DNA from: Acholeplasmatales bacterium | GTDB lineage: Bacteria; Bacillota_I; Bacilli_A; Acholeplasmatales; JAEDCM01 | Reading direction: 5' to 3' | Assembly (NCBI GenBank): GCA_017961685.1 | Contig: JAGCWW010000063.1 | Coordinates: 1-64,000, forward strand | DNA length: 64,000 bases | Shown here: positions 1 to 64,000 of the stretch, one piece after another | How positions within the stretch are numbered: position 1 is the stretch's first letter | How the letters are laid out: every line of letters begins with the position of its first letter | Notes under the pieces: generated by a model | Databases searched by the model: none | Seen by the model: the letters and a program-made list of their open reading frames with translations, nothing else | Told to the model about the DNA's origin: nothing | Translations under genes and position numbers: made by a program

Positions 1-1184
1 ATAATTTGTTCAATTGCTTTAAATGATGCATCAATTGGACCATCACCATAAGCAATACCAAATAATTCAGTATTTCCTTTAAGTATTGTTACAGTTGAAG
101 TAGATTTAATCTTATTTCCACTGTTGATTACAAAGTTATCTAATTTATAAGTTTGAGGAACTTGCATTGCGACATTTGCAATAATTACATCAAGTTCTTT
201 TAATTTGATTTGAGCTTTCTTATTAACTGTATTTAAGAATGCTTCATAAACAGCATTTTGATCACTTACTGATAGGTCATAACCTAAAGTTTTAATGATG
301 TCATTTAATTCTTCTTCTTTAACATTCTTATCAAGTAATTTAACATCAGTTACTGTTTGACTAGATGTAATAGGTTGATTTAAGGAATCATGATCATTTT
401 TAATATCAGTGATTAAATCTTTAACCTTAGTTGCATCTACATTCATTTCAAACTTATATTTGTTTCCTAAAGTTTTAACGATTTGACAAATATCTTCTAG
501 CTTTGGAAGTTCTTCACCAAATACTGTTGTTTTTACATAATCAACATTATTAATAGATGAAATAACTGATGCACTAGCAAGTGATAAGCTATTTGAACAA
601 CCAATACCAAATTTCTTAGTTTTTGTATTATCTTTTAAAGTCTTAACAAAGTCATTAAATTCGTTAGGTAAGGCAATTCCAGCACTATCCATAACTGAAA
701 CATAATCAGCTTCGCTAGCAGCATTAATAGCATCAATTAGATACCTATTTTCTGCACGAGTAGCATCTAAGAAGATAGCTTCTACTAAGACATTTAAGCC
801 TTTAGCATAGCTAATTAATTCTTTGATTGTTTCAATCATCTTTTCAGGTTTTTTGTGGTATAAGTATTCCATTTGCATTACTGTAGATGGGAATTCAATA
901 GCAATAATACCACCCTTACTATTTTTAACTACATCATATGCTAAATCAATTGATTCTTTTGTAGCTTTTGCACTACAACTAATCTTTGAGTTTTTAATGA
1001 ATGTTGAAATAGTTCTAAATAATATAGAATCTGTTTTAGGATCATCTACTGGTCCTACACCGATAATATCTACTTTGAGGTCATCTAAATGCCTAGCTAC
1101 ATTCAGCTTTTCTTTGAAACTCATTTCTAATGTTTTTCCTGTTAAATTTTTTCTTAAAGTTTCATCGCAAATAATTACTTTCAT
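1..1184 (-). CDS. 2-isopropylmalate/citramalate synthase-like protein, 3' end beyond window
   Basis: Translation from ATG 1184 runs about 394 aa without a stop to the window edge, so the C-terminus is missing. GGAGG 8 nt upstream supports the start. The fold is a DRE-TIM metallolyase: D7-E-T-L-R11 at the N-terminus, IFLDATR matching the family's AEDATR, and DSAGIALP matching DTVGYTTP. The C-terminal LeuA-dimer (allosteric) domain is clear, including GDGPIDASFKAI. The family condenses acetyl-CoA with a 2-oxoacid. Here the metal-binding HCHNDLG motif reads G195-C-S197-N-S-L-S, so both histidines are lost, and DG after TLR is KN. Catalysis is therefore doubtful; a regulatory or altered role is inferred. 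It is the last visible gene of the T-box-led operon with the acyl-CoA synthetase. Confidence 0.8.
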   Translation of the reverse strand, partial: MKVIICDETLRKNLTGKTLEMSFKEKLNVARHLDDLKVDIIGVGPVDDPKTDSILFRTISTFIKNSKISCSAKATKESIDLAYDVVKNSKGGIIAIEFPSTVMQMEYLYHKKPEKMIETIKELISYAKGLNVLVEAIFLDATRAENRYLIDAINAASEADYVSVMDSAGIALPNEFNDFVKTLKDNTKTKKFGIGCSNSLSLASASVISSINNVDYVKTTVFGEELPKLEDICQIVKTLGNKYKFEMNVDATKVKDLITDIKNDHDSLNQPITSSQTVTDVKLLDKNVKEEELNDIIKTLGYDLSVSDQNAVYEAFLNTVNKKAQIKLKELDVIIANVAMQVPQTYKLDNFVINSGNKIKSTSTVTILKGNTELFGIAYGDGPIDASFKAIEQI

Positions 1185-1208
1185 TTTGATATCCTCCATT
1201 CTATATTT

Positions 1209-2003
1209 TTACAAATTAAGTAATTTTTTTATATTTAAGCCTAAGATTTTTTCTTTTTCCTCATCTGTTAAATCTAGGGCGTTAAACCTTTCTAGTTCTT
1301 CTTTTGCATCCCACATTGGATAATCAGTTCCAAAGAAGAATTTATCTACACCAAATGTTCTTATCAATTGGTTAGCCTTATATGGCTCTAAAAAGTATAG
1401 TGATGATGATGTATCAAAATATACATTATCATATTTTAAATCTTTATATTGAATTGCATTACCCCAAGTAGAGTAACCTCCAAAATGGGCTGCAATACAT
1501 TTTAAGTCTTTAAAAGTATTAGCAACTCTTACTAATCTTTCTTGACTTGAATAATCATATCTTTTATCACCCATATGGAATAATATAGGTAATTTTCCAC
1601 TAGCATTCTTATAGATTTTAAATACCTTTGGATCATCTATATAAAACTTTTGAAAATCAGGATGAAGTTTAATACCTTTAAAATCATTATCTAAAGCATA
1701 TTTTATTTCATCAATGATTTCACTTTCTTCCATATCAGGATGAAGTGTAATAAAACCTATTAATTCAGGATGTTTAGTTTTTTCATCATTTATAAATGTA
1801 TTAATTGAATGAACTTGATGTGGGGTAGTGGCTACGGAGTGCACTAGAAAACGTGACACTCCAGCCTTTTTTCCTTCACTTAATAGTCCTTCAACTGTGC
1901 CTACATAGTTCATATCAATTCCATAAAAATCACCAATTGCTTTACTTGCTTTTTCGGCTATTTTCTCTGGATAAATATGAGCATGTGCATCAATTATTTC
2001 CAT
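1209..2003 (-). CDS. amidohydrolase family (Amidohydro_2) metal-dependent hydrolase
   Basis: 264 aa, the usual size for the ACMS-decarboxylase-like amidohydrolase-2 family. The N-terminal metal motif is D-A-H-A-H (residues 5-9). Further ligands are probably the H in LFHMGD, the H in AAHFGG, and the D in FGTDYPMW near the C-terminus. It is a predicted cytosolic TIM-barrel hydrolase or decarboxylase; the substrate cannot be read from sequence. It starts 8 nt after the acyl-CoA synthetase stop and is followed 24 nt later by the IPMS-like gene, so the three genes look co-transcribed. The pairing suggests it acts on an acyl or carboxylate intermediate of the same pathway (inference). Confidence 0.85.
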   Translation of the reverse strand: MEIIDAHAHIYPEKIAEKASKAIGDFYGIDMNYVGTVEGLLSEGKKAGVSRFLVHSVATTPHQVHSINTFINDEKTKHPELIGFITLHPDMEESEIIDEIKYALDNDFKGIKLHPDFQKFYIDDPKVFKIYKNASGKLPILFHMGDKRYDYSSQERLVRVANTFKDLKCIAAHFGGYSTWGNAIQYKDLKYDNVYFDTSSSLYFLEPYKANQLIRTFGVDKFFFGTDYPMWDAKEELERFNALDLTDEEKEKILGLNIKKLLNL

Positions 2004-2011
2004 AGGATCAC

Positions 2012-4330
2012 CTACTTATTTCCCATTTTTCTTAAATCTGTACGTTTAATCTTTCCACTAATTGTCTTTGGTAATTCATCGAAGAATTCAACGATTCTTG
2101 GATATTTATAAGGTGCTGTATTAGTCTTAACATATTGTTGAATTTCTTTCTTTAAATCTTCTGTCTTTTCTTTACCAGGAACTAATACGATATTAGCTTT
2201 TACAACTTGACCACGGATTGGATCAGGTGCACCTGTAACAGCACATTCTAAGACATATGGTAATTCCATGATGACACTTTCAATTTCAAATGGCCCAATA
2301 CGATATCCACTTGATTTGATTACATCATCAATTCTACCTACATACCAATAATATCCATTTTCATCATGCCATGCAGTATCACCTGTATGATACATATTAT
2401 CATGCCATGCTTCTTTTGTCTTTTCTTCGTTTCTATAATATTCTTTGAATAATCCACATGGGATTCTCTTATCAGTTCTGATGATGATTTCACCAGTTTC
2501 ACCGTCTTTACAAGGGTTACCTTCTAAATCTACGATATCTACATCATATAAAGGTGATGGTTTACCCATTGAACCTCTAACGATTGTTGCACCAACAAAG
2601 TTACCAACAACTGCTGTTGTTTCAGTTTGACCAAATGCTTCTACTAAGTTAATACCTGTTGCTTTAATCCATTGTGAATAAACTTCAGGGTTTAGTGCTT
2701 CACCTGCGATAGCAGCATATCTAACTGATGATAAATCATATTTTGATAGATCTTCTTTGATGAAGAATCTATAAATTGTTGGAGGTGCACAGAATGTTGT
2801 AATATCATACTTAGCAAACATTGGTAGGACATTAGAACTTTCAAACTTATCGAAGTCATATGTGAATACTCCTGCTTCACATAACCATTGTCCATAAAGT
2901 TTACCCCATAGTGATTTACCCCAACCAGTTTCACTCATTGTGAAATGTAATCCATCAGGTACAACATTTTGCCAGTACTTAGCTGTAATGAAATGTCCTA
3001 GTGGATACTTATGTGAGTGAGCTGTAAGCTTTGGATTTCCTGTTGTTCCACTTGTGAAAAACATTACCATGTAGTCATTTCCACATGCTGAGTCTGCTTT
3101 TCTATCATATACATCAGAGAACTTAACAAATTCATTATTATAATCATGCCATCCAGCAGGGATTGGATCATTTACAGTAGTTGCACAAACCTTAATTAGC
3201 TTGCATCCTACTTCCTTTTCTGCTTCATCAATTCTATCAGTTACATCATCATCGTCTGTAGCAACAATTGCTTTTACGCTAGCTGCTTTAAATCTATATA
3301 CATAGTCATGAACCATTAATAGGTTTGTTGCAGGAATGGCGATTGCTCCAATTTTGTGTAGAGCCATCATTGCATACCAGAAATGATAGTGTCTCTTTAA
3401 TACTAACATTACTGTATCACCTTTTTTGATACCTAGAGATTCAAAATAGTTTGCAGTCATTGATGAATATCTTGAGATATCATTAAAAGTGAATGTTCTT
3501 TCATTAAAGTTTTTATCTACATATAACATTGCTCTTTTATTAGGCTTAGTTTTACCTAATTCATCTACGATATCAAAAGCAAAGTTAAACTTATCTTCAT
3601 TCTTAAATGAAATACCGTTGATGATTCCTTTTTCATCTAGTGTTGTACTAATCCATTTATCAGCAATTGGATCTTTAATATGAGCTGCATCTGTATTAGT
3701 TAATGAAGAAGTTTGTGTAATACGCTTCATACTAGCTAAACCTGACTTATCAGGATCCATTACAAAGGCATAGAATACTAAGTCTTCATCACCTAGAGCT
3801 AATTCATCATGAGGAATAGATGAATCATGATAAATTGTATCTCCTTCATGAAGGATTTCTACTTGGTCTCCAATAACCTTCTTCATTGTACCTTTAACAA
3901 CGATATTTAATTCTTGGCCTCTATGAGTAACCATTTTTCTTGGTCCCATTAAAGCTTCTTCTCTATATGGGATAGTAACTAAGAAAGGCTCAACTAAACG
4001 ATTTTTGAATAATGGAGCTAAGTGTTCATAAACAACACCATGCTTACCATAGATATTCATTCCGTCTTCCTTTCTAGTTAATGTGTAATCTGCAAGTTTA
4101 GGTGTTCTACCGTCAATAATAGCTGTAATCTCAATGTTGCAAATTCTTGCAAATTTGTAGATGAAAGAGAATGTGATGTCACTTCTACCTTCTTCTAGTG
4201 CTTGATAATCTTCTAAGTCCATATCAGTCATAGCTGCTACTTCTTTATCAGATAGGCCGCAGTCTTCTCTAACAGACTTGATTCTACAAGCGATGTCTTC
4301 AATTTCTTTTGTTAGTTTGTTGATAATCAT
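2012..4330 (-). CDS. XRE-cupin-AMP-dependent acyl-CoA synthetase fusion
   Basis: 772 aa with three parts. Residues ~10-75 are an XRE-type helix-turn-helix. Residues ~105-205 are a cupin (motifs THRGQELN and HEGDTIYHDSSIPH). Residues ~240-770 are a full ANL acyl-CoA synthetase with the phosphate loop TSGTTGNPK (~426-434), AFGQTET, YHTGDTAW, GRIDDVIKSSGYRIG and the C-terminal catalytic-lysine region PKTISGKIKR. The family activates a carboxylic acid to acyl-AMP and then acyl-CoA; the closest resemblance is to medium-chain or aryl acyl-CoA synthetases. XRE-cupin proteins are normally separate regulators, so this chain could both sense a ligand and catalyse. A T-box leader with an apparent AUC (Ile) specifier lies directly upstream, suggesting a branched-chain acid substrate (inference). 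Confidence 0.88.
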   Translation of the reverse strand: MIINKLTKEIEDIACRIKSVREDCGLSDKEVAAMTDMDLEDYQALEEGRSDITFSFIYKFARICNIEITAIIDGRTPKLADYTLTRKEDGMNIYGKHGVVYEHLAPLFKNRLVEPFLVTIPYREEALMGPRKMVTHRGQELNIVVKGTMKKVIGDQVEILHEGDTIYHDSSIPHDELALGDEDLVFYAFVMDPDKSGLASMKRITQTSSLTNTDAAHIKDPIADKWISTTLDEKGIINGISFKNEDKFNFAFDIVDELGKTKPNKRAMLYVDKNFNERTFTFNDISRYSSMTANYFESLGIKKGDTVMLVLKRHYHFWYAMMALHKIGAIAIPATNLLMVHDYVYRFKAASVKAIVATDDDDVTDRIDEAEKEVGCKLIKVCATTVNDPIPAGWHDYNNEFVKFSDVYDRKADSACGNDYMVMFFTSGTTGNPKLTAHSHKYPLGHFITAKYWQNVVPDGLHFTMSETGWGKSLWGKLYGQWLCEAGVFTYDFDKFESSNVLPMFAKYDITTFCAPPTIYRFFIKEDLSKYDLSSVRYAAIAGEALNPEVYSQWIKATGINLVEAFGQTETTAVVGNFVGATIVRGSMGKPSPLYDVDIVDLEGNPCKDGETGEIIIRTDKRIPCGLFKEYYRNEEKTKEAWHDNMYHTGDTAWHDENGYYWYVGRIDDVIKSSGYRIGPFEIESVIMELPYVLECAVTGAPDPIRGQVVKANIVLVPGKEKTEDLKKEIQQYVKTNTAPYKYPRIVEFFDELPKTISGKIKRTDLRKMGNK

Positions 4331-4370
4331 TTTCTTTTCTCCTTTTTATATATTTTTTAGTCATATATAT

Positions 4371-4402
4371 AAAAAAGCCGTCTCAATTATCATGAGACGA
4401 GC
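4371..4402 (-). terminator. T-box attenuator hairpin before the acyl-CoA synthetase
   Basis: On the minus strand, CGTCTCA and TGAGACG form a strong stem followed by GGC and a T run. It sits just after the T-box GTGGTACCGCG element and about 40 nt before the start codon, which is where the regulated terminator of a T-box leader should be. Confidence 0.85.
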
Positions 4403-4632
4403 TAAAACCCGCGGTACCACTCAATTTATGTATTTATATACATCTCTTCAGGATCCATCAATCCCTTTGCTTTAACGCAGCATTACGGAGTTCCCTAATA
4501 GATATCGTTCAGAAACCCTACTCAAAAGCGATGGCTAATTGAATGACTCCTCGCTAATTTACACCAACCATTAGCTCTCTATAGATTTATCATTCTAGCG
4601 TCTTTATCACGGCATTTACTATATATATACTA
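4403..4632 (-). promoter_or_regulatory. T-box leader, probable isoleucine specifier (AUC)
   Basis: Minus-strand landmarks in order are AGAGAG, GGTTGGTGTAAA, the specifier region CCATCGCTTTTGAG, GGTTTCTGAACG, and GAGTGGTACCGCGGG (the T-box proper), followed by the attenuator hairpin. Aligning the specifier region with the valS T-box in this same window (GTAGCTTTGGAG) puts ATC in the specifier position (ATCGCTTTTGAG), i.e. Ile. Uncharged tRNA-Ile would then allow read-through into the XRE-cupin-acyl-CoA synthetase operon. T-box identity is near certain; the amino acid is well supported but rests on manual alignment. Confidence 0.9.
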
Positions 4633-4637
4633 CATTT

Positions 4638-4666
4638 ATCATAGCACTTTATTTTTGCTTTTACAA
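4638..4666 (-). promoter_or_regulatory. predicted sigma-A promoter of the Ile T-box operon
   Basis: The minus strand has TTGTAA (4666-4661), a 17-nt spacer, and TATGAT (4643-4638). Transcription would begin near 4631, just before the T-box stem I. Confidence 0.6.
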
Positions 4667-4690
4667 TTACATAAAAATATGTAAATGTTT

Positions 4691-5848
<1,158 letters not shown>

Positions 5849-5856
5849 TTATAAAA

Positions 5857-6654
5857 TTACTCTACTTCTTTCATTGATACTTTTTCTTTTAAAACTGTTA
5901 CACTTGTAATTTGTACTGTTTGAGTTGGTGCACCATCTTTAGTATCATTTTCGATATCTAATCCACAAATCTTATCTAGACAGTCATAATCGTATAAAAC
6001 AATCTTTCCATCTTCCTTTGTGTAATTTCTTTGTTCATAAGTTAATGTTGAACCATCAGCATTCTTTTCTTCTAATAAATAACCAAAAGCAGCATAATCG
6101 CCATCACAAGTTGTGAATGTACCAGTTACAACGAAGAATTGACTTGAAGCTGAATCGTTTTGATCTTGTACTCTAGCCATAGAGATAACTCCACGTCTAT
6201 GTGATAAGTTATTGAATACTTCATTATTTTCGAATTCACCCTTAATTGTACTAGCTTCTTCTTTCTTTTCAGCCTTTTCTTTTGAAGTTGTCTTTTCAGG
6301 ATCTCCACCTTGGATAGTTGTTCCTGTAACTAATCTTGTGATTGTTAAATAATCATAGAATCCCTTCTTAGTTAATTTAACAAAGTTATCTACAGTAATA
6401 GGTGCTAAATCGTTAAATAAAACGAAAGTCATATAACCTCTATAAGCAAGACCATCATCATCCTTGAAGTCATAAACCATTTTTACTGTTGTAACTTTCT
6501 TAGCTTCATCTTCCTCATACTCTTTAATTAAAGCAGCTGGAGTTTTCCAATCTTTATCCTTAACTAAATCTGTTGTTTTTTCATCTTTTTTACCACAAGC
6601 AAAAAGGGATAAGCTCATAGCTAAAGTTAATATGAAAAATAATACTTTTTTCAT
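5857..6654 (-). CDS. cyclophilin-type peptidyl-prolyl isomerase lipoprotein
   Basis: 265 aa. A lipoprotein signal peptide with lipobox LFAC is followed by GKKDEK, so it should be anchored on the outer face of the membrane. The cyclophilin core spans roughly residues 60-215: APITVDNFVKLTKKGFYD, IQGGDP, RGVISMAR, SSQFFV, FG. The usual FHRV active-site segment reads ITRLV, keeping the catalytic Arg. The family isomerises X-Pro bonds in exported proteins. It starts 16 nt after queA in a DNA-repair/queuosine block, a location that looks coincidental. Confidence 0.9.
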   Translation of the reverse strand: MKKVLFFILTLAMSLSLFACGKKDEKTTDLVKDKDWKTPAALIKEYEEDEAKKVTTVKMVYDFKDDDGLAYRGYMTFVLFNDLAPITVDNFVKLTKKGFYDYLTITRLVTGTTIQGGDPEKTTSKEKAEKKEEASTIKGEFENNEVFNNLSHRRGVISMARVQDQNDSASSQFFVVTGTFTTCDGDYAAFGYLLEEKNADGSTLTYEQRNYTKEDGKIVLYDYDCLDKICGLDIENDTKDGAPTQTVQITSVTVLKEKVSMKEVE

Positions 6655-6669
6655 TTTAAGACCTCCTAA

Positions 6670-7686
6670 TTATTTAATAAACATGGCATCACCGAAACTA
6701 AAGAAACGGTATTTGTTATCCATAGCTTCTTTGTATGCATGCATAATGTTATCTTTTCCTGCAAGTGCAGAAACAAGCATAACAAGTGTTGATTTAGGTA
6801 AATGGAAATTAGTAATAAGCGCATTGACAACTTTAAATTTATAACCAGGATAAATAAAGATGTCTGTTGACTTACTACAAGGCTTAAATCCATTATCATA
6901 AGCACTCTCTAATGTTCTAGTAGATGTTGTGCCAACACTTATAATTCTTTTGCCTAATCTTAAAGCCTCATTTAGTTTATCAGAAGCTTCTTTATCTATT
7001 ATGTAAAACTCTTCATGCATCTTATGATCTTTAATATCATCTTCCATTACAGGACGGAATGTTCCAAGCCCTACATGAAGGGTAACATAAACTATTTCAA
7101 CGCCTTTATTTTTGATTTCTTCTAAAAGCTCTTTTGTGAAGTGTAGGCCAGCTGTAGGTGCTGCGGCACTACCTTCATATTTTGCATAGACTGTTTGATA
7201 TCTATCCTTATCTTTTAGCTTTTCTTTGATGTATGGAGGTAAAGGCATCTCTCCAAGTTCATCTAAGATATTCATTAGAATGCCATCATATAATAATTTG
7301 AAAACTCTAATTCCATCATCCTTTACTTCAATACATTTAGCTTTAAGCTTATCAGAGAAAACAATGATATCATCAATATTAACTCTTCTAGCTGGTTTAG
7401 CTAAACTTTCCCAAGTATCATTACCTAAGTCTTTAAGAAGTAATACTTCGATAAAGGCATTAGTTAACATCTTAGTTCCATGAAGTCTTGCAGGAATTAC
7501 CTTTGTATTATTTAATACTAAACAATCATTAGAATCTAAATAATTAATTATGTTTTTAAAACACTCATGTATTATTGTGCCATTTTTTTTGTCAAGAATC
7601 AAGAGTTTTGAATCAGATCTATTCTTAATAGGTGTTTGCGCAATTAAGGATGGATCAAGTTCAAAATCGAAATCTTCAGTTCTCAT
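6670..7686 (-). CDS. queA: S-adenosylmethionine:tRNA ribosyltransferase-isomerase
   Basis: 338 aa, the family's normal size. It converts preQ1-34 in tRNA to epoxyqueuosine using SAM as ribosyl donor. Seen: [19 protein letters not shown] at the N-terminus, [43 protein letters not shown]-like [10 protein letters not shown] and [16 protein letters not shown]. Its start overlaps the ruvB stop by 4 nt (ATGA), indicating translational coupling. With tgt further down, it supplies two steps of queuosine synthesis. Confidence 0.97.
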
Positions 7687-8675
7687 AATAAGCCTCCGTA
7701 GCTAACATTAAGTAATTTGTAAGTTTTTTCTGTAGCTATTCTTCCTCTAGGTGTTCTTTGAATGTAGCCTTCTTGAAGCAAATATGGTTCATAAACATCT
7801 TCAATAGTTGATGCCTCTTCACCTATAGTTGATGCAATAGCATCTATTCCTACAGGTCCACCCTTGAAGTTTTCAACAATACCTTTTAGATACTTGATAT
7901 CTCTAAAGTCTAAGCCATCAGGATTGATATCTAGCTTATCTAAGGCCTTTTTTGTAATATCAAGAGTGATATCACCATCTCCTATAATAGATGCGAAGTC
8001 TCTAATTCTTCTAAATAATCTATTTGCGATTCTAGGTGTTCCTCTAGAACGTCTAGCAAGTTCAACGCTTGCTTCATAGTCTATTTTACAATCATAGATT
8101 TTTGCGGTTCTAATTACAATATTTTTTAAATCTTCAACTGTATAATAATCTAAGCGTTCAACAACACCAAATCTATCACGTAATGGGCTTGATAAATCAC
8201 CATAACGTGTTGTGGCACCAATTAATGTAAATGGTACTAAATCAACTCTAATAGTTCTACTTGTTTGTTCTTTACCTACAACTATATCAAGTGAATAATC
8301 TTCCATAGCTGAATATAACATTTCCTCAACATATCTTGGTAGTCTATGAATTTCATCAATGAATAAGACTTCACCAGGTTTAAGTTGTGTAAGAATGCCT
8401 GCTAAATCACCTGTCTTTTCGATAGCAGGTCCTGATGTAACTGTGATATCTACTCCCATTTCATTAGCAATAATTTGTGCTAACGTTGTTTTACCTAGTC
8501 CTGGTGGACCATATAAAAGGGTATGATCAATTGGTTCATCTCTTTTTTTAGCTGCCTTGATATAAATATCAATCATTTCTTTAACTTTTGTTTGGCCGAT
8601 ATAGTCTTTTAAGTATTTAGGACGAAGTGATGAATCTTCATCATTTAATCTATCTGGTGATACTAATCTATCCAC
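7683..8675 (-). CDS. ruvB: Holliday junction branch migration ATPase RuvB
   Basis: 330 aa AAA+ motor that drives branch migration with RuvA. Seen: [12 protein letters not shown], Walker [10 protein letters not shown], Walker B DEIHRL, sensor-1 GATTR, arginine-finger region LRDRFG, and the C-terminal winged helix ending QRTPRGR. It starts 4 nt after the ruvA stop and overlaps queA by 4 nt. It ends in TGA. Confidence 0.98.
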
Positions 8676-8679
8676 TATA

Positions 8680-9231
8680 TCACATCCTTGTTAGAAGCTT
8701 AAGTGCTTCTTTGATTAATTCTTCTATGCTTAAATTTAAATCAAGTTTCTTCATTACTTTATCAATATCTTTTTGTTTATATCCAAGTGAAGATAAAGCT
8801 TCACTTAATTCTGATTTAGATGATGTATCTTTATAATCAAAATTAATTTTACCCTTTAAATCTAGGACGATTTGTTGGCTAGCCTTTTGACCAATACCAG
8901 GGAATCTTGTTAAGTATTGTGCATTACCTAAATCAATAGCATTAATTACACCATTAACATCACCTGTTGCTAGTATTGATAAAGCACTCTTTGGTCCTAT
9001 ACCATTAACGCTAATTAATTTTAAGAATAATTCTTTTTCTTCATATGTTTTAAAGCCGTATAAATCAATAGCATCTTCACTTACCTTTTGATATAAGTAA
9101 ACCTTAACTTCATCAAAAGTTTTAAATACGTAAGGGTTAGGCATCTTAATTACATATGCAATATTATTTACTTCAAGTTCGATATCTGCTGGATGAATTG
9201 CGGTAATAATTCCCTTCATATATGCATACAT
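8680..9231 (-). CDS. ruvA: Holliday junction DNA-binding protein RuvA
   Basis: 183 aa, slightly short for RuvA (about 200). It begins [12 protein letters not shown], with GGAGG 7-8 nt upstream. It has an OB fold (1-65), tandem helix-hairpin-helix motifs ([16 protein letters not shown] and [15 protein letters not shown]) and a small C-terminal RuvB-contacting domain (~135-183). It is the first gene of the block, with a probable TATAAT -10 on the minus strand at 9269-9264. Confidence 0.97.
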
Positions 9232-9432
9232 TTTAACGCCTCCTTTTAATTCGTACGTATATGATTATATCATATAATTATAAAAATGACTATATTTTTT
9301 TTATATTTATAAAAAATAATATTTTTGATACTATTTTTATAAATAAATCGCTTTATTTAGCCGTTTTCTGTTAAATTAATTACTTTTAAATTTAAATTAT
9401 GAGACAAAATACAAGAAAAATAGTCCATAATT
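9232..9432. other. A+T-rich divergent intergenic region (ruvA / coiled-coil gene)
   Basis: No ORF or structured RNA is evident. The left end holds the ruvA ribosome-binding site (GGAGG) and a minus-strand TATAAT at 9269-9264 with no convincing -35. The rest is A/T runs. Confidence 0.5.
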
Positions 9433-9452
9433 TTTTAACATTAATGTTAAAA
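9433..9452. repeat. perfect 20-bp palindrome, candidate operator
   Basis: TTTTAACATTAATGTTAAAA equals its own reverse complement. It ends 28 nt before TATAAT (9481-9486), the likely -10 of the coiled-coil gene, so it covers or abuts the position of the -35. A repressor or activator site is plausible; in such A+T-rich DNA a chance origin cannot be excluded. Confidence 0.6.
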
Positions 9453-9509
9453 CATAATAGATATTTCTTCGATATCATTGTATAATAAATATGATTGGAG
9501 GTGTTTTTA

Positions 9510-12500
9510 ATGGCTAGTTTAAATGATAAGAATACAAAAAGCATTATGGAACTAAATGAAGACTATCTTTTAAAATTAGATAACCTAATTGAAGAAAACA
9601 TTAATTATACCTCAAAGACAAGAGACAACTTACTTAACTGTATAGAAAGCAATAAAAAGAGTAATCAAAACTCAACGAAAAGATGTCAAAAAACACTTCA
9701 AGAAATTGATAATGAAATAAAACTAATATCTCCTCATTACGCTTTAGAAAATGAAAAGATACAAGAAAAAAATGAAGCAAGAATTGCAAACAATAATAAA
9801 ACAATTGAAGAATATTTAGTTGAATATAAGAGTTCTCTTGTTGATATAAATAAGCAATATGATCAAGTTGTAAATGAAGAAAATGATAGATTAGATAACT
9901 TACAATACTTAAATCGTAAAGAGCTTCAACAATATATTCAAGGTATTGATATTGAAGAATTTGCCCAACATAAAGAATTAGATAATGCCATATCTATGCT
10001 TAATTTTGAGATTCATAATCTACAAACAAAATTAGTTGCGGATGTTGAAAGATTAAGACAAGATTATCTAATGAAGGCTTCTGGTTATAATGAAGATATG
10101 CGTAGAACTAGAAATGAATTTATCGAAAAAGAAAAAGAATTAAGAAACATTTCTAGAGAAGAGACTTCTTCTCACCATAAGCAAATCGAAGAATTAACAA
10201 AAGCTATTACTGTTAAACAAAAAACAATATTAAATAACTTTAGTAATGACTTACTTAAATTATCTAGTGAAGGAGATCAAATTTTACTTGATAATGCTGA
10301 TGATCAGTTAAAGTTATTATCCTTACAAGCTCAAAATAAACAAGATAAAAGAATACTAGAAATTGAAAAAGATCATAATCTAAAACTAGAAAAAGAAAAG
10401 GAAGATACAAAGATTCGTAATCTTAAGATTTTAAAGCTAGATTTAGATAACCAAAATACAACTAGAATTAATAAAGAAAATGTATATTCACTAATGCGTA
10501 TTAATGAGTTTGAAAAAGATTCACTACTAAGTGATGCAATAAAAGAAAATAAGATTAGAGGATTATCACTTGATGCGAATGCGAAGATTAATAATCTTCA
10601 TGAAAAACTAAATGATAAGAAAAATGATTTAGATTTCTTCACAAAAAGATTTTCTCTACTTAGAACATCTAAAAATAAAATCATTGAACTTTATTCACAT
10701 TTATATGATATTACTACTACTTTAGTTCTAGACTTAAACCAATTAGAACGTGAAAGTGTATTAGAACATGAAAAAGTATTACTAAAAAAGAAACAAGAAA
10801 ATGTTGATTACTTAAATAAGGTAAGCCAATATGAATGTGATAAAGAAATATCTAATAATACACTTAAAGCTCAACTAGAAACTATTGAATTAGAAATAAA
10901 GAAAATAAATACTTCTTTCGATGATTCTGTATTTAAAACTAGATCATCCTATAACACTGAAAAAACTCGTATTGAGCACATTTATCAAATGTTTGAATCT
11001 AAATATAATACCGAAGTTAAGACATTAGAAAATGATATTAATTATATTATTGATGTACTATCTAAGCTTAAGGAAGAAATATTTAGAACATCTTCTAAAA
11101 CAATTGATGATTTAAAGAAAGAAAAAGAAAGCGAAGAAAAGATTAAAGCCTTCGCTAAGATGATGCATGCTGAATTTAGTTTTGTTAGAGAAAAGGTTGA
11201 AGAATATTATTCTGATAAAGAATTAAGATTAACTCAGGATGTAGATGAAGTAATTAACGATTATATCAAATCTTCTATTAATAAGCGTAGACAATTTGAA
11301 AATGAATTTAAGGAATTAAATAAGAAGACTGGACAAATTGAAAACGAAATAAAGGAAATTGAAAATGATATTTATATTCTAGAAGCTAATAGACGTAATC
11401 ATAATGAAAGAAATAGACGTGATTATGATGATAATCTAGAATTAAAAGAAATCGATGAACAAATCGATGAAAAGACATTTAGATTGCATATTTTAAAACT
11501 ACGTTTAAAATCCCAAACAAAGGATCTATTAAACCTAGAAACAGAAATATCAAAGATTGATGAAGGTAAGGAATTATTATCTAAAAAAGAAAATAAAAAG
11601 CTTTATGAGCTTGAATTTGAAAACAAATATTATAATGAATATGATGAATTACAAGAAATGATAGATAATATCTTCAAGGCTTTAACTAATGATATTGAAG
11701 AATGCATGGAAAAAGCCGAAATAAAGAGCATTTATATCTTTAGTGCCGCTTCATTAAAGGAGCTTAATAAAGCAATAAGTGCTGTTAAGAAATATCACTA
11801 TCAGTTACTAGATGAATATAAAAATGAATTTAGAAAGATTACTAGAGCATGCCAAAATGGTCTAGAAAAGGAAAAGAAAACATTTGAAATTAATCTAGAT
11901 TTAATTAATAGAGAGCGTGATATTACTATTGATGATGAACAATCAAAAATAGCTATCGCTAAAAAGAATGCTAGAGATGCTGAAACTAAAGCTAATGTTG
12001 AAATCATTAATCTAAAGATTAAGAGTGATGAAATCTTAAAGAGCTTTGATGATGATTTAAATGAATATGATAGACAATACGGCTTAAAGGTTGCGGCATT
12101 GGAATCTAATGCTTCTTCTATGAAGAAATTCTATGATGAGGCTATCGCAAATGAAAATAAACAAAGAAATATAAACCTACAACAATTATATAAGAAACAT
12201 AATCAAGATAAAATTGATTATGAAAATAATATCGCAAGATTAGAATCTAACTATGCTATTGAAATGGAAAAATTAAATACGCAAGCACGTAATAGATTAA
12301 CTAACGTCATTAAACAATATAATACTAAGGCTATTGATTTTGATAATCAATTAAAGCTATTAGATGAAGCATTAAAGAAATCTAGTAATGAATGTAATAC
12401 TTCTATTATTGATTCTAATACGCAACTAACTGATTTTATTAAGAAGTTAGATAATAATAAGCTTAATGACATTAAGAAAACTAAAGATGAAATAAGTAGA

Positions 12501-12563
12501 AAGTTAAAACATGATATAAAAAAATATAAAGCAGGTTTAGAAAATAAAAATAACGCTCAATAA
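9510..12563 (+). CDS. giant coiled-coil protein, function unknown
   Basis: 1017 aa from the ATG at 9510, chosen because GGAGG ends 8 nt upstream; TTG 9495 would lie on the SD itself. There is no signal peptide, membrane segment, Walker motif or other catalytic signature. Almost the whole chain is heptad-rich and dominated by K, E, N, D, L and I, with repeated ELN/EIEN/LEKEK-type stretches and very few Pro, Gly or aromatic residues, so it should form one or more very long cytosolic coiled coils. It resembles SMC or myosin-like rods without heads. It is the only plus-strand gene in the first 25 kb, has its own TATAAT (9481-9486) and terminator, and is transcribed away from ruvA and against obgE. 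A scaffold, cytoskeletal or nucleoid role is possible but not shown. Confidence 0.85.
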   Translation: MASLNDKNTKSIMELNEDYLLKLDNLIEENINYTSKTRDNLLNCIESNKKSNQNSTKRCQKTLQEIDNEIKLISPHYALENEKIQEKNEARIANNNKTIEEYLVEYKSSLVDINKQYDQVVNEENDRLDNLQYLNRKELQQYIQGIDIEEFAQHKELDNAISMLNFEIHNLQTKLVADVERLRQDYLMKASGYNEDMRRTRNEFIEKEKELRNISREETSSHHKQIEELTKAITVKQKTILNNFSNDLLKLSSEGDQILLDNADDQLKLLSLQAQNKQDKRILEIEKDHNLKLEKEKEDTKIRNLKILKLDLDNQNTTRINKENVYSLMRINEFEKDSLLSDAIKENKIRGLSLDANAKINNLHEKLNDKKNDLDFFTKRFSLLRTSKNKIIELYSHLYDITTTLVLDLNQLERESVLEHEKVLLKKKQENVDYLNKVSQYECDKEISNNTLKAQLETIELEIKKINTSFDDSVFKTRSSYNTEKTRIEHIYQMFESKYNTEVKTLENDINYIIDVLSKLKEEIFRTSSKTIDDLKKEKESEEKIKAFAKMMHAEFSFVREKVEEYYSDKELRLTQDVDEVINDYIKSSINKRRQFENEFKELNKKTGQIENEIKEIENDIYILEANRRNHNERNRRDYDDNLELKEIDEQIDEKTFRLHILKLRLKSQTKDLLNLETEISKIDEGKELLSKKENKKLYELEFENKYYNEYDELQEMIDNIFKALTNDIEECMEKAEIKSIYIFSAASLKELNKAISAVKKYHYQLLDEYKNEFRKITRACQNGLEKEKKTFEINLDLINRERDITIDDEQSKIAIAKKNARDAETKANVEIINLKIKSDEILKSFDDDLNEYDRQYGLKVAALESNASSMKKFYDEAIANENKQRNINLQQLYKKHNQDKIDYENNIARLESNYAIEMEKLNTQARNRLTNVIKQYNTKAIDFDNQLKLLDEALKKSSNECNTSIIDSNTQLTDFIKKLDNNKLNDIKKTKDEISRKLKHDIKKYKAGLENKNNAQ

Positions 12564-12576
12564 GCGTTATTTTTTT
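12551..12576 (+). terminator. terminator of the coiled-coil gene, probably bidirectional
   Basis: TAACGCT/AGCGTTA stem overlapping the stop codon, followed by seven T. The reverse strand also gives a stem followed by TTTTTATTTT, so it may also end obgE transcripts. Confidence 0.85.
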
Positions 12577-13843
12577 AATCTATAAATTCAAATTCGTAAT
12601 CAAATATTTTAACTAAATCACCATTTTTAACTCCAAGGCGTCTTAGTTCATCATCTATTCCCATACTTTTTAGTTGTCTAGCAAAACGACGTGTTGCTTC
12701 ATAGCTAGAGAAATCAGTCATTTCAAATAGACGCTTTAAACCAGCACCCTTGATGTTATAAACACCATTTTCATTTTCAATAACAAACTTCTCTTCTTCT
12801 GGAGTGAAGTTATATTCTTGAACATAATCTTTATCTTCATACATTGTGAAGTTTGGTGTTACATCAAGTAAATCTCTTATTCTATAAAGTAATGGTGTTA
12901 GTCCTTCTTTAGTATATGCAGAAATAGGGAAAATCTCTTTATCTACGTGTTTTTTAAACTCTTCTAAGTTCTCTTTAGCACCTTCAAGATCCATCTTATT
13001 AGCTACAATTACTTCAGGACGTTTTAGTAAATCAAACTTATAACTTTCTAGTTCATGTCTTATTTTTACATAATCTTCATAAGGGTTTCTTCCATCTACA
13101 CTAGCCATATCAATAACATGTACAATTACTCTACAACGTTCAATATGTCTTAAGAATTCTAAACCTAAGCCTAAGCCTTGACTAGCTCCTTCAATTAAAC
13201 CAGGTAGATCTGCGACAACAAAACTACGTCCATCAGGTACTCCTACTACTCCTAAATTTGGATTAAGTGTAGTAAAGTGATATGCGGCTATTTTTGGTCT
13301 TGAATTTGATATTACTGAGATTAAAGTAGATTTACCTACAGAAGGGTATCCAACTAAACCACAATCAGCTAGAACTTTTAGTTCTATTCTAATATTCTTT
13401 TCAGTACCTGCTTCACCTTTTTCACAGATAGCAGGACAAGGGTTTTTGTGTGTTGCAAAAGCAATATTACCTCTACCACCACGTCCACCTTTACATACTA
13501 CTAGTTCTTGACCATGTTCAGTGATATCTCCAATTACCTTATTTAAGTCATTATCATAAATTGTTGAACCTAGTGGTACTTTTACATAAGTATCAAGGGC
13601 ATTTCTACCATTCATACCCTTACTCATACCACGTTCCCCAGGATTTCCTTTAATGTGACGGTTATATCTAAAATCAAGTAGTGTTGACATTCCTTCATCA
13701 CCTACAAAGATAATAGATCCACCATTACCACCTGAACCACCCCATGGTCCACCAAATTCGATATATTTTTCTCTACGATATGAAATTATACCATTACCAC
13801 CAGCTCCGCTAGTGACTTTAATTTTAACTTCATCAACAAACAT
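12575..13843 (-). CDS. obgE: Obg family GTPase, ribosome assembly
   Basis: 422 aa with the standard Obg layout: glycine-rich Obg fold (1-158), G domain (G1 GYPSVGKST, G3 DLPGLIEGA, G4 NKMDL) and a C-terminal OCT domain (about 345-422). The protein binds the 50S subunit and couples growth to (p)ppGpp and GTP. It follows rplU-prp-rpmA in the conserved Bacillota order, separated from rpmA by a hairpin terminator, so it may be expressed partly by read-through. Confidence 0.97.
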   Translation of the reverse strand: MFVDEVKIKVTSGAGGNGIISYRREKYIEFGGPWGGSGGNGGSIIFVGDEGMSTLLDFRYNRHIKGNPGERGMSKGMNGRNALDTYVKVPLGSTIYDNDLNKVIGDITEHGQELVVCKGGRGGRGNIAFATHKNPCPAICEKGEAGTEKNIRIELKVLADCGLVGYPSVGKSTLISVISNSRPKIAAYHFTTLNPNLGVVGVPDGRSFVVADLPGLIEGASQGLGLGLEFLRHIERCRVIVHVIDMASVDGRNPYEDYVKIRHELESYKFDLLKRPEVIVANKMDLEGAKENLEEFKKHVDKEIFPISAYTKEGLTPLLYRIRDLLDVTPNFTMYEDKDYVQEYNFTPEEEKFVIENENGVYNIKGAGLKRLFEMTDFSSYEATRRFARQLKSMGIDDELRRLGVKNGDLVKIFDYEFEFID

Positions 13844-13863
13844 CTAATAACACCTCCAGACTT

Positions 13864-13886
13864 AAAAAAATACCCCAAATGGGGCA
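13864..13886 (-). terminator. terminator downstream of rpmA
   Basis: Minus-strand TGCCCCATTTGGGGTA hairpin followed by a seven-T run, between rpmA and obgE. Confidence 0.85.
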
Positions 13887-13891
13887 TTTTA

Positions 13892-14176
13892 TTATTCTTC
13901 AACAGGATAAACAGAAGCTTGCTTCTTATCTTTACCAACGCGCTCGTATTTAACGATACCGTTAATCTTAGCGAATAATGTATCATCTCCACCGATGCCT
14001 ACATTTTTACCTGGTAAAACTCTAGTTCCTCTTTGACGATATATAATAGATCCCGCAGTAGCATATTGTCCATCTGCTAATTTAGCTCCTAATCTTTTTG
14101 CATGAGAATCTCTACCGTTCTTAGTAGAACCAACTCCCTTTTTAGAAGCGAATAATTGGATATTCATCTTAATCAT
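13892..14176 (-). CDS. rpmA: 50S ribosomal protein L27 with cleavable N-terminal extension
   Basis: 94 aa. The body is typical L27 ([35 protein letters not shown]). The N-terminus [10 protein letters not shown] precedes SKKG and corresponds to the Bacillota extension removed by the Prp protease (usual site just after a LQFF/LQLF-like motif) before L27 can work at the peptidyl-transferase centre. GGAGG 8 nt before ATG 14176 favours this start over the internal ATG three codons later. The prp gene directly upstream fits processing. Confidence 0.97.
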
Positions 14177-14187
14177 AATAGCACCTC

Positions 14188-14490
14188 CTAATGCTTTAAA
14201 TATATATTCTTTGGGTACTGTTCATGTAACCCTATAAATTCAAATTCCATTTGTTCAAATATTTTATCTACTAATTCTGAATTAGCATCGTTAATCATCT
14301 TAACATATCCATCTTCAACCTTATTAGTGATAAGATATCCTAACTTTTCCATTAAATTGATTGAATAAGTTGCGATTGAAGATACAGCTGCACATACAAT
14401 ATCTTTTCCTTTATCAGAATAGTTTGCATGTCCTTTAATTGTTAATTCTTCAATTTTATTATTATTCTTTTTAATTTCTATACTAATCAT
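14188..14490 (-). CDS. prp: ribosomal-processing cysteine protease Prp
   Basis: 100 aa, YsxB/DUF464 family. The catalytic pair is visible as H in IKGHANYS (~22) and C in DIVCAAVS (~33). It removes the N-terminal extension of L27. It starts 1 nt after the rplU stop region and is followed 11 nt later by rpmA, the conserved rplU-prp-rpmA order. Confidence 0.95.
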
Positions 14491-14491
14491 A

Positions 14492-14800
14492 TTAATAACA
14501 AATCTTTTCGATAACTAACTTTGTATATGATTGTCTGTGGCCTTGCTTCTTGTGTTCATTCTTTTTTCTACGGAAATGATAAACGATAATTTTCTTTCCT
14601 CTTCCGTGTTTGATGACCTTAGCAACAACTTTAGCACCTTCGATGTATGGAGCACCAATCTTTGATTCTTCTCCACCAATCATAAGTACTTTGTCGAATT
14701 CATAAGTTGCACCTTCTTCAACATCTAGCTTTTCAACATAGATTTCTTGGTTAACACTTACTGATTCTTGTTTTCCACCAGTTTCAATTATTGCATACAT
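14492..14800 (-). CDS. rplU: 50S ribosomal protein L21
   Basis: 102 aa, full length. Typical start [11 protein letters not shown] and C-terminal [23 protein letters not shown]. First gene of the operon, with AGGAGGTG upstream and a structured leader. Confidence 0.98.
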
Positions 14801-14888
14801 ATATGCACACCTCCTTCTAAAATTTAAGACACGCCATTAAGGTAGCTCTTGCATTTATAACCTCTTTTGTGCGGTTGCATACTGCAAC
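14801..14888 (-). ncRNA. L21 leader (5' UTR regulatory structure)
   Basis: About 88 nt lie between the predicted start site and rplU. The minus strand contains a TTGCAGTATGCAA hairpin, then CCGCACAAAAGAGGTTAT, then GCAAGAGCTACCTTAATGGC. Position and the AGAGGU/GAGCUACCU-type conserved segments match my memory of the Rfam L21_leader of Bacillota, which is thought to be an autoregulatory L21-binding element. The assignment needs a covariance-model check. Confidence 0.65.
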
Positions 14889-14894
14889 AAATGT

Positions 14895-14923
14895 ATTTTA
14901 GCAAATAATATGGAATAAGTCAA
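14895..14923 (-). promoter_or_regulatory. strong sigma-A promoter of rplU operon
   Basis: TTGACT (14923-14918), a 17-nt spacer and TAAAAT (14900-14895) on the minus strand. Confidence 0.8.
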
Positions 14924-14957
14924 GTATTTTTAAATAATATATTTAATATTATATTAA

Positions 14958-15434
14958 CTACTTATTGCTTTCATAATAAAATGTAATTGTTTCATACTTT
15001 CCACTATATACATTATCAATTGTAATAGTTATAGCTACTTTATTATCTCTAACTCTTCTATAATCGCCTTCTAAAGCGATTCCTTCATAATTAATTTCTT
15101 TATTATATTTATCCTTAAAAAAAATAGTTAATCTTCTTTGTGGTCTTCTCCACTTACATACTATTTCAACTTCTTCACCATCAGCATAAAGAGTTCCCTC
15201 AAATAAATGATCAATTTTACTTGTTTCTTCTTTAGATGGAACGCTAAATTCTATTTTAGGATTCTCGCTTTTCCATTTAACATTATAAATAGTATCAGCT
15301 CTACCTTTAGTCCTTGCATCTACACAATATTTCATGCCAAAAAAAATCATACATAAAAATATAGTTGTTAATAAAATCCCACCAAGGATAAATAATGGTG
15401 TACATTTCTTTAATCTTTCGCTTCTAGCACTCAT
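14958..15434 (-). CDS. single-pass membrane protein, unknown
   Basis: 158 aa. A short Lys/Arg-rich cytoplasmic start is followed by one membrane segment (about 13-36, FILGGILLTTIFLCMIFFGM), then a ~120-residue beta-rich outer domain with no motif I recognise. It lies alone between the rplU promoter and the malQ terminator and has an AGGAGAG-type SD. No function can be assigned. Confidence 0.7.
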   Translation of the reverse strand: MSARSERLKKCTPLFILGGILLTTIFLCMIFFGMKYCVDARTKGRADTIYNVKWKSENPKIEFSVPSKEETSKIDHLFEGTLYADGEEVEIVCKWRRPQRRLTIFFKDKYNKEINYEGIALEGDYRRVRDNKVAITITIDNVYSGKYETITFYYESNK

Positions 15435-15492
15435 AATATCTCTCCTAACTTAAACTATTATACTATAAGAAAAAGCATATATCAAATGTATG

Positions 15493-15515
15493 AAAAAGAG
15501 AGGGCTATCCTCTCT
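15493..15515 (-). terminator. terminator of the alpha-glucan operon
   Basis: Minus-strand AGAGAGGATAGCCCTCTCT hairpin followed by TTTTT. The malQ stop codon lies inside the stem. Confidence 0.85.
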
Positions 15516-16944
15516 TATTCTCTAATGTAATTTTCTTAACTGTATTAATTAGCTTTTTAGATAAATCATCATACTTCATTTGGTATAACCAGTTACCACC
15601 TAGTTCTGATGGTATATTCATTCTAGCGTCAGTTAAGCCTAGATAATCTTGAATAGGTATAATGACATATTTACACTTTTGTTTCATACAACAGTCAATT
15701 AATTTTAAGTGTGGATCTTTTGAATTTGAACGAAGTCCACAAGTCTTATTAACTCTCTTTAATGTTTCACTATCTAAACTCTTATACCAAGCTAATAAGT
15801 TTTCATTATCGTGAGTTCCTGAATATAAGACATTATTATAATCATAACCAGCCTTAAATTCTTCTTTAGGACCAAATTCAAACTGCATTACATTCATTCC
15901 AGCATATCCTGTATCATGTAGTAATTCATGTACTGAATCATCTAGAAAACCTAGATTTTCAGCGATTATCTCGCATTTAACATGTTTATTGATTTCATTG
16001 AATAATTCAATACCTGGACCTTTAACCCACTTACCATCACAAGGGTCTTTTCCAAATGGAATTTTGAAGTATCCAGCGAATGCTCTAAAGTGATCTATAC
16101 GTATAATATCATATATTTCAGATACCTTCTTTATACGTTCAACCCACCAAGTATAATTAGTCTTTTTTAAGTAATCCCATCTATATAAAGGGTTACCCCA
16201 AAGTTGTCCGTAGCTTGAAAAATAATCAGGTGGACACCCCGCAACATTGATTGGTTTTAAATCTTTATCAAGTTCAAAAATATGAGGATTTTTCCAACAA
16301 TCAACTGAATCATATGCTACATAAATAGGAATATCACCAATAATTTTGATTCCTTTTTTATTCGCATATTTTTTTAATTTCATCCATTGTCTATAAAATA
16401 AGAATTGAATAAATCTTATTTCATCAACAGCTACATAATTATTATTTACAAAGTGGTTTATTTCGTTTTTATTGTACTTTTTAAAGTCTTTCCATTCATA
16501 CCAAGGTTTGTAGTTATTCTTCTCTTTTAAAAGGGTAAAAATGGCATAATCTGTAAGCCAGCTACGATTATTATCTTTAAACTTTTCATATTCTTTTTTT
16601 ACCTTAAATAAATTCTTATAACATTTTCTTAAAATGTTTAATTTATTCTTAAATAATAATTCATAATTTATTCCTCTACCTAATTTAGTTTTATCATAAC
16701 TATCAAGTAGCCCATCCTTAACTAATTCATCTAGGGAAATAAAATATGGATTATAAGCAAATGTACATGGAGATTGATATGGTGAATCTCCATAGCTTGT
16801 TGGATTTAGTGGTAAGACTTGCCATAAGTGTTGGTGTGCTTTTTCCAAGAAATCCACAAAATTATAGGCCTCTATTCCTAGAGTACCTACAGAATCATTA
16901 TTTAAGCTTGAAATATGTAATAATATTCCACTACTTTTTTTCAT
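15505..16944 (-). CDS. malQ: 4-alpha-glucanotransferase (amylomaltase, GH77)
   Basis: 479 aa from ATG 16944 (MKKSSGILLHISSL). This start overlaps the previous stop as TAATG and has GAGG 8 nt upstream; GTG 16953 is a weaker alternative. It transfers alpha-1,4-glucan segments between maltodextrins. Seen: GVLLP-like start, LPLNPTSYGDSPYQSPC, GDIPIYVAYDSVDCW, DYFSSYGQLWGNPLY, nucleophile region IIRIDHFRAFAGY, IAENLG, and SGTHDNENLLAWY. It acts with the two upstream GH13 enzymes in intracellular glycogen or maltodextrin turnover. Confidence 0.96.
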   Translation of the reverse strand: MKKSSGILLHISSLNNDSVGTLGIEAYNFVDFLEKAHQHLWQVLPLNPTSYGDSPYQSPCTFAYNPYFISLDELVKDGLLDSYDKTKLGRGINYELLFKNKLNILRKCYKNLFKVKKEYEKFKDNNRSWLTDYAIFTLLKEKNNYKPWYEWKDFKKYNKNEINHFVNNNYVAVDEIRFIQFLFYRQWMKLKKYANKKGIKIIGDIPIYVAYDSVDCWKNPHIFELDKDLKPINVAGCPPDYFSSYGQLWGNPLYRWDYLKKTNYTWWVERIKKVSEIYDIIRIDHFRAFAGYFKIPFGKDPCDGKWVKGPGIELFNEINKHVKCEIIAENLGFLDDSVHELLHDTGYAGMNVMQFEFGPKEEFKAGYDYNNVLYSGTHDNENLLAWYKSLDSETLKRVNKTCGLRSNSKDPHLKLIDCCMKQKCKYVIIPIQDYLGLTDARMNIPSELGGNWLYQMKYDDLSKKLINTVKKITLENKRG

Positions 16945-18761
16945 TATAAACACCTCTTCAAAATTCTTGCTGTATGTGGATAGATACTAAAGTAAGTATT
17001 TTCTTCACCACTCATTAAATCTATCGCATTTATATCATAATAAGCTATTTCATTTGAATTATTAACTAATACGTAAATAGAATCTCCTCTTCTAAACGCT
17101 AATTGTCCATTATCAGAATAGATTTCTTTATATTTACCATCTTTAAAGTCTTTATTTTCATTTCTAATTTTACCAAGCTTTACATAGAAATCATGTAAGT
17201 CTTGGTTAATATTATGCCATGGGAATGTCTTTCTACAATATGGATCTTTATATCCTTCCATACCTGCTTCATCACCATAATATATACATGGTACACCAGG
17301 TAGAGTATATTGTAATACAGCGGCCATTTTTAAACGTTTAATCGCATCATTATATCTTTGTTTATCCATCTTGAAGTTTGCGGCTTCTACCTTATCCATT
17401 TGATGGAAACTAATGTTTCCACAAACACTTAAGATTCTTTCTGTATCATGAGTACCTAAGATATTCATTAAGCAATCTAATACTTCTTTTGGATAATTGT
17501 TTATTATACTTCTAATTGTATTTCTTAAATTATATAAATTTCCAAAGCATACAAAATCAATTATTGCACGTCTAAATGGATAATTCATAACGGAATCAAG
17601 CTCATTACCATCAAAGTAATGTCTTCTACATCCATAAGCTTCTTTATTTGATGCATCTTCCCAAACCTCACCAATTAAAATAGCCCTTGGATTAGCCTTT
17701 TTTACGGCCTTGCTAATACGTTCAACAAAGATACTATCAAGTTCATCAACGACATCTAAACGATAGCCTGATGCGCCTAATCCTATCCACTTAGGGATAA
17801 CTTCATCACATATAAAATCAACAAAGCTACTCTTTTGATTAATTGATGGTAGTGTATCAAAGTTCCACCATGAATGATATTTATTTGGCCATTCAATAAA
17901 TCTATACCAATCATAATATTTTGAATCTCTTGATTGATAAGCACCAGCCTCATCAAAGAAGCCTTCTCTATTAAAGTATCTACTATTACTTCCTGTATGG
18001 TTAAATACACCATCAATAATAATACCTATTTTTCTCTTTTTAGCTTCACTACATAGATTAATAAAATCTTCTTCAGTTCCAAGCATTGGATCTAAAGTTA
18101 AATAATCTGCAGTATCATATCTATGATTAGAGAAAGCTAGAGATATTGGATTTAAATATATAGCTTTTACACCAAGTTCTTTAATGTAATCTAATTTTGA
18201 AATTATACCTTTTAGTGTTCCGCCAAAATAATCGTTATTTAAGATTCTACCATGAACTGGTAAGTATGCTGGATGTTCATCCCAGTTTTTATGAATCCAA
18301 CCGTTTGGATGACAACAAGTATTATCAACATTACAGAATCTATCTGGTAATATTTGATACATTACACCACCCTTAAACCAGTTAAGGTTTTTCTTAAATC
18401 CTTTATTAACTGATAATTGGAAACTATAAGTTACTTCATCAGTTAGAGTTGCGTCCATATTAATATCGCAACATATAAAGTGAGTTCCATAACAATCATC
18501 AAACTTAAAATAGTACCAGTATATATCCGCTTCTTCTAGCGAAAATTCAGTTTTGAAGACATTATAGAAATCAGTTTTTTCATAAGAAAGAGGGAATATT
18601 TTTTCAATACCTTTCGAATCGCTTTTTAAAACGATACATAAATTCCAAATATTGTATTGTTGTTGGAAACTTATGCGCATAGTAACCACTTCATTAACCT
18701 TAATAGCTCCTTGTGGCGTCTTATTATATTCGAAATATGGATTAAAGAATATTTCCCTCAT
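16944..18761 (-). CDS. neopullulanase/maltogenic amylase-like GH13 enzyme
   Basis: 605 aa. An N-terminal beta domain (~1-125, CBM34-like position) is followed by a GH13 barrel. Motifs: DGVFNHTG, GYRLDVVDELD (nucleophile Asp), LIGEVWED (acid/base Glu) and LGTHDTERIL (His-Asp). A cyclodextrinase/neopullulanase hydrolyses alpha-1,4 bonds in maltodextrins and may cleave alpha-1,6. No signal peptide, so cytosolic. It starts 5 nt after glgB and is translationally coupled to malQ. Confidence 0.92.
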   Translation of the reverse strand: MREIFFNPYFEYNKTPQGAIKVNEVVTMRISFQQQYNIWNLCIVLKSDSKGIEKIFPLSYEKTDFYNVFKTEFSLEEADIYWYYFKFDDCYGTHFICCDINMDATLTDEVTYSFQLSVNKGFKKNLNWFKGGVMYQILPDRFCNVDNTCCHPNGWIHKNWDEHPAYLPVHGRILNNDYFGGTLKGIISKLDYIKELGVKAIYLNPISLAFSNHRYDTADYLTLDPMLGTEEDFINLCSEAKKRKIGIIIDGVFNHTGSNSRYFNREGFFDEAGAYQSRDSKYYDWYRFIEWPNKYHSWWNFDTLPSINQKSSFVDFICDEVIPKWIGLGASGYRLDVVDELDSIFVERISKAVKKANPRAILIGEVWEDASNKEAYGCRRHYFDGNELDSVMNYPFRRAIIDFVCFGNLYNLRNTIRSIINNYPKEVLDCLMNILGTHDTERILSVCGNISFHQMDKVEAANFKMDKQRYNDAIKRLKMAAVLQYTLPGVPCIYYGDEAGMEGYKDPYCRKTFPWHNINQDLHDFYVKLGKIRNENKDFKDGKYKEIYSDNGQLAFRRGDSIYVLVNNSNEIAYYDINAIDLMSGEENTYFSIYPHTARILKRCL

Positions 18762-18766
18762 GTTGA

Positions 18767-20632
18767 TTACCTCTTCTTCAAAATTAAAACTGAATATCTT
18801 GGAATTTTAACTGTTATAGAATACTTACTGTTATTTGACATATATTTTTCACTACGTAAGATATCTGTGTTTTGGTAGTTGTTTCCACCATATTGATATA
18901 AATCACTATTGAATACTTCTACATAACTTCCTCTTGGAACTCCTATTCTATAATAATCATAATTGTTTCCAGAGAAGTTAATTAGTACAACTAATTTTTT
19001 ACCTTTCTTATTTGTTCTTATGAATGAATATACATTTCCACCTGCATCATCAGCATTAATCCATGTAAATCCTTCCATTGTTTGGTCATTATCCCAAAGT
19101 TCTGAATGCTTTAAATAGAATTTATTTAAATGTTCTACATATCTTTGCATTTCTTTATGTCTTGGATATTTATTTACTAAGAACCAATCTAGTTCTTTCT
19201 TATAATTCCATTCAATGAATTGTCCAAATTCACTACCCATGAATAATAATTTTCCACCTGGGTGAGTCATCATATATCCTAGATAAGCTCTTTCATTAGC
19301 GAATTTTTCATCGTATGTTAATGTGCCTCCACAATCTCTACCCATCTTGTCAATTAATGAATACTTTCCATGAACTACCTCATCATGACTAATTGGTAGG
19401 ATGTAGTTTTCACTATATGCATAGCATAGTGAGAAAGTCATCTTATGATGGTGATCATGTCTAAAGAATGGATTAATTGATGCATAAGCTAGTGAGTCAT
19501 TCATCCATCCCATGTTCCATTTATGTGAGAATCCAAGTCCGCCAGCATAAACTGGTTTAGTAACATTCGCAAATGCTGTAGATTCTTCTGCGACCATCAT
19601 AATGTTAGGGAAGTCACGATATAATACTGTATTTAAATCATGGAAGAAATCAATTGCTTCTAGCTTATAATTTCCACCAAATTTATTTGGAATCCATTTT
19701 TCTCTATCATAATCAAGATAAAGCATTGCAGCAACAGCATCGCAACGAATACCATCAATATGATATACATCAAGTAACATATGTGCACTTGAAATTAAAA
19801 ATGATTTAACTTCTGGTTTTGCGTAGTTAAAGATACGAGTACCCCAACCTCTAAATTCCATTCTAGTTGGTTCTGGATCTTCATATACCTTGTCTCCATC
19901 AAACTCATATAGACCAAACGCATCTTTTGGGAAATGCGCAGGTACCCAGTCAAGGATAATACCAATATTTGCTTCATGTGCTTTATTTACTAAATACATA
20001 AAATCATCTGGTGTACCATAACGAGAAGTTACAGAGAAATATCCTGTAACTTGATATCCCCATGATCCATCAAATGGGAATTCATTTAAAGGCATTATTT
20101 CAATATGAGTATATCCCATCTTTTTAACATATGGAATTAATTTATCAGCTGTCATTCTATAAGAATAAAATGTGCCATCTTTATTTTGTTTCCAGCTTCC
20201 TAGATGCACTTCATAAATATTAAGTGGCTTGTTGAATACGGAATTATTCTTTCTATGTTCCATCCAAGCATTATCATTCCACTCAAATTCAAAGTTATAA
20301 ACTTTAGAACAAGTTTCCTCCCCTGTTTCATTATGGAAGGCATATGGATCTTGCTTAAAGATATTTTTGTTTTTATTTACGATTCTATATTTATATCTAT
20401 CGTATTTTTTAACATTAGGTATTACTACCTCAAAAATACCTTCACCTGTGATTTTCTTCATTTCAATTCCTTTTTCCCAATCAGAAAAATCACCAACAAC
20501 AAACACTTTATTTGCATGTGGTGCATATACTCTAAATGTAGCTTCCCCTTTTTCTTTATCAAAGTGGCAGCCCATAAACTTATAAGCTATTTCCGAAAAA
20601 GAGTTATGAAAATTATTACAGAAATAATACAT
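18767..20632 (-). CDS. glgB: 1,4-alpha-glucan branching enzyme
   Basis: 621 aa. CBM48-like N-domain (VYAPHANKVFVVGDFSDW), then GH13_9 barrel with GSWGYQVTGYFSVTSRYGTPDD, nucleophile motif DGIRCDAVAAMLY, acid/base VAEESTAF, ISHDEVVHGK, and FMGSEFGQ. It makes alpha-1,6 branches in glycogen. GAGGTG supports ATG 20632. No glgA, glgC or glgP is in the window, so they must be elsewhere if glycogen is made. Confidence 0.96.
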   Translation of the reverse strand: MYYFCNNFHNSFSEIAYKFMGCHFDKEKGEATFRVYAPHANKVFVVGDFSDWEKGIEMKKITGEGIFEVVIPNVKKYDRYKYRIVNKNKNIFKQDPYAFHNETGEETCSKVYNFEFEWNDNAWMEHRKNNSVFNKPLNIYEVHLGSWKQNKDGTFYSYRMTADKLIPYVKKMGYTHIEIMPLNEFPFDGSWGYQVTGYFSVTSRYGTPDDFMYLVNKAHEANIGIILDWVPAHFPKDAFGLYEFDGDKVYEDPEPTRMEFRGWGTRIFNYAKPEVKSFLISSAHMLLDVYHIDGIRCDAVAAMLYLDYDREKWIPNKFGGNYKLEAIDFFHDLNTVLYRDFPNIMMVAEESTAFANVTKPVYAGGLGFSHKWNMGWMNDSLAYASINPFFRHDHHHKMTFSLCYAYSENYILPISHDEVVHGKYSLIDKMGRDCGGTLTYDEKFANERAYLGYMMTHPGGKLLFMGSEFGQFIEWNYKKELDWFLVNKYPRHKEMQRYVEHLNKFYLKHSELWDNDQTMEGFTWINADDAGGNVYSFIRTNKKGKKLVVLINFSGNNYDYYRIGVPRGSYVEVFNSDLYQYGGNNYQNTDILRSEKYMSNNSKYSITVKIPRYSVLILKKR

Positions 20633-20692
20633 AAGAAAATCACCTCACCTTATATTTTATCATACATTTAAATTAATTTGAATTAATTTAGC

Positions 20693-21622
20693 CTATTTTT
20701 TGAAAAAACTTCTTATATCTTTAACAAAAAATTTATTTCCAATAATAACTAAAATTGCCTCAATTTTTGCGTTATTAATGATATCTTTAATCTCTTCATT
20801 CTCTTTTATTAAGTAATTTGGATTAAATTCTTCATTATTTGAAATAGTTATTATATCCCTTTCAGTTATTTTCTTTAACTCATCTAAATAATAATTATAG
20901 TCATCAAGATTAAACGCTAAATGTAGAATAACTCTAGGGTTAAAATTAACTCTTTCAGATATAAAGTTAGAATCTAAATCATTAATAATTTTTTTAATCT
21001 TTTTTTGTTTTATCTCAGGATAAAAATCTTCTAAAAACTTAAGAGCTAAACAGTAAGAATATGCGCTAAATGAGCCATAATTTGGCACATCATAGTCTAA
21101 GTTATTATAACTAAAACTACATAATTCACTCTTATATAAATATAAGTCTTTAGGATCTATTTTACTATAAGAATAATCACCATTATAACCATTAAATAGG
21201 TAGTGATTATATTCAATATCCTTAATAAAACTAAAAGAATCATCAACGATTATTATTGGAGCTTTTTGTTCCCTAAAGAAGTTTAGTCCAGCTAAAAATA
21301 ATGCTTCATAATAACTAATCTCTAAATTATTTTCTTCTGCTATTGTTTTAATACAGCCTAAGTGAAAATCTAGAGATTCTTTATCTATACTTCTATTTTT
21401 ATAACTTATTATATTTTCTAAATCTTCACTAAATAAAATTACTCCAGCATTAAATTTTTTAATATTAAGGACTTCTTTTAATGTAGTAATAGTGGTAACC
21501 CTATAAGAATTACCACTAACACATATCTTTATTTGGTTTTTAAAATCTATCTCTAAAACTTCCAAGAATTTTACTACATTATTAGTTATATCCTTTTTTA
21601 AACTATTTAACCAATTAAGCAT
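20693..21622 (-). CDS. FolC-like (folylpolyglutamate synthase) degenerate protein
   Basis: 309 aa versus about 420-440 for FolC. The position directly after valS, overlapping it by 8 nt, is the classic valS-folC arrangement of Bacillota. The outline survives: YYEALFLAGLNFFREQKAPIIIVDDSF matches the family's FE..TALAF.YF....D..V.EVG, and NPRVILHLAFNLDDYNYYLDEL matches R.P.VILDGAHNP.....L. All catalytic motifs are gone: the ATP loop GTNGKGS reads GNSYRVTT (~36-43), the GLGGRLDATN region is absent and DGAHN reads HLAFN. It cannot be a normal ATP-dependent ligase. It is either decaying or a pseudoenzyme; the intact ORF argues for retention. Confidence 0.75.
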   Translation of the reverse strand: MLNWLNSLKKDITNNVVKFLEVLEIDFKNQIKICVSGNSYRVTTITTLKEVLNIKKFNAGVILFSEDLENIISYKNRSIDKESLDFHLGCIKTIAEENNLEISYYEALFLAGLNFFREQKAPIIIVDDSFSFIKDIEYNHYLFNGYNGDYSYSKIDPKDLYLYKSELCSFSYNNLDYDVPNYGSFSAYSYCLALKFLEDFYPEIKQKKIKKIINDLDSNFISERVNFNPRVILHLAFNLDDYNYYLDELKKITERDIITISNNEEFNPNYLIKENEEIKDIINNAKIEAILVIIGNKFFVKDIRSFFKK

Positions 21623-24194
21623 TTAAGGATGCTAATCTTTCCTTTAGCGAATTGTATTGTTCTGTATAAGCTTTTAACTTATCTCTTTCGCTATTAACTT
21701 TAGCTTCTGGAGCTTTATTAGTGAAATTAGGATTATTAAGCATATTAGTACATCTTTCAATTTCTGATGCTAGATGTGCTAATTCTTTTTCAATTTTAGC
21801 TCTTTCTTCTTCTACATTGACTAAATCAGTAGTCTTAATGTAAACCTTGAAATCTAGCTTATGGAATACTTGATAATCACCTTCAGGATCGTTATTAGTT
21901 ACATTAATATCACCGCAGTTAGTGAATCTCTTAATGTAATTAGATAATTTGATAATTGAGTTCTTAACCTCATCATTATTAGTTTGGAAGATGAAGTTTA
22001 ATTCTTTACTCATTGGTTTATTATTATCATTTCTAATTGTTCTAATTAAAGTGATTAATTCAAATAATCTATCGATTTCAGTTAAATCGCCACATACGTT
22101 ATTAGCCTTTGGCCAAGCATCAACTGAAATGGATGCACACTTATGAGGGATTTGTTGGTAAATTTCTTCAGTTACAAATGGCATAAATGGATGTAATAAC
22201 TTTAATATTGCATCTAATACATATAATAATACATGCTTTGTATTTGTATTATTTTCTTGTAAATCAACCTTTGTAATTTCGATATATTTACTTGCGAAAT
22301 CATCCCATACGAAGTTATATAAGTCTTTAGAAACTAGACCAAATTCATATTTATCATAGTTCTTATCAACTTCATTAATTAAGTTATTTAACTTAGTTAT
22401 AATCCATGTTGCTGATTCGTTTAAGTTATTGAAATCAACATTAATTTCTTTAATATCTTCTGTATTCATTAGAATATAACGGCTTATATTCCAAATCTTA
22501 TTGATATAATTCCATCCAGCTTCTACTTTTTCTGTATCAAATCTTAAATCCATTCCTGGAGCAGAGTTAGAAGTTAAGAAGAAACGTAGGGAGTCACATC
22601 CATATTGATCAATAACATCCATAGGGTCAACTCCATTACCTAGAGATTTACTCATCTTTTTACCGTTCTTATCTCTAATTAAACCATGAATTAGACAATC
22701 CTTAAATGGACGTTCTTTCATAAATTCAAGTCCTTGGAATACCATTCTACATACCCAGAAGAAAATGATGTCATATCCAGTAACTAGACAGTCAGTTGGA
22801 TAGAATCTCTTTAATAACTCTGTATTATCTGGCCAACCAAGTGTTGCGAATGGCCATAAAGCAGATGAGAACCAAGTATCAAGTACATCATTATCTTGCA
22901 CCCAACCATCACCTGGGCATTCTACTTGTACCTTAATTTCTTCACCCTTATACCATGCAGGAATTCTATGACCCCACCAAAGTTGACGTGAGATACACCA
23001 ATCATGGCAATCTTCCATCCAGTGATTTAAAATCTTTTCAAATCTTTGAGGATAGAAATTAACCTTCTTATCTTCATCTTTTTGATTTTCTAAAACGTTA
23101 TTTGCTAGTTCATCCATCTTAACAAACCATTGTTTTGATAAGTATGGTTCAACCATTACACCTGTACGTTCAGAATGTCCTACGCTATGGATAATTGGCT
23201 CAATTTTAATTAGAATTCCTGATTCAGTTAAATCATCAACTAATTGTTCTCTACAATCAAATCTATCCATTCCATTATATTTACCTGTAAGTTCATTCAT
23301 TGTTCCATCAGGATTCATTACTTTTACTCTTGGTAAGTTATGACGATTTCCTACTTCGTAGTCATTAGGGTCATGTGCTGGTGTGATTTTAACTACACCT
23401 GTACCAAATGTAGGATCAGCATGTTCATCTCCAACAATTGGAATCTTTTTATTGATAACTGGTAGAATAACATTTTTACCAATTAAATGCTTATATCTTT
23501 CATCATCTGGGTTAACAGCTACGGCTGTATCACCAAATAAAGTTTCAGGACGAGTTGTAGCAACCTCTAAGTAATCTTCAGTTCCTTCAATATAATACTT
23601 TAAGTGATAGAAAGCACCTTGAATATCTTTATAAATTACTTCTTCATTTGATAGAGCTGTTTGACTTACTGGATCCCAGTTAATAATCTTTTCGCCTCTA
23701 TAAATAAAGCCTTTGTTATAGAAATCAATAAATACTTTTTCTACACCCTTCTTTAAGCCTTCATCTAGAGTAAATCTTTCTTTAGTATAATCTAAAGATA
23801 GACCTAATTTAGCCCATTGTTGTCTAATATTTAAGGCATATTCTTCTTTCCATTCCCAAGCTTTCTTTAAGAAACCTTCTCTTCCTAGTTCATATTTATT
23901 AATACCTTCAGCCTTTAATTTATTAACAACCTTAACTTCAGTTGCGATAGCTGCATGGTCCATACCAGGTAGCCATAATGTGTCAAAGCCTTGCATTCTT
24001 TTACGTCTAATGATGATATCTTGTAGTGTAGTATCCCAAGCATGACCTAAATGTAATTTACCTGTTACATTTGGTGGTGGAATAACAATACAAAAATGAT
24101 CTTTACTCTTATCACCAGAATTAAAGAATCCTCCTTTTAGCCAGAAATCATATTTATTTTCTTCAACTTTTTTGTGATCATACTTATTTTCCAT
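21615..24194 (-). CDS. valS: valyl-tRNA synthetase
   Basis: 859 aa. Class I motifs: PPPNVTGKLHLGHAW (HIGH) and KKMSKSLGNGVDP (KMSKS). It also has editing-domain segments (VATTRPETLFGDTAVAVNP), the anticodon-binding domain and a C-terminal coiled-coil arm (~790-859) typical of ValRS. It charges tRNA-Val. A GTA-specifier T-box lies upstream of the GNAT gene that precedes it by 2 nt, so GNAT and valS share Val-responsive control. Confidence 0.98.
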   Translation of the reverse strand: MENKYDHKKVEENKYDFWLKGGFFNSGDKSKDHFCIVIPPPNVTGKLHLGHAWDTTLQDIIIRRKRMQGFDTLWLPGMDHAAIATEVKVVNKLKAEGINKYELGREGFLKKAWEWKEEYALNIRQQWAKLGLSLDYTKERFTLDEGLKKGVEKVFIDFYNKGFIYRGEKIINWDPVSQTALSNEEVIYKDIQGAFYHLKYYIEGTEDYLEVATTRPETLFGDTAVAVNPDDERYKHLIGKNVILPVINKKIPIVGDEHADPTFGTGVVKITPAHDPNDYEVGNRHNLPRVKVMNPDGTMNELTGKYNGMDRFDCREQLVDDLTESGILIKIEPIIHSVGHSERTGVMVEPYLSKQWFVKMDELANNVLENQKDEDKKVNFYPQRFEKILNHWMEDCHDWCISRQLWWGHRIPAWYKGEEIKVQVECPGDGWVQDNDVLDTWFSSALWPFATLGWPDNTELLKRFYPTDCLVTGYDIIFFWVCRMVFQGLEFMKERPFKDCLIHGLIRDKNGKKMSKSLGNGVDPMDVIDQYGCDSLRFFLTSNSAPGMDLRFDTEKVEAGWNYINKIWNISRYILMNTEDIKEINVDFNNLNESATWIITKLNNLINEVDKNYDKYEFGLVSKDLYNFVWDDFASKYIEITKVDLQENNTNTKHVLLYVLDAILKLLHPFMPFVTEEIYQQIPHKCASISVDAWPKANNVCGDLTEIDRLFELITLIRTIRNDNNKPMSKELNFIFQTNNDEVKNSIIKLSNYIKRFTNCGDINVTNNDPEGDYQVFHKLDFKVYIKTTDLVNVEEERAKIEKELAHLASEIERCTNMLNNPNFTNKAPEAKVNSERDKLKAYTEQYNSLKERLASLNA

Positions 24195-24196
24195 AA

Positions 24197-24709
24197 CTAG
24201 CCCTCCATATAATCAGATTTAAGTAGTCGATATCTTTTACTATCTTTGTATTTATTATCATAATTTAAGAAATCTTTTTCATGTATTCCCATAAATTTAA
24301 AGCCTGATTTAATTAATACTTTTTCACTTCTTATATTATCTATGAAGCATCCAGCATCAACTTCATAAGCATTAAGTTCAGTAAATGCATATTTTACTAA
24401 AGCTTTTACCGCTTCAGTCATTATGCCTTTATTCCAGTATTCTTCACCTAGTGAATAACCAAGCTCATAAATATCATCTAATTTTTGTTGTAGTGTAATA
24501 GTACCTATTACTTTATTTATTTCTTTTAAAACAATTGAATATGTGCTTCTTTTAAGTATAGTTTCAATAATACTTATTGTTTCATCTACACTTTCATGTG
24601 GTTTAAAACCAGCATCCTTGCCTACTTTTTTGTTTTTAGCGTATTCATAAACATCATAAGCATCATCTAGGGTAATTTTCCTAATAATTAGTCTATTAGT
24701 CTCAAGCAT
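24197..24709 (-). CDS. GNAT acetyltransferase, RimJ/RimL-like
   Basis: 170 aa. Begins MLETNRLIIRKITLDDAYDVYEY, the usual RimJ/RimL start, with the acetyl-CoA region LGYSLGEEYWNKGIMTEAVKAL and the C-terminal KSGFKFMGIHEKDF. The family acetylates protein N-termini or small amines; the substrate is unknown. It is inserted between the Val T-box and valS with 2 nt to valS, so it is presumably induced on valine starvation. Confidence 0.88.
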   Translation of the reverse strand: MLETNRLIIRKITLDDAYDVYEYAKNKKVGKDAGFKPHESVDETISIIETILKRSTYSIVLKEINKVIGTITLQQKLDDIYELGYSLGEEYWNKGIMTEAVKALVKYAFTELNAYEVDAGCFIDNIRSEKVLIKSGFKFMGIHEKDFLNYDNKYKDSKRYRLLKSDYMEG

Positions 24710-24732
24710 AATATCACTTCCTAAAAAAGAAA

Positions 24733-24753
24733 AACGTCCATTTTAAGGACGTT
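24733..24753 (-). terminator. T-box attenuator hairpin before GNAT-valS
   Basis: Minus-strand AACGTCC/GGACGTT stem followed by TTTTCTTTTTT, directly after the T-box sequence. Confidence 0.88.
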
Positions 24754-24944
24754 ATTAACGCGGTACCACCTTAATTCTAGTTTTACCTAGCACTATTATC
24801 CTTAACGCAGAATTACGTTTATATTTACTATTATTTCAATATAAAAGCTCCAAAGCTACCTTCAATAATCATAATTAAAACTTTTCACCAACCAGTTTTT
24901 CTCTAAATAATTACTAATTATTTACTCCTCTTTATCTTTGCTAC
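24754..24944 (-). promoter_or_regulatory. T-box leader, valine specifier (GUA)
   Basis: Minus strand: AGAG, ACTGGTTGGTGAAAAG, specifier region GAAGGTAGCTTTGGAGC, TCTGCGTTAAGG, and AAGGTGGTACCGCGTT (T-box). The specifier codon reads GTA, matching the downstream valS. Confidence 0.95.
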
Positions 24945-24950
24945 ATAAAT

Positions 24951-24978
24951 ATAATATCATATTTTCATAAAAAATCAA
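24951..24978 (-). promoter_or_regulatory. predicted promoter of the valS T-box operon
   Basis: TTGATT (24978-24973), 16-nt spacer, TATTAT (24956-24951) on the minus strand; start site near 24944. Confidence 0.6.
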
Positions 24979-25047
24979 TAATTACATCAATATAATATAT
25001 TAATAAATATATTCATTTGTGATATAATCTATCTTGAGGTGGATAAA

Positions 25048-26067
25048 ATGAAGGTTTTATTATACTTTGAAAAAGCAAATGCCTTAAAACAAAGTGGTAT
25101 AGGAAGAGCCTTAAGACATCAAAAAAAGGCACTAGAAAGTGTTGGTGTTGAGGTTACTTTAGATCCTAAAGATACTTACGATTTAGTACATATTAACACT
25201 TTGTTTAACAAGTCATATAAGCTACTAAAAAAATGTAATAAGAAAAATATTCCTGTAATTGTTCATGGACATTCAACTGTTGAAGATTTTAGAGAATCTT
25301 TTAGATGTTGGAAATTAGTTAAGGGTTCATTTTATAGATGTTTATTTAAAATGTATAGAAATGCTAAATACATTATCACTCCTACTCCTTATTCTAAAAA
25401 CTTAATTGAAAATTATAAAGGAGTAAATGCTAAAGTTTATGATTTATCAAATGGTATAGATTTAGAAGAATATTCATATAACGAAGAAAAAATCAAGAAA
25501 TTTAGAGAATATTTTAACCTTAAAGATGATGAAAAGGTAGTTATTGGTGTAGGATTATTCTTCCATAGAAAAGGTATAGAAGATTTCTTTAGTGTAGCTA
25601 GTAAAATGCCTGATGTTAAGTTTATTTGGTTTGGTAATCTAGCAAGAATATTAACTCAACCAAGAATCTTAAAAGCTATTAAACATAGACCAGAAAATGT
25701 TATAATGCCAGGTTACATTGATGGAGATATTATTAAAGGTGCTTTCCATAATGCAAATTGTCTATTATTCCCTAGTTTTGAAGAAACTGAAGGAATTGTA
25801 GTGCTAGAAGCATTAGCAAGTAAAATACCTGTAGTTATCCGTGATATAGGTGTATATGATCCATGGTTAGTTGATGGATTAAATTCACTAAAAGCTAAAG
25901 ATGTTGATGGATTTATTGAAAAGATTAATTATTGTTTTAATAATGATACAACTAATATTGTTGAAGAGGGCTATAAGGTAGCTGAAGAAAGATCAATTTC
26001 TTTAATTGGAAATAAACTTAAAGAAATTTATGAATATGTAATTGAAGAAACAAAAAAGGCCAACTAA
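25048..26067 (+). CDS. GT4-family glycosyltransferase
   Basis: 339 aa from ATG 25048 (MKVLLYFEKANALKQSGIGRALRHQ); GAGGTG just upstream makes the GTG at 25039 less likely. GT-B fold with two Rossmann halves. The nucleotide-sugar motif is FEETEGIVVLEALASKIPVV (E-x7-E). SNGID marks the linker, and GVGLFFHRKGIEDF opens the C-domain. No signal peptide. The family transfers sugars from NDP donors; resemblance to diacylglycerol glucosyltransferases suggests membrane glycolipid synthesis (inference). Monocistronic, with a TATAAT at 25023-25028 and its own terminator. Confidence 0.9.
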   Translation: MKVLLYFEKANALKQSGIGRALRHQKKALESVGVEVTLDPKDTYDLVHINTLFNKSYKLLKKCNKKNIPVIVHGHSTVEDFRESFRCWKLVKGSFYRCLFKMYRNAKYIITPTPYSKNLIENYKGVNAKVYDLSNGIDLEEYSYNEEKIKKFREYFNLKDDEKVVIGVGLFFHRKGIEDFFSVASKMPDVKFIWFGNLARILTQPRILKAIKHRPENVIMPGYIDGDIIKGAFHNANCLLFPSFEETEGIVVLEALASKIPVVIRDIGVYDPWLVDGLNSLKAKDVDGFIEKINYCFNNDTTNIVEEGYKVAEERSISLIGNKLKEIYEYVIEETKKAN

Positions 26068-26079
26068 GGCCTTTTTTTT
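26052..26079. terminator. bidirectional terminator
   Basis: AAAAAAGGCC-AACTA-AGGCCTTTTTTT between two convergent genes; A and T tracts on both sides serve both strands. Confidence 0.9.
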
Positions 26080-27529
26080 ATTCTCCAGAAACTTCAATTA
26101 TTTCTCCTTCAAAGCCAGCACTCCAATTACTTGAACAGTAAGGAGAATCTAGTGTAGATTCATAAATTTTAACACTTTCTGCAGTACTCTTATTTAAAAT
26201 TGAACTACCTACTTCTTCTACAGATTCAGGTATAATTAATTGTTTGAATGCTGCCCTATCAAAAGCATTTTTGCCAATTGTTAATACAGTTTGAGGAATT
26301 ACAAAGATATAATCTTCACCAAATTCAATTCCCTTAAATGCTTCATCATTTATTTCTTCTAATTCTGGTAATACTAAACTATTAAATTTAGAACCATAGA
26401 AAGCATCAAATAGAATTGTTGTTACACTTGATGGAATGACAAATTCATCTATACCAGTAAAATCTAGATTACTAAATGCATAAGCACCTATTATTTCAAC
26501 AGTACTTGGAATTGTAGAATTTGCAAATCCTTTAACTACTGAATTATTAGCTATATCAATTAAACAGTTATTTTCAACCTTAAAGAATTGACTAACACCA
26601 CTAATAGATATACTAGTTAAGCTATTCATTCTTTCTTGATATCCAAATGATTCTAATGATCTAGGTAATACTAAAGTAGAAATAGCTGTATCAGCAAAGG
26701 CATTACTATCAATAATTTCTAAGCCTTCATTAAGTGTTACTTCAGTTAAATTAGTATTTCCTGAAAATGAATTAATTAGAATATATTCAAGTGTTGAAGG
26801 ACATCTCAACTTCTTAATATTACAGTTTTGGAAGGCATTACTCTTAATATACATTAAGCCTTCATTAAATGCTACTGTTTCTAGGCTTGTACAATCCTTA
26901 AATGCCGCATCAGAAATAGTTGCGCAATTCTTTGGTAAAACTACTTCTTTTAAATTTGTTATACCAGATAAGAATTTAGCTGGAATTATTTCATATTCTT
27001 CACCAATATAAATCTTTTCTATAGATGTATTATTTAATACATTTACACTTGATGGATCTTTTCCAATAGTAAGCTTATGGAATCCATTAATTCCATCATC
27101 ATAGTATTTAGGAATTCTAACTTCCTTACTAGTTCCTTGATAACCTCTAATAATATATTCTGGTTCTCTTTCATCTAATGAATATTCATAAGATACATAT
27201 TCAATATAAAATCCTTCAGATAATTGTTCATATCCACAATCTACACACTTATCATGTTCAAATGTATGAGATGTAAATGGTAGTTCTTCTATTTCATATT
27301 CACCACATGCACATGCTCTTTTTTTATAGCCATGTTCATTACATGTAGATGATTGAATTATCTTCCATTCACCGAATTCATGTGTATGACTACTACCTTT
27401 GGTAGTCACTGTATTTGTGCCACCCTTTTTTGTTGTTTTTTCGCTTTTTTTCTTATTGCACCCTACAAGTAGTGGTAAACTAAGCAAAATCGTTAAAAAG
27501 ACCGTTTTTAAAACCTTTGGATGCTTCAT
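26078..27529 (-). CDS. BspA-type leucine-rich-repeat lipoprotein
   Basis: 483 aa. Signal peptide with lipobox LVGC followed by NKKKSEKTTKK, so lipid-anchored on the surface. Residues ~45-100 form a Cys/His-rich module (HTHEFGEWKIIQSSTCNEHG, ACACGEYE, KCVDCGYE) resembling the small zinc-ribbon-like repeats common in gut-bacterial surface proteins. The rest is TpLRR/BspA repeats (LRR_5) with cores such as I-x-x-x-A-F-x-x-C-x-x-L. Such proteins bind host or neighbouring-cell surfaces in other species; no ligand can be read here. First of three tandem paralogue-like genes. Confidence 0.88.
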   Translation of the reverse strand: MKHPKVLKTVFLTILLSLPLLVGCNKKKSEKTTKKGGTNTVTTKGSSHTHEFGEWKIIQSSTCNEHGYKKRACACGEYEIEELPFTSHTFEHDKCVDCGYEQLSEGFYIEYVSYEYSLDEREPEYIIRGYQGTSKEVRIPKYYDDGINGFHKLTIGKDPSSVNVLNNTSIEKIYIGEEYEIIPAKFLSGITNLKEVVLPKNCATISDAAFKDCTSLETVAFNEGLMYIKSNAFQNCNIKKLRCPSTLEYILINSFSGNTNLTEVTLNEGLEIIDSNAFADTAISTLVLPRSLESFGYQERMNSLTSISISGVSQFFKVENNCLIDIANNSVVKGFANSTIPSTVEIIGAYAFSNLDFTGIDEFVIPSSVTTILFDAFYGSKFNSLVLPELEEINDEAFKGIEFGEDYIFVIPQTVLTIGKNAFDRAAFKQLIIPESVEEVGSSILNKSTAESVKIYESTLDSPYCSSNWSAGFEGEIIEVSGE

Positions 27530-27551
27530 AAAATCACCCCTATAAATAAAT

Positions 27552-29219
27552 TTATGCTATTTCAATTTTACCTTGATTATAATATGTTTCTAATCCTGTA
27601 TTTTTACATCTTGTCATTAAATCATCTAATGATTGTTGGTTTGCACCATACTTAATAGTTTCAGCCTTAGAGCAGCCATAGAATGCTGATCTACCGATGT
27701 ATAAATTTTCAGTTCCAGGAATAGATATAAATTTTACTTTTAAACAATTATAGAAGGCTTCTTCGGCTATTGTTTTAACCTTTGTATCTTTTAAATCAAT
27801 AGTTTCTAAATTACTACAATCATAGAAGGCACTTTCACCAATTTCTTCTAGTGCTGGTAAGTCTTTTAATTCAACTAAAGCACTACAACCTAGGAAAGCC
27901 TTAAAGCCTATTTTCTTAACACCTTCACTTGCATTTTCAAATGTAGTGATTGATTCTAATTTATCACAGTTCATAAATGTATAATCTTCAATTTCATGAA
28001 TATATGAAGCTGAAATATCTACAGTTTCAAGATTTCTTGCGTTTGCGAATGCATATGCATTAATCTTACTAGTTGATGCGCTTGATGTGAAGTCTTTATC
28101 AGTCTTTTTAGCTGCATAAACTAATAGAGTTCCTTTATTAATTGTATATAAAATATTCTTATCAGCAATATAGCTTGTATTTCCTTCTTTAACAGTGATT
28201 GTTGCTAAATTTTTACACATTACTAATGCATCATCACTAATATAATTAGTGTTTTCTGGAATTTCAATTGATGCAATACTTGAATTGAAGAATGCTTTAC
28301 TTTCAATTCTAGTAGCATTTGATAGCTTTACTTGAAGCATTCCAAGACATAATTCAAAGCAAGATTCAGGAATAACATCAACATTTGTTTTTGATAAATC
28401 AACCTTATCTAATTTAGAACAATAATAGAAGGCTTTATTACCAATTGTAGTTAGTGTTGTTGGCATATTAACTGTAAGCAATGTTCTACAGTTATAAAAT
28501 GCTCCTTCACCCATTTCTTCTAGCTTTGTTTTAGATAAATTAATAAATGTTATTTTTTTATTTTCCGCAAAAGCGTAATTACCAATTGTTTTTAAATCAT
28601 TAGAAAAAGTTACTTTTAATAAGTTTTCTTGACTATAAAAGGCATAATCAGATATTTCTTCTACTTTTGTATTTGAAAAATCAAATTCTGTTAAGCTAGT
28701 ACATCCGTTAAACACATATGAACCAATTTTCTTACATATATTAGGTAGGATTACTTCACTTAATTTAGTACATCCAGCAAAAGTATAATCAGATATTTCT
28801 TCTATTTCATATTTTGATAAATCAAATTCTTCAAAGCCAGTACAATTTTTAAAGGCGGCACTATCAATTTTAGTTAAAGTTGTAGGTAAGTTAATATCTG
28901 TTAAATTACTACAATTTTCAAAAGCGTTAGCGCCTATTTCTTCTAGTTTTGATTTAGACATATCAACATTTTTTATTCTTGTAACTTTATTAAAGGCATT
29001 ATCTCCTATTTTAGTTACTAGCTTTTTATCTATTGAATAAGGAATAATAATATCTGTTTGACTCTTATATTTTTCATTTAAGCCAGTGATAGTTACCTTA
29101 TCATCTTCTACTTCAAAATTATAAATTGTGTTTTTGCTTGAAGCATAAACATCTTTATTTTTACCGCATCCAAAAAGAAATAGCGGAGTTAGAAATAAAG
29201 GTATTAATAATTTTCTCAT
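27552..29219 (-). CDS. BspA-type leucine-rich-repeat lipoprotein
   Basis: 555 aa. Lipobox LFGC after a hydrophobic start (LIPLFLTPLFLFGC), then GKNKD. From about residue 45 to the end it is a continuous solenoid of TpLRR repeats (IGDNAF, AFENCSNLTDINLPTTLTKI, FAGCTKLSEVILP). Alternate repeats carry DLSKT/FSNTKVEEI, a subfamily motif not seen in its neighbour. Surface-exposed adhesin-like role by family. It starts 89 nt downstream of the terminator after the 1505-aa paralogue. Confidence 0.9.
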   Translation of the reverse strand: MRKLLIPLFLTPLFLFGCGKNKDVYASSKNTIYNFEVEDDKVTITGLNEKYKSQTDIIIPYSIDKKLVTKIGDNAFNKVTRIKNVDMSKSKLEEIGANAFENCSNLTDINLPTTLTKIDSAAFKNCTGFEEFDLSKYEIEEISDYTFAGCTKLSEVILPNICKKIGSYVFNGCTSLTEFDFSNTKVEEISDYAFYSQENLLKVTFSNDLKTIGNYAFAENKKITFINLSKTKLEEMGEGAFYNCRTLLTVNMPTTLTTIGNKAFYYCSKLDKVDLSKTNVDVIPESCFELCLGMLQVKLSNATRIESKAFFNSSIASIEIPENTNYISDDALVMCKNLATITVKEGNTSYIADKNILYTINKGTLLVYAAKKTDKDFTSSASTSKINAYAFANARNLETVDISASYIHEIEDYTFMNCDKLESITTFENASEGVKKIGFKAFLGCSALVELKDLPALEEIGESAFYDCSNLETIDLKDTKVKTIAEEAFYNCLKVKFISIPGTENLYIGRSAFYGCSKAETIKYGANQQSLDDLMTRCKNTGLETYYNQGKIEIA

Positions 29220-29273
29220 AATATCACCCTCTTTTTTATTTTAACATATTTTTCTTAAAATTAATATATTAAG

Positions 29274-29299
29274 AAAAAAGAGCCAGCTTAGCTGACTCT
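29274..29299 (-). terminator. terminator of the 1505-aa LRR gene
   Basis: Minus-strand AGAGTCAGCTAAGCTGGCTCT hairpin followed by TTTTTTCTT. Confidence 0.85.
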
Positions 29300-29307
29300 T
29301 AATTTAA

Positions 29308-32300
29308 TTATTCAGTAATATTATTTGCATGTAAGCCAAATACATAGTTCTTTAGGTAAACAGCAGTTTTTCCTGATGGAACCTTAAATGTTACATTAGT
29401 ATAGCTTGCACAGAATTTTTCATCAACACTTGGTGGTAGCTCGCCCAAGAATGTTAATGTTTGAGCACCTTGAGCATTGAATACATTTACACCAATACGG
29501 CTTACGTTTGCTTCAACTGTAAATGCTGTTAATGAACTACATCCAGCGAATGTATCATCATTAATTACGTTACAGCTTTTACTCCAAGTAACTGAATTTA
29601 GTGCGCTACAGCCCTTGAATGCTTCTTTTCCAACATATGTAACAGAAACAGGGATGTCAGCTGTTTGTAGATGTGTACATCCGTTAAACGCTCCATCCAT
29701 AATTTGTTCAACAGCTGTTTGACTTAAGAATGATAAGCTTGTAATTGCTGTATTGTTAAATGCTGAAGCACCAATAGTCTTAATACCTGGGTTAACATAT
29801 ACTTCTGCTAATTGTGTACAGTTTTCGAAGAATGAAGCACTTATTGCTGTGATATTTAATGCTGTTAAAGTAGCTTTTGTAATTGTTGTTTCTGCAAAAG
29901 CGTTAGCTCCAAGTTGAATAACTTTAGCACCTAATGTTAGAGTCTTAATACCTGCCTTATAGAATGCTTTTTCACCAATTGTTACATTATTATCAACACC
30001 AAGTACTACATCAACATATAGTGCAGCATCTTCTTCAAATGCTTCAGCTCCAATTGCTAACATATTTTTAAAATCAAATGTCTCTAGAGCAGTACATCCT
30101 CTAAATGCAGCTATACCAATTGTATTAACTGATGTTCTAATTTCTGGAGTTACAGTTGTATCAGCCATTACTAGAGTTTCTAATGCTTCGCATGCATCAA
30201 ACATGTAATCACCAATCTTAGTAATCTTTAAGTATTTGAAATCAACAGATTTAACTGCTGATTTAGTGAATACTGAATTACCAATTTCAACAATCTTTGA
30301 TCCTAAAACTAATCCAGTTAAACCACTATTTTCGAATGCTCCATCCATAATAGTTAAGCTTACACCATTAGTTGTATCAACGCCTAGGTTAACTGTTTGA
30401 CCAACGAATGAATGAGGTTCTTCATCTTCAGAAGCAAATGCTGATGCTCCAATATAAGAAATAGATGCTGGAATTTGTGTTAAGCATGGAGTATTGAAGA
30501 ATGCTTCATCTTCAATTATCTTAGCATTTGTATTCCAATATATTGTTGTTAAGCTCTTGCAATTCTTAAATGCATAAGCAGGAATTTCAAATACTTTTTC
30601 AGGAATTACTAAATTATTTAGTGACTTAGCGCCTTCAAATGAATGTTCTCCGATTGAATCTAAGCCTTCTGGTAATTCTATTTCAAATAAACATTCACAG
30701 TTATAGAATGCTGATTCATTAATTTGTTTAACAGTCGCAGGTAAGTTAATTGTTGTTAATGCATAGCAGTTATAGAATGTTTGTGCATTAACTACTTCAA
30801 TCTTAGAACCTTGTAAGTATTCAACTGTTCTAAGTGCGAAGCAACCTTTGAATGCTCCATCATTAATCTTAATAACATCTTTTGGAATTAGAATTTCATA
30901 TAAGTTTGAGCTTCCTTCAAATGCGCTAACACCAATTTCAGTTAGTTTTGATAATGCTGTAATATTAACTGCTTTTAATGTCTTAATATCTTTAAATGCT
31001 TCTTTACCAATATATGTAACGCTATCTGGAATAGTTACAGTTACTAAGATAGTACTCATAAATGTTCCGTCTGGGATACTTGTAATATTCTTTGAATCAT
31101 CTTCTGCATTAAATTCAAAGACACATTGAGCTAGAGATTGACATCCAGCAAATACTTGAGTTCCAAGTTTTAAACCATTAGCAGGAAGAGTGATTGTTGT
31201 TAAACCTGATTCAGCGAATGCTCTACTTCCGATTTCTTCTAGAGAATCTAGAGCAGATGGGAAGGCAACTAAACTTGAACATCCATCAAATACGCCATCA
31301 CCAAGTTTTGTAATTAAACTACCATTTTCAAATGTTACACTACTAATAGCAGTGAATCCCTTGAACATGTTATCTGCTAATTCAGTTGATCCATCTTTAA
31401 TTGTTATTTGAGATAGAACTGGTTTTAATTCTGTTACAGAATCGCCAAATAATCTTTCAAGACTTGTTGTACCAAAAATCTTTAATTCTTCTACTTTAGT
31501 ACATCCTGATAGAATAGCGAATCCTAAATTATCTGTTGCAACTAAATCTTTTTCAAATTCGAATGATGTAATAGCTTTACATCCAGCGAAAGCATATTCA
31601 CCAATTCTATTTAAGTTTTCAGTTGTTTTATTTATACTTACTAATAAGCATCCATTAAATGCTCTTTCACCAATTTCAACAACACTTTCAGGTAATTCGC
31701 TAACTGTTAAGTTTAAGCATCCTGAGAATGCATAATCGCCAATACTTGTGATTGAATCAATTAATGTTAAGTTGATATTTGAACATCCACTAAATGCTTC
31801 ATTACCAATCTTAGTTGTTCCTGCATTTAATGTGAATGTACCCATTGCTGAATCGTTTAAGAATAGTCCATCACTAATCTTTGTAATACCAGATGGTAAG
31901 TGGTCCATAACTAATTTTTCACAATCAGAGAATGCATATTCACCAATCTTAGTTAAGCTTTCTGGTAATAATAATTCTGTAATACCTTTACATCCAGCAA
32001 ATGCATAAGCACCAATTTCTTCTACTGTATCAGGAATTGTGATTTGAGTTACAAGTAAACATCCATTGAAGGCATCAGCTTCAATAACTGTTGTTCCTTC
32101 TTTGATTTCAATTGTCTTGATTTGCTTTGAAGTATATTCTTGCGAATCACCGAATAATGTAGCTAAACCATATTTACCATTTACAGAAATTGATTCAACG
32201 TTTGTATCTCCTTCAAATACGAATGATTCTACTACTGTTGAGCTAGATAAATCAATTGTTTTAATGTTTGTACAGTTAATGAAAGCACATTGTCTAATTT

Positions 32301-33825
32301 GTGAATTCTTAGCTGTAACTGTTACTGATTCAATTCCTAGACATCCATCAAATGCATATTCACCGATATATGATAAGTTTTCTGAGAATGTAGGAGTTGT
32401 AATTGCTGTATTTCTAAATGCATAAGCACCAATTTCTTTTACATTTACTAATTCTACATTTACCTTAACGCATCCATCAAATGCACCTTGACGAATGATT
32501 ACTACTGAATCAGGTAATACAACAGTATCTAAATTAATACAGTTTTTAAATACGTTTCTAGATAATTCTTTTAAACCTTCGTTTAATTGAATTTGTTCTA
32601 TCTTAGTACATTCTTCAAATGCACTTTCACCCATTGCTTTAACTGTATTATCGATTGTTAAGTTTTCTAGGTTACTACAATTCTTAAATGCATTTGCAGC
32701 AATCTTATCTCCAGTTATATGAAGTGTTGTTAGAGATTTTCTAACTAGTGGAGCATAATCTGTAAATACTTTTTGAACTGATAAGTTACCATTAATTGTT
32801 AAAGATGTAATCTTTTCAAGTGGAATTAAGTTATCTCCAACTAATTCATATTGAGAGAATGCGTTAACTCCAATGAATGTATCAGATCCAGATTTAATTT
32901 CAATTGATGAAATACCTGAGTTAACAAATGCTTCATCGCCAATTGTTGTTACTTTTTCTGGAATAACGATTGATGTCATCTTTTGTGTATTGTAGAATGC
33001 CTTATTTCCAATTGTTTGTAGGGCATCATCAAATGTTACGCTTGTCATATTTATACATCCTCTAAATGCGTTAGCATCAATTGTCTTTAACGCTTTGTTA
33101 GGTGTAAAGTTTAATGATGTAATCTTTTCGCATCCTGAGAACGCATATTGATCTATTGTTGTAAGGCTTGTAGCATTTGATAAGTTAAGGTTAGCTAAGT
33201 TAACACACTTTTCAAATGCACTTTGAGAAATTACTTCTACGCTACTTGGAATAGCGATAGTTGTTAAGCCTTCACAATCATAGAATGAGAAAGGTCCAAT
33301 TGTTGTTAAGTTTGATTCGTCTTCAAAAGTCACACTTGTTAATGTATCAACATTTTGGAATGCTTCATAAGATATTGATCTAACACTTGCAGGAATTTCA
33401 ATTGAACTAATCTTTGTTCCTAAGAAAGCTTTAGATGGAATACTTACTAATGAAGATGTTCCTGTAAATTCTACTTCTTCAAGATTTATGCACTCCATAA
33501 AACCATTACCATTTAAGTAAGTTAATGTTTCTGGAATGACAACCTTCTTTAAGTTTTCAGAAGTATATGTACAAGAAATTCTTCTAACTACATTTCCATC
33601 AATAGTTGAAGGAATGTTAAAAGTTTCTCCCTGTTCATCTATTCTTGTGATTTCAGCTTCACCATTAAATACTTTATATTCGACCTTTAAAGTCTTATCG
33701 TATTTAGTGTTACCGTCATCCTTCTTTTGTGTAGTTTGTTTCTTCTTGCCACAACCAGCAAAAACAAAAGCAGTTGATGCTAATGCTAGGATGGATAGAG
33801 TTTTTACCAAATTAGTTTTTTTCAT
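29308..33825 (-). CDS. giant BspA-type leucine-rich-repeat lipoprotein (1505 aa)
   Basis: Signal peptide with lipobox FAGC followed by GKKKQTTQKK. After a short spacer the chain is a long run of 23-25-residue TpLRR/LRR_5 units (AF.GC..LT.I.LP..V..IG..AF), on the order of 45-55 repeats. A few insertions carry a distinct motif (SLERLFGDS, GLATLFGDS) that recurs at two or three places. The C-terminus ends with a short non-repeat cap. One of the longest proteins in the window and probably a surface fibre or adhesin. AGGAGGT supports ATG 33825. The upstream 100 nt contain a minus-strand TATAGT -10 candidate and a CGTATA-CA-TATACG inverted repeat. Confidence 0.92.
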   Translation of the reverse strand: MKKTNLVKTLSILALASTAFVFAGCGKKKQTTQKKDDGNTKYDKTLKVEYKVFNGEAEITRIDEQGETFNIPSTIDGNVVRRISCTYTSENLKKVVIPETLTYLNGNGFMECINLEEVEFTGTSSLVSIPSKAFLGTKISSIEIPASVRSISYEAFQNVDTLTSVTFEDESNLTTIGPFSFYDCEGLTTIAIPSSVEVISQSAFEKCVNLANLNLSNATSLTTIDQYAFSGCEKITSLNFTPNKALKTIDANAFRGCINMTSVTFDDALQTIGNKAFYNTQKMTSIVIPEKVTTIGDEAFVNSGISSIEIKSGSDTFIGVNAFSQYELVGDNLIPLEKITSLTINGNLSVQKVFTDYAPLVRKSLTTLHITGDKIAANAFKNCSNLENLTIDNTVKAMGESAFEECTKIEQIQLNEGLKELSRNVFKNCINLDTVVLPDSVVIIRQGAFDGCVKVNVELVNVKEIGAYAFRNTAITTPTFSENLSYIGEYAFDGCLGIESVTVTAKNSQIRQCAFINCTNIKTIDLSSSTVVESFVFEGDTNVESISVNGKYGLATLFGDSQEYTSKQIKTIEIKEGTTVIEADAFNGCLLVTQITIPDTVEEIGAYAFAGCKGITELLLPESLTKIGEYAFSDCEKLVMDHLPSGITKISDGLFLNDSAMGTFTLNAGTTKIGNEAFSGCSNINLTLIDSITSIGDYAFSGCLNLTVSELPESVVEIGERAFNGCLLVSINKTTENLNRIGEYAFAGCKAITSFEFEKDLVATDNLGFAILSGCTKVEELKIFGTTSLERLFGDSVTELKPVLSQITIKDGSTELADNMFKGFTAISSVTFENGSLITKLGDGVFDGCSSLVAFPSALDSLEEIGSRAFAESGLTTITLPANGLKLGTQVFAGCQSLAQCVFEFNAEDDSKNITSIPDGTFMSTILVTVTIPDSVTYIGKEAFKDIKTLKAVNITALSKLTEIGVSAFEGSSNLYEILIPKDVIKINDGAFKGCFALRTVEYLQGSKIEVVNAQTFYNCYALTTINLPATVKQINESAFYNCECLFEIELPEGLDSIGEHSFEGAKSLNNLVIPEKVFEIPAYAFKNCKSLTTIYWNTNAKIIEDEAFFNTPCLTQIPASISYIGASAFASEDEEPHSFVGQTVNLGVDTTNGVSLTIMDGAFENSGLTGLVLGSKIVEIGNSVFTKSAVKSVDFKYLKITKIGDYMFDACEALETLVMADTTVTPEIRTSVNTIGIAAFRGCTALETFDFKNMLAIGAEAFEEDAALYVDVVLGVDNNVTIGEKAFYKAGIKTLTLGAKVIQLGANAFAETTITKATLTALNITAISASFFENCTQLAEVYVNPGIKTIGASAFNNTAITSLSFLSQTAVEQIMDGAFNGCTHLQTADIPVSVTYVGKEAFKGCSALNSVTWSKSCNVINDDTFAGCSSLTAFTVEANVSRIGVNVFNAQGAQTLTFLGELPPSVDEKFCASYTNVTFKVPSGKTAVYLKNYVFGLHANNITE

Positions 33826-33981
33826 AATGCATTACCTCCTGTTGAGTAATTATTTGCGTATACATATACGTGCGTGTGACTGCACTATAACATTATTTTA
33901 ACATAGTAAAGCCTTTTATGCAATATTAATATATAATATTAATAAAGTTTAAAATAAGGCTTATTTTTAGATTTTAAGAAT

Positions 33982-34002
33982 AAAAAAAGGCTCAAATGAG
34001 CC
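33982..34002 (-). terminator. terminator after the VanZ-Ig gene
   Basis: Minus-strand GGCTCATTTGAGCC hairpin followed by seven T. Confidence 0.9.
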
Positions 34003-34020
34003 AATTTCCATATTAATTAT

Positions 34021-35616
34021 TTAATTTTCATTATTTTCTAATTGATTATCATCAATTAAATCTTTTTTTCTTCTCTTTTTGATTAGTCTATATATTTCAT
34101 ATATGATAACACATAATATGAATGCACACAAATAACCTAAAAAGTCTAAAATTACATCCTTAAAATTGCCATCTCTACCTGGAGCAAATAGCTGAATTAC
34201 TTCTGTTAAAATGGCAAATGTTAATCCATTTACTAGTATTACAACGTATGTTAAATTAAACTTTTTATAATATGCAGATACCCACATAATATACATCATA
34301 AAGGCAATAATTCCAAAGCCTACAAAGCCCATAAAATGTGCTATACCTTTTCTAATAAACATACCAAAATTAAAGTCAACATTATCTTCTATTACTCTAT
34401 CGCTTACCTCTAAATTGAAGTATGCCTCGAATCTATCAATACCATCATCTACGATAACTCCAACAAGTGTCTTTCCTTCTTTTTTAGGAGTAATAACACC
34501 TTGTTTATCAATACTAGCTATTTTCTCATTATCTATATAATATTCATAATTAAAATATGTCGCAGCATCGCTATTTATTGGTTGAACATTAATTTTATAG
34601 CTTTCGCCTATTACTAATCTCTTATCACTTATAGAATATTTAGGTAAAATGTTTCTTATAGCAACATACATTATATCATAATAACTCCAGTCATATGAAT
34701 AAACATATACTTTATAATTTCCAGCTTTACTAGCTTTTTCTACTTCTCCTGTTGTAATATTTAAGATGAAATCAGTAGTTGGTTTATCATTAGCTGTATA
34801 TGCACTATAGAAACGATCTTGATAAATATTTGATGCATCACTATTAATAGTTGATGAATAACTTAAACCTTCAATACTATTAACTGTTATACTATTAGGC
34901 CCATCAATCTCAAATGTAGTTGGTTTAACAATAGTACCTTCAGTAATAGTTAGTGTTAAAGTTGCGGTTTTACCTGTTGCTGGGTGTGTTCCTTTAATAG
35001 TTACTTCTCCTTCTTTTAACGCAAATAAATGCGATCCATAAGTACCTGCAATATCAGGGTTTAAAGATTCTATATAGAAATCTTTATCAGTAACATTACT
35101 TGGACTAAACGTACCATAAATTAAAGTAACTTCACCTACAGGTAGGCTTGTTATATAGTCATGAGCAACTAAATTAAATGTATCTGGTTCAATTTCTTCA
35201 TGTTTAACTACATTAAATTCTATTTCTTTAGTTAAATCTGATTCCTTTTGTTCAATAATAACTTTAGCTACACCTTCTGATATAAATGTAACATTTCCAA
35301 AATCATCAACTGTTAAAATATCAGTATTAGTTGATGAATATGTTAAAGACTTATAAGATGAATTAGAAGGAGTAATTGATAAATCTAAGGTAATATAATC
35401 ATCTATAAAATAAGATTCTTCTATTTTATTATTAATGGTTATATCGCTAGCTTTAATCACTTTATTTCTAATAAATATTTTAGATATATTATTTATTATG
35501 TTTTTAAAGAATTTATTTTGCTTAGCACTAACATTTGAAGGCAAGGCTGCTTCATAAATTAAAAGTAGCGCAATAAAGATATAAAATGCTAATAAAAATA
35601 TTTTAAACTTCTTCAT
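34021..35616 (-). CDS. VanZ-like membrane protein with inserted Ig-like (Big_2) domains
   Basis: 531 aa. The first membrane helix (5-25) is followed by EAALPSNVSAKQ, matching the VanZ pattern of a Ser/Lys-Gln loop after TM1. Next comes a ~350-residue extracytoplasmic insert with bacterial Ig-like repeats: LTYSSTNTDILTVDDFGNVT, GVAKVII, and IASIDKQGVITPKKEGKTLVGV. Then follow three more helices (~410-510) containing KGIAHFMGFVGFG, EVIQLFAPGRDGNFKDVILDFLGY (the VanZ E..Q...pgR..D...N..G signature), and a Lys/Arg-rich tail. The Ig block therefore sits inside the VanZ domain. VanZ relates to teicoplanin resistance in enterococci, but most homologues are of unknown role. Confidence 0.85.
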   Translation of the reverse strand: MKKFKIFLLAFYIFIALLLIYEAALPSNVSAKQNKFFKNIINNISKIFIRNKVIKASDITINNKIEESYFIDDYITLDLSITPSNSSYKSLTYSSTNTDILTVDDFGNVTFISEGVAKVIIEQKESDLTKEIEFNVVKHEEIEPDTFNLVAHDYITSLPVGEVTLIYGTFSPSNVTDKDFYIESLNPDIAGTYGSHLFALKEGEVTIKGTHPATGKTATLTLTITEGTIVKPTTFEIDGPNSITVNSIEGLSYSSTINSDASNIYQDRFYSAYTANDKPTTDFILNITTGEVEKASKAGNYKVYVYSYDWSYYDIMYVAIRNILPKYSISDKRLVIGESYKINVQPINSDAATYFNYEYYIDNEKIASIDKQGVITPKKEGKTLVGVIVDDGIDRFEAYFNLEVSDRVIEDNVDFNFGMFIRKGIAHFMGFVGFGIIAFMMYIMWVSAYYKKFNLTYVVILVNGLTFAILTEVIQLFAPGRDGNFKDVILDFLGYLCAFILCVIIYEIYRLIKKRRKKDLIDDNQLENNEN

Positions 35617-35638
35617 AATTCCTCCTTTCTAAATCTTT

Positions 35639-35663
35639 AAAAAAAGCAACTACAAGAGTTGCT
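35639..35663 (-). terminator. terminator after the dnaK-like gene
   Basis: Minus-strand AGCAACTCTTGTAGTTGCT hairpin followed by seven T. Confidence 0.9.
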
Positions 35664-35678
35664 TTTTCAAATTTAATT

Positions 35679-37397
35679 TTATAATCCTTGACGTAATGCT
35701 TGAAGAGCTCTGAATAATAGAATTCTGTATTCTTCAGCTGTCTTGATGTATTCTTTTTGATTATCTAATCTAAATAGAATCCATTCAGTGATTGGGTTTT
35801 GATTTTCTTGTAACTTAGCTCTAATTTCTTGTTCAGGCTTTTGAAGTTTCTCTGGTGGTAAATTCTTGAAGAATTCATTTGCAGCCTTAGTTAATTCTTC
35901 AAAGTTAGTCTTTTGAACTGAAGAACCTTTACCAATTTGCATTGTATCATAGAATTCTGCACCATCTTCATGAACTTCTTTTGCAGTTACTTCAATCTTA
36001 CCAGAGTTATCAACTCTTAAAGTTACATCTACTGGAACTTTATCAGTTGTATCATGGAAGTTTTGTAATTCAATCTTACCTAAAATTTGGTTTTCAGGAG
36101 ATTCAACATTTAAATCCTTACCTTGAACAACATATGCTGTAACTGACTTTTGTCCTTTACCTGCTGTATAGAATCTTTCAACTACTTCATAAGGAATAGG
36201 TGTGTTTTCAAGCATCATGTATTGTACGAATCCACCTGCAACAGTAATTCCTAGTGGGTTAGTTAAAATTTCGTTTAAGAATGATTCTTTCTTATTACCC
36301 ATGATTGAAGCTTGGATAGCTGCACCACGAGCAACAATTAAGTCTGGATCACTATCAGAAATTTCTACGTTAGGGAAAGCATTTCTAATCATTTGTCCAA
36401 CTAGTGGAATTCTTGTAGAACCACCAACTAGGATAATTCTTTGAATTTCTCTACCACCAACAACCTTCTTAGCCATTTCAACTGTTTGGTTAACAAGTGA
36501 TCCGATCATATTTTCAAATTGAGTCTTAGATAATTGATATTCAAGAATAATTCTTTGTCCTTGAATACGAATCATATCTGTACCCTTAACTTCTTCTTGT
36601 TTAGATAAAGCAATTTTAATCTTTTCAGAAATACCATAACTTCTCTTAATGAATTCTTTCTTGAAGTCTGCATTTCCTTCATATTTTCTACCTTCATCAG
36701 TTGAAACATATGAATTGTATAAGTATTCTGAAATCTTTTCATCAAAGTTCTTACCACCGATAACTGAACCATCAGTTCTTACTGCTTGATAGAATCTAAC
36801 ACCATCAACGTTTTCACATTCTAGTAAAGTAGCATCGAATGTTCCACCACCAAGGTCAAATGCTAATACGTTAGTAGCATCTTCAACATCTTCACCATAA
36901 GCAAGAGTTGCACTTGTTGGTTCGTTGATTAAACGAATTTCATGTGTAGGATTGAATCCTGCATCTCTAGCAGCTTGTTCTGTAGAACGTCTTTCGTTAT
37001 CTTTGAAATAAGCTGGAACTGTGATAACTAAATCTTCAACTTCATTTTCAGGATATAATTCATCAAGTCCATCTTTAATATATTTTAAAACTTTTGATGA
37101 GAATTGTTGTGGATTTAATTTAACACCATTATATTCTTCTGTATAAGTGTCACCTTTATCCATATGTATTTTCATGTGCTTCCAAGCATCCATGTATAAA
37201 TCGGCATTGTTCTTTACTTTTTCACCTACTAGGAATTTATCTGCTGATTTATCATAGTAAACTACTGATGGATAAATACCAGACATACTTCCATGTAAGT
37301 ATTGTAGAACTGGTTGATTTGTTACATCGGAATAGATATAGCACTCTGAGTTTGTTGTACCTAAGTCAATACCTACTGTTAATTTAATATTACTCAT
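35679..37397 (-). CDS. DnaK-like Hsp70 chaperone, divergent paralogue
   Basis: 572 aa, shorter than housekeeping DnaK (~610-640). The nucleotide-binding domain is complete: GIDLGTTNSECYIY, INEPTSATLAYG, DLGGGTFDATLL, ILVGGSTRIPLVGQ. The beta substrate-binding domain is present (NPLGITVAGGFVQYMML, TAYVVQGKDLNV), but the helical lid is short and unlike DnaK, and there is no EEVD-like or acidic tail. The N-terminus VLQYLHGSMSGIYPSVVYYD is also unusual. It follows the GrpE-like and J-protein genes, from which it is separated by its own promoter. It is probably the ATPase of a dedicated chaperone system rather than general DnaK (inference). No CIRCE element was seen. Confidence 0.93.
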   Translation of the reverse strand: MSNIKLTVGIDLGTTNSECYIYSDVTNQPVLQYLHGSMSGIYPSVVYYDKSADKFLVGEKVKNNADLYMDAWKHMKIHMDKGDTYTEEYNGVKLNPQQFSSKVLKYIKDGLDELYPENEVEDLVITVPAYFKDNERRSTEQAARDAGFNPTHEIRLINEPTSATLAYGEDVEDATNVLAFDLGGGTFDATLLECENVDGVRFYQAVRTDGSVIGGKNFDEKISEYLYNSYVSTDEGRKYEGNADFKKEFIKRSYGISEKIKIALSKQEEVKGTDMIRIQGQRIILEYQLSKTQFENMIGSLVNQTVEMAKKVVGGREIQRIILVGGSTRIPLVGQMIRNAFPNVEISDSDPDLIVARGAAIQASIMGNKKESFLNEILTNPLGITVAGGFVQYMMLENTPIPYEVVERFYTAGKGQKSVTAYVVQGKDLNVESPENQILGKIELQNFHDTTDKVPVDVTLRVDNSGKIEVTAKEVHEDGAEFYDTMQIGKGSSVQKTNFEELTKAANEFFKNLPPEKLQKPEQEIRAKLQENQNPITEWILFRLDNQKEYIKTAEEYRILLFRALQALRQGL

Positions 37398-37493
37398 TGT
37401 AATTCCTCCCTTAATCGGTTAATTTCGATTTTCTTAAAAAGTTTTTTCTATCGTATTATTAACAAATTTTGAATATATACTTATCATAATACC

Positions 37494-37522
37494 ATTTTAC
37501 CACATATTTCCAATATATTCAA
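37494..37522 (-). promoter_or_regulatory. predicted promoter of the dnaK-like gene
   Basis: TTGAAT (37522-37517), 17-nt spacer, TAAAAT (37499-37494) on the minus strand. It gives a ~90-nt leader with a small AATCG/CGATT hairpin just before the SD. Confidence 0.6.
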
Positions 37523-37562
37523 TATTAGAAATAGCAAGAAATATAGTAATTCTTATATTTTT

Positions 37563-39230
37563 TTACCTATTACTTCTCTTTTTCTTTTGACCATCTTGAG
37601 GTATATCTTGTAGTGGGTCATTTCCTAAATCAAAAATAGGTGGATTGTAGATATCGTCAGGATTATTTCCTCTTAAACGATCTTTACGAGCTTTTTCTTC
37701 TCTTTCCTTTTCTTGTCTAGCACGTGCCATTTCTTCCCATGCACTCTTTACTGACTCAGCCTTTTTATCTTCTTTCTTCTTACCAAATCCAAATAAACCT
37801 CTACGTTCCTTTTCAGGTTCTTTCTTAGCCTCTTGAACAGGAGCTGGTGCTTCTTCAACAGGAGCCTCTTCAACAGGAGCTTCTTCAACAGCTTCTTCTT
37901 CAACTGGTTCTGGTTCTTTTGGTTGTTCGTTCTTTCTTTGTAACATTTCAGCTTGTCTCTTAGCTTCTTCAGCAGCTCTAGCCTTTTCAGCTAATTGAGC
38001 TTCTGTAGCTTGGCTTTCAGCTTCAAGCTCAGCAAGTAATCTAGCTTCTTCCTCTTCAGCTTGTCTTGCAGCCTCTTCAGCAGCCTTTCTAGCTTCTTCA
38101 GCTCTTAGTCTAGCAGCTTCTCTAATTTCGGCTAGTTTACGTTGTTTTTCAGCAATTTCAGCTTCCTTAGCAAGACGTTCTTGTTCAAGACGTTCTCTTT
38201 CAGCAGCAGCTTCTTGTTCAAGACGTTCAGCTTCTGCTTTAGCCTCAGCAATACGACGTTCTTCTTCTTCACGTCTCTTTCTTTCTTCTTCTTCACGAGC
38301 TAATCTTTCAGCTTCAAGTCTAGCAAGTTCAGCTTGACGTTTTTCTTCTGCAATTCTCTCTTCTTCAGCGATTCTTGCTTCTTCTTTAGCAACTGCTTCT
38401 TCAGCAATTCTTTCTAATTCGATCTTCTTATCTTCAGCTTCAGCAGCTTCTTGATATAATCTATCAGCCTCACGTCTAGCTTCATCAGCCTTACGCATAG
38501 CTTCAACCTTAGCTTCTTCAGCTCTATGAGCTTTTTCGCTTAATTTTCTAGCAACTTTTCTAGCCTCAGCAGCTTCGTCAACTTCTTTTAAGTTGTACTT
38601 GTTTTCACCAGTATCATTCATCATTTGTAGCATTTGTTCACCAAGTGCTGAATCCTCAGATACTGATCCACCATCTTCACGGTTACCAAGTACTTCATTT
38701 AAAGCCTTCATTGCAGCTTTAGCCTTTTCTTGGTTAGATAGACCTTCTACGTCTAATGCTTCATCATACTTATAAGTAATAACTTGAGGTTGTACTAGAA
38801 TTACTCTAGTAATTTTGTTTCTAAAACCAACTCTATCAATATGTACAACCTTCTTATCAAGGTTTCTATCGCCTGTAGGAATAACGTCAGTTACTTCCAT
38901 TTCATCGATATCATAGTTTTCTAATACGTTTGGAACCATAACTTCAATGTTTTGTAATTGAAGTGTAGTTTTAAATTTAGATAATGTGTATGACATTTGT
39001 CTACTATCTGACATGTCATCCTTAAAATCAACATAACCAGCATCAACTCTTGTGAAAATTTCAGCTAAAGACTTCATAAATTCCCCTAGAGATTTGTCTG
39101 TTTGCTTCTTTAATTTGTCTTCTGATCTCTTTAATTCATTTTTAACTTCTTGAATTTCCGCATTTAATCTTTTAATATATATATCTTTTGTACGCATCAA
39201 TTCTTGTAATTTCTCAACTGAATCTGCCAT
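37563..39230 (-). CDS. GrpE-like domain fused to a long Ala/Glu/Arg-rich coiled coil
   Basis: 555 aa. Residues ~1-45 form a coiled coil. Residues ~45-160 resemble GrpE: FMKSLAEIFTRVDAGYVDF, FKTTLQLQNIEVMVPNVLENYD, VIPTGDRNLDKKVVHIDRVGF and ITRVILVQPQVITYKY match the GrpE pattern of a four-helix part followed by the small beta domain (G..V..V...GY...drvlRpA.V.V). Residues ~210-450 are an almost uninterrupted charged helix (EAARLRAEEARKAAEEAA-type). It ends with an acidic Pro/Glu/Ala repeat (VEEAPVEEAPVEEAPAP) and a basic tail. GrpE is the nucleotide-exchange factor of Hsp70, and the DnaK-like gene follows. It starts 6 nt after the J-protein stop with its SD inside that gene. Confidence 0.75.
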   Translation of the reverse strand: MADSVEKLQELMRTKDIYIKRLNAEIQEVKNELKRSEDKLKKQTDKSLGEFMKSLAEIFTRVDAGYVDFKDDMSDSRQMSYTLSKFKTTLQLQNIEVMVPNVLENYDIDEMEVTDVIPTGDRNLDKKVVHIDRVGFRNKITRVILVQPQVITYKYDEALDVEGLSNQEKAKAAMKALNEVLGNREDGGSVSEDSALGEQMLQMMNDTGENKYNLKEVDEAAEARKVARKLSEKAHRAEEAKVEAMRKADEARREADRLYQEAAEAEDKKIELERIAEEAVAKEEARIAEEERIAEEKRQAELARLEAERLAREEEERKRREEEERRIAEAKAEAERLEQEAAAERERLEQERLAKEAEIAEKQRKLAEIREAARLRAEEARKAAEEAARQAEEEEARLLAELEAESQATEAQLAEKARAAEEAKRQAEMLQRKNEQPKEPEPVEEEAVEEAPVEEAPVEEAPAPVQEAKKEPEKERRGLFGFGKKKEDKKAESVKSAWEEMARARQEKEREEKARKDRLRGNNPDDIYNPPIFDLGNDPLQDIPQDGQKKKRSNR

Positions 39231-39236
39231 AATTTA

Positions 39237-41924
39237 TTATGCCTCCTTCTCTAGCAATAGTTTAGCATATGCATCATTGATTAATGCAACCTTAGATGAG
39301 TCCCCACCTCTATCTCTATGGTGAGCAAGGATTTGACGTTTGTAAGCTTTCTTGATTTCAGCAATAGTAGCTTGTCTAGAAACACCAAGTAACTTGTAGT
39401 AAATATCGTTTTCATCATGTGATGATGCGAATACTCTATCTTCTTCAGCTAATAGACGATAAGCGTATCTATTAGGTGTTTCTTCATATAATTGTTCAAG
39501 TGTCTTAATATAATTTTTCTTTAAAGTAGTAACATACTCTACTAATTTATCTGTTCTTTCAACACCTTCTTTAGTAACTAAAGATAGGATGTTTTGACAA
39601 GAATAAACACCAATCATTGCACGTTCAATGTATACCATGTTAGTACTTAACATTAAGTCGTTTTGTTGATATTCAGTCTTGTATAATGATGTAACATAAC
39701 TTGAGTTATTAGCAGCAATATAGTTCTTTAATTGAACATAAATTGTGTCAATTCTCTTAGTATTTAATTCTTCAATAGCGTTAACTAAATCATTTTCTAA
39801 AATGTCAATGATTCGTTTATCATAATATGCAGCATATTTTCTTAAAACACCAATATATCTAATTGCTTTTTCAGTGTTTTCTCTATTCTTAACCAATCCT
39901 AAAATCTTTTCATATTTACTAGCGATAACTCTTAAATCATATTGCTTAGCAAATTTGTTTGGACCTTCTTCTTCATAAACTTGACTGAATTCTAATGCTT
40001 CATCAGCGTTAGACTTACACATATCGATAACGTCAGGGTTAGAAGAGTTTTTAGCCATATACTCCCAATAATCTGCTTGAGCATTAAGGATTTTAGACAT
40101 GATTTGTTGATCTAGGTTAGCCTTAATTTGATATTCATGGAACTTAATTTGATATTCTTGTTGAAGGATTGTATCCTTAGATAGCTTATCAAAAATTTCT
40201 TTGCTTGTTCTATATGCAACATCAAGTGGTGTTTCACCATCTGAGTTAACATCTAATGCTTTATCTTCAAGTCTCTTATAGAAATAATCGAAGCACTTAA
40301 TTGCGTTATTTCTAGCACAAATATGTAATACATTATTCTTCTTACTATCTACACCATCAAATTTGTAGCCTCTAACAGCACTCTTCATTACTTGGTCGAT
40401 ATCATCATTAGCAATGTATACGCTGTATAGGTAGATTGGGTAAGTATGTAATCTCTTTTTGATTTCATCAATTTGCAATTGAACATTAAGTTCAGAAATG
40501 AATGATCTAACATCAATCTTTTCATCGATATAAGATTGTACTCTACGAGGTACTGTATCGATATTAAGATTTTCTTTTTCAAATACTTCTTGTTTGATAA
40601 CTTCTTTTGAAGATTCAACAACTTTATTGTAGTCATCAGCTTGTTGACGTAGTCTCTTTAACATTTGGAAAATTCTTGTAATCTTAACGTTGATTTCATC
40701 AATATCACAAGTGTTAAGTAAAGTTTCGAAGAAATCTACTTCAGCAACTGTATCACTCTTACGTAAAATATTTACACGCTCATCAAGTCTTGACAATACT
40801 AAATTAACTCTATCAATATTTTCCTTAATTCTTCTTTCGTATTCTTCCTTCTTATACTTTAGGTCGTTTACAGAATCAAGGTATTCGTTCTTAGTTGTAA
40901 ATACAAGAGGAACCTTTGTATCTAAAGTCATATCAATGTCTAGGTTATTAGCAACTTCTTGCATTTTACTACCAACTGAGTTTTGATAATCTTCATAAGC
41001 CTTAATTGATTGTTCTTGAACTTTCTTTGTTACATCATCATACTTTTTATAAAGGTCAACGAATATTCCTTTATCAGCATATAATCTTTCACCTTCAAAG
41101 TCATTAGTTGATGCTGTATCTTTTAATCTAGATAAAATTTCTAAGTTGTTGTATAAAGATTGATCTTCTTCGTATAAGTATAAAAGTTTTGCTTGATACT
41201 TTTTGTTAATCTTATCAAGTTCGTTGTATAATTTTTCAAGTTCTGGATAGTTATTAACGATATCATCAATTTTTAATTCGTCAGTTTGTTGTAATTGACC
41301 TAGTTCATAATCCTTATAGTTTTCAAGAATTGATTGCAATGTTCTAGATACATAACCTTCATAACTTGAATAAGTATAATTCATAGCCTTTGTGAATTCT
41401 TTATACTTGATGTCATAAACACTTAATTCTCTTGTTTCAAAGAATTCATCATATAGAACCTTCGCAAAACCAAATTGACCACTTTGGTTAGATGGTTCAG
41501 GAAGTGTGAACTTAGCTTGTAATTGATCTAAGCAACGCTTGTATTCATTTAAGGAATCACCAACGCTCTTAGTATAGCCGTAAAGTTCTTCACTAAGCTC
41601 AAATTTTTTGTATGCACCTTTACATGATAGCACACCAAAAGTAGAGATTAATGATAAAACTCCCAATATAAATGCAATAGCTAATACCGCAATAGCAAGT
41701 GCAAATACTGGTTTAAGTAGGATAACACCAATTAACCCGAAAGCAACTGTGATTATCCAGTAGCATAATAACGATACATTGTAGCGCTTCATGTTCTTGT
41801 TGTAATGCCAAGGACTAAATGCTCCAGTATTGTTCGCAAAATGCTCAGGACCATAATATGCATCTTGGTTCGCAGACTTAGACTTTAATGCAAACATTGG
41901 GAATAAAATAAATAATTTTGCCAC
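39237..41924 (-). CDS. membrane-anchored J-domain protein with ankyrin-like repeats
   Basis: 895 aa from GTG 41924, preferred because GAGG lies 8 nt upstream; ATG 41930 or GTG 41933 would sit on the SD. A short hydrophobic start is followed by two membrane helices (~48-105). Residues ~110-500 are coiled-coil-rich. Two ankyrin-like repeats are at ~515-575 (NNVLHICARNNAIKCFDYF, DGETPLDVAYRT), then helical repeats, and a J domain is at the C-terminus (~838-895; YYKLLGVSRQATIAEIKKAY). The J signature HPD reads H869-R-D871. J domains stimulate Hsp70 ATPase through HPD, so either the partner DnaK-like protein has adapted or stimulation is lost. First gene of the chaperone cluster; the soluble part should face the cytosol. 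Confidence 0.88.
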   Translation of the reverse strand: MAKLFILFPMFALKSKSANQDAYYGPEHFANNTGAFSPWHYNKNMKRYNVSLLCYWIITVAFGLIGVILLKPVFALAIAVLAIAFILGVLSLISTFGVLSCKGAYKKFELSEELYGYTKSVGDSLNEYKRCLDQLQAKFTLPEPSNQSGQFGFAKVLYDEFFETRELSVYDIKYKEFTKAMNYTYSSYEGYVSRTLQSILENYKDYELGQLQQTDELKIDDIVNNYPELEKLYNELDKINKKYQAKLLYLYEEDQSLYNNLEILSRLKDTASTNDFEGERLYADKGIFVDLYKKYDDVTKKVQEQSIKAYEDYQNSVGSKMQEVANNLDIDMTLDTKVPLVFTTKNEYLDSVNDLKYKKEEYERRIKENIDRVNLVLSRLDERVNILRKSDTVAEVDFFETLLNTCDIDEINVKITRIFQMLKRLRQQADDYNKVVESSKEVIKQEVFEKENLNIDTVPRRVQSYIDEKIDVRSFISELNVQLQIDEIKKRLHTYPIYLYSVYIANDDIDQVMKSAVRGYKFDGVDSKKNNVLHICARNNAIKCFDYFYKRLEDKALDVNSDGETPLDVAYRTSKEIFDKLSKDTILQQEYQIKFHEYQIKANLDQQIMSKILNAQADYWEYMAKNSSNPDVIDMCKSNADEALEFSQVYEEEGPNKFAKQYDLRVIASKYEKILGLVKNRENTEKAIRYIGVLRKYAAYYDKRIIDILENDLVNAIEELNTKRIDTIYVQLKNYIAANNSSYVTSLYKTEYQQNDLMLSTNMVYIERAMIGVYSCQNILSLVTKEGVERTDKLVEYVTTLKKNYIKTLEQLYEETPNRYAYRLLAEEDRVFASSHDENDIYYKLLGVSRQATIAEIKKAYKRQILAHHRDRGGDSSKVALINDAYAKLLLEKEA

Positions 41925-42051
41925 ATACATCACCTCAATTTAATATTGTCATTTTGTCTCTAATATATATTGTAGCATTTTTTTTACAAAAATTATACTA
42001 AAAATAAATATTTTTAATAGTAAAATTTAAGTAATATTTTTCCTATATAAT

Positions 42052-42073
42052 AAAAAAGAGCCTTACTAAGCCC
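42052..42073 (-). terminator. weak terminator of the yhbY operon
   Basis: Minus-strand GGGCTTAGTAAGGCTC (stem with G-T pairs) followed by TTTTTTA. Confidence 0.6.
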
Positions 42074-42147
42074 TTTTTAGTTCTTTATTTCTTAAAATAT
42101 TTTTTGTAAAACGCTATCATTTTAAGGCATTTTAGGGGTGTTTTTGG

Positions 42148-42180
42148 CCCTTTTTGATTTTAATTAAAATTAAAAAAGGG
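42148..42180. repeat. 33-bp near-perfect palindrome in the yhbY/J-protein gap
   Basis: CCCTTTTTGATTTTAA and TTAAAATTAAAAAAGGG are inverted copies, differing by one base and one inserted A. It is followed on the minus strand by nothing T-rich beyond the stem itself, so it is more likely a protein-binding or mRNA-end structure than a standard terminator. The rest of 41940-42213 holds no ORF. Confidence 0.65.
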
Positions 42181-42213
42181 TAAACTTTTATTTTTCTTAT
42201 GAAAAGGATTTCA

Positions 42214-42501
42214 TTAAGGTAAAATGATTGGGTTAATGGCATTCTTACTACGCATATATAGTATTACTGTCTTACCAATTATTTGCACAACAGTAAAGCC
42301 ACAATCAGTAAATATTTCTTCTATTTCATCAAGCTCCATTAAACAATTTTGAAGCACTGATATCTTCATTAATTCATGCTTGTTTAAATAGTTTCTTATA
42401 TCTGTTAGCATATTATCATTAATGCCATCTTTTCCTATTTGAAATGTTGGCTTAATTGTTTGAGCTAAGCCACGTAAATAACTCTTTTGTTTTCCTGTCA
42501 T
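42214..42501 (-). CDS. yhbY: CRM-domain RNA-binding protein, YhbY family
   Basis: 95 aa, one CRM/YhbY domain over the full length: KQKSYLRGLAQTIKPTFQIGKDGINDNML, RNYLNKHELMKISVL, IIGKTVILYMRS. YhbY-type proteins associate with pre-50S ribosomes. The usual GxxG loop reads QIGKDG. It closes a five-gene minus-strand run that starts with the mscS-like gene. Confidence 0.93.
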   Translation of the reverse strand: MTGKQKSYLRGLAQTIKPTFQIGKDGINDNMLTDIRNYLNKHELMKISVLQNCLMELDEIEEIFTDCGFTVVQIIGKTVILYMRSKNAINPIILP

Positions 42502-42509
42502 AAATCCTC

Positions 42510-43088
42510 CTAAATAAATACACCATTAATATCAACTAATCCATTTTTTGCAAGCAGTACTTCTCCTTTATTGAATCTATCTACTACTTCATCTAGCTTA
42601 ATGTATAAATCTTCATAGTTTCTTGTAAGCTTTGTTAAGTCACTCTTGTTTAGTGCAGTGTTAAATACAGTTCCAGCACACTTTTGTTTTCTTATTCTAT
42701 CCCATGATAGCTGTGCTTGATATTTTTTAAGCAAATCCCATGAACCTTTTTCTATTCTAACCTCATGGAAACTAAACTGAACATCTTTAACTTGAATCAT
42801 ATAAAGACACGAACCAATTGTTGCTTGGTAGCATACCTTAATATCTTCAAAGTCATTATAGATAAGTAAATCATTTAAGAAGAATAATCTTGATTTAAAT
42901 GAATAGCTTATTCGTTTTTTATTTTGCTTAGCAAAGGTACTTAAAAGATTAATGGATGCTAAAAATAAGTATACATCACTACTTGTTTTTACTTCAGCAT
43001 GATATAGGATGTAATAAGCTTTTATTGCATCTTCTAATTTAACTATTTCATCAGTAGTAATTGATTTAAATAATTCATTATCACTCAC
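42510..43088 (-). CDS. conserved-looking cytosolic protein, unknown
   Basis: 192 aa if started at GTG 43088 (preceded by GGAAGTG). An in-frame ATG at 43148 overlaps the previous stop as TAATG but has no SD and would add a Lys-rich stretch (FIKKGFIKRYIKGS). No signal peptide, membrane segment or known motif is seen; the chain is mixed alpha/beta with many Lys. Neighbours yhbY and an M29 aminopeptidase give no clear hint. Confidence 0.65.
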   Translation of the reverse strand: MSDNELFKSITTDEIVKLEDAIKAYYILYHAEVKTSSDVYLFLASINLLSTFAKQNKKRISYSFKSRLFFLNDLLIYNDFEDIKVCYQATIGSCLYMIQVKDVQFSFHEVRIEKGSWDLLKKYQAQLSWDRIRKQKCAGTVFNTALNKSDLTKLTRNYEDLYIKLDEVVDRFNKGEVLLAKNGLVDINGVFI

Positions 43089-43147
43089 TATATCACTTCC
43101 TTTAATATATCTTTTAATAAAGCCTTTTTTTATGAAGAAAATAGGCA

Positions 43148-44374
43148 TTAAAATGCCCAGTTTCCATCCTTAAAAATAATATGTTCTTTATTATCTTTAT
43201 CTATACCAATAATTGATAAATCATTTGATCCTACCATAAAATCAACATGAATCATAGAATCATTAATTCCTTTATTTCTTAATTCTTCCAGACTATATTT
43301 TTCATAGTCTTTAATAACATTAGTGAAGCCATGACCTAAAGCAACATGGCAGCATGCATTTTCATCAAATAAAGTGTTATAGAATAAAAGGTTAGTATTA
43401 TTAATTGGTGAATTAAATGGTACTAAAGCTACCTCTCCAAGATATGCAGCACCTTCATCTTCACTAACCATTTGTTTTAATAATTCTTCATTTTTATCTG
43501 CTTTAACGCTTTCTACTTTACCATCTTTAAAAGTAATACTAAATCCATCAATTACTTCTCCTCTATAGCTTAGAGGTTTTGTAGCAACTAATACACCTTC
43601 ACAACACCCGCGCTTAGGTGATGTAAATATTTCTTCTGATGGAATATTAGGATTAAATACATTCCCCTTAAGTGATGTTTCTTTACCACCTAAAAATTGT
43701 GCATCACTAATTAAACCAACTTTAAAGTTAGTTCCATTACTACTTTTATAAACTAATTCCTTTAAATTTAAACTATTTAGATAGTTACATCTAGTTAGTA
43801 AATCGTTATTATGAATATCCCAATTTTTGATAGGATCTCCTTCATAACTTCTAGAACATTTTAATATACTTTCCCATAAAGCTTCAATAGCTTTTTTCTT
43901 ACTTAAATTAGGGTATACTTTCATAGCCCACTTTTCACCTGGTACCGCTGCAATACACCATTGATATTTGTTTTCCATTTCATCAATAAATGGCTTTATT
44001 ATAGGATACCTTAATGAACTAGCATATGATTCTTTTTCTTGATCAATACCTACTAATCCATCTGGATCTTCACTATCTAAAAATATAATACAAGGTAGCT
44101 TTTTACTTCTCCATTTTATCTTTTCTAACTCAAAATCTTCTACTACACCCATAACCTCTTTATCACGGTATTTGTTATGGATTTTAGATAAAGGTAGATG
44201 GTAAAAATCAACATATACCTTTCTGGCTTTAGCTTTATATAATTCTTCAACTAACATACTAACAAATTCAAGCTGTTCTACTTCAGTTTGAATTAAAACA
44301 TCTTGATTCTTTTTAACATTAACACCACGTCTAGCAATTAATCTAGCGTATGCTTTTAGTTTAGATTTATTCAT
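43148..44374 (-). CDS. M29-family aminopeptidase (AmpS/PepS-like)
   Basis: 408 aa, normal length. The family's metal-binding C-terminal half is recognisable: GEVALVPFNSPINNTNLLFYNTLFDENACCHVALGHG, then MIHVDFMVGSNDLSIIGID. The N-terminal domain begins LKAYARLIARRGVNVKKNQDVLIQ. It removes N-terminal residues from peptides using two metal ions, in the cytosol. It overlaps the MscS gene by 8 nt. Confidence 0.94.
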   Translation of the reverse strand: MNKSKLKAYARLIARRGVNVKKNQDVLIQTEVEQLEFVSMLVEELYKAKARKVYVDFYHLPLSKIHNKYRDKEVMGVVEDFELEKIKWRSKKLPCIIFLDSEDPDGLVGIDQEKESYASSLRYPIIKPFIDEMENKYQWCIAAVPGEKWAMKVYPNLSKKKAIEALWESILKCSRSYEGDPIKNWDIHNNDLLTRCNYLNSLNLKELVYKSSNGTNFKVGLISDAQFLGGKETSLKGNVFNPNIPSEEIFTSPKRGCCEGVLVATKPLSYRGEVIDGFSITFKDGKVESVKADKNEELLKQMVSEDEGAAYLGEVALVPFNSPINNTNLLFYNTLFDENACCHVALGHGFTNVIKDYEKYSLEELRNKGINDSMIHVDFMVGSNDLSIIGIDKDNKEHIIFKDGNWAF

Positions 44375-45272
44375 TCTTATTACCTCTTATTGTAACATCA
44401 AGTTGATTAAATGGAATTTGAATACCATTATTATCAAATTCTTCTTTAACTTGTTCCATAATTGCAAAATATACATTCCAATAATCAGTTGCTTTTACCC
44501 ATGCTCTAACAGTAAATGTAATAGAACTATTTCCATATTCTGATATTTGAGCAAATGGTGATGGATCTTTTAATACTCTAGCATCATTACTAACTAATTT
44601 TAATAAAGTTTCTTTTACTAATTTTAAGTCTGAATCATAGCTAACACTAAATTTGAAATCAACTCTTCTTCTATCTTTCATAGAGTTATTTCTAATAACA
44701 CCATTAGCTAAAACACCATTAGGTATCATTACAGTTCTATTATCAGGAGTTGCAATATAAGTATAGAATATTCTTATATCTTCAACTGTTCCACCTTCAC
44801 CCTGTGCTTCAATATAGTCACCAAGCTTAAATGGCCTAACAATGACAATTATTATTCCTCCGGCTAGGTTTGATAAGCTTCCTTGTAGAGCTAAACCAAT
44901 ACCTACACCACAGCTTGCGATAACAGCACCTATACTTGCGGTATCTATACCTACAAATGCTAGATAAGCAACAAATAATAATATCTTAATACCTTTTCTA
45001 AAAACATTTGTGACAATTATTGTAAATGTTGGATCACATTCTCTTTTAACCATGTTTTTCTTTATTCTTCTTGCGATAACATTAACTATCTTAAAAAGTA
45101 TAAATAACACGATTAAAGCAAGTAACATTTTTATACCATTTGTTGTAATCCATTTTAAGACTTCATCTAATTTATTTTCCCAGTATGTTCTACTAGTTAT
45201 TTTATCTTCAGCCGTAGTTATTGCTTCTGTTGTTTCATCAGCAAATAGTATTCTTTCTATTGTGCCAATCAT
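44367..45272 (-). CDS. small-conductance mechanosensitive channel, MscS family
   Basis: 301 aa, near the E. coli MscS size. Three membrane helices lie in the first half (~45-70, ~85-110, ~115-150); the pore helix is GAVIASCGVGIGLALQGSLSNLAGGIIIVI, followed by VRPFKLGDYIE and TVMIPNGVLANGVIRN at the start of the beta domain. It releases solutes on hypo-osmotic shock. A cytosolic 40-residue N-terminal segment replaces a signal peptide. Confidence 0.95.
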   Translation of the reverse strand: MIGTIERILFADETTEAITTAEDKITSRTYWENKLDEVLKWITTNGIKMLLALIVLFILFKIVNVIARRIKKNMVKRECDPTFTIIVTNVFRKGIKILLFVAYLAFVGIDTASIGAVIASCGVGIGLALQGSLSNLAGGIIIVIVRPFKLGDYIEAQGEGGTVEDIRIFYTYIATPDNRTVMIPNGVLANGVIRNNSMKDRRRVDFKFSVSYDSDLKLVKETLLKLVSNDARVLKDPSPFAQISEYGNSSITFTVRAWVKATDYWNVYFAIMEQVKEEFDNNGIQIPFNQLDVTIRGNKNE

Positions 45273-45301
45273 TTAATCACATCCTTTATCGTGATTTATT
45301 A

Positions 45302-45736
45302 TTACCAAACTTGATTAATATCCTCCGCACTAATTAGTGGTATGTTATTAATCTTTAAGCAGTCATATGCTTTTTCTAAATCATTTGTCTTAAATACAAC
45401 TGTAGCATTATCCTTCTTATGACCAGTAAAGGCATACATATATTCAATAGCAACCTTTCCTTTAGCTAAAATGTCTAAAACCTTAGCTAGACCACCTGGT
45501 TGGTCATTAATACCAACAGCTAATATTTCATTGATTTTAACAATCATATCTTCCATTTGAAGAATTCCTTTTGCCTTTTTAGGATCATCAACAATTAATC
45601 TTAAGATACCAAAATTAGTTGTATCAGCTAGTGATAAGGCACTAATATTTATATTTTCCTTTGCAAGTATTTTTAATACATCGGCAATTTTACCTTCTTT
45701 GTTTTCAACGAAAATTGATACTTGTTTAACTAACAT
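45302..45736 (-). CDS. tandem ACT-domain protein associated with PaaK
   Basis: 144 aa, two ACT domains (1-65 and 70-140; QVSIFVENKEGKIADVLKIL and LAVGINDQPGGLAKVLDIL). This matches the small ACT protein often encoded beside phenylacetate-CoA ligase and indolepyruvate oxidoreductase. ACT domains bind amino acids, so it may sense an aromatic amino acid and modulate the pathway. It starts 12 nt after paaK. Confidence 0.92.
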   Translation of the reverse strand: MLVKQVSIFVENKEGKIADVLKILAKENINISALSLADTTNFGILRLIVDDPKKAKGILQMEDMIVKINEILAVGINDQPGGLAKVLDILAKGKVAIEYMYAFTGHKKDNATVVFKTNDLEKAYDCLKINNIPLISAEDINQVW

Positions 45737-45748
45737 AAAAATCCCTCC

Positions 45749-47053
45749 TTAGTGCAATTTTCTATTATCGATAACACGTTTTGCTTTACCTTCAGAACGA
45801 GTAATAGTCTTTGGAGCAACCATCTTAACTGTAGCACCAATACCTAATACACTTCTAAGTGCATCTGTAATCTTCTTTCGAGTAGCTTCAATTGATTTTA
45901 CATCATCTGTAAACATATCTTCATTCATTTCTACCCATACATCTAGTGTATCGTTATTATTAACTCTATCAACAATAATTTGATAATTTGGTGTAATTCC
46001 TCCACCAACCTTTAGTAATACTTCTTCGATTTGACTTGGGAATACATTTACTCCACGAATAATTAACATATCATCACTTCTACCTTGTGGCTTAGTCATT
46101 TTGATGAATGTTCTACCACAACTACACTTTTCTAAAGATAGGCTTGCGATATCTCTAGTTCTATAACGAATTAGAGGGAAAGCTTCTTTTGTAATAGTTG
46201 TGAATACTAATTCACCAGTTGAACCGATAGGTAATACTTCTAGAGTATCTGGATCAATGATTTCTGGAATAAACATATCTTCATTTACGTGCATTCCTTT
46301 TTGGCATTCACATTCATAAGCAACACCTGGACCCATAATTTCAGATAGACCATAAATATCATAAGCCTTGATGTTTAATTTTTCTTCAATTTGCTTACGC
46401 ATTTCTTCTGTCCAAGGTTCAGCACCAAAGATACCTGCCTTTAGCTTTAATTGATCTTTTACACCCATTTCTTCAATTGTTTCACCTAAATACATAGCGT
46501 ATGATGGTGTAGCACAAAGAATAGTTGAACCAAAATCAATCATAGTTTGAATTTGTCTTTGAGTGTTACCAGTAGATGTAGGAATAACTGTAGCGCCAAT
46601 TTTTTGAGCACCATCATGTGCACCAAGTCCACCAGTAAATAGTCCATATCCATAAGATACTTGAACAAATGAATTAGAGTCTCCTCCTGTAGCATAGATT
46701 TGTCTAGCGACACAATCACTCCACATATCTAAATCGTTTTTAGTATAACCTACAACGATTTGCTTACCTGTTGTACCACTTGATGCATGTACTCTAACTA
46801 CATCCTTCATAGGTACGGCAAATAAACCATATGGATAATAATCTCTTAAATCCTTCTTGTATGAGAATGGTAATTTAGATAAATCTTCTATACCATGAAT
46901 ATCACTAGGTTTAAGTCCTAGTTCATCCATTCTATTTCTAAATAATTCAACTCTTTCATACATTCTTTTAACTTGTTTTACTAAACGCTCAGATTGAAGT
47001 TTTTCTAATTCCTTTCTATCCATGCATTCTATTTCTTTTTGATAAAATGACAT
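45749..47053 (-). CDS. paaK: phenylacetate-CoA ligase
   Basis: 434 aa. ANL-family motifs: VHASSGTTGKQIVVGY, AEPWTEEMR, YDIYGLSEIMGPGVAYEC, YRTRDIASL, MLIIRGVNVFPSQIEEVL. It activates phenylacetate or other arylacetates with ATP and CoA. It contains a CSCG metal-binding-type segment (LEKCSCGRTFI) typical of the family. It sits between the ACT gene and iorBA; together they interconvert arylpyruvate, arylacetyl-CoA and arylacetate. Confidence 0.95.
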   Translation of the reverse strand: MSFYQKEIECMDRKELEKLQSERLVKQVKRMYERVELFRNRMDELGLKPSDIHGIEDLSKLPFSYKKDLRDYYPYGLFAVPMKDVVRVHASSGTTGKQIVVGYTKNDLDMWSDCVARQIYATGGDSNSFVQVSYGYGLFTGGLGAHDGAQKIGATVIPTSTGNTQRQIQTMIDFGSTILCATPSYAMYLGETIEEMGVKDQLKLKAGIFGAEPWTEEMRKQIEEKLNIKAYDIYGLSEIMGPGVAYECECQKGMHVNEDMFIPEIIDPDTLEVLPIGSTGELVFTTITKEAFPLIRYRTRDIASLSLEKCSCGRTFIKMTKPQGRSDDMLIIRGVNVFPSQIEEVLLKVGGGITPNYQIIVDRVNNNDTLDVWVEMNEDMFTDDVKSIEATRKKITDALRSVLGIGATVKMVAPKTITRSEGKAKRVIDNRKLH

Positions 47054-47065
47054 TGTTTTTTCCTC

Positions 47066-47626
47066 CTATAGGTTATAACCTAAATCAAATGCTTTGATGT
47101 TTGAATCAATAAATTGTGGCTTAACTGTAGCCTTTATCACTTCAATCCACTTATCATAACTAATATTTGTTGATTTAGCCATTACGCCAATTAATACAAC
47201 ATTAACACTCTTTGCATTTCCAGCTTCTTTAGCTAGTTTATATGCATCTATTACTTTTAAATTTACCTTTTTACTCATCTTTTCAAAGATGTTTTCAGGA
47301 TAAGTTGTTGCCCCAATAATTACAGGCATTGGATTAATTTCTTGATCATTACAAATGATTAATCCATCCTTCTTTAAATAAGGCATTGCACGATATGCTT
47401 CTAACTTTTCAAAAGCTAAAATAATATCAGCTTCACCCTTATCAATAATTGGTGAATATACTTTATCACCATATTTAACATAAGTTACAACTGATCCACC
47501 TCTTTGGCTCATACCATGAACCTCAGATACTTTTACATCATAACCTTCATTTATTACTGTGTTACCAAGGATTCTACTAGCAAGTAATGTTCCTTGACCA
47601 CCAACACCAACAATCATTATATTCAT
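47066..47626 (-). CDS. iorB: indolepyruvate:ferredoxin oxidoreductase, beta subunit
   Basis: 186 aa, gamma/beta-type POR domain: MIVGVGGQGTLLASRILG, VSEVHGMSQRGGSVVTYVKYG, GEADIILAFEKLEAYRA. Forms the active enzyme with IorA. The start is 2 nt after the iorA stop. Confidence 0.96.
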   Translation of the reverse strand: MNIMIVGVGGQGTLLASRILGNTVINEGYDVKVSEVHGMSQRGGSVVTYVKYGDKVYSPIIDKGEADIILAFEKLEAYRAMPYLKKDGLIICNDQEINPMPVIIGATTYPENIFEKMSKKVNLKVIDAYKLAKEAGNAKSVNVVLIGVMAKSTNISYDKWIEVIKATVKPQFIDSNIKAFDLGYNL

Positions 47627-47628
47627 AA

Positions 47629-49362
47629 TTAATCCTCCTTAACGATAGCCTTGAATGGACATACATTAGTACACAATCCACATCCATTACATTGACTTTG
47701 ATCAATTACAATTGCATCATTTTTAACACTAATTGCAGGACAACCTAACTTCATACATTGCTTACACTTCTTACATGCATCAGTTATTACGCAGTGTCCT
47801 GTATATTTAACCTTCTTTAATAATGCACAAGGACGTTGTGCAATGATTAATGATACATCATCTCTATTGACTTCTTCTTTAACAACTTTCTCAAAGTTCT
47901 TTACATCAAAAGGATCGGCTACAACGATATGTTCAATACCGATTGCTTGACCTAACTTAATTAAGTCAACTTGTTTTGTATCCTCACCTCTAATAGTTTT
48001 ACCAGTTGTAGGGTTATCTTGATGACCTGTCATACCAGTAATTGAGTTATCAAGGATAATGACTGTATTAGCCCCTTTATTGTATACCATATCAATTAAT
48101 CCAGTGATACCTGAATGAATAAATGTTGAATCACCGATAACTGATACTAACTTTTTATTGAATTCAGCACCTCTAGCTTTAGCCATACCAAATGCGGCTG
48201 AAACAGATGCACCCATACAAATAGTTGAATCAACAGCTTCAAGTGGTTTAACAGCACCTAAAGTGTAGCATCCAATATCTCCTGATACAACTAATCCTAA
48301 TTTCTTTAGTACATAGAATGTTCCTCTGTGAGGACAACCTGCACACATTACTGGAGGTCTAACTGGAATAACCTCATCTAGTTTAGGACATTCTACAGGA
48401 TCAATGTTAAGGATTGCTTTTCTTATCATACTTGGAGTATATTCACCAAGCATTGTGAAAACTTCTTTTCCAATTACGCTAATTCCATTTACTTTACAAT
48501 GTTCTTCAATAAATGAATCTAATTCTTCAATAACGTATAATTTATCTAAGCCTTTAGCAAAGTTCTTAATTAGTTCAACTGGAAGTGGATAAACCATACC
48601 AAGTTTTAAATAATTAACCTTATTTCCTAAAGCTTCTTTTGCATAAACATATGTAATACCATTTGTAATTACACCAATTTTTGAATTGTTGTTTTCTACT
48701 ACATTAAGTTTAGTAGCCTCAGCAAACTTAACTAACTTATTATATCTTTCTTCAACAATTACGTGTCTTTTAATAGCGTTAGCTGGCATCATTACATTCT
48801 TTCCAATATTCTTTTCATATGGTTTAAGTTCATAATTAATTCTATCGTTTAATTCAACTAATCCTTGTGAATGACTTACACGTGTAGATAATCTTAAAAT
48901 TACAGGTGTATCAAATTCTTCAGATAAGTTAAAGGCTTCTTTAATGAATTCCTTACATTCACTACTATCTGATGGTTCAAGCATCATAGACTTACTAGCC
49001 TTAGCATAATGTCTTGAATCTTGTTCATTTTGGCTTGAATGCATACCTGGATCATCAGCTACACAGAATACTAAACCACCATTAACACCGATATAGCTTA
49101 CAGTGAATAGTGGGTCTGCCATAACATTCATACCAACATGCTTCATACAGCTCATTGCTCTTGCACCTGCCATAGATGCTCCAATTGCTACTTCACTAGC
49201 AACCTTTTCATTTGGTGCCCATTCAGCATAAATTTCATCATACTTGATGATATTTTCTGTTATTTCAGTTGAAGGTGTACCAGGATAACTAGCACATAAA
49301 GTACAACCTGCTTCATAAGCGCCACGAGCAACTGCTTCATTTCCTAATAATAACTTTTTCAC
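47629..49362 (-). CDS. iorA: indolepyruvate:ferredoxin oxidoreductase, alpha subunit
   Basis: 577 aa. An N-terminal pyrimidine-binding domain (LLLGNEAVARGAYEAG, SYPGTPSTEI) is followed by a TPP-binding domain (CAGCPHRGTFYVL, GDIGCYTLG, VIGDSTFIHSGITGL, LDNSITGMTGHQDNP). Two [4Fe-4S] clusters are at the C-terminus (CKKCKQCMKLGCPAI and CNGCGLCTNVCPF). It converts arylpyruvates plus CoA to arylacetyl-CoA, CO2 and reduced ferredoxin; the reaction is reversible in anaerobes. First gene of the iorA-iorB-paaK-ACT run. Confidence 0.97.
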   Translation of the reverse strand: MKKLLLGNEAVARGAYEAGCTLCASYPGTPSTEITENIIKYDEIYAEWAPNEKVASEVAIGASMAGARAMSCMKHVGMNVMADPLFTVSYIGVNGGLVFCVADDPGMHSSQNEQDSRHYAKASKSMMLEPSDSSECKEFIKEAFNLSEEFDTPVILRLSTRVSHSQGLVELNDRINYELKPYEKNIGKNVMMPANAIKRHVIVEERYNKLVKFAEATKLNVVENNNSKIGVITNGITYVYAKEALGNKVNYLKLGMVYPLPVELIKNFAKGLDKLYVIEELDSFIEEHCKVNGISVIGKEVFTMLGEYTPSMIRKAILNIDPVECPKLDEVIPVRPPVMCAGCPHRGTFYVLKKLGLVVSGDIGCYTLGAVKPLEAVDSTICMGASVSAAFGMAKARGAEFNKKLVSVIGDSTFIHSGITGLIDMVYNKGANTVIILDNSITGMTGHQDNPTTGKTIRGEDTKQVDLIKLGQAIGIEHIVVADPFDVKNFEKVVKEEVNRDDVSLIIAQRPCALLKKVKYTGHCVITDACKKCKQCMKLGCPAISVKNDAIVIDQSQCNGCGLCTNVCPFKAIVKED

Positions 49363-49462
49363 AAAAACACTCCCTTTACAATATTTAATATTATAACATA
49401 ACTTTATATATATTTAAATATATAAGTTTTATTTGATACAAAATATTCTTTTTTGTTTAAGC

Positions 49463-49492
49463 AAAAAAGAAAAAGTGATTCGTTTGAATCAC
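49463..49492 (-). terminator. terminator of the glycosyltransferase gene
   Basis: Minus-strand GTGATTCAAACGAATCAC hairpin followed by TTTTTCTTTTTT; the stem overlaps the gene's last codons. Confidence 0.88.
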
Positions 49493-50640
49493 ATTTTAAT
49501 AGCATCACTAAACATTTCAATTAAAGCATCAATTGAATATTCGATATTATATTCATAAACTAAATCTTTATATTTTAAAGCTTCAGCTTTTCTTTTTTCT
49601 CCATTTTCTAGCCAGTAATCAATTTTACTTGCTAAATCCTTAGGATCTTTTTCTGTGTAAGTTGAATTTTGATCATTAGCAAATTGACTAGTTGCACTAA
49701 ATTTACCCTTAGCAATAATAGGAAGTAGGCCTGTTTGTACTGCTTCCATACATGATAAACCTTCTACCTCAATGTATGCTAAATGAATATATAAATCTGA
49801 GCCTCTAGATAATCTTTGTAATTCATCTAGTGGATAAAAGCCAAATACAGGATTATACTTTAGTACTCCCTTTTTTACTAGTTTGTTAGCAAGCTTTTTA
49901 AGCTTCTTTTCTTGTGGCCCTTTACCAGCAAAAATAAGTTGAATTTCTTTATTATGTTTTGAATATTTCATTGCATTAAGTAATGTCTTTAAATTCTTTT
50001 CAACACTATATCTACCAATAGTAATAATAGTATATTTTGCATCACTTATTTTCTTAACTTCTGTATCGTTAGTATTAACTAAATCTTCAACAACTAAACC
50101 ATTAGATATTACTCTAAGTTCTGATTTAAAGCCATTAGCTTCTAGACGCTCTTTGACATTTTCTGTTGGGCATTGTATTATTTTACATTTATCAAAGCAA
50201 CTCTTCTTCCACCATTTTAAAGTTAAACCATTTAAGAATGTTTTATCTAAATGAACTGTTGCAAATAAGTTTTCTGGATGTAGGTGGTATGTTGCTGTAC
50301 AAGGCTTATTCATATTCTTAGCTAGCTTTGCTACAGCCATTTCAATAGCAAATGGTTCTTCTAAGTGAATTATATCAGCCCAGTTAATAGCATCTATTGC
50401 GATTCTTTTATTAGTCTTCGCAAAAGAATAACCTTGTTTTTTAATTAGATGATTAAAAATAGGCATTTTATAATCGTCTAATATGTAATCAGGTTGCTCT
50501 CCATTTGGATCAGGATTTTTTGCTGAAAGAATTCTTACATCTAATCCTCTTTCCTTAAGCTTTTTAACTGTTCTTCTAGCTGAAGCACATAAACCGTTAC
50601 CTTTAGTATAAAAATTGTTTATGACAAATAATATCTTCAT
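49489..50640 (-). CDS. GT4-family glycosyltransferase
   Basis: 383 aa GT-B enzyme. N-domain MKILFVINNFYTKGNGLCASARRTVKKL; acceptor region TATYHLHPENLF; C-domain TIGRYSVEKNLKTLL, IFAGKGPQEKKL, and EVEGLSCMEAVQTGLLPI (E-x7-E). Similar to diacylglycerol glucosyltransferases that make glycolipid anchors, but the acceptor is not proven. Monocistronic with its own terminator. It is only distantly similar to the GT at 25 kb. Confidence 0.9.
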   Translation of the reverse strand: MKILFVINNFYTKGNGLCASARRTVKKLKERGLDVRILSAKNPDPNGEQPDYILDDYKMPIFNHLIKKQGYSFAKTNKRIAIDAINWADIIHLEEPFAIEMAVAKLAKNMNKPCTATYHLHPENLFATVHLDKTFLNGLTLKWWKKSCFDKCKIIQCPTENVKERLEANGFKSELRVISNGLVVEDLVNTNDTEVKKISDAKYTIITIGRYSVEKNLKTLLNAMKYSKHNKEIQLIFAGKGPQEKKLKKLANKLVKKGVLKYNPVFGFYPLDELQRLSRGSDLYIHLAYIEVEGLSCMEAVQTGLLPIIAKGKFSATSQFANDQNSTYTEKDPKDLASKIDYWLENGEKRKAEALKYKDLVYEYNIEYSIDALIEMFSDAIKM

Positions 50641-50730
50641 AAAACTTCACCCGCAAAATGTTTTAGAAAATTAATATAAATATTAATTCCCATATATAAT
50701 TGTATCAAAAATAAAAAATAAAACAATACA

Positions 50731-50758
50731 AAAAAAGCCCCTAATGTTTATTAGGGGC
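50731..50758 (-). terminator. terminator of rubrerythrin
   Basis: Minus-strand GCCCCTAATAAACATTAGGGGC perfect stem followed by TTTTTT. Confidence 0.93.
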
Positions 50759-50766
50759 ATTTAATT

Positions 50767-51300
50767 CTAGTAATTTTCTTTTCTAACTTCGAAATAGCTT
50801 TGTGGATGAGCACATACAGGACAGATTTGAGGTGCTTTCTTTCCAATTACTAAGTGACCGCAGTTTCTGCATTCCCACATAGTTTCTTCACTCTTTTCGA
50901 ATACCTTTTGCATTTCAATGTTATTTAATAAAGCAAGGTATCTTTTTTCATGTTCTTTTTCGATTGCTCCAACCATTCTAAACTTAATAGCGATTGCTTT
51001 GAATCCTTCTTCTTCAGCTTCTTTAGCCATTCTTTCATACATATCAGTCCATTCAAAGTTTTCACCTTCAGCAGCAGCCTTTAAGTTTTCTACTGTAGTT
51101 CCAATTCCTTGTAATTCTTTAAACCACATTTTAGCATGTTCTTTTTCGTTATTAGCAGTTGCTTCAAAGATAGCAGCAATTTGTTCATAACCTTCTTTTT
51201 TAGCTACACTTGCAAAATAAGTGTATTTGTTTCTTGCTTGTGATTCACCAGCAAATGCTTCTTTTAAATTCTTTTCTGTTTTACTTCCCTTTAATTCCAT
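50767..51300 (-). CDS. rbr: rubrerythrin
   Basis: 177 aa. A ferritin-like diiron domain ([38 protein letters not shown]) is followed by a rubredoxin domain (WECRNCGH...CPVCAHP). Reduces peroxide using NAD(P)H-derived electrons, the typical oxygen defence of anaerobes. It starts 13 nt after the MORN-repeat gene, so the two may be co-transcribed. Confidence 0.97.
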
Positions 51301-51313
51301 TTTAATTTCCTCC

Positions 51314-52846
51314 TTAAATTTCTGCCCAATCTTTTAGTCTATCATATAATGAGTCGACTGTTAGTTTATCCCTTAGGTAAACCCTATTTTCTTTCTTTCC
51401 ATTTGAGAATGTATAAATGAATGGGCCATTCTTTTTACCACTTTCAAAGGAACCTCTTTCAAAGTCACCATTAGTGTAGAAGTAAGTACCTACACCATGT
51501 CTATTATTATTTCTAAAAAAGCCTTCATAGCGTTCTCCATTAGCAAAATAGTATGTACCTTTACCACATCTTTCACCATCCATTACTTGTCCTACATATA
51601 TATCTCCATTAGAGAAAGTGACAACTCTTTGGTCTGGTTCAATAGTATTAACATTTAATAACTTTTTACCAATTAGTTTTCCTTGTGGGTTATATACTCT
51701 ACTTTCAATTCTACCATCTTTATAATAATAGAATGCTTGACCAACTATAACATTTTTAACATATGATCCTTCTTGTCTATCACCTTTTTTATCTCCACTA
51801 CCAAAGTGATATACACCATTTCCATCAATTATGTTATCTCTAAATGATCCTTCATAAATATCACCATTTTCATAGTAATATGTACCTACACCATTAATTT
51901 TACCGCCTCTTACATCACCAATAAATAGGCCTGATTTTGTTTTAACAACAACTTGACCAATTCTAGCGGTATTTTTATTTAAAGCTTTTTTCTTTATTAA
52001 TTTTCCGTTTTCATAGTATCTTTCTTCTATGATTCCGTTTGTATCATAATAATATGTTGGGACATTACTAATTTGACGTCCTTCATGCCAAGTAGCTTCC
52101 TCTCTTTGACCTCCAGCATAATAATAAGTACCCTTACCTTCACGCATATCATTTAGCCAACTACCCTTATATTTTTCACCATTAGGGTATGAGCAAGTTC
52201 CTTCACCACTACGTTTACCTTTAGAGAATTCTCCTTCATAAACTTGATTAGTATTTAAAGTGATTTTCCCCTTACCGTCAAATAATCCGTTAACGATATC
52301 CCCTACATATATACCATTAGCAAACTTTCTTTTTGTTTTTCCTGAAACTAATTTTCCTTTTTTAAATGTACCTGCATTATAGCATCCATCGCTAAATAAT
52401 TGTTCGCACTCGCCTTCAAGTAAATCATTTTCCCAAGTACCTTTGAAGGTATCTCCATCATTACTCTTATAAGTACCTTTACCTTGACGAACTCTCTTAC
52501 CATTTAAGACAATTACACTACCTGTATAAATACCATCCTTATAAACGATTTGAGTTGTGCCATCTTTTTTAAGTTCAACTTTTTTAGCAACTTGTTTTTG
52601 CGTTTCTTCTTTTTTCTTTAACTCTTCTTCTTTACGCTTTAATTCTTCTTCCTTTTTCTTTAGTTCAAGCTCACGTTTTTTAATGCTATCATTTTCTTTT
52701 TGTTTTTTATATCTTTCATATTCATCATAGCATGCTTTAACGCTAGCTTTATTTCCACATTTAGGACATTGTAATAAAGCTGTAGAAGTTTTTGCATATT
52801 TTAGTTCAAATAATGCTGTACATTTTACGCATTTTGCATTTGCCAT
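51314..52846 (-). CDS. zinc-ribbon, coiled-coil, MORN-repeat protein
   Basis: 510 aa from ATG 52846 ([13 protein letters not shown] 8 nt upstream). N-terminal zinc ribbon (CVKC...CPKCG), a Lys/Glu coiled coil (~45-95, [11 protein letters not shown]-like), then a long array of MORN repeats ([47 protein letters not shown]). Linker segments with [20 protein letters not shown] appear about three times. MORN arrays bind lipids or proteins. No membrane segment. The function in bacteria is largely unknown. Confidence 0.88.
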
Positions 52847-52870
52847 AATAATCACTCCGTTATTATTATA

Positions 52871-53149
52871 TCATAAATTATTTTTTTCGCTTTTGTTTTT
52901 CATATATTTCTTATATTTTTTTACACTGATTATGATGTATAGTGTTAGTATTAGATATGCTGCTAGGGCAATGCATCCAAAAACAATACCAACAGTATAG
53001 AAACCCCATGAATATGTAGTATGTCCATCAGTTGAAATAATCTTAGGTTGACGTGCACCTATAACCATACAACCAATAGATGAATAAGTTAAGCATAGGC
53101 ATGTAATAGCTAGTACTACACCTATAGCAATTAGTATTTTTTTAACCAT
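52871..53149 (-). CDS. small two-helix membrane protein, unknown
   Basis: 92 aa from ATG 53149 (MVKKILIAIGVVLAITCL), chosen because GGAGGAG lies upstream. It overlaps the end of the preceding gene by 8 nt. Two hydrophobic segments (4-26 and ~55-80) flank a short Gly-rich loop (YSWGFYTVGIVFG). No family recognised. Confidence 0.7.
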   Translation of the reverse strand: MVKKILIAIGVVLAITCLCLTYSSIGCMVIGARQPKIISTDGHTTYSWGFYTVGIVFGCIALAAYLILTLYIIISVKKYKKYMKNKSEKNNL

Positions 53150-53792
53150 AGCGCTTCTCCTCCAAATAATAAGTTTTCTTTTCCCCATCAATGAAGGTAA
53201 AAGCATATTCATGCATAATCATGGTTCTGTTTGTTTCATAGCCTTTAAACTCTTTTATAAGCTTATGTAAGCGTGATGGACTATTAAAAGTTCTCTTACT
53301 AAACTTCATATTACTATCAACACACATATTCCAAATAGATATTGCTAGATATGTACAATTATGCCTAAAAGTCCATGTGTCATTATTAGTGATAAACTCG
53401 TTAATAAGCCCTAATTTGTCGCTTGATATGTATGCTGAAATACTTACTACACCATCATAGCGCTTAGCCTTATGTTGGTATTGTGCCTCTAAATCATACC
53501 AAACTCCATAGTGATCATCAATACCCCAAGCACCGAATGTTAATTCATCATCTTTTAGTATTTGATAATCTCTAATAAATACTTCTTTATCAGTTAAATT
53601 TTTAACAGCTAAAAAGGAATGACCAAAAGATTTGATTAGAAATTTACTATCACTTTTACCACTATCTGAATAGATAGTTAAAAGTAAGTCATCTGTTTCT
53701 TTTCTTTCATTTACTAACCTTAACTTCTTTTTACAACTTACAGTTAGTAACACTAGAAAAGCAAGTATAAAAGTTAATAGAATCTTTTTCAT
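53142..53792 (-). CDS. lipoprotein with GHSFL and HNCTY motifs, possible Cys peptidase-like fold
   Basis: 216 aa. Lipobox TVSC followed by KKKLRLVNE. The H in KSFGHSFLAVKN and the C in FRHNCTYLAISIW resemble the His/Cys pair of permuted NlpC/P60-like or DUF4105-type proteins, in which a conserved NC(T/A) segment starts a helix. That assignment is by eye and weak. It overlaps both neighbours by a few nt (4 with the ACT-MBL gene), so it is translated as part of that operon. Confidence 0.6.
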   Translation of the reverse strand: MKKILLTFILAFLVLLTVSCKKKLRLVNERKETDDLLLTIYSDSGKSDSKFLIKSFGHSFLAVKNLTDKEVFIRDYQILKDDELTFGAWGIDDHYGVWYDLEAQYQHKAKRYDGVVSISAYISSDKLGLINEFITNNDTWTFRHNCTYLAISIWNMCVDSNMKFSKRTFNSPSRLHKLIKEFKGYETNRTMIMHEYAFTFIDGEKKTYYLEEKRYG

Positions 53793-55183
53793 AGTCTTGG
53801 TTCTCCATGTCCATAACAGATAATATCAGTATCTTTAATCATAACTTCTAGTTTTAGTCTTTCTTCCTTTGCTTTTATAGAATCCATATTGACACTAGTC
53901 ATTAAGTAAGGTGCTAGCACATTAAATGCTTTTTGTTCATCAGTGTAACCTTTAGGATTAACTAATATATCACCTGTAAAATAAATACTATCTAAAGTAA
54001 TAAATACTTCTCCTTTAGAGTGTCCATTATTTCCTAGATAGAATTTAAATTCTAGATTAGAAATATTAACACTTCCGATATAGTCAAATGGATTTTTAGC
54101 CTCATTATCAACAACAATTAAGCTTTCTAATTTAGGCGGTATATAATTTGATAATATTTTACTAATTTTAACATAAGGCTCATGTGGCTTATAAGCTTCT
54201 CTAAAGTTAGGTTTATTATTTAATTCATTTTTAAAGTTTTCATAACAGTCCTTTGAAACATAGATTTTATCAAACATCTCGACTAAACCACAGTGATCAA
54301 TATCAGGATGCGTAATAATTAAAGATCTTTTATAAGTATCAAAATTAGGTATTAAATACCTTAATACGTTCTTCATTTCTTTAATATATGTTCTAAATCC
54401 TGAGTCAACAAATATTAAATCATTATCTTTTTTGATGATATAAATGTTTGATCCACAAGGTGGTTCAATAGAATATAAAGTATAGTCCTTTAACTCTTTA
54501 ACTTTAATTCTAGGATTAAAATTGAATCCTCTATAATTATTCAATAAATCGCCAAATTTAGCGATATATTCAAATGTCATATGAGGATTTGAGTCATCTT
54601 CTAAAAGCTGCATAACTAAATTCGAGTTTTCAATTAAATCATTAATCTTATTCTTTTCTAAATCTAGTTTAGTTGCAAGCTCATGAGCAAATGAAATATA
54701 AAATACAGTATTATCTAGATTCTTCTCTGTCTTATCATAAGTAATAATACGTACACTACAGTATTTAGTTACTCTCTTTAAGAAACTATCTACCTTACTT
54801 GGATCATCTATAAAAAGAGCCATCTTAAAATACTGATAATCCGTATTATTCTCTTGTGAGCTTATATATGAAATATTGAAATTAAACTCACTTATTATCT
54901 CTAATATAGGAAGTAAAGAATTAGGTTTATCTAATAATTTAAATTCCATTAAAATGACATTTGATTTATCTTCTTTAAATAGAAAATTATCTTGTTTTAA
55001 AACCTCATAAGCCTTGTTAATTACAACTTCAGACCCTTCAACTTCAATAAATAATATATTTGTATCAATGGCATTATTATAACTAACACGTGTGATGTTT
55101 AAACCCAAATTAGATATTATCTTTGTGGGTTTAAGAAAAGACCCTGGTTTATCAGGAATCTTTGTAATAAAAGTTTTTTTCAT
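53789..55183 (-). CDS. tandem ACT domains fused to a metallo-beta-lactamase fold
   Basis: 464 aa. Residues 1-70 and 75-150 are two ACT-like domains (TKIPDKPGSFLKPTKIISNLGLNI, KLLDKPNSLLPILEIISEFNFNI). The MBL domain covers about 240-464: IFVDSGFRTY, ITHPDIDHCGLVEMF (H-x-D-x-D-H form), NGHSKGEVFITLDSIYFTGDI and IICYGHGEP. Metal ligands look intact. ACT domains usually sense amino acids, so a ligand-gated hydrolase is inferred. The substrate is unknown. It begins 12 nt after the acidic 126-aa gene. Confidence 0.8.
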   Translation of the reverse strand: MKKTFITKIPDKPGSFLKPTKIISNLGLNITRVSYNNAIDTNILFIEVEGSEVVINKAYEVLKQDNFLFKEDKSNVILMEFKLLDKPNSLLPILEIISEFNFNISYISSQENNTDYQYFKMALFIDDPSKVDSFLKRVTKYCSVRIITYDKTEKNLDNTVFYISFAHELATKLDLEKNKINDLIENSNLVMQLLEDDSNPHMTFEYIAKFGDLLNNYRGFNFNPRIKVKELKDYTLYSIEPPCGSNIYIIKKDNDLIFVDSGFRTYIKEMKNVLRYLIPNFDTYKRSLIITHPDIDHCGLVEMFDKIYVSKDCYENFKNELNNKPNFREAYKPHEPYVKISKILSNYIPPKLESLIVVDNEAKNPFDYIGSVNISNLEFKFYLGNNGHSKGEVFITLDSIYFTGDILVNPKGYTDEQKAFNVLAPYLMTSVNMDSIKAKEERLKLEVMIKDTDIICYGHGEPRL

Positions 55184-55195
55184 TTTATCCCTTCT

Positions 55196-55576
55196 CTAGA
55201 CGTAATCTTTAACCTTTTCATCTAGTTCTACGAATTCATCTAGGATATCACCAGCTAACTGTTCAGTTAGAGGTACTCCTTTTAAGTAATATTCGATACA
55301 TAGAACTAAATCATCATCTAAGTAAGCTTTTAGGAAAATAGAATCGGCATTGATATTATCTTCTAATTCTAAAGCATCCTCAGTTCCTGTAATTTCAAAT
55401 TCCATTAATTCAGAATAAAATCTAATATATCCTGTTTCTTTTTCATACGAAAATTCACAATTAACTAATCCATAAGATAGTTTAACTTGGAAATCGACAA
55501 TTTCAGCTTCTTTATTATCTTCAAATTCATAATCTACTTCTTCTTTTTTTAATAAATTAATAACACTTTCTAACAT
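55196..55576 (-). CDS. acidic small protein, possibly YbjN-like
   Basis: 126 aa, very acidic (many Glu/Asp), no signal or membrane segment. Alternating beta strands and a C-terminal helix recall YbjN or type III chaperone-like folds, but no diagnostic motif is present. First gene of a four-gene overlapping run. Confidence 0.6.
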   Translation of the reverse strand: MLESVINLLKKEEVDYEFEDNKEAEIVDFQVKLSYGLVNCEFSYEKETGYIRFYSELMEFEITGTEDALELEDNINADSIFLKAYLDDDLVLCIEYYLKGVPLTEQLAGDILDEFVELDEKVKDYV

Positions 55577-55649
55577 ATTTACAACTCCTTTTCTCTTAAG
55601 ATAATTATAGCATATTTAAAAATTTTTTTTCAATATAATTAATTATATT

Positions 55650-55676
55650 AAAAAAGATTCTGGTAGCCCAGAATCT
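55650..55676 (-). terminator. terminator of the PHP gene
   Basis: Minus-strand AGATTCTGGGCTACCAGAATCT hairpin followed by TTTTTT. Confidence 0.9.
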
Positions 55677-56499
55677 ATTTTATATGATCCATTAAATTAA
55701 CATGTTCATATTGTGTGTTGTTATCTATGGATAATTCACCAATGTTAACCTTTTTATTTTTACCGTGGTAATCACTTCCACCAGTAATGATTAGATCAAA
55801 CATTTTAGCCATTTCAATTAAGTATTGTTGTTCTTCACTATTATACATGCTATAACAGCATTCTATACCTTCAATACCGTATTTTTTGAATCTATTAATT
55901 CTCTCATTTAACCTTTGTTTTTCTACTCTTTTTTCACCTATTCCACCAAATGGATGAGCAAGTATTAATATACCTTTTTCATCTTTAAGTTTCTTTATTA
56001 CAAATTCACTTGATAGCTTCTTTGTTTTTAAGTGGTGGAATAAATAAACTTTAATAGCTTCATCTATACTTTTAGCATATCTATATTTTACAAGTAGTGT
56101 TGCGATATTAGGTTTAGTTGGATTATCTAGTTTAAGCAAAGCTTCAATATCTTCTTTTTTAAATTTAATTTTAAAATCTTTCTTTAAAATCTTAATACGT
56201 TCAAGTAACCTATCTCTTCTTATTTCATCAATCTTATCTAATACTTCTTTTAAAGCTTGACTATTAATATCATAATCATAGAAAAGGATATGAACTGAAT
56301 CTTCTAAATCAGAGGTTGATAATTCAATACCATTAATAAAATTTGGCATATCTAAGCCTTTATCTCTTAAAGTCTTAACACCTTTTATGGTATCGTGATC
56401 AGTAATAGAAAAGTATTCTATACCTTTTACCTTTTCTACTAATGAATCTATATCATCTGTGCCATCTGAATAAATGGTATGAATATGAAAATCAAACAT
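55675..56499 (-). CDS. PHP-domain phosphoesterase (TrpH/nucleoside 3',5'-bisphosphate type)
   Basis: 274 aa from ATG 56499 (MFDFHIHTIYSDGTDDI; GGAGGTG upstream). Metal motifs: FHIHTIYSDG, SITDHDTI, NGIELST, LAHPFGG and TGGSDYHGKNK, the complete set for YciV/TrpH-like PHP enzymes that hydrolyse small phosphoesters such as pAp or 5'-ends of short RNA. Confidence 0.93.
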   Translation of the reverse strand: MFDFHIHTIYSDGTDDIDSLVEKVKGIEYFSITDHDTIKGVKTLRDKGLDMPNFINGIELSTSDLEDSVHILFYDYDINSQALKEVLDKIDEIRRDRLLERIKILKKDFKIKFKKEDIEALLKLDNPTKPNIATLLVKYRYAKSIDEAIKVYLFHHLKTKKLSSEFVIKKLKDEKGILILAHPFGGIGEKRVEKQRLNERINRFKKYGIEGIECCYSMYNSEEQQYLIEMAKMFDLIITGGSDYHGKNKKVNIGELSIDNNTQYEHVNLMDHIK

Positions 56500-56530
56500 A
56501 TTTCCCACCTCCACTTATTATTATACCACA

Positions 56531-56560
56531 AAAAAACTACCGAATGAATTATTCGATAGT
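56531..56560 (-). terminator. terminator after the zinc-ribbon gene
   Basis: Minus-strand ACTATCGAAT/ATTCGGTAGT stem followed by seven T; overlaps the stop codon of the zinc-ribbon gene. Confidence 0.85.
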
Positions 56561-56716
56561 CATTTCCATTTTCTTATTACAATTTTTACACATAAAATAT
56601 ATTCTTCTTCCTTTAGGTTCTAAAGAAAATCTAAGTTCATTTTTACAATATGGACAAGGAATAAATACATATTTCTTTCCATCTATTTCTTCATATCTTT
56701 TTTCATTCTTTTCCAT
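56549..56716 (-). CDS. 55-aa zinc-ribbon protein
   Basis: MEKNEKRYEEI start, then two Cys pairs CPYC (21-24) and CKNC (43-46) separated by 18 residues, the layout of a zinc ribbon, and a short Lys-rich tail. The start codon overlaps the preceding stop as TAATG, with AAGGAG upstream. Such small ribbons bind nucleic acids or partner proteins. It is translationally coupled to the YcxB-like membrane protein and ends in a terminator, so the pair is a unit. Confidence 0.75.
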   Translation of the reverse strand: MEKNEKRYEEIDGKKYVFIPCPYCKNELRFSLEPKGRRIYFMCKNCNKKMEMTIE

Positions 56717-57255
56717 TATTTAATCTTCTCCTTATATTTAACATTTGAATTTAACATTGCTTTTTTAATTTTTTCAAATTCATTTGGAATAAAGCATTCC
56801 TTTTTAACAGGTAAGAAATTATTTTTATTAATATAAATTCTTAATGTTGTATTTGTTTCAATAACTTTTCTTAAAGCATCATAAGTATAAACATTTTTAC
56901 CACTTTGTTTAACAGTTTCAGCAATACATTCTAATCTATTAATATGGAATATATATTTAAATTTAACTGATCCACCAAAGCTTTCTTCATATGTTTTTCT
57001 AATACGCTTAGGATAGAAAGCTAAAAAGTAAATTAGAATAAATAACATTATTAATAAACATATACCTATAATAATAAAATCAGTTAAAGCTTTTTTATTA
57101 AAGTTAGATACTATTAACCCAACAATACAAGATATTAAAGCAATACCTACAATTATGATATAAATTATTACTCTTTTTCCACCTAGTCTAACGCACTTTA
57201 GAGTTTCATCTGTTATTTCATCTAAAGAGAACTCTGATTCATTAACTACATCCAT
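56716..57255 (-). CDS. two-helix membrane protein, YcxB-like
   Basis: 179 aa from ATG 57255 (MDVVNESEFSLDEITDE; GGAGG 6 nt upstream; an upstream start at 57279 would begin in the terminator). Two membrane helices (about 32-52 and 58-80) are followed by a soluble C-terminal domain (INRLECIAETV, TYDALRKVIETNTTLRIYINKNNFLPVKKECF) like the YcxB domain. Function unknown. Confidence 0.75.
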   Translation of the reverse strand: MDVVNESEFSLDEITDETLKCVRLGGKRVIIYIIIVGIALISCIVGLIVSNFNKKALTDFIIIGICLLIMLFILIYFLAFYPKRIRKTYEESFGGSVKFKYIFHINRLECIAETVKQSGKNVYTYDALRKVIETNTTLRIYINKNNFLPVKKECFIPNEFEKIKKAMLNSNVKYKEKIK

Positions 57256-57266
57256 AACATCCCTCC

Positions 57267-57294
57267 AAAAAGAAACCACGATTATTCTTCGTGG
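57267..57294 (-). terminator. terminator of the CPBP-like gene
   Basis: Minus-strand CCACGAAGAATAATCGTGG hairpin followed by TTTCTTTTT. Confidence 0.85.
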
Positions 57295-58085
57295 CTAGCT
57301 TCTAAAGTATTTTCTATTTCTATATTATCAGTATCTTTAAAATCTTCATGAATAATTGGTTTATTATTTTTAGAATACATTATTAACATATAAATACCAT
57401 AAATTAATAATACTACACATGAAATAAATAACGCAATTACCATCTTTTTACCAGTTATGATAAAGCATGTTCCAATGAAGAAGAATAAGGCATTAAAGAT
57501 AATTGTAAATAATATATTACCCTTATTTTCAATAATAACATATTCAACAGCTGCATAAGCAAATACAACTAATCCTAAAATAATATTACGCTTGTAGCTT
57601 ATAATATGATTTAAGTAGTGCATATCTGCTAGAGCAAAGATTAATGCTGAAAGTAATGCACAAGCAAGTACTGGCATCTTTCCTCTTAAAGATGGTTGAA
57701 CTACTCCTCTAAAATAAATTTGAGTAGCAACAGCTATACAACCATAATAGAATAGTGCAACTATTAATAATTTAGTACTTCCACTCTTCTTAAAATCTAT
57801 AATAAAAATTGGAATTAAACAAAGAATTAATGGGATATAAAATAAAATTGATTTCATTCCACTTTTAGTAGGTTTATTTAAACCAACATCAGCACAACCA
57901 TAACCCACTTTACCGATATATAATAATGGAACTACTGCACTAAGTAGCATACATGCTCCTTGAAATACATAAGTTCTTGCGGGTGATAATTTCATAAGTT
58001 TAGCGATTAAAGCCGAAAGAGCTAAAAAGGCAAACATGATTAACCCGAAAAGTAATGCTTTTGAAATAGCTTTTAGCTTATCCAT
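57282..58085 (-). CDS. CPBP-family intramembrane protein, catalytic Glu pair missing
   Basis: 267 aa from ATG 58085 (GGGGGC upstream). About eight membrane helices. The CPBP protease motif EExxxRG reads T121-Q-I-Y-F-R126-G127, so both active-site glutamates are replaced while Arg-Gly is kept. The second motif is degenerate (IFALADMHYLNH). CPBP enzymes are CAAX-processing-like proteases or bacteriocin-immunity proteins; this copy is probably not proteolytic. Acidic tail (DFKDTDNIEIENTLEASHEE). Confidence 0.75.
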   Translation of the reverse strand: MDKLKAISKALLFGLIMFAFLALSALIAKLMKLSPARTYVFQGACMLLSAVVPLLYIGKVGYGCADVGLNKPTKSGMKSILFYIPLILCLIPIFIIDFKKSGSTKLLIVALFYYGCIAVATQIYFRGVVQPSLRGKMPVLACALLSALIFALADMHYLNHIISYKRNIILGLVVFAYAAVEYVIIENKGNILFTIIFNALFFFIGTCFIITGKKMVIALFISCVVLLIYGIYMLIMYSKNNKPIIHEDFKDTDNIEIENTLEASHEE

Positions 58086-58186
58086 AACATTGCCCCCTTT
58101 ATTCATATAATTTACTATAAGTTAATTATAACATAAAACTTTTAATATTTTAATATGTAAAATAACAATTATTTTTTAATATGAAA

Positions 58187-58208
58187 GAAAAAGGCTTAAC
58201 AAAGCCTT
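58187..58208 (-). terminator. terminator of the GNAT gene
   Basis: Minus-strand AAGGCTTTGTTAAGCCTT hairpin followed by TTTCTTT; overlaps the stop codon. Confidence 0.8.
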
Positions 58209-58677
58209 ATAATATCTTTTCCATACATGTCTTTTGGATACTTAAACCCATTTTTTCATAGAATGCTCTAGCACTATTATTTCCTTCCCAAACATTTAAT
58301 GTTACATTATAACAATTAATGCTTTTTGCATAATTAATTGTATAATTATACAGTTTCTCACCTATATGTCTACCCCTAGAAAGTTCATCTACACACAAGT
58401 CATCTATATATAATGTTTTAAAGCTTTTTGGATTAACTAAATCATTATGCATTACTATTTGGCAGAAACAATAACCTAATACTTTATCATTATCTAGATA
58501 AACAAAAACTGGTGTATCATCTTTTTTAAAAATACTGGCTAGTTCTTCTTTATTATATTTAGTCATACCATCTTTAAATAAATCAGGTCTTATTTTAGCA
58601 TGTACGCTACAAACTTGTTTTAATAATTTTATACAAGAATCTATATCTTTATTTTCTGCTTTTCTAATTAATTCCAT
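58207..58677 (-). CDS. GNAT acetyltransferase
   Basis: 156 aa from ATG 58677 (MELIRKAENKDIDSC). Full acetyl-CoA-binding motif: LYIDDLCVDELSRGRHIGEKLYNYTINYAK, then NVWEGNNSARAFYEKMGL. Substrate unknown. Monocistronic. Confidence 0.9.
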   Translation of the reverse strand: MELIRKAENKDIDSCIKLLKQVCSVHAKIRPDLFKDGMTKYNKEELASIFKKDDTPVFVYLDNDKVLGYCFCQIVMHNDLVNPKSFKTLYIDDLCVDELSRGRHIGEKLYNYTINYAKSINCYNVTLNVWEGNNSARAFYEKMGLSIQKTCMEKIL

Positions 58678-58701
58678 AATTATCACCAATTAAATTATAA
58701 C

Positions 58702-58726
58702 AAAAAAAGCACTTTCTAAAAAGTGC
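58702..58726 (-). terminator. terminator of the DegV gene
   Basis: Minus-strand GCACTTTTTAGAAAGTGC hairpin followed by TTTTTTTG. Confidence 0.88.
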
Positions 58727-59590
58727 CTATTTTGCCATATTACAGATTGCACACATACCTGGACCAACGTGTGCTCCAATGATAGGTGAAATCATTACTA
58801 TTTTTATTTCTAAATCTTTATGTGCTTCTAATAACTTCTCTTTAATAGCATTAGCTGTATCAATACAATCAGCATGAGAAATATAAACTAATTTATAAGC
58901 TGGATCCCATTCATTGTTGAATTTTTCAACTAAATAGCTTTCAGCTTTTTTAGTTCCATGCTTTTTAGCAATAGTTTCTAGTTTTCCTTCACTATTCATA
59001 ATAATGATTGGTTTAATGTTTAAAGCACCAGCGATGAAGGCTGTTGAGGCTTTAATTCTTCCACCACGCTTTAGGTAAGTTAGTGTTTCAACTAAGAAAC
59101 TTACTCTAACATGACTTACAGCATCAGCAACAATCTTTGCATTTTCTTCAATTGTTAAACCCTTCTTCTTATTTTCTACAGCGATATTTGCTAGAATTGA
59201 TACACCTGCTGTAGCTGATAGTGTATCAACAATAATTATTTTTCTATTAGGATATCTTTTCTTTAGCTCTTCTTTAGCCATATTAGCGCTAGAATTAGTT
59301 TGTGATAAGCCACTTGAAAGAGGTAAATATAAAATATCAGTTTCTTCTTCTAGATAATCTGTGAAAAATTCAATGTATTTATATGGAGAGATTTGACTTG
59401 TTGAAGTAACTTTACCATCTTTCATAGCCTTGTAAAATTCTTTCATTACTTCATCAGTTTCAACAAAAGAACTAATCTTTGTTTCTTCTCCAATTTTATA
59501 TTCCATAGGAACAAATCCTATATTATTATCATTTACAAATTGAGCATCTATATCTGCGGATAGATCGATAAAAATCTTATAATCTTGCAT
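58727..59590 (-). CDS. DegV-family fatty-acid-binding protein
   Basis: 287 aa. DegV hallmarks: D-x-S-A-D near the start (FIDLSADIDAQF), TSQISPYKYIEFF, LYLPLSSGLSQTNSSA, DTLSATAGVS, TLTYLKRGGRIKAS and GAHVGPGMCAI at the C-terminus. DegV/FakB proteins deliver fatty acids to FakA kinase for phospholipid synthesis. No fakA is visible here. It faces a TetR gene across a promoter region. Confidence 0.94.
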   Translation of the reverse strand: MQDYKIFIDLSADIDAQFVNDNNIGFVPMEYKIGEETKISSFVETDEVMKEFYKAMKDGKVTSTSQISPYKYIEFFTDYLEEETDILYLPLSSGLSQTNSSANMAKEELKKRYPNRKIIIVDTLSATAGVSILANIAVENKKKGLTIEENAKIVADAVSHVRVSFLVETLTYLKRGGRIKASTAFIAGALNIKPIIIMNSEGKLETIAKKHGTKKAESYLVEKFNNEWDPAYKLVYISHADCIDTANAIKEKLLEAHKDLEIKIVMISPIIGAHVGPGMCAICNMAK

Positions 59591-59670
59591 TTTCTATTCT
59601 CCTTTAATTACATTAACCTTAATCATTTTATGCTATAAAATGTAATTAATCAATAACCAATTTTACAATA

Positions 59671-59699
59671 TTGAGTATTTTTACACATTTGTGTATAAT
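59671..59699 (+). promoter_or_regulatory. tetR promoter with overlapping inverted repeat
   Basis: TTGAGT (59671-59676), 17-nt spacer, TATAAT (59694-59699). The imperfect palindrome TACACATTTGTGTA (59682-59695) fills the spacer and touches the -10, a classic autoregulatory TetR operator position. Confidence 0.75.
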
Positions 59700-59716
59700 A
59701 TGTGTAGGAGGTTTAT

Positions 59717-60283
59717 ATGGATAAGAGAATAGAAAAAACAAAAAAAGCAATAAAAGATTCTTTATTAGAATTAATTTTACAATATGACTTTAATAAAATA
59801 ACTGTGAAAATGATCACAGATAAAGCTAATATAGGAAGAAAAACTTTCTATCTTCATTATGGTTCTATTGAAGATGTTATTAAAGATTATAAAGAAGGTG
59901 TTTCATTAGAGCTAGAAAAATCATTAAGCAAAAATTTTAGTAATTCAGAAAATGATATACATAATATTTTTATAGATTTAACAAACTTAATAAAATCTAA
60001 TCTGTCATTTTATAAAAGAATTGCGAAAAACGATACATATTATTTTATGCGTAATGTTTTTGAGAAAATGTTAGAAGAAACAATTAATAAAATTTATCAT
60101 AAATTATATCATACAGGTAGTACTAATGTTAGCTATTATTCAAGCTTTTATGCGGCTGGAATAATGAGATTATACTTTGACTTTTTAAAGGGTGAAATTA
60201 ATATAACTTTAGATGAAGTTCAAGATATCGCAACACGTGCTTGTTTCTTATCGCTTGATGATATATTAAATAGAAAACATTAA
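59717..60283 (+). CDS. TetR-family transcriptional regulator
   Basis: 188 aa. N-terminal helix-turn-helix (ITVKMITDKANIGRKTFYLHYGSIEDVIKDY), then an all-helical ligand domain with SNLSFYKRIAKND and FDFLKGEINITLDEV. AGGAGG 5 nt before ATG 59717. It is likely autoregulated through the overlapping palindrome, and may also control the divergent degV gene or the lipoprotein gene downstream. Confidence 0.93.
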   Translation: MDKRIEKTKKAIKDSLLELILQYDFNKITVKMITDKANIGRKTFYLHYGSIEDVIKDYKEGVSLELEKSLSKNFSNSENDIHNIFIDLTNLIKSNLSFYKRIAKNDTYYFMRNVFEKMLEETINKIYHKLYHTGSTNVSYYSSFYAAGIMRLYFDFLKGEINITLDEVQDIATRACFLSLDDILNRKH

Positions 60284-60295
60284 TTGGTAAATTTG

Positions 60296-60324
60296 TTTAC
60301 TAATATATATAAAAGAGTTATAAT
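60296..60324 (+). promoter_or_regulatory. predicted promoter of the large lipoprotein gene
   Basis: TTTACT (60296-60301), 17-nt spacer, TATAAT (60319-60324). Confidence 0.6.
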
Positions 60325-60349
60325 TAATATAGTTTGGAGGGATTTATAA

Positions 60350-63240
60350 ATGAAAAAAGGCACATACTTTCTACTCTTGTTATGGCATCGCTTGCCACAT
60401 TAGCATTTGTAGGATGTAAGAAAAAGAACAAAGATAGTAAGACTACTGGTAAAAATAACACAACTGTTATTACTACTATTACTACAAAGAGTGGTTCTAC
60501 TACAAAAGCAAAAACTACTACAGCTAAATTAGAAAGTAGTAAAAAATGTTATTTAAATGCTGATACTGGTTCAATCGTTAAGGTTGATGTTGAAAAAGGT
60601 GTTGTAACAAATGTAATAGTTTGTTTTGGAAGCCAAGCAGTATTTGTTAGACCATCTGTTGAAAATGGAAAATTAAAAGATGCATTAGTTGTTACAGATA
60701 TGGTACCGGATAAATCATCATGTATAAACAATTGCAATGTGCTTAAAAATGCTGATAAGTTTACACCAATTGCTTATATAACTAGCGAAATGTTTGATTA
60801 TGATACTTCATTTTATTTAACAGCAAGAGTATCTGATGATAAGATTGAATTCCAAGCAAATGGAAATAAATATTCTGTTTCATTAAAAGGTGTAATGGAT
60901 AATAGTTTCCAAGAAATAACTACAACTTCTAAGATTGATGGTTATGATTACACTTTTAGTAACGATATTCTAACATTAGGTGATCCAACTGATGGTGGAT
61001 ATACTATCAAATTAAGTAAAGATGAATACAAATTCAACCCAAGAGGTTATATAAATCAAATATTATTCAAAGATGGAAAAGCCATTTTAAGCAAAGGATA
61101 TATGGCTGCTAATACATATACTAAGAACGTTGAATATGTTTATTCATTTAACGATGATAAAACTGTAAAAACTGCAGAAATGATTAGTTTATCATCTGGA
61201 ATTAAGATGACATCTAATTTTACATATTCTAGCGATAAAAAAACTTTAACAGTTGCATCTACTATGTCACCTTATGAAGGTAATTATTCATACCCACTTG
61301 CTGTTTTTGAACAAAAAAATCAATCTATTATGACATTTGATGATTATAATAGATTATTAAATGGTAAGAGTTATTCAGTTAACGGTTCTACTCAAACACT
61401 ACAAACTGAAGCTACATTTGCATATGATAATAATGGAAATGTAACTAGTGATATTGTTTCTGGTATTGGTAAGCATGCATATGAATATGAATATTCAACA
61501 AGTGGTGCCCTAACAAAAGTTATGAATAAAAAGCTTGTTGGTAGCGATTATGTAACAGCAGCTTATTACACTATTGAATATGGTAATAATCGTACTTCTC
61601 ATTTAAAAGCATATGTTGTTGATGGTGAAAATAATATACTTGAAGCTGATTTATTAAATGAATATAACAGTAAAAATCAAATAGTTACAAATCAAAAATT
61701 ATTATACAATACTGATGGCACTCTAAAGAGTGAAAGTTTCAAATATACATATGAATTTGATGGTACAAAATCACATATTTGTCACTATAAGCCAGTTGCT
61801 AATACTGCTACTATTTATATGGACTTTGAAAATGATAGTGATTATGAAGAAGTTACTAAGCCAGATGATCCAAATTATGTATATAATAGAGGCGAAACAA
61901 TTACTAAATATTATGATGTCGATGGAAATGAAATTAATAGAACTCTTAATATTCAAACTATTGATACAGACGCAGAACATCAATATAAAACTGAAACTAA
62001 AAAGTATTTCAAAGATTTAGACCAATATTTAACAACTGAAATTTCTGAATACGATAATCCAAGTGATGAAAATTTATTATATTATAGAACTTGCGAATAT
62101 GATTCTGAAGGAACTTTAATCCATGATCATTATGAAACATATGCATTATTTGAAGGTGATTATACAACTCTTTCTAGTTTTGATATGACTTTAGATGAAG
62201 ATATAAGGACTATGCATACAATGGATTACTTTGAAGAAGTAGCTGGTGAAAAAGTTCCAACAGGTAAATTAATGTATGATGAATTACTTGATTATGATTC
62301 AGTTTATCATGTTATTTATAAGGATATTAAAAAATATTTCTACATTGGTAGCAACCAATTACTAGAAACTCGTGAATTTATGAATATACAAGTAGTTGAT
62401 GGTGTTGACCGCTATGTTGATATAGTTACAGAATACTCTAATGATATTAATAACAGGGTTTTAAAAGAAACAGCAGAATATAAGAGTACTTCTTTCAATG
62501 TTGTTGATGGATATCAAAACATTTATACTTATGGTGAAAATGATAGTGTTTATAGAGATGTATATTGGCTACCTGTTTATACAGATGAAGATTATTTACT
62601 AAAAGAAAGACAAGTATATGGAAATGGTAAATTCCATACATATGAAGCACGCGAATACACACTTAATTCTAACGCGAGTCATTATTATAAATCAAAAGCA
62701 ACAACTTACGAATTCTTAAAGCAAGATGGAGTAATTAATTATGATTACGTAACAGTTGAAGCATCTACTTCTTATAATGAATTAGAGCAATTCCTATACC
62801 ACGAAAAAACTAATTATGTTTTTGATTTAGATATTTCAGAATACCCAGTTAGAATAATAACATCTCAAACACAAATATATGATGCAGATTATATCGTTAT
62901 TTTTGAATCATTCTTAAATAGTGATGAATATGTTACAGTATTTAGAGCAAGCATTGATGATTACAATAATTACAGATCTTATAGATATGCTGTTTTAAAT
63001 GAAGAAGCTAAGATTCATTATGTTCTATCTGTTAACTTTGTGGATGGTACAAATAATATTGATAGCGCAGCACTATATACAAATAATTTTGAAGATGAAA
63101 ATTATACAATACGTTATTTACCAACAGAAAGTGCGCTAGAAGGCCAAGTTTTTGATGATGAATTACTTGATGAATTACTTGATCCAACTAATTATGGTGA
63201 AGTATGGAACACAAAAGATGGTTATTATACTATTGATTAA
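60350..63240 (+). CDS. large lipoprotein with YD-like repeats; apparent 1-nt frameshift at start
   Basis: About 960 aa. GGAGG lies 9 nt before ATG 60350, but six A follow the ATG and this frame stops after 17 codons. With seven A the product would begin MKKRHILSTLVMASLATLAF, then VGCKKKNK, a perfect lipoprotein signal with lipobox FVGC, continuing in the long open frame. The only in-frame upstream start, TTG 60334, overlaps the SD. The mature part has a Thr/Lys-rich linker, then a domain (~35-230) and many loosely repeated units of the type YEYSTSGALTKV/EFDGTKS/YDSEGTLIHDH, recalling YD/RHS repeats in degenerate form. Surface-anchored. Function unknown. Confidence 0.78.
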
Positions 63241-63251
63241 TTAAAAGAATT

Positions 63252-63301
63252 AAAGGCTCAATTTGAAGTGAACCCCGTTCAGTTCAATTAGAGCCTTTTT
63301 T
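63252..63301 (+). terminator. long terminator hairpin after the lipoprotein gene
   Basis: AAAGGCTC...GAGCCTTTTTTC with an inner TGAA/TTCA and TGAAC/GTTCA stem around CCC, unusually long (44 nt) for this genome. Confidence 0.85.
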
Positions 63302-63339
63302 CTTTCCATTCTTTTCTATTATTTACTAATATATTTAAT

Positions 63340-63368
63340 AAAAAAAATAGTAAACCATAAAGTTTACC
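63340..63368 (-). terminator. terminator of leuS
   Basis: Minus-strand GTAAACTTTATGGTTTAC hairpin followed by TATTTTTTTT. Confidence 0.8.
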
Positions 63369-63383
63369 ATTTTTCTTTTTTTA

Positions 63384-64000
63384 TTATTTTACAACAATAT
63401 TAACAATTTTCTTTGGAACTACTATCACTTTAACAATATTTAATCCATCAGTAAATGCTTTTACTTTATCGCTTGATAAAGCCTTATTCTTAATTGAATC
63501 TTCAGTTTCATCTAAAGATACTTCTATTTTATCTCTTAGTTTTCCATTAACTTGAACCATCATGAATATTGTATCACTATGAAGCTTATTTGGATCATAT
63601 TTAGGCCATGATTCATAAGCAATAGTGTTATTATGTCCTAAGTATTCCCATAGTTCTTCTCCTAAATGTGGAGCTATTGGACTTAGCATCTTAACAAAGC
63701 CTTCAACCATAGATTTACTTACTCTAGGTTGTTTACTAGCTTCATTTAAGAAAATCATCATTTGGCTAATTGCAGTATTGAAGTATAAGTTATCAAAATC
63801 TTCAGAAACTTTCTTAACTGTTTGATTATATACTAAATCAAGTGCTGGTGTAGCTTCATCAGTAAATTCAATATTAGAGTTAATTCCTTTAACGAATCTA
63901 TAAACTCTATCTAAGAAACGTCTAGCACCATCAAGTCCAGCTTCACTCCATGGTTTTTCAGCCATTAAAGGTCCCATAAACATTTCATATAATCTTAAAC
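63384..64000 (-). CDS. leuS: leucyl-tRNA synthetase, C-terminal part (5' end beyond window)
   Basis: About 205 residues visible, starting upstream of the window edge (LRLYEMFMGPL). Anticodon-binding helical domain (KPWSEAGLDGARRFLDRVYR, PHLGEELWEYLG, YESWPKYD) and the small C-terminal domain (VQVNGKLRDKIEV). The internal ATG at 63983 is not the true start. No KMSKS or HIGH lies within the window. Confidence 0.94.
   Translation of the reverse strand, partial: LRLYEMFMGPLMAEKPWSEAGLDGARRFLDRVYRFVKGINSNIEFTDEATPALDLVYNQTVKKVSEDFDNLYFNTAISQMMIFLNEASKQPRVSKSMVEGFVKMLSPIAPHLGEELWEYLGHNNTIAYESWPKYDPNKLHSDTIFMMVQVNGKLRDKIEVSLDETEDSIKNKALSSDKVKAFTDGLNIVKVIVVPKKIVNIVVK

Follow-up and report, generated by a model that had tools for sequence, protein, structure and literature searches.

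A family of 2-isopropylmalate synthase relatives that has lost the active site: putative leucine sensors in branched-chain amino acid operons

The closest described relatives of the proteins reported here are the 2-isopropylmalate synthases (IPMS, LeuA; NCBIfam TIGR00973), whose metal ligands in the Mycobacterium tuberculosis enzyme (MtLeuA, PDB 1sr9 and 3fig) are Asp81, His285 and His287 (PMC5498780). The closest functional parallel is HisZ, the regulatory subunit of the short-form ATP phosphoribosyltransferase HisGS, in which a catalytically dead fold senses an amino acid for another enzyme of that amino acid's synthesis (PMC9734150). HisZ descends from an aminoacyl-tRNA synthetase. Acyl-CoA ligases related to those discussed below are represented by MbcS of Staphylococcus aureus, which prefers 2-methylbutyrate and isobutyrate and is poor with isovalerate (PMC10026030). 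Finally, the formation of leucine by carboxylation of isovalerate is established rumen bacterial physiology (Allison and co-workers, cited in PMC7356843).

The window, i.e. the whole stretch of 64,000 nucleotides of Acholeplasmatales DNA that was analysed, carries an IPMS-like gene that we call pIPMS, a name given here to the clade of IPMS relatives that includes it (Table 1). pIPMS proteins share with LeuA the fold, the domain order, an allosteric domain with the same motifs at its helix starts, and common ancestry. However, they lack the HxH motif, the metal Asn, the GER segment and the HEAGIH subdomain I, their linker is about 30 residues shorter, their pattern of conservation is reversed, and they score under every curated LeuA cut-off. 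The proposal made here resembles HisZ in that a dead enzyme fold would act as an amino-acid-sensing subunit, and the HisZ-like criterion that a clade under purifying selection has lost its catalytic residues is met; on the other hand the fold is unrelated, the amino acid would be leucine and not histidine, and contact with a partner is inferred. By analogy, pIPMS would work most like HisZ, in an unrelated fold and pathway. Among curated models, MbcS comes nearest to the operon's HTH-cupin ligase, which likely uses the same substrates (2-methylbutyrate and isobutyrate), but the operon protein reaches 426 of 850 bits (under the cut-off), has extra HTH and cupin domains, and is inferred to feed amino acid synthesis and not membrane lipids. 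The rumen isovalerate route is the pathway that the operon would encode; classical work on this route was physiological, whereas the pIPMS operon adds candidate genes and a putative leucine-feedback protein. Literature searches found no paper joining IPMS and pseudoenzyme and, with the terms used, none on genes of the reductive carboxylation.

Table 1. Features of the pIPMS operon in the window
Feature	Position	Strand	Basis or remark
T-box leader of the operon, specifier AUC (Ile)	4390..4619	minus	Rfam RF00230, 112.2 bits vs gathering score 93
HTH - cupin - MbcS-like acyl-CoA synthetase, operon gene 1	2012..4330	minus	Pfam, NCBIfam
Amidohydrolase (PF04909, Amidohydrolase_2), operon gene 2, between ligase and pIPMS	1209..2003	minus	Pfam
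pIPMS gene (IPMS-like pseudoenzyme)	3..1184	minus	5' 394 codons; 3' end lost at contig end
DETLRKN, remnant of DTTLRDG	1146..1166	minus	Metal Asp and Arg retained; Asp to Lys, Gly to Asn
GCSNSLS replacing HCHNDLG, both metal-binding His lost	582..602	minus	PDB IPMS alignments
LeuA allosteric (dimerisation) domain, first half (PF08502)	3..209	minus	Pfam
GDGPIDASFKAI, top-conserved allosteric-domain motif, N-terminal end of a helix	12..47	minus	

The open reading frame of pIPMS runs from 1199 to 3 on the minus strand, and its translation includes KKFGIGCSNSLSLASA. Its first in-frame ATG lies at 1199 and its second at 1184. The second is the likely start, as GGAGG lies 8 nt before it and the 85% identical gene of a sister genome uses the matching position. 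About 67 last codons are absent from the assembly, because base 1 of the window is the end of contig C26. A complete copy of 461 aa is found in genome G001, at L037:9247-10632 (85% identical to the window gene), and a partial one in G002 (84% identical), and the altered motif is common to all three. The sister records of the window genome (RUI193, RUI155) are inferred to be rumen-type MAGs, reading the RUI prefix as rumen. Pfam recognises PF00682 (HMGL-like) at residues 7-228 (8.9e-24) and PF08502 (LeuA_dimer) at residues 331-399 (3e-8), the latter truncated by the contig end; the full-length PF08502 match in the complete sister gene reaches 1.5e-30. The nearest NCBIfam models are 2-isopropylmalate synthases, far under cut-off (150.5 bits vs 598.7 bits for TIGR00973).

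A preliminary description of this locus, made from sequence alone, had reported an intact reading frame with a good Shine-Dalgarno sequence, the remainder of the gene lying left of the window. The Shine-Dalgarno sequence held, the frame is cut by the contig end, and the remainder is missing from the assembly. The residue numbers given there (G195 and S197) are correct for a protein initiated at the second ATG. Its reading of HCHNDLG as G-C-S-N-S-L-S, placed within 580-610, held (codons 602-582), as did its reading of TLRDG as TLRKN: alignments with PDB IPMS set HCHNDLG against GCSNSLS. The catalytic loss it described also held and extends further, both in the window protein, which is additionally without the metal Asn and the GER of GERAGN and without the entire subdomain I block HEAGIHQHG, retaining the first metal Asp (CDETLR), and across the whole family. 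An orthologue with intact HxH, which it had named as refuting evidence, was sought among the 55 complete members and found in none.

In the active-site tally, the 55 complete pIPMS were compared with true LeuA (five in one comparison, 23 in another). Neither the first nor the second His is present in any member (0/55 for each), the second being replaced by Ser in 43/55; the metal Asn is found in at most 1/55, and the GER segment is missing in 55/55. The catalytic His/Tyr subdomain I (HEAGIHQHG...TYE) is deleted in 55/55 and present in 23/23 true LeuA, and the linker measures about 92 residues vs 123. The first His, the metal Asn, the Asp of the LRD motif and the Glu of EDATR are each substituted by many different residues, and the Arg of LRD is present in 21/55. 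Retained are the first metal Asp (42/55), the DATR Asp and Arg (55/55) and the DxxG Asp (53/55), possibly for structural reasons or as part of a pocket that still binds something. Without a metal site, a GER segment or the catalytic His/Tyr subdomain, IPMS chemistry is not credible, and pIPMS is very likely dead as an IPMS. On the criteria tested it is related to IPMS by ancestry but falls outside the enzyme family, failing on the metal site, subdomain I, the NCBIfam cut-off and the presence of the leucine/branched-chain amino acid pathway nearby and in the genome; the criterion it meets is the allosteric domain PF08502 with its leucine pocket motifs (87-100% conserved).

Two other explanations were considered and ruled out. 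An alternative alignment that restores the metal ligands, also proposed in the preliminary description as a refutation, does not exist among those made, as the PDB, Pfam and family alignments share one register. Sequencing error or decay is excluded by the identical loss in 55 loci together with the dN/dS values given below. A second, intact leuA is not present in the window's genome (G000), whose only two HMGL-like genes are pIPMS and one for a pyruvate-carboxylase/oxaloacetate-decarboxylase-type protein.

In a scan of named genomes the sole relative found was a distant pIPMS of Christensenella sp. UBA4379, which has 39% identity and likewise lacks HxH. With this protein as query, full-length homologues (E < 1e-90) were identified in about 55 of the 396 genomes sampled from its order, with a clear score gap to ordinary LeuA (~1e-37); a contig-end fragment in genome G689 is additional to these. 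In the window's order, pIPMS occurs in 3/160 genomes, all of the window's own genus, and a phylum-wide sample around Christensenella yielded only one more genome of 379. The search of plasmids returned just ordinary LeuA at ~26% identity and no pIPMS. pIPMS is a family, mainly of Christensenella's order plus the window's genus, and a branch with 100/100 support sets its 56 members (55 complete) apart in the tree. Two sequences from the Christensenella order sample (L091 and L114) form the sister of the window's genus. This suggests, by inference from the tree, that the genus acquired its operon from that group. The deepest members (L098 and L099, of genomes G825 and G973) no longer have HxH but retain EDATR and a portion of NGIGERAGN; they resemble intermediates and may record stepwise loss.

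pIPMS is under purifying selection, with dN/dS of 0.13-0.20 among the three genomes of the window's genus, similar to that of the neighbouring amidohydrolase. This bears on the rival explanation that the gene is a decaying leuA heading for loss. In its favour, the protein is without its catalytic residues and these genomes are without the standard pathway. Against it, the reading frames are intact in 55 loci of two lineages, the allosteric domain is very highly conserved, and dedicated Leu T-boxes precede the genes. The relaxed selection or frequent frameshifts expected of a decaying gene are already contradicted by the dN/dS values and intact frames, and this rival is all but excluded.

The allosteric domain of pIPMS is unusually conserved. 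Mean pairwise identity is 38% in the barrel, 36% in the linker and 65% in the allosteric domain, as opposed to 60%, 57% and 42% in 23 true LeuA (22 of which came from genomes of the same order sample), and the allosteric domain is more conserved than the barrel in 99.8% of pIPMS pairs vs 1.2% of LeuA pairs. An AlphaFold2 model built with 49 family sequences (mean pLDDT 89.7) has a TIM barrel, a helical linker and two bbba units; the PDB structures that match it best are those of MtLeuA, among them the leucine-bound 3fig, at 15% identity and with the domains placed differently. The top-conserved motifs, GDGPID and STDI, lie at the N-terminus of the two bbba-unit helices. Taken alone, the allosteric domain matches LeuA models, whereas citramalate synthase models are weak or absent, and it is LeuA-like and not CimA-like. 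As a sequence search with the family profile failed to reach the regulatory domain of MtLeuA, the leucine pocket was assigned from helix positions and not residue by residue. It is likely that pIPMS binds leucine or a close analogue, although this is inferred and there are no binding data. The preliminary description's observation of a well preserved LeuA-dimer domain held, and its view of selective loss as opposed to decay is supported by the loss in 55 homologues, purifying selection, the reversed conservation and the Leu T-boxes. Of the two functions it offered, a leucine/isoleucine sensor is favoured, with leucine the better (inferred) ligand candidate; an altered lyase remains possible, but variation or deletion affects most positions of the former active site.

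The remainder of the pIPMS operon was not found in the window's own assembly, where just a distant generic ligase matched, and its 3' part was consequently read from G001. The order there is HTH-cupin-MbcS-like ligase, amidohydrolase, pIPMS, SPIE-ligase fusion (a xylose-isomerase-like TIM barrel, SPIE, joined to an AMP-forming acyl-CoA ligase), IlvE, CbiA-like ATPase and VorABC. The aminotransferase is of the branched-chain type (IlvE, 486.5 bits vs NCBIfam cut-off 307) and the oxidoreductase alpha subunit is VorB (545.6 bits vs 399). The CbiA/MinD-like ATPase between IlvE and VorABC (L037:5016-5669, minus strand) is conserved in 17 loci. An amidohydrolase homologue is near pIPMS in 10 of 58 loci and has no role in the proposed pathway.

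The one constant neighbour is the SPIE-ligase fusion, directly downstream of pIPMS in 55/55 scorable loci, with a gap of 20 nt or less, or an overlap, in 52/55. The three of the 58 loci that could not be scored end at contig ends (the window and G002) or have a fragmentary reading frame (L097). IlvE (28 of 58 loci), Vor subunits (16-19) and the HTH-cupin ligase (16) are also found nearby, in varying order. The stable pairing of pIPMS with one active-type enzyme is shown at the level of gene order; physical contact is inferred. The fusion is also found in some genomes without pIPMS, so pIPMS is not required for the ligase as such. Beside pIPMS, the ligase motifs of the fusion are intact in essentially all cases, and its barrel often loses catalytic residues (e.g. 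Glu 33/48, Asp 25/48, His 19/48), although that of G001 (fusion L037:6746-9247) appears intact. A small sample of six fusions or separate barrels without pIPMS retains all of the equivalent Glu, Asp and Glu residues and almost all of the His. It is as if two TIM barrels had turned into scaffolds.

Two further rivals are affected by these observations. Firstly, pIPMS could be a leucine sensor with a target other than the fusion, namely VorABC, IlvE, the HTH-cupin ligases or gene expression. The frequency of VorABC, IlvE and HTH-cupin ligases in pIPMS operons and the existence of the fusion alone in genomes without pIPMS are in keeping with this, but only the fusion adjoins pIPMS in every scorable locus, the others being near in 16-28 of 58, and the loss of catalytic residues from the fusion's barrel next to pIPMS suggests that the two are physically linked; we consider another target unlikely. 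Secondly, the barrel may have been re-purposed to act on a branched-chain intermediate in a new step that needs no metal, leucine feedback being kept. TIM barrels change chemistry easily, and the invariant DATR Asp and Arg, the near-invariant DxxG Asp and the predominance of Ser at the second His agree with such a role. However, the former active-site positions are mostly variable or deleted, the catalytic subdomain is gone, the barrel is the fast-evolving part of pIPMS, the fusion's barrel decays in parallel, and the proposed pathway needs no additional enzyme. This explanation, too, is unlikely. Regulation of the fusion by pIPMS remains, on balance, the inference we prefer.

T-boxes turn genes on when the cognate tRNA is uncharged, i.e. 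in starvation. Rfam places T-boxes ahead of pIPMS in many loci, and with the specifier codon register set by the base pairing on either side of the specifier loop, a Leu codon is read in 29 of the 30 scored (24 CUC, 5 CUG), the exception being an ACA of very low score. T-boxes of HTH-cupin ligases specify Ile (AUC, 10) or Val (GUA, 6). As a control, the T-box of valS in the window (24742-24947, minus strand; valS at 21615-24194) reads GUA (Val). The operon T-box found in the window's genus lies before the HTH-cupin ligase and specifies Ile (AUC), not Leu, and this counts against the leucine reading. Other species have distinct Leu, Ile and Val T-boxes, each leading its own module of the same pathway. 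A ribosomal protein L21 leader (RF00559) was also found in the window (14817-14886, minus strand).

Because T-boxes switch genes on at uncharged tRNA, these operons are taken to serve the supply of the amino acid named by the specifier. The opposite explanation is that the operon degrades branched-chain amino acids, with pIPMS sensing an excess of leucine and switching degradation on. In favour of this, the reactions of IlvE and Vor-type oxidoreductases can in principle run in both directions, and these enzymes also take part in amino acid fermentation. However, raised expression on starvation fits synthesis, AMP-forming ligases spend ATP in making acyl-CoA, and the host genomes are without de novo synthesis; degradation is very unlikely.

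We instead consider it likely that pIPMS bacteria use branched short-chain fatty acids as the starting material for branched-chain amino acids, by way of CoA ligation, VorABC and IlvE. Given the dead site, the kept leucine domain, the Leu-controlled operon and a neighbouring ligase that probably activates branched fatty acids, pIPMS is most likely the sensor for an alternative leucine route. In the proposed mechanism, pIPMS would be made together with the SPIE-ligase fusion and would retain the two-unit allosteric domain in which IPMS binds leucine. When plentiful, leucine would bind pIPMS, and the dead barrel would relay the signal to the fusion by protein contact, leading to less activation of isovalerate to isovaleryl-CoA (feedback control). 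VorABC would reductively carboxylate isovaleryl-CoA to 2-oxoisocaproate, which IlvE would aminate to leucine. The HTH-cupin-MbcS-like ligases under Ile and Val T-boxes would do likewise for 2-methylbutyrate and isobutyrate. The substrate preference of MbcS fits this division, with MbcS-like ligases under Ile/Val T-boxes and another ligase, the fusion, under the Leu T-box. The HTH-cupin parts of these paralogous ligases may possibly sense Ile or Val.

We lean towards the view that pIPMS is a leucine-sensing pseudoenzyme regulating its partner ligase in this pathway, with the reservation that leucine binding, contact with the fusion, the direction and sign of control, and isovalerate as substrate are all inferred, in the absence of binding, complex or activity data. 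A bolder reading, which could as readily prove wrong as right, is that the feedback domain of a lost pathway, carried on a dead enzyme, has been re-attached to an isovalerate-CoA ligase through contact of the pIPMS barrel with a partly dead isomerase-like barrel, such that leucine feeds back on a wholly different route of its own synthesis. A sensor of this kind would clearly exemplify an allosteric domain that survived its enzyme and was handed on to another pathway. The operon represents a candidate gene set, with a putative leucine sensor, for branched-chain amino acids from branched short-chain fatty acids.

The standard pathway is largely absent from the genomes that encode pIPMS. True LeuA above cut-off is found in 1/49 pIPMS genomes vs 22/31 genomes without pIPMS, and IlvC in 2/49 vs 21/31. 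Among the 16 comparison genomes that were not chosen for a LeuA match, LeuA is present in 7 and IlvC in 8 (nominal Fisher p about 1e-4), p-values that are merely indicative given that the genomes are incomplete and related. Annotation likely labels pIPMS as 2-isopropylmalate synthase, so that leucine prototrophy by the standard route would be wrongly predicted in Christensenellales-type gut bacteria. The only pIPMS genome with LeuA over the cut-off is G913 (L091, L139), an exception that weighs against the proposal and that encodes pIPMS plus LeuA and IlvC, with LeuA at a separate, true leuA locus; it is suited to asking if two leucine routes coexist.

Follow-up and report, generated by a model that had tools for sequence, protein, structure and literature searches.

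Bacterial specialisation of Hsp70s is mainly represented by HscA and HscC, which have dispensed with GrpE, as well as by DnaK paralogues that share their cochaperones. The HscC system of Escherichia coli, together with DjlB and DjlC, is thought to work on transmembrane proteins (PMC8215388), and a shift of the client range to membrane proteins has been described for MxDnaK2 of Myxococcus xanthus (PMC11019930). Furthermore, a subset of the GAP1-N2 GTPase systems in firmicutes and actinobacteria comprises an Hsp70, a GrpE, and a DnaJ-FNIII protein (PMC7159879). Here, we analyze three genes from a 64,000-nucleotide stretch of DNA of an Acholeplasmatales bacterium (the window), which encode a J-like membrane protein, a GrpE-like protein extended by a long charged tail, and a DnaK-like Hsp70.

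A second Hsp70 set beside the housekeeping machine

The initial annotation placed three adjacent open reading frames on the minus strand, and these were found as described, at 35679-37397 (572 aa), 37563-39230 (555 aa), and 39237-41933 (898 aa); all features of the trio given below are on this strand. The order of transcription is J-like gene, GrpE-like gene, DnaK-like Hsp70 gene, and in the reading of the open reading frames, 6 nt separate the stop of the J-like gene from the ATG of the GrpE-like gene, as had been noted. For the J-like gene, the preferred start is the GTG at 41924, which is preceded by a GAGG ribosome site and yields a protein of 895 aa (39237..41924); residues are numbered here by the longest reading frame of 898 aa. 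A terminator-like hairpin, which is a consensus match only, lies between the J-like gene and the gene preceding it (42053..42078), and a second one, AAAAAGCAAC-TCTTGTA-GTTGCTTTTT, was read by eye, though not called by the scanner, 3' of the Hsp70 gene (35641..35667). With hairpins on both sides, the trio looks like a separate unit. The Hsp70 gene may have its own promoter within the 165-nt gap ahead of it (37398..37562), where promoter-like matches occur at 37483-37522 in a number no higher than shuffles yield over the region. The reported absence of CIRCE from the window was confirmed with up to 3 mismatches allowed, and no match was found in the sister species L017 either, placing the trio outside the CIRCE/HrcA regulon by this test. 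Rfam and tRNA scans found nothing.

An ordinary hrcA-grpE-dnaK-dnaJ cluster was identified on contig 47 of the same genome (GrpE 152.8, DnaK 812, and DnaJ 104.6 bits), with a CIRCE-like site directly upstream of hrcA (3 mismatches; 0.01 expected). A search for such a further, CIRCE-controlled set had been proposed at the outset, with the alternative that the trio is simply the divergent housekeeping set of this organism. Because a separate cluster exists in the genome, the trio constitutes an additional set. Moreover, ordinary dnaK is also present in the sister genomes G001 and G002, and nothing was found in favor of the divergent-housekeeping reading, which is ruled out for the present genome unless contig 47 represents contamination, and to which we assign next to no probability. 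The trio is a real second, membrane-associated Hsp70 module.

Sequence features of the three proteins

The DnaK-like protein (35679..37397) reaches 267.7 bits with the Pfam HSP70 profile, spanning the nucleotide-binding domain (NBD) and SBD-beta, and all ATP-site residues checked (D8, T11, K70, P143, E171, D194, T199, and D201) are kept, which assigns it to the Hsp70 superfamily. It is not recognized as a DnaK orthologue, with values of 274/648 and 267/822 bits for the NCBIfam DnaK equivalog; the identity of its NBD to DnaK is 34-37%, and in a tree with long branches, its placement is not settled. The GrpE-signature loop is retained, whereas HscA and HscC have a deletion there, and this fits a linked GrpE-type exchange factor. 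An identity as HscC was rejected based on the presence of the signature loop and the absence of the L1,2 insertion, and an identity as HscA based on the GrpE signature (290-295), which is not deleted, and the lack of isc genes among the neighbors.

The short lid that had been ascribed to this protein is evident, with ~66 aa beyond SBD-beta compared to ~130 in E. coli DnaK. Furthermore, the interdomain linker, VLLLD in E. coli DnaK, aligns with SFLNE (36270..36284), so that half of the hydrophobic residues are gone, and both members of the clamp pair K414-D326 (E. coli numbering) are replaced (K414E and D326G). D477R and E217Q are changed as well relative to E. coli DnaK; among the cleft salt bridges, R56/E264 is lost and K55/E267 is kept; and the J-contact residues R167, L391, Q378, and P419 are retained. 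In E. coli DnaK, D477 is the partner of J-domain K48, and K414I lifts the basal ATPase activity ~25-fold (PMC8215388). By analogy to such mutants, the lost clamp, the eroded linker, and the shortened lid would be expected to accelerate ATP hydrolysis and client release, suggesting a cycle that is faster and less J-dependent, with clients held more loosely. The codon adaptation of the gene (0.805, compared to 0.817 for the housekeeping dnaK, based on a small reference set including that dnaK) hints at an abundant protein.

Within the J-like protein, a single strongly hydrophobic stretch was found at residues 51-107 (41613..41783; Kyte-Doolittle peak 2.95). It fits a two-helix hairpin, in agreement with the two membrane helices read initially, and membrane anchoring through this protein is well supported by the sequence. 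Such a hairpin would leave both ends of the protein in the cytosol. The ~730 residues following the hydrophobic stretch are mostly helical in a low-confidence AlphaFold2 model (pLDDT 41, from a two-sequence alignment). Of the suggested ankyrin-like repeats, a Pfam Ank_2 match at residues 514-585 (40179..40394) was recovered, but with 24.1 bits it stays under the cut-off of 27.3. The C-terminal J-like domain (residues 843-898; 39240..39407) comprises helices I-III only. The claim of a J domain is borne out by a Pfam DnaJ match over residues 845-892 (35.2 bits, cut-off 27.8) and by a match to a DnaJ J domain from the PDB (E=2.4e-4), next to a weak NCBIfam J-domain match; however, the alignments reveal HRD instead of HPD at residues 872-874 (39312..39320), identically in both species. 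Since the proline of the HPD motif is missing, the protein is named J-like here, following the strict definition. The H and D of the motif as well as YKR of helix II are intact. Replacement of H or D in the HPD motif abolishes stimulation, and in the complex, P34 packs against DnaK P419 and D35 bonds with R167 and Q378 (PMC8215388), while in a simulation of P34A, helix II extends and H33 and D35 become disordered (PMC13012618). Judged by its motif, the J-like domain may stimulate no Hsp70 at all. With the HPD proline missing, the linker eroded, and the clamp residues gone, the notion of a complete, self-contained machine, as put forward in the initial annotation, is not established.

The middle protein (37563..39230) had been read as a GrpE followed by a charged coiled coil. 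The Pfam GrpE profile yields 20.4 bits for the whole 555-aa protein and 24.4 bits for residues 1-214 (over 8-139; 24.6 bits in the sister species), which is below the gathering cut-off of 25.8, and separate pieces of the GrpE-like part that lack the N-terminal helix are no longer reported by Pfam. For calibration, second GrpE matches below the cut-off were followed in a 295-genome sample; the highest scored 22.0 bits, and most were restricted to the coil part. When residues 1-214 were compared with 395 genomes, the sole match beyond the protein itself was a true GrpE from an hrcA-grpE-dnaK locus (E=9e-5 per genome). Furthermore, the coil-free residues 47-160 align with the L019 GrpE at a Smith-Waterman score of 72, compared to a maximum of 62 among 500 shuffled queries, for each of which the best score over 62 GrpEs was taken. 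No signal was obtained when the GrpE-like part was compared by hhalign with 62 Bacilli GrpEs, nor with a GrpE HMM built at the level of the order; phmmer/hmmsearch of this part against the PDB retrieved no GrpE, and the AlphaFold2 model of the N-terminus, from a two-sequence alignment, is unusable (pLDDT 45). While the assignment to GrpE thus falls short of the Pfam cut-off and is blank in hhalign, the alignment beats all 500 shuffles, and the protein is, with good confidence, a divergent GrpE relative, whose GrpE-like part extends over residues 8-160 (38751..39209) and comprises a helix, a bundle, and a region resembling the beta-wing. In another family of the class, the usual GrpE is accompanied by a further clear one (L083, G150:C172:18674-19102, 48 bits).

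Further along the GrpE-like protein, residues 215-430 (37941..38588) consist to 55% of E, K, R, and D, and contain 48 i,i+4 E-K/R pairs compared to 29.3 +/- 4.3 in shuffles. The charged, helical character of the proposed coiled coil is retained, but a hydrophobic heptad seam is lacking except for a weak alanine one. A stiff, salt-bridged single-helix rod of ~30 nm appears at least as likely as a weak coiled coil. The C-terminal tail (residues 476-555; 37566..37805) was delimited by reading, and its end, NPDDIYNPPIFDLGNDPLQDIPQ.GQKKKRSNR, reads as nearly invariant in comparison to the sister species.

Conservation, taxonomic range, and host context

In the sister species (L017, MAG RUI193), the trio occurs in identical order, with frames kept and neighbors nearly unchanged, which bears on the proposed check of neighborhood conservation in related bacteria. 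The orthologues are located at L017:10010-12697 (J-like, 84% identity), L017:12704-14392 (GrpE-like, 89%), and L017:14512-16230 (Hsp70, 95%). Between the two species, dN/dS is 0.135 for the J-like protein and 0.010 for its J domain, 0.051 for residues 1-214 of the GrpE-like protein and 0.206 for its tail, and 0.079 for the Hsp70, with a value of 0.50 for the adjoining Big_2-VanZ gene. All three genes of the trio are under purifying selection and kept for function.

The trio is known in two genomes only. For the J-like protein, no full-length relative was found in 100 related genomes beyond its own genome and that of one congener, no relative among 394 other genomes of the class, and no match in plasmids or viral contigs; genomes from other phyla were covered by a single scan tuned to close relatives. 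For the Hsp70, no orthologue above ~37% identity was found in 61 genomes of the order, the sister species aside. In the third genome of the genus, G001, the contig stops within the gene preceding the trio, so that an absence there cannot be claimed. As far as searched, the trio is confined to one genus. A phage, plasmid, or defence origin was rejected, based on the lack of J-protein matches in plasmids and viral contigs and of a PADLOC match. Another unusual Hsp70 cluster was seen in a different family of the order (L097; G010:C35, 1273-7201), where an 833-aa Hsp70-like protein adjoins an AAA ATPase, accompanied by a 666-aa protein that has no match in Pfam and a J-like reading at its start (NPFYILEVTPYDS).

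Concerning the host, neither Mur ligases (PF08245) nor MreB were found in three members of the genus (G000, G001, and G002; 72-83% complete), compared to 17 Mur-ligase matches in the same-order genome G005. A walled genus would require every Mur-ligase gene to have escaped all three assemblies, so that the absence of a wall is most likely. Losses of peptidoglycan have occurred several times in related Bacilli orders (PMC10868615).

Several further genes in the window deserve mention. Three consecutive lipoprotein-like LRR (BspA-type) genes (26078-33825; 483, 555, and 1505 aa) lie beside a gene for a Big_2-VanZ membrane protein (34021-35616), which has 41% identity to its counterpart in the sister species. 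On the other side of the trio, an M29 aminopeptidase gene (43148-44374) is shared with G001 and missing from the same place in G002/L017. Moreover, 9495-12563 encodes, on the opposite strand, a charged and probably coiled-coil protein of 1022 aa without a Pfam match, and 51314-52855 a protein of 513 aa that combines a Cys-rich N-terminus with a charged helix and MORN repeats.

Possible roles of the module and comparison with known systems

We consider it probable that the trio is a specialised second Hsp70 module, which is recruited to the membrane in a wall-less lineage and has its clients at the envelope, the surface, or a scaffold. The N-terminal hairpin would seat the J-like protein in the membrane, and a largely helical stalk bearing ankyrin-like repeats would, by the predicted topology, hold the J-like domain in the cytosol, where it could recruit or position the short-lid Hsp70 on few clients close to the membrane. 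Nucleotide exchange on the Hsp70 would fall to the GrpE-like protein, with its salt-bridged helical tail possibly acting as a spacer or tether. The Hsp70 itself, with an intact ATP site and altered clamp, linker, and lid, would be expected to hydrolyze ATP and release clients more quickly and to require less stimulation by an HPD motif. Envelope, surface, or scaffold proteins are probably the clients, considering the genomic context without Mur ligase and MreB and with adjoining LRR and Big_2 surface-protein genes.

Other readings assign different tasks to the same parts. It is conceivable, if tentatively so, that the J-like protein does not stimulate at all and, comparable to Pam16, restrains or docks the Hsp70, with the housekeeping DnaJ providing the true J function. 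The fixation of HRD in both species under a dN/dS of 0.01 implies that this motif is retained for function, and the Hsp70 carries K414E, D326G, and D477R, both in line with such a role; however, H, D, and YKR of helix II as well as R167, L391, Q378, and P419 of the Hsp70 are intact, and with these contact residues preserved on either side, the two proteins could just as well form a functional, co-adapted pair. As a sub-case of the preferred specialised membrane module, the trio could assemble a polar membrane structure or a cytoskeletal one in a manner resembling TopJ, which we hold to be somewhat unlikely. The lack of Mur ligase and MreB in three genomes, the membrane J protein, the charged rod of ~30 nm, and an Hsp70 that is abundant by codon use are consistent with it, as is the role of TopJ, a J-domain component of the attachment organelle that P1 delivery requires and that has been connected to gliding (PMC12325244, PMC4669176). 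However, the J protein is missing from wall-less relatives in the class sample, and homology to TopJ beyond the J domain is not claimed. To our knowledge, neither an Hsp70 nor a GrpE is dedicated to TopJ, which also speaks against this sub-case. In its most specific form, a genus-specific membrane Hsp70, paired with a GrpE-rod and a J domain that has co-adapted without HPD, would act as a dedicated morphogenetic motor in the construction or upkeep of a cytoskeletal or surface structure, and this we judge to be quite unlikely.

An unlikely explanation is also that the module acts at the inner face of the membrane to maintain the export competence of large surface proteins (BspA-type LRR lipoproteins, Big_2 proteins, and adhesins). 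The LRR and Big_2-VanZ genes follow immediately downstream (26-35.6 kb), with Big_2-VanZ occupying this position in the sister species as well, and the J protein has a membrane anchor. Moreover, its J motif is followed by GG, which we take to be Pam18-like, and mitochondrial Hsp70 works with Pam18 in import. Nevertheless, a terminator-like hairpin separates the Hsp70 gene from the Big_2-VanZ gene, and the adjacency is perhaps due to chance; Big_2-VanZ evolves fast (41% identity) and the module slowly. Finally, a conflict (defence) system of the GAP1-N2 GTPase type, in which Hsp70, GrpE, and J parts are likewise clustered (PMC7159879), is highly improbable: no GTPase or effector was recognized among the neighboring open reading frames (27.5-50 kb, partly by eye), the J protein has no FNIII domain according to Pfam, PADLOC gave no match, and evolution is slow with conserved synteny.

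Within the preferred reading of a specialised module at the membrane, the Hsp70, the exchange factor, and the membrane J protein appear to have diverged together. The trio is therefore a natural test of how much change in the HPD motif, the interdomain linker, and the K414-D326 clamp is tolerable under selection, and if its clients are indeed envelope or scaffold proteins, it would show how a bacterium without a wall and MreB arranges its own surface.

Each part of the trio has a precedent; the combination was not found described in the literature searched, which comprised open-licence papers only, and this is weak evidence of novelty. HscC with DjlB/DjlC resembles the trio in having a short Hsp70 (550-580 aa) besides DnaK with its own J proteins (PMC8215388). 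Unlike the Hsp70 of the window, to which its NBD is 31.6% identical, HscC has no GrpE signature and no GrpE of its own, and contains the L1,2 insertion. MxDnaK2 is likewise a second Hsp70 and shares an operon with a GrpE of its own, MXAN_6672 (PMC11019930), yet this GrpE is ordinary (34% similarity to E. coli GrpE), and the operon is bicistronic, without a J protein. In the GAP1-N2 systems, as in the trio, an Hsp70, a GrpE, and a J-domain fusion are clustered, but the trio is devoid of the GTPase, effector, FNIII, and TPR components. TopJ of Mycoplasma pneumoniae shares with the J-like protein that it is a specialised J-domain protein of a wall-less host, needed for a polar membrane organelle. 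The two differ in architecture, as TopJ consists of a J domain, an acidic-proline-rich region, and a C-terminal domain, in this order, whereas the J domain ends the protein in the window; furthermore, TopJ has no HRD. In DjlA, the membrane anchor is N-terminal, and the J domain is C-terminal and cytosolic. However, DjlA has an HPD motif and partners with DnaK, whereas the J-like protein adds ankyrin-like and uncharacterised helical regions.
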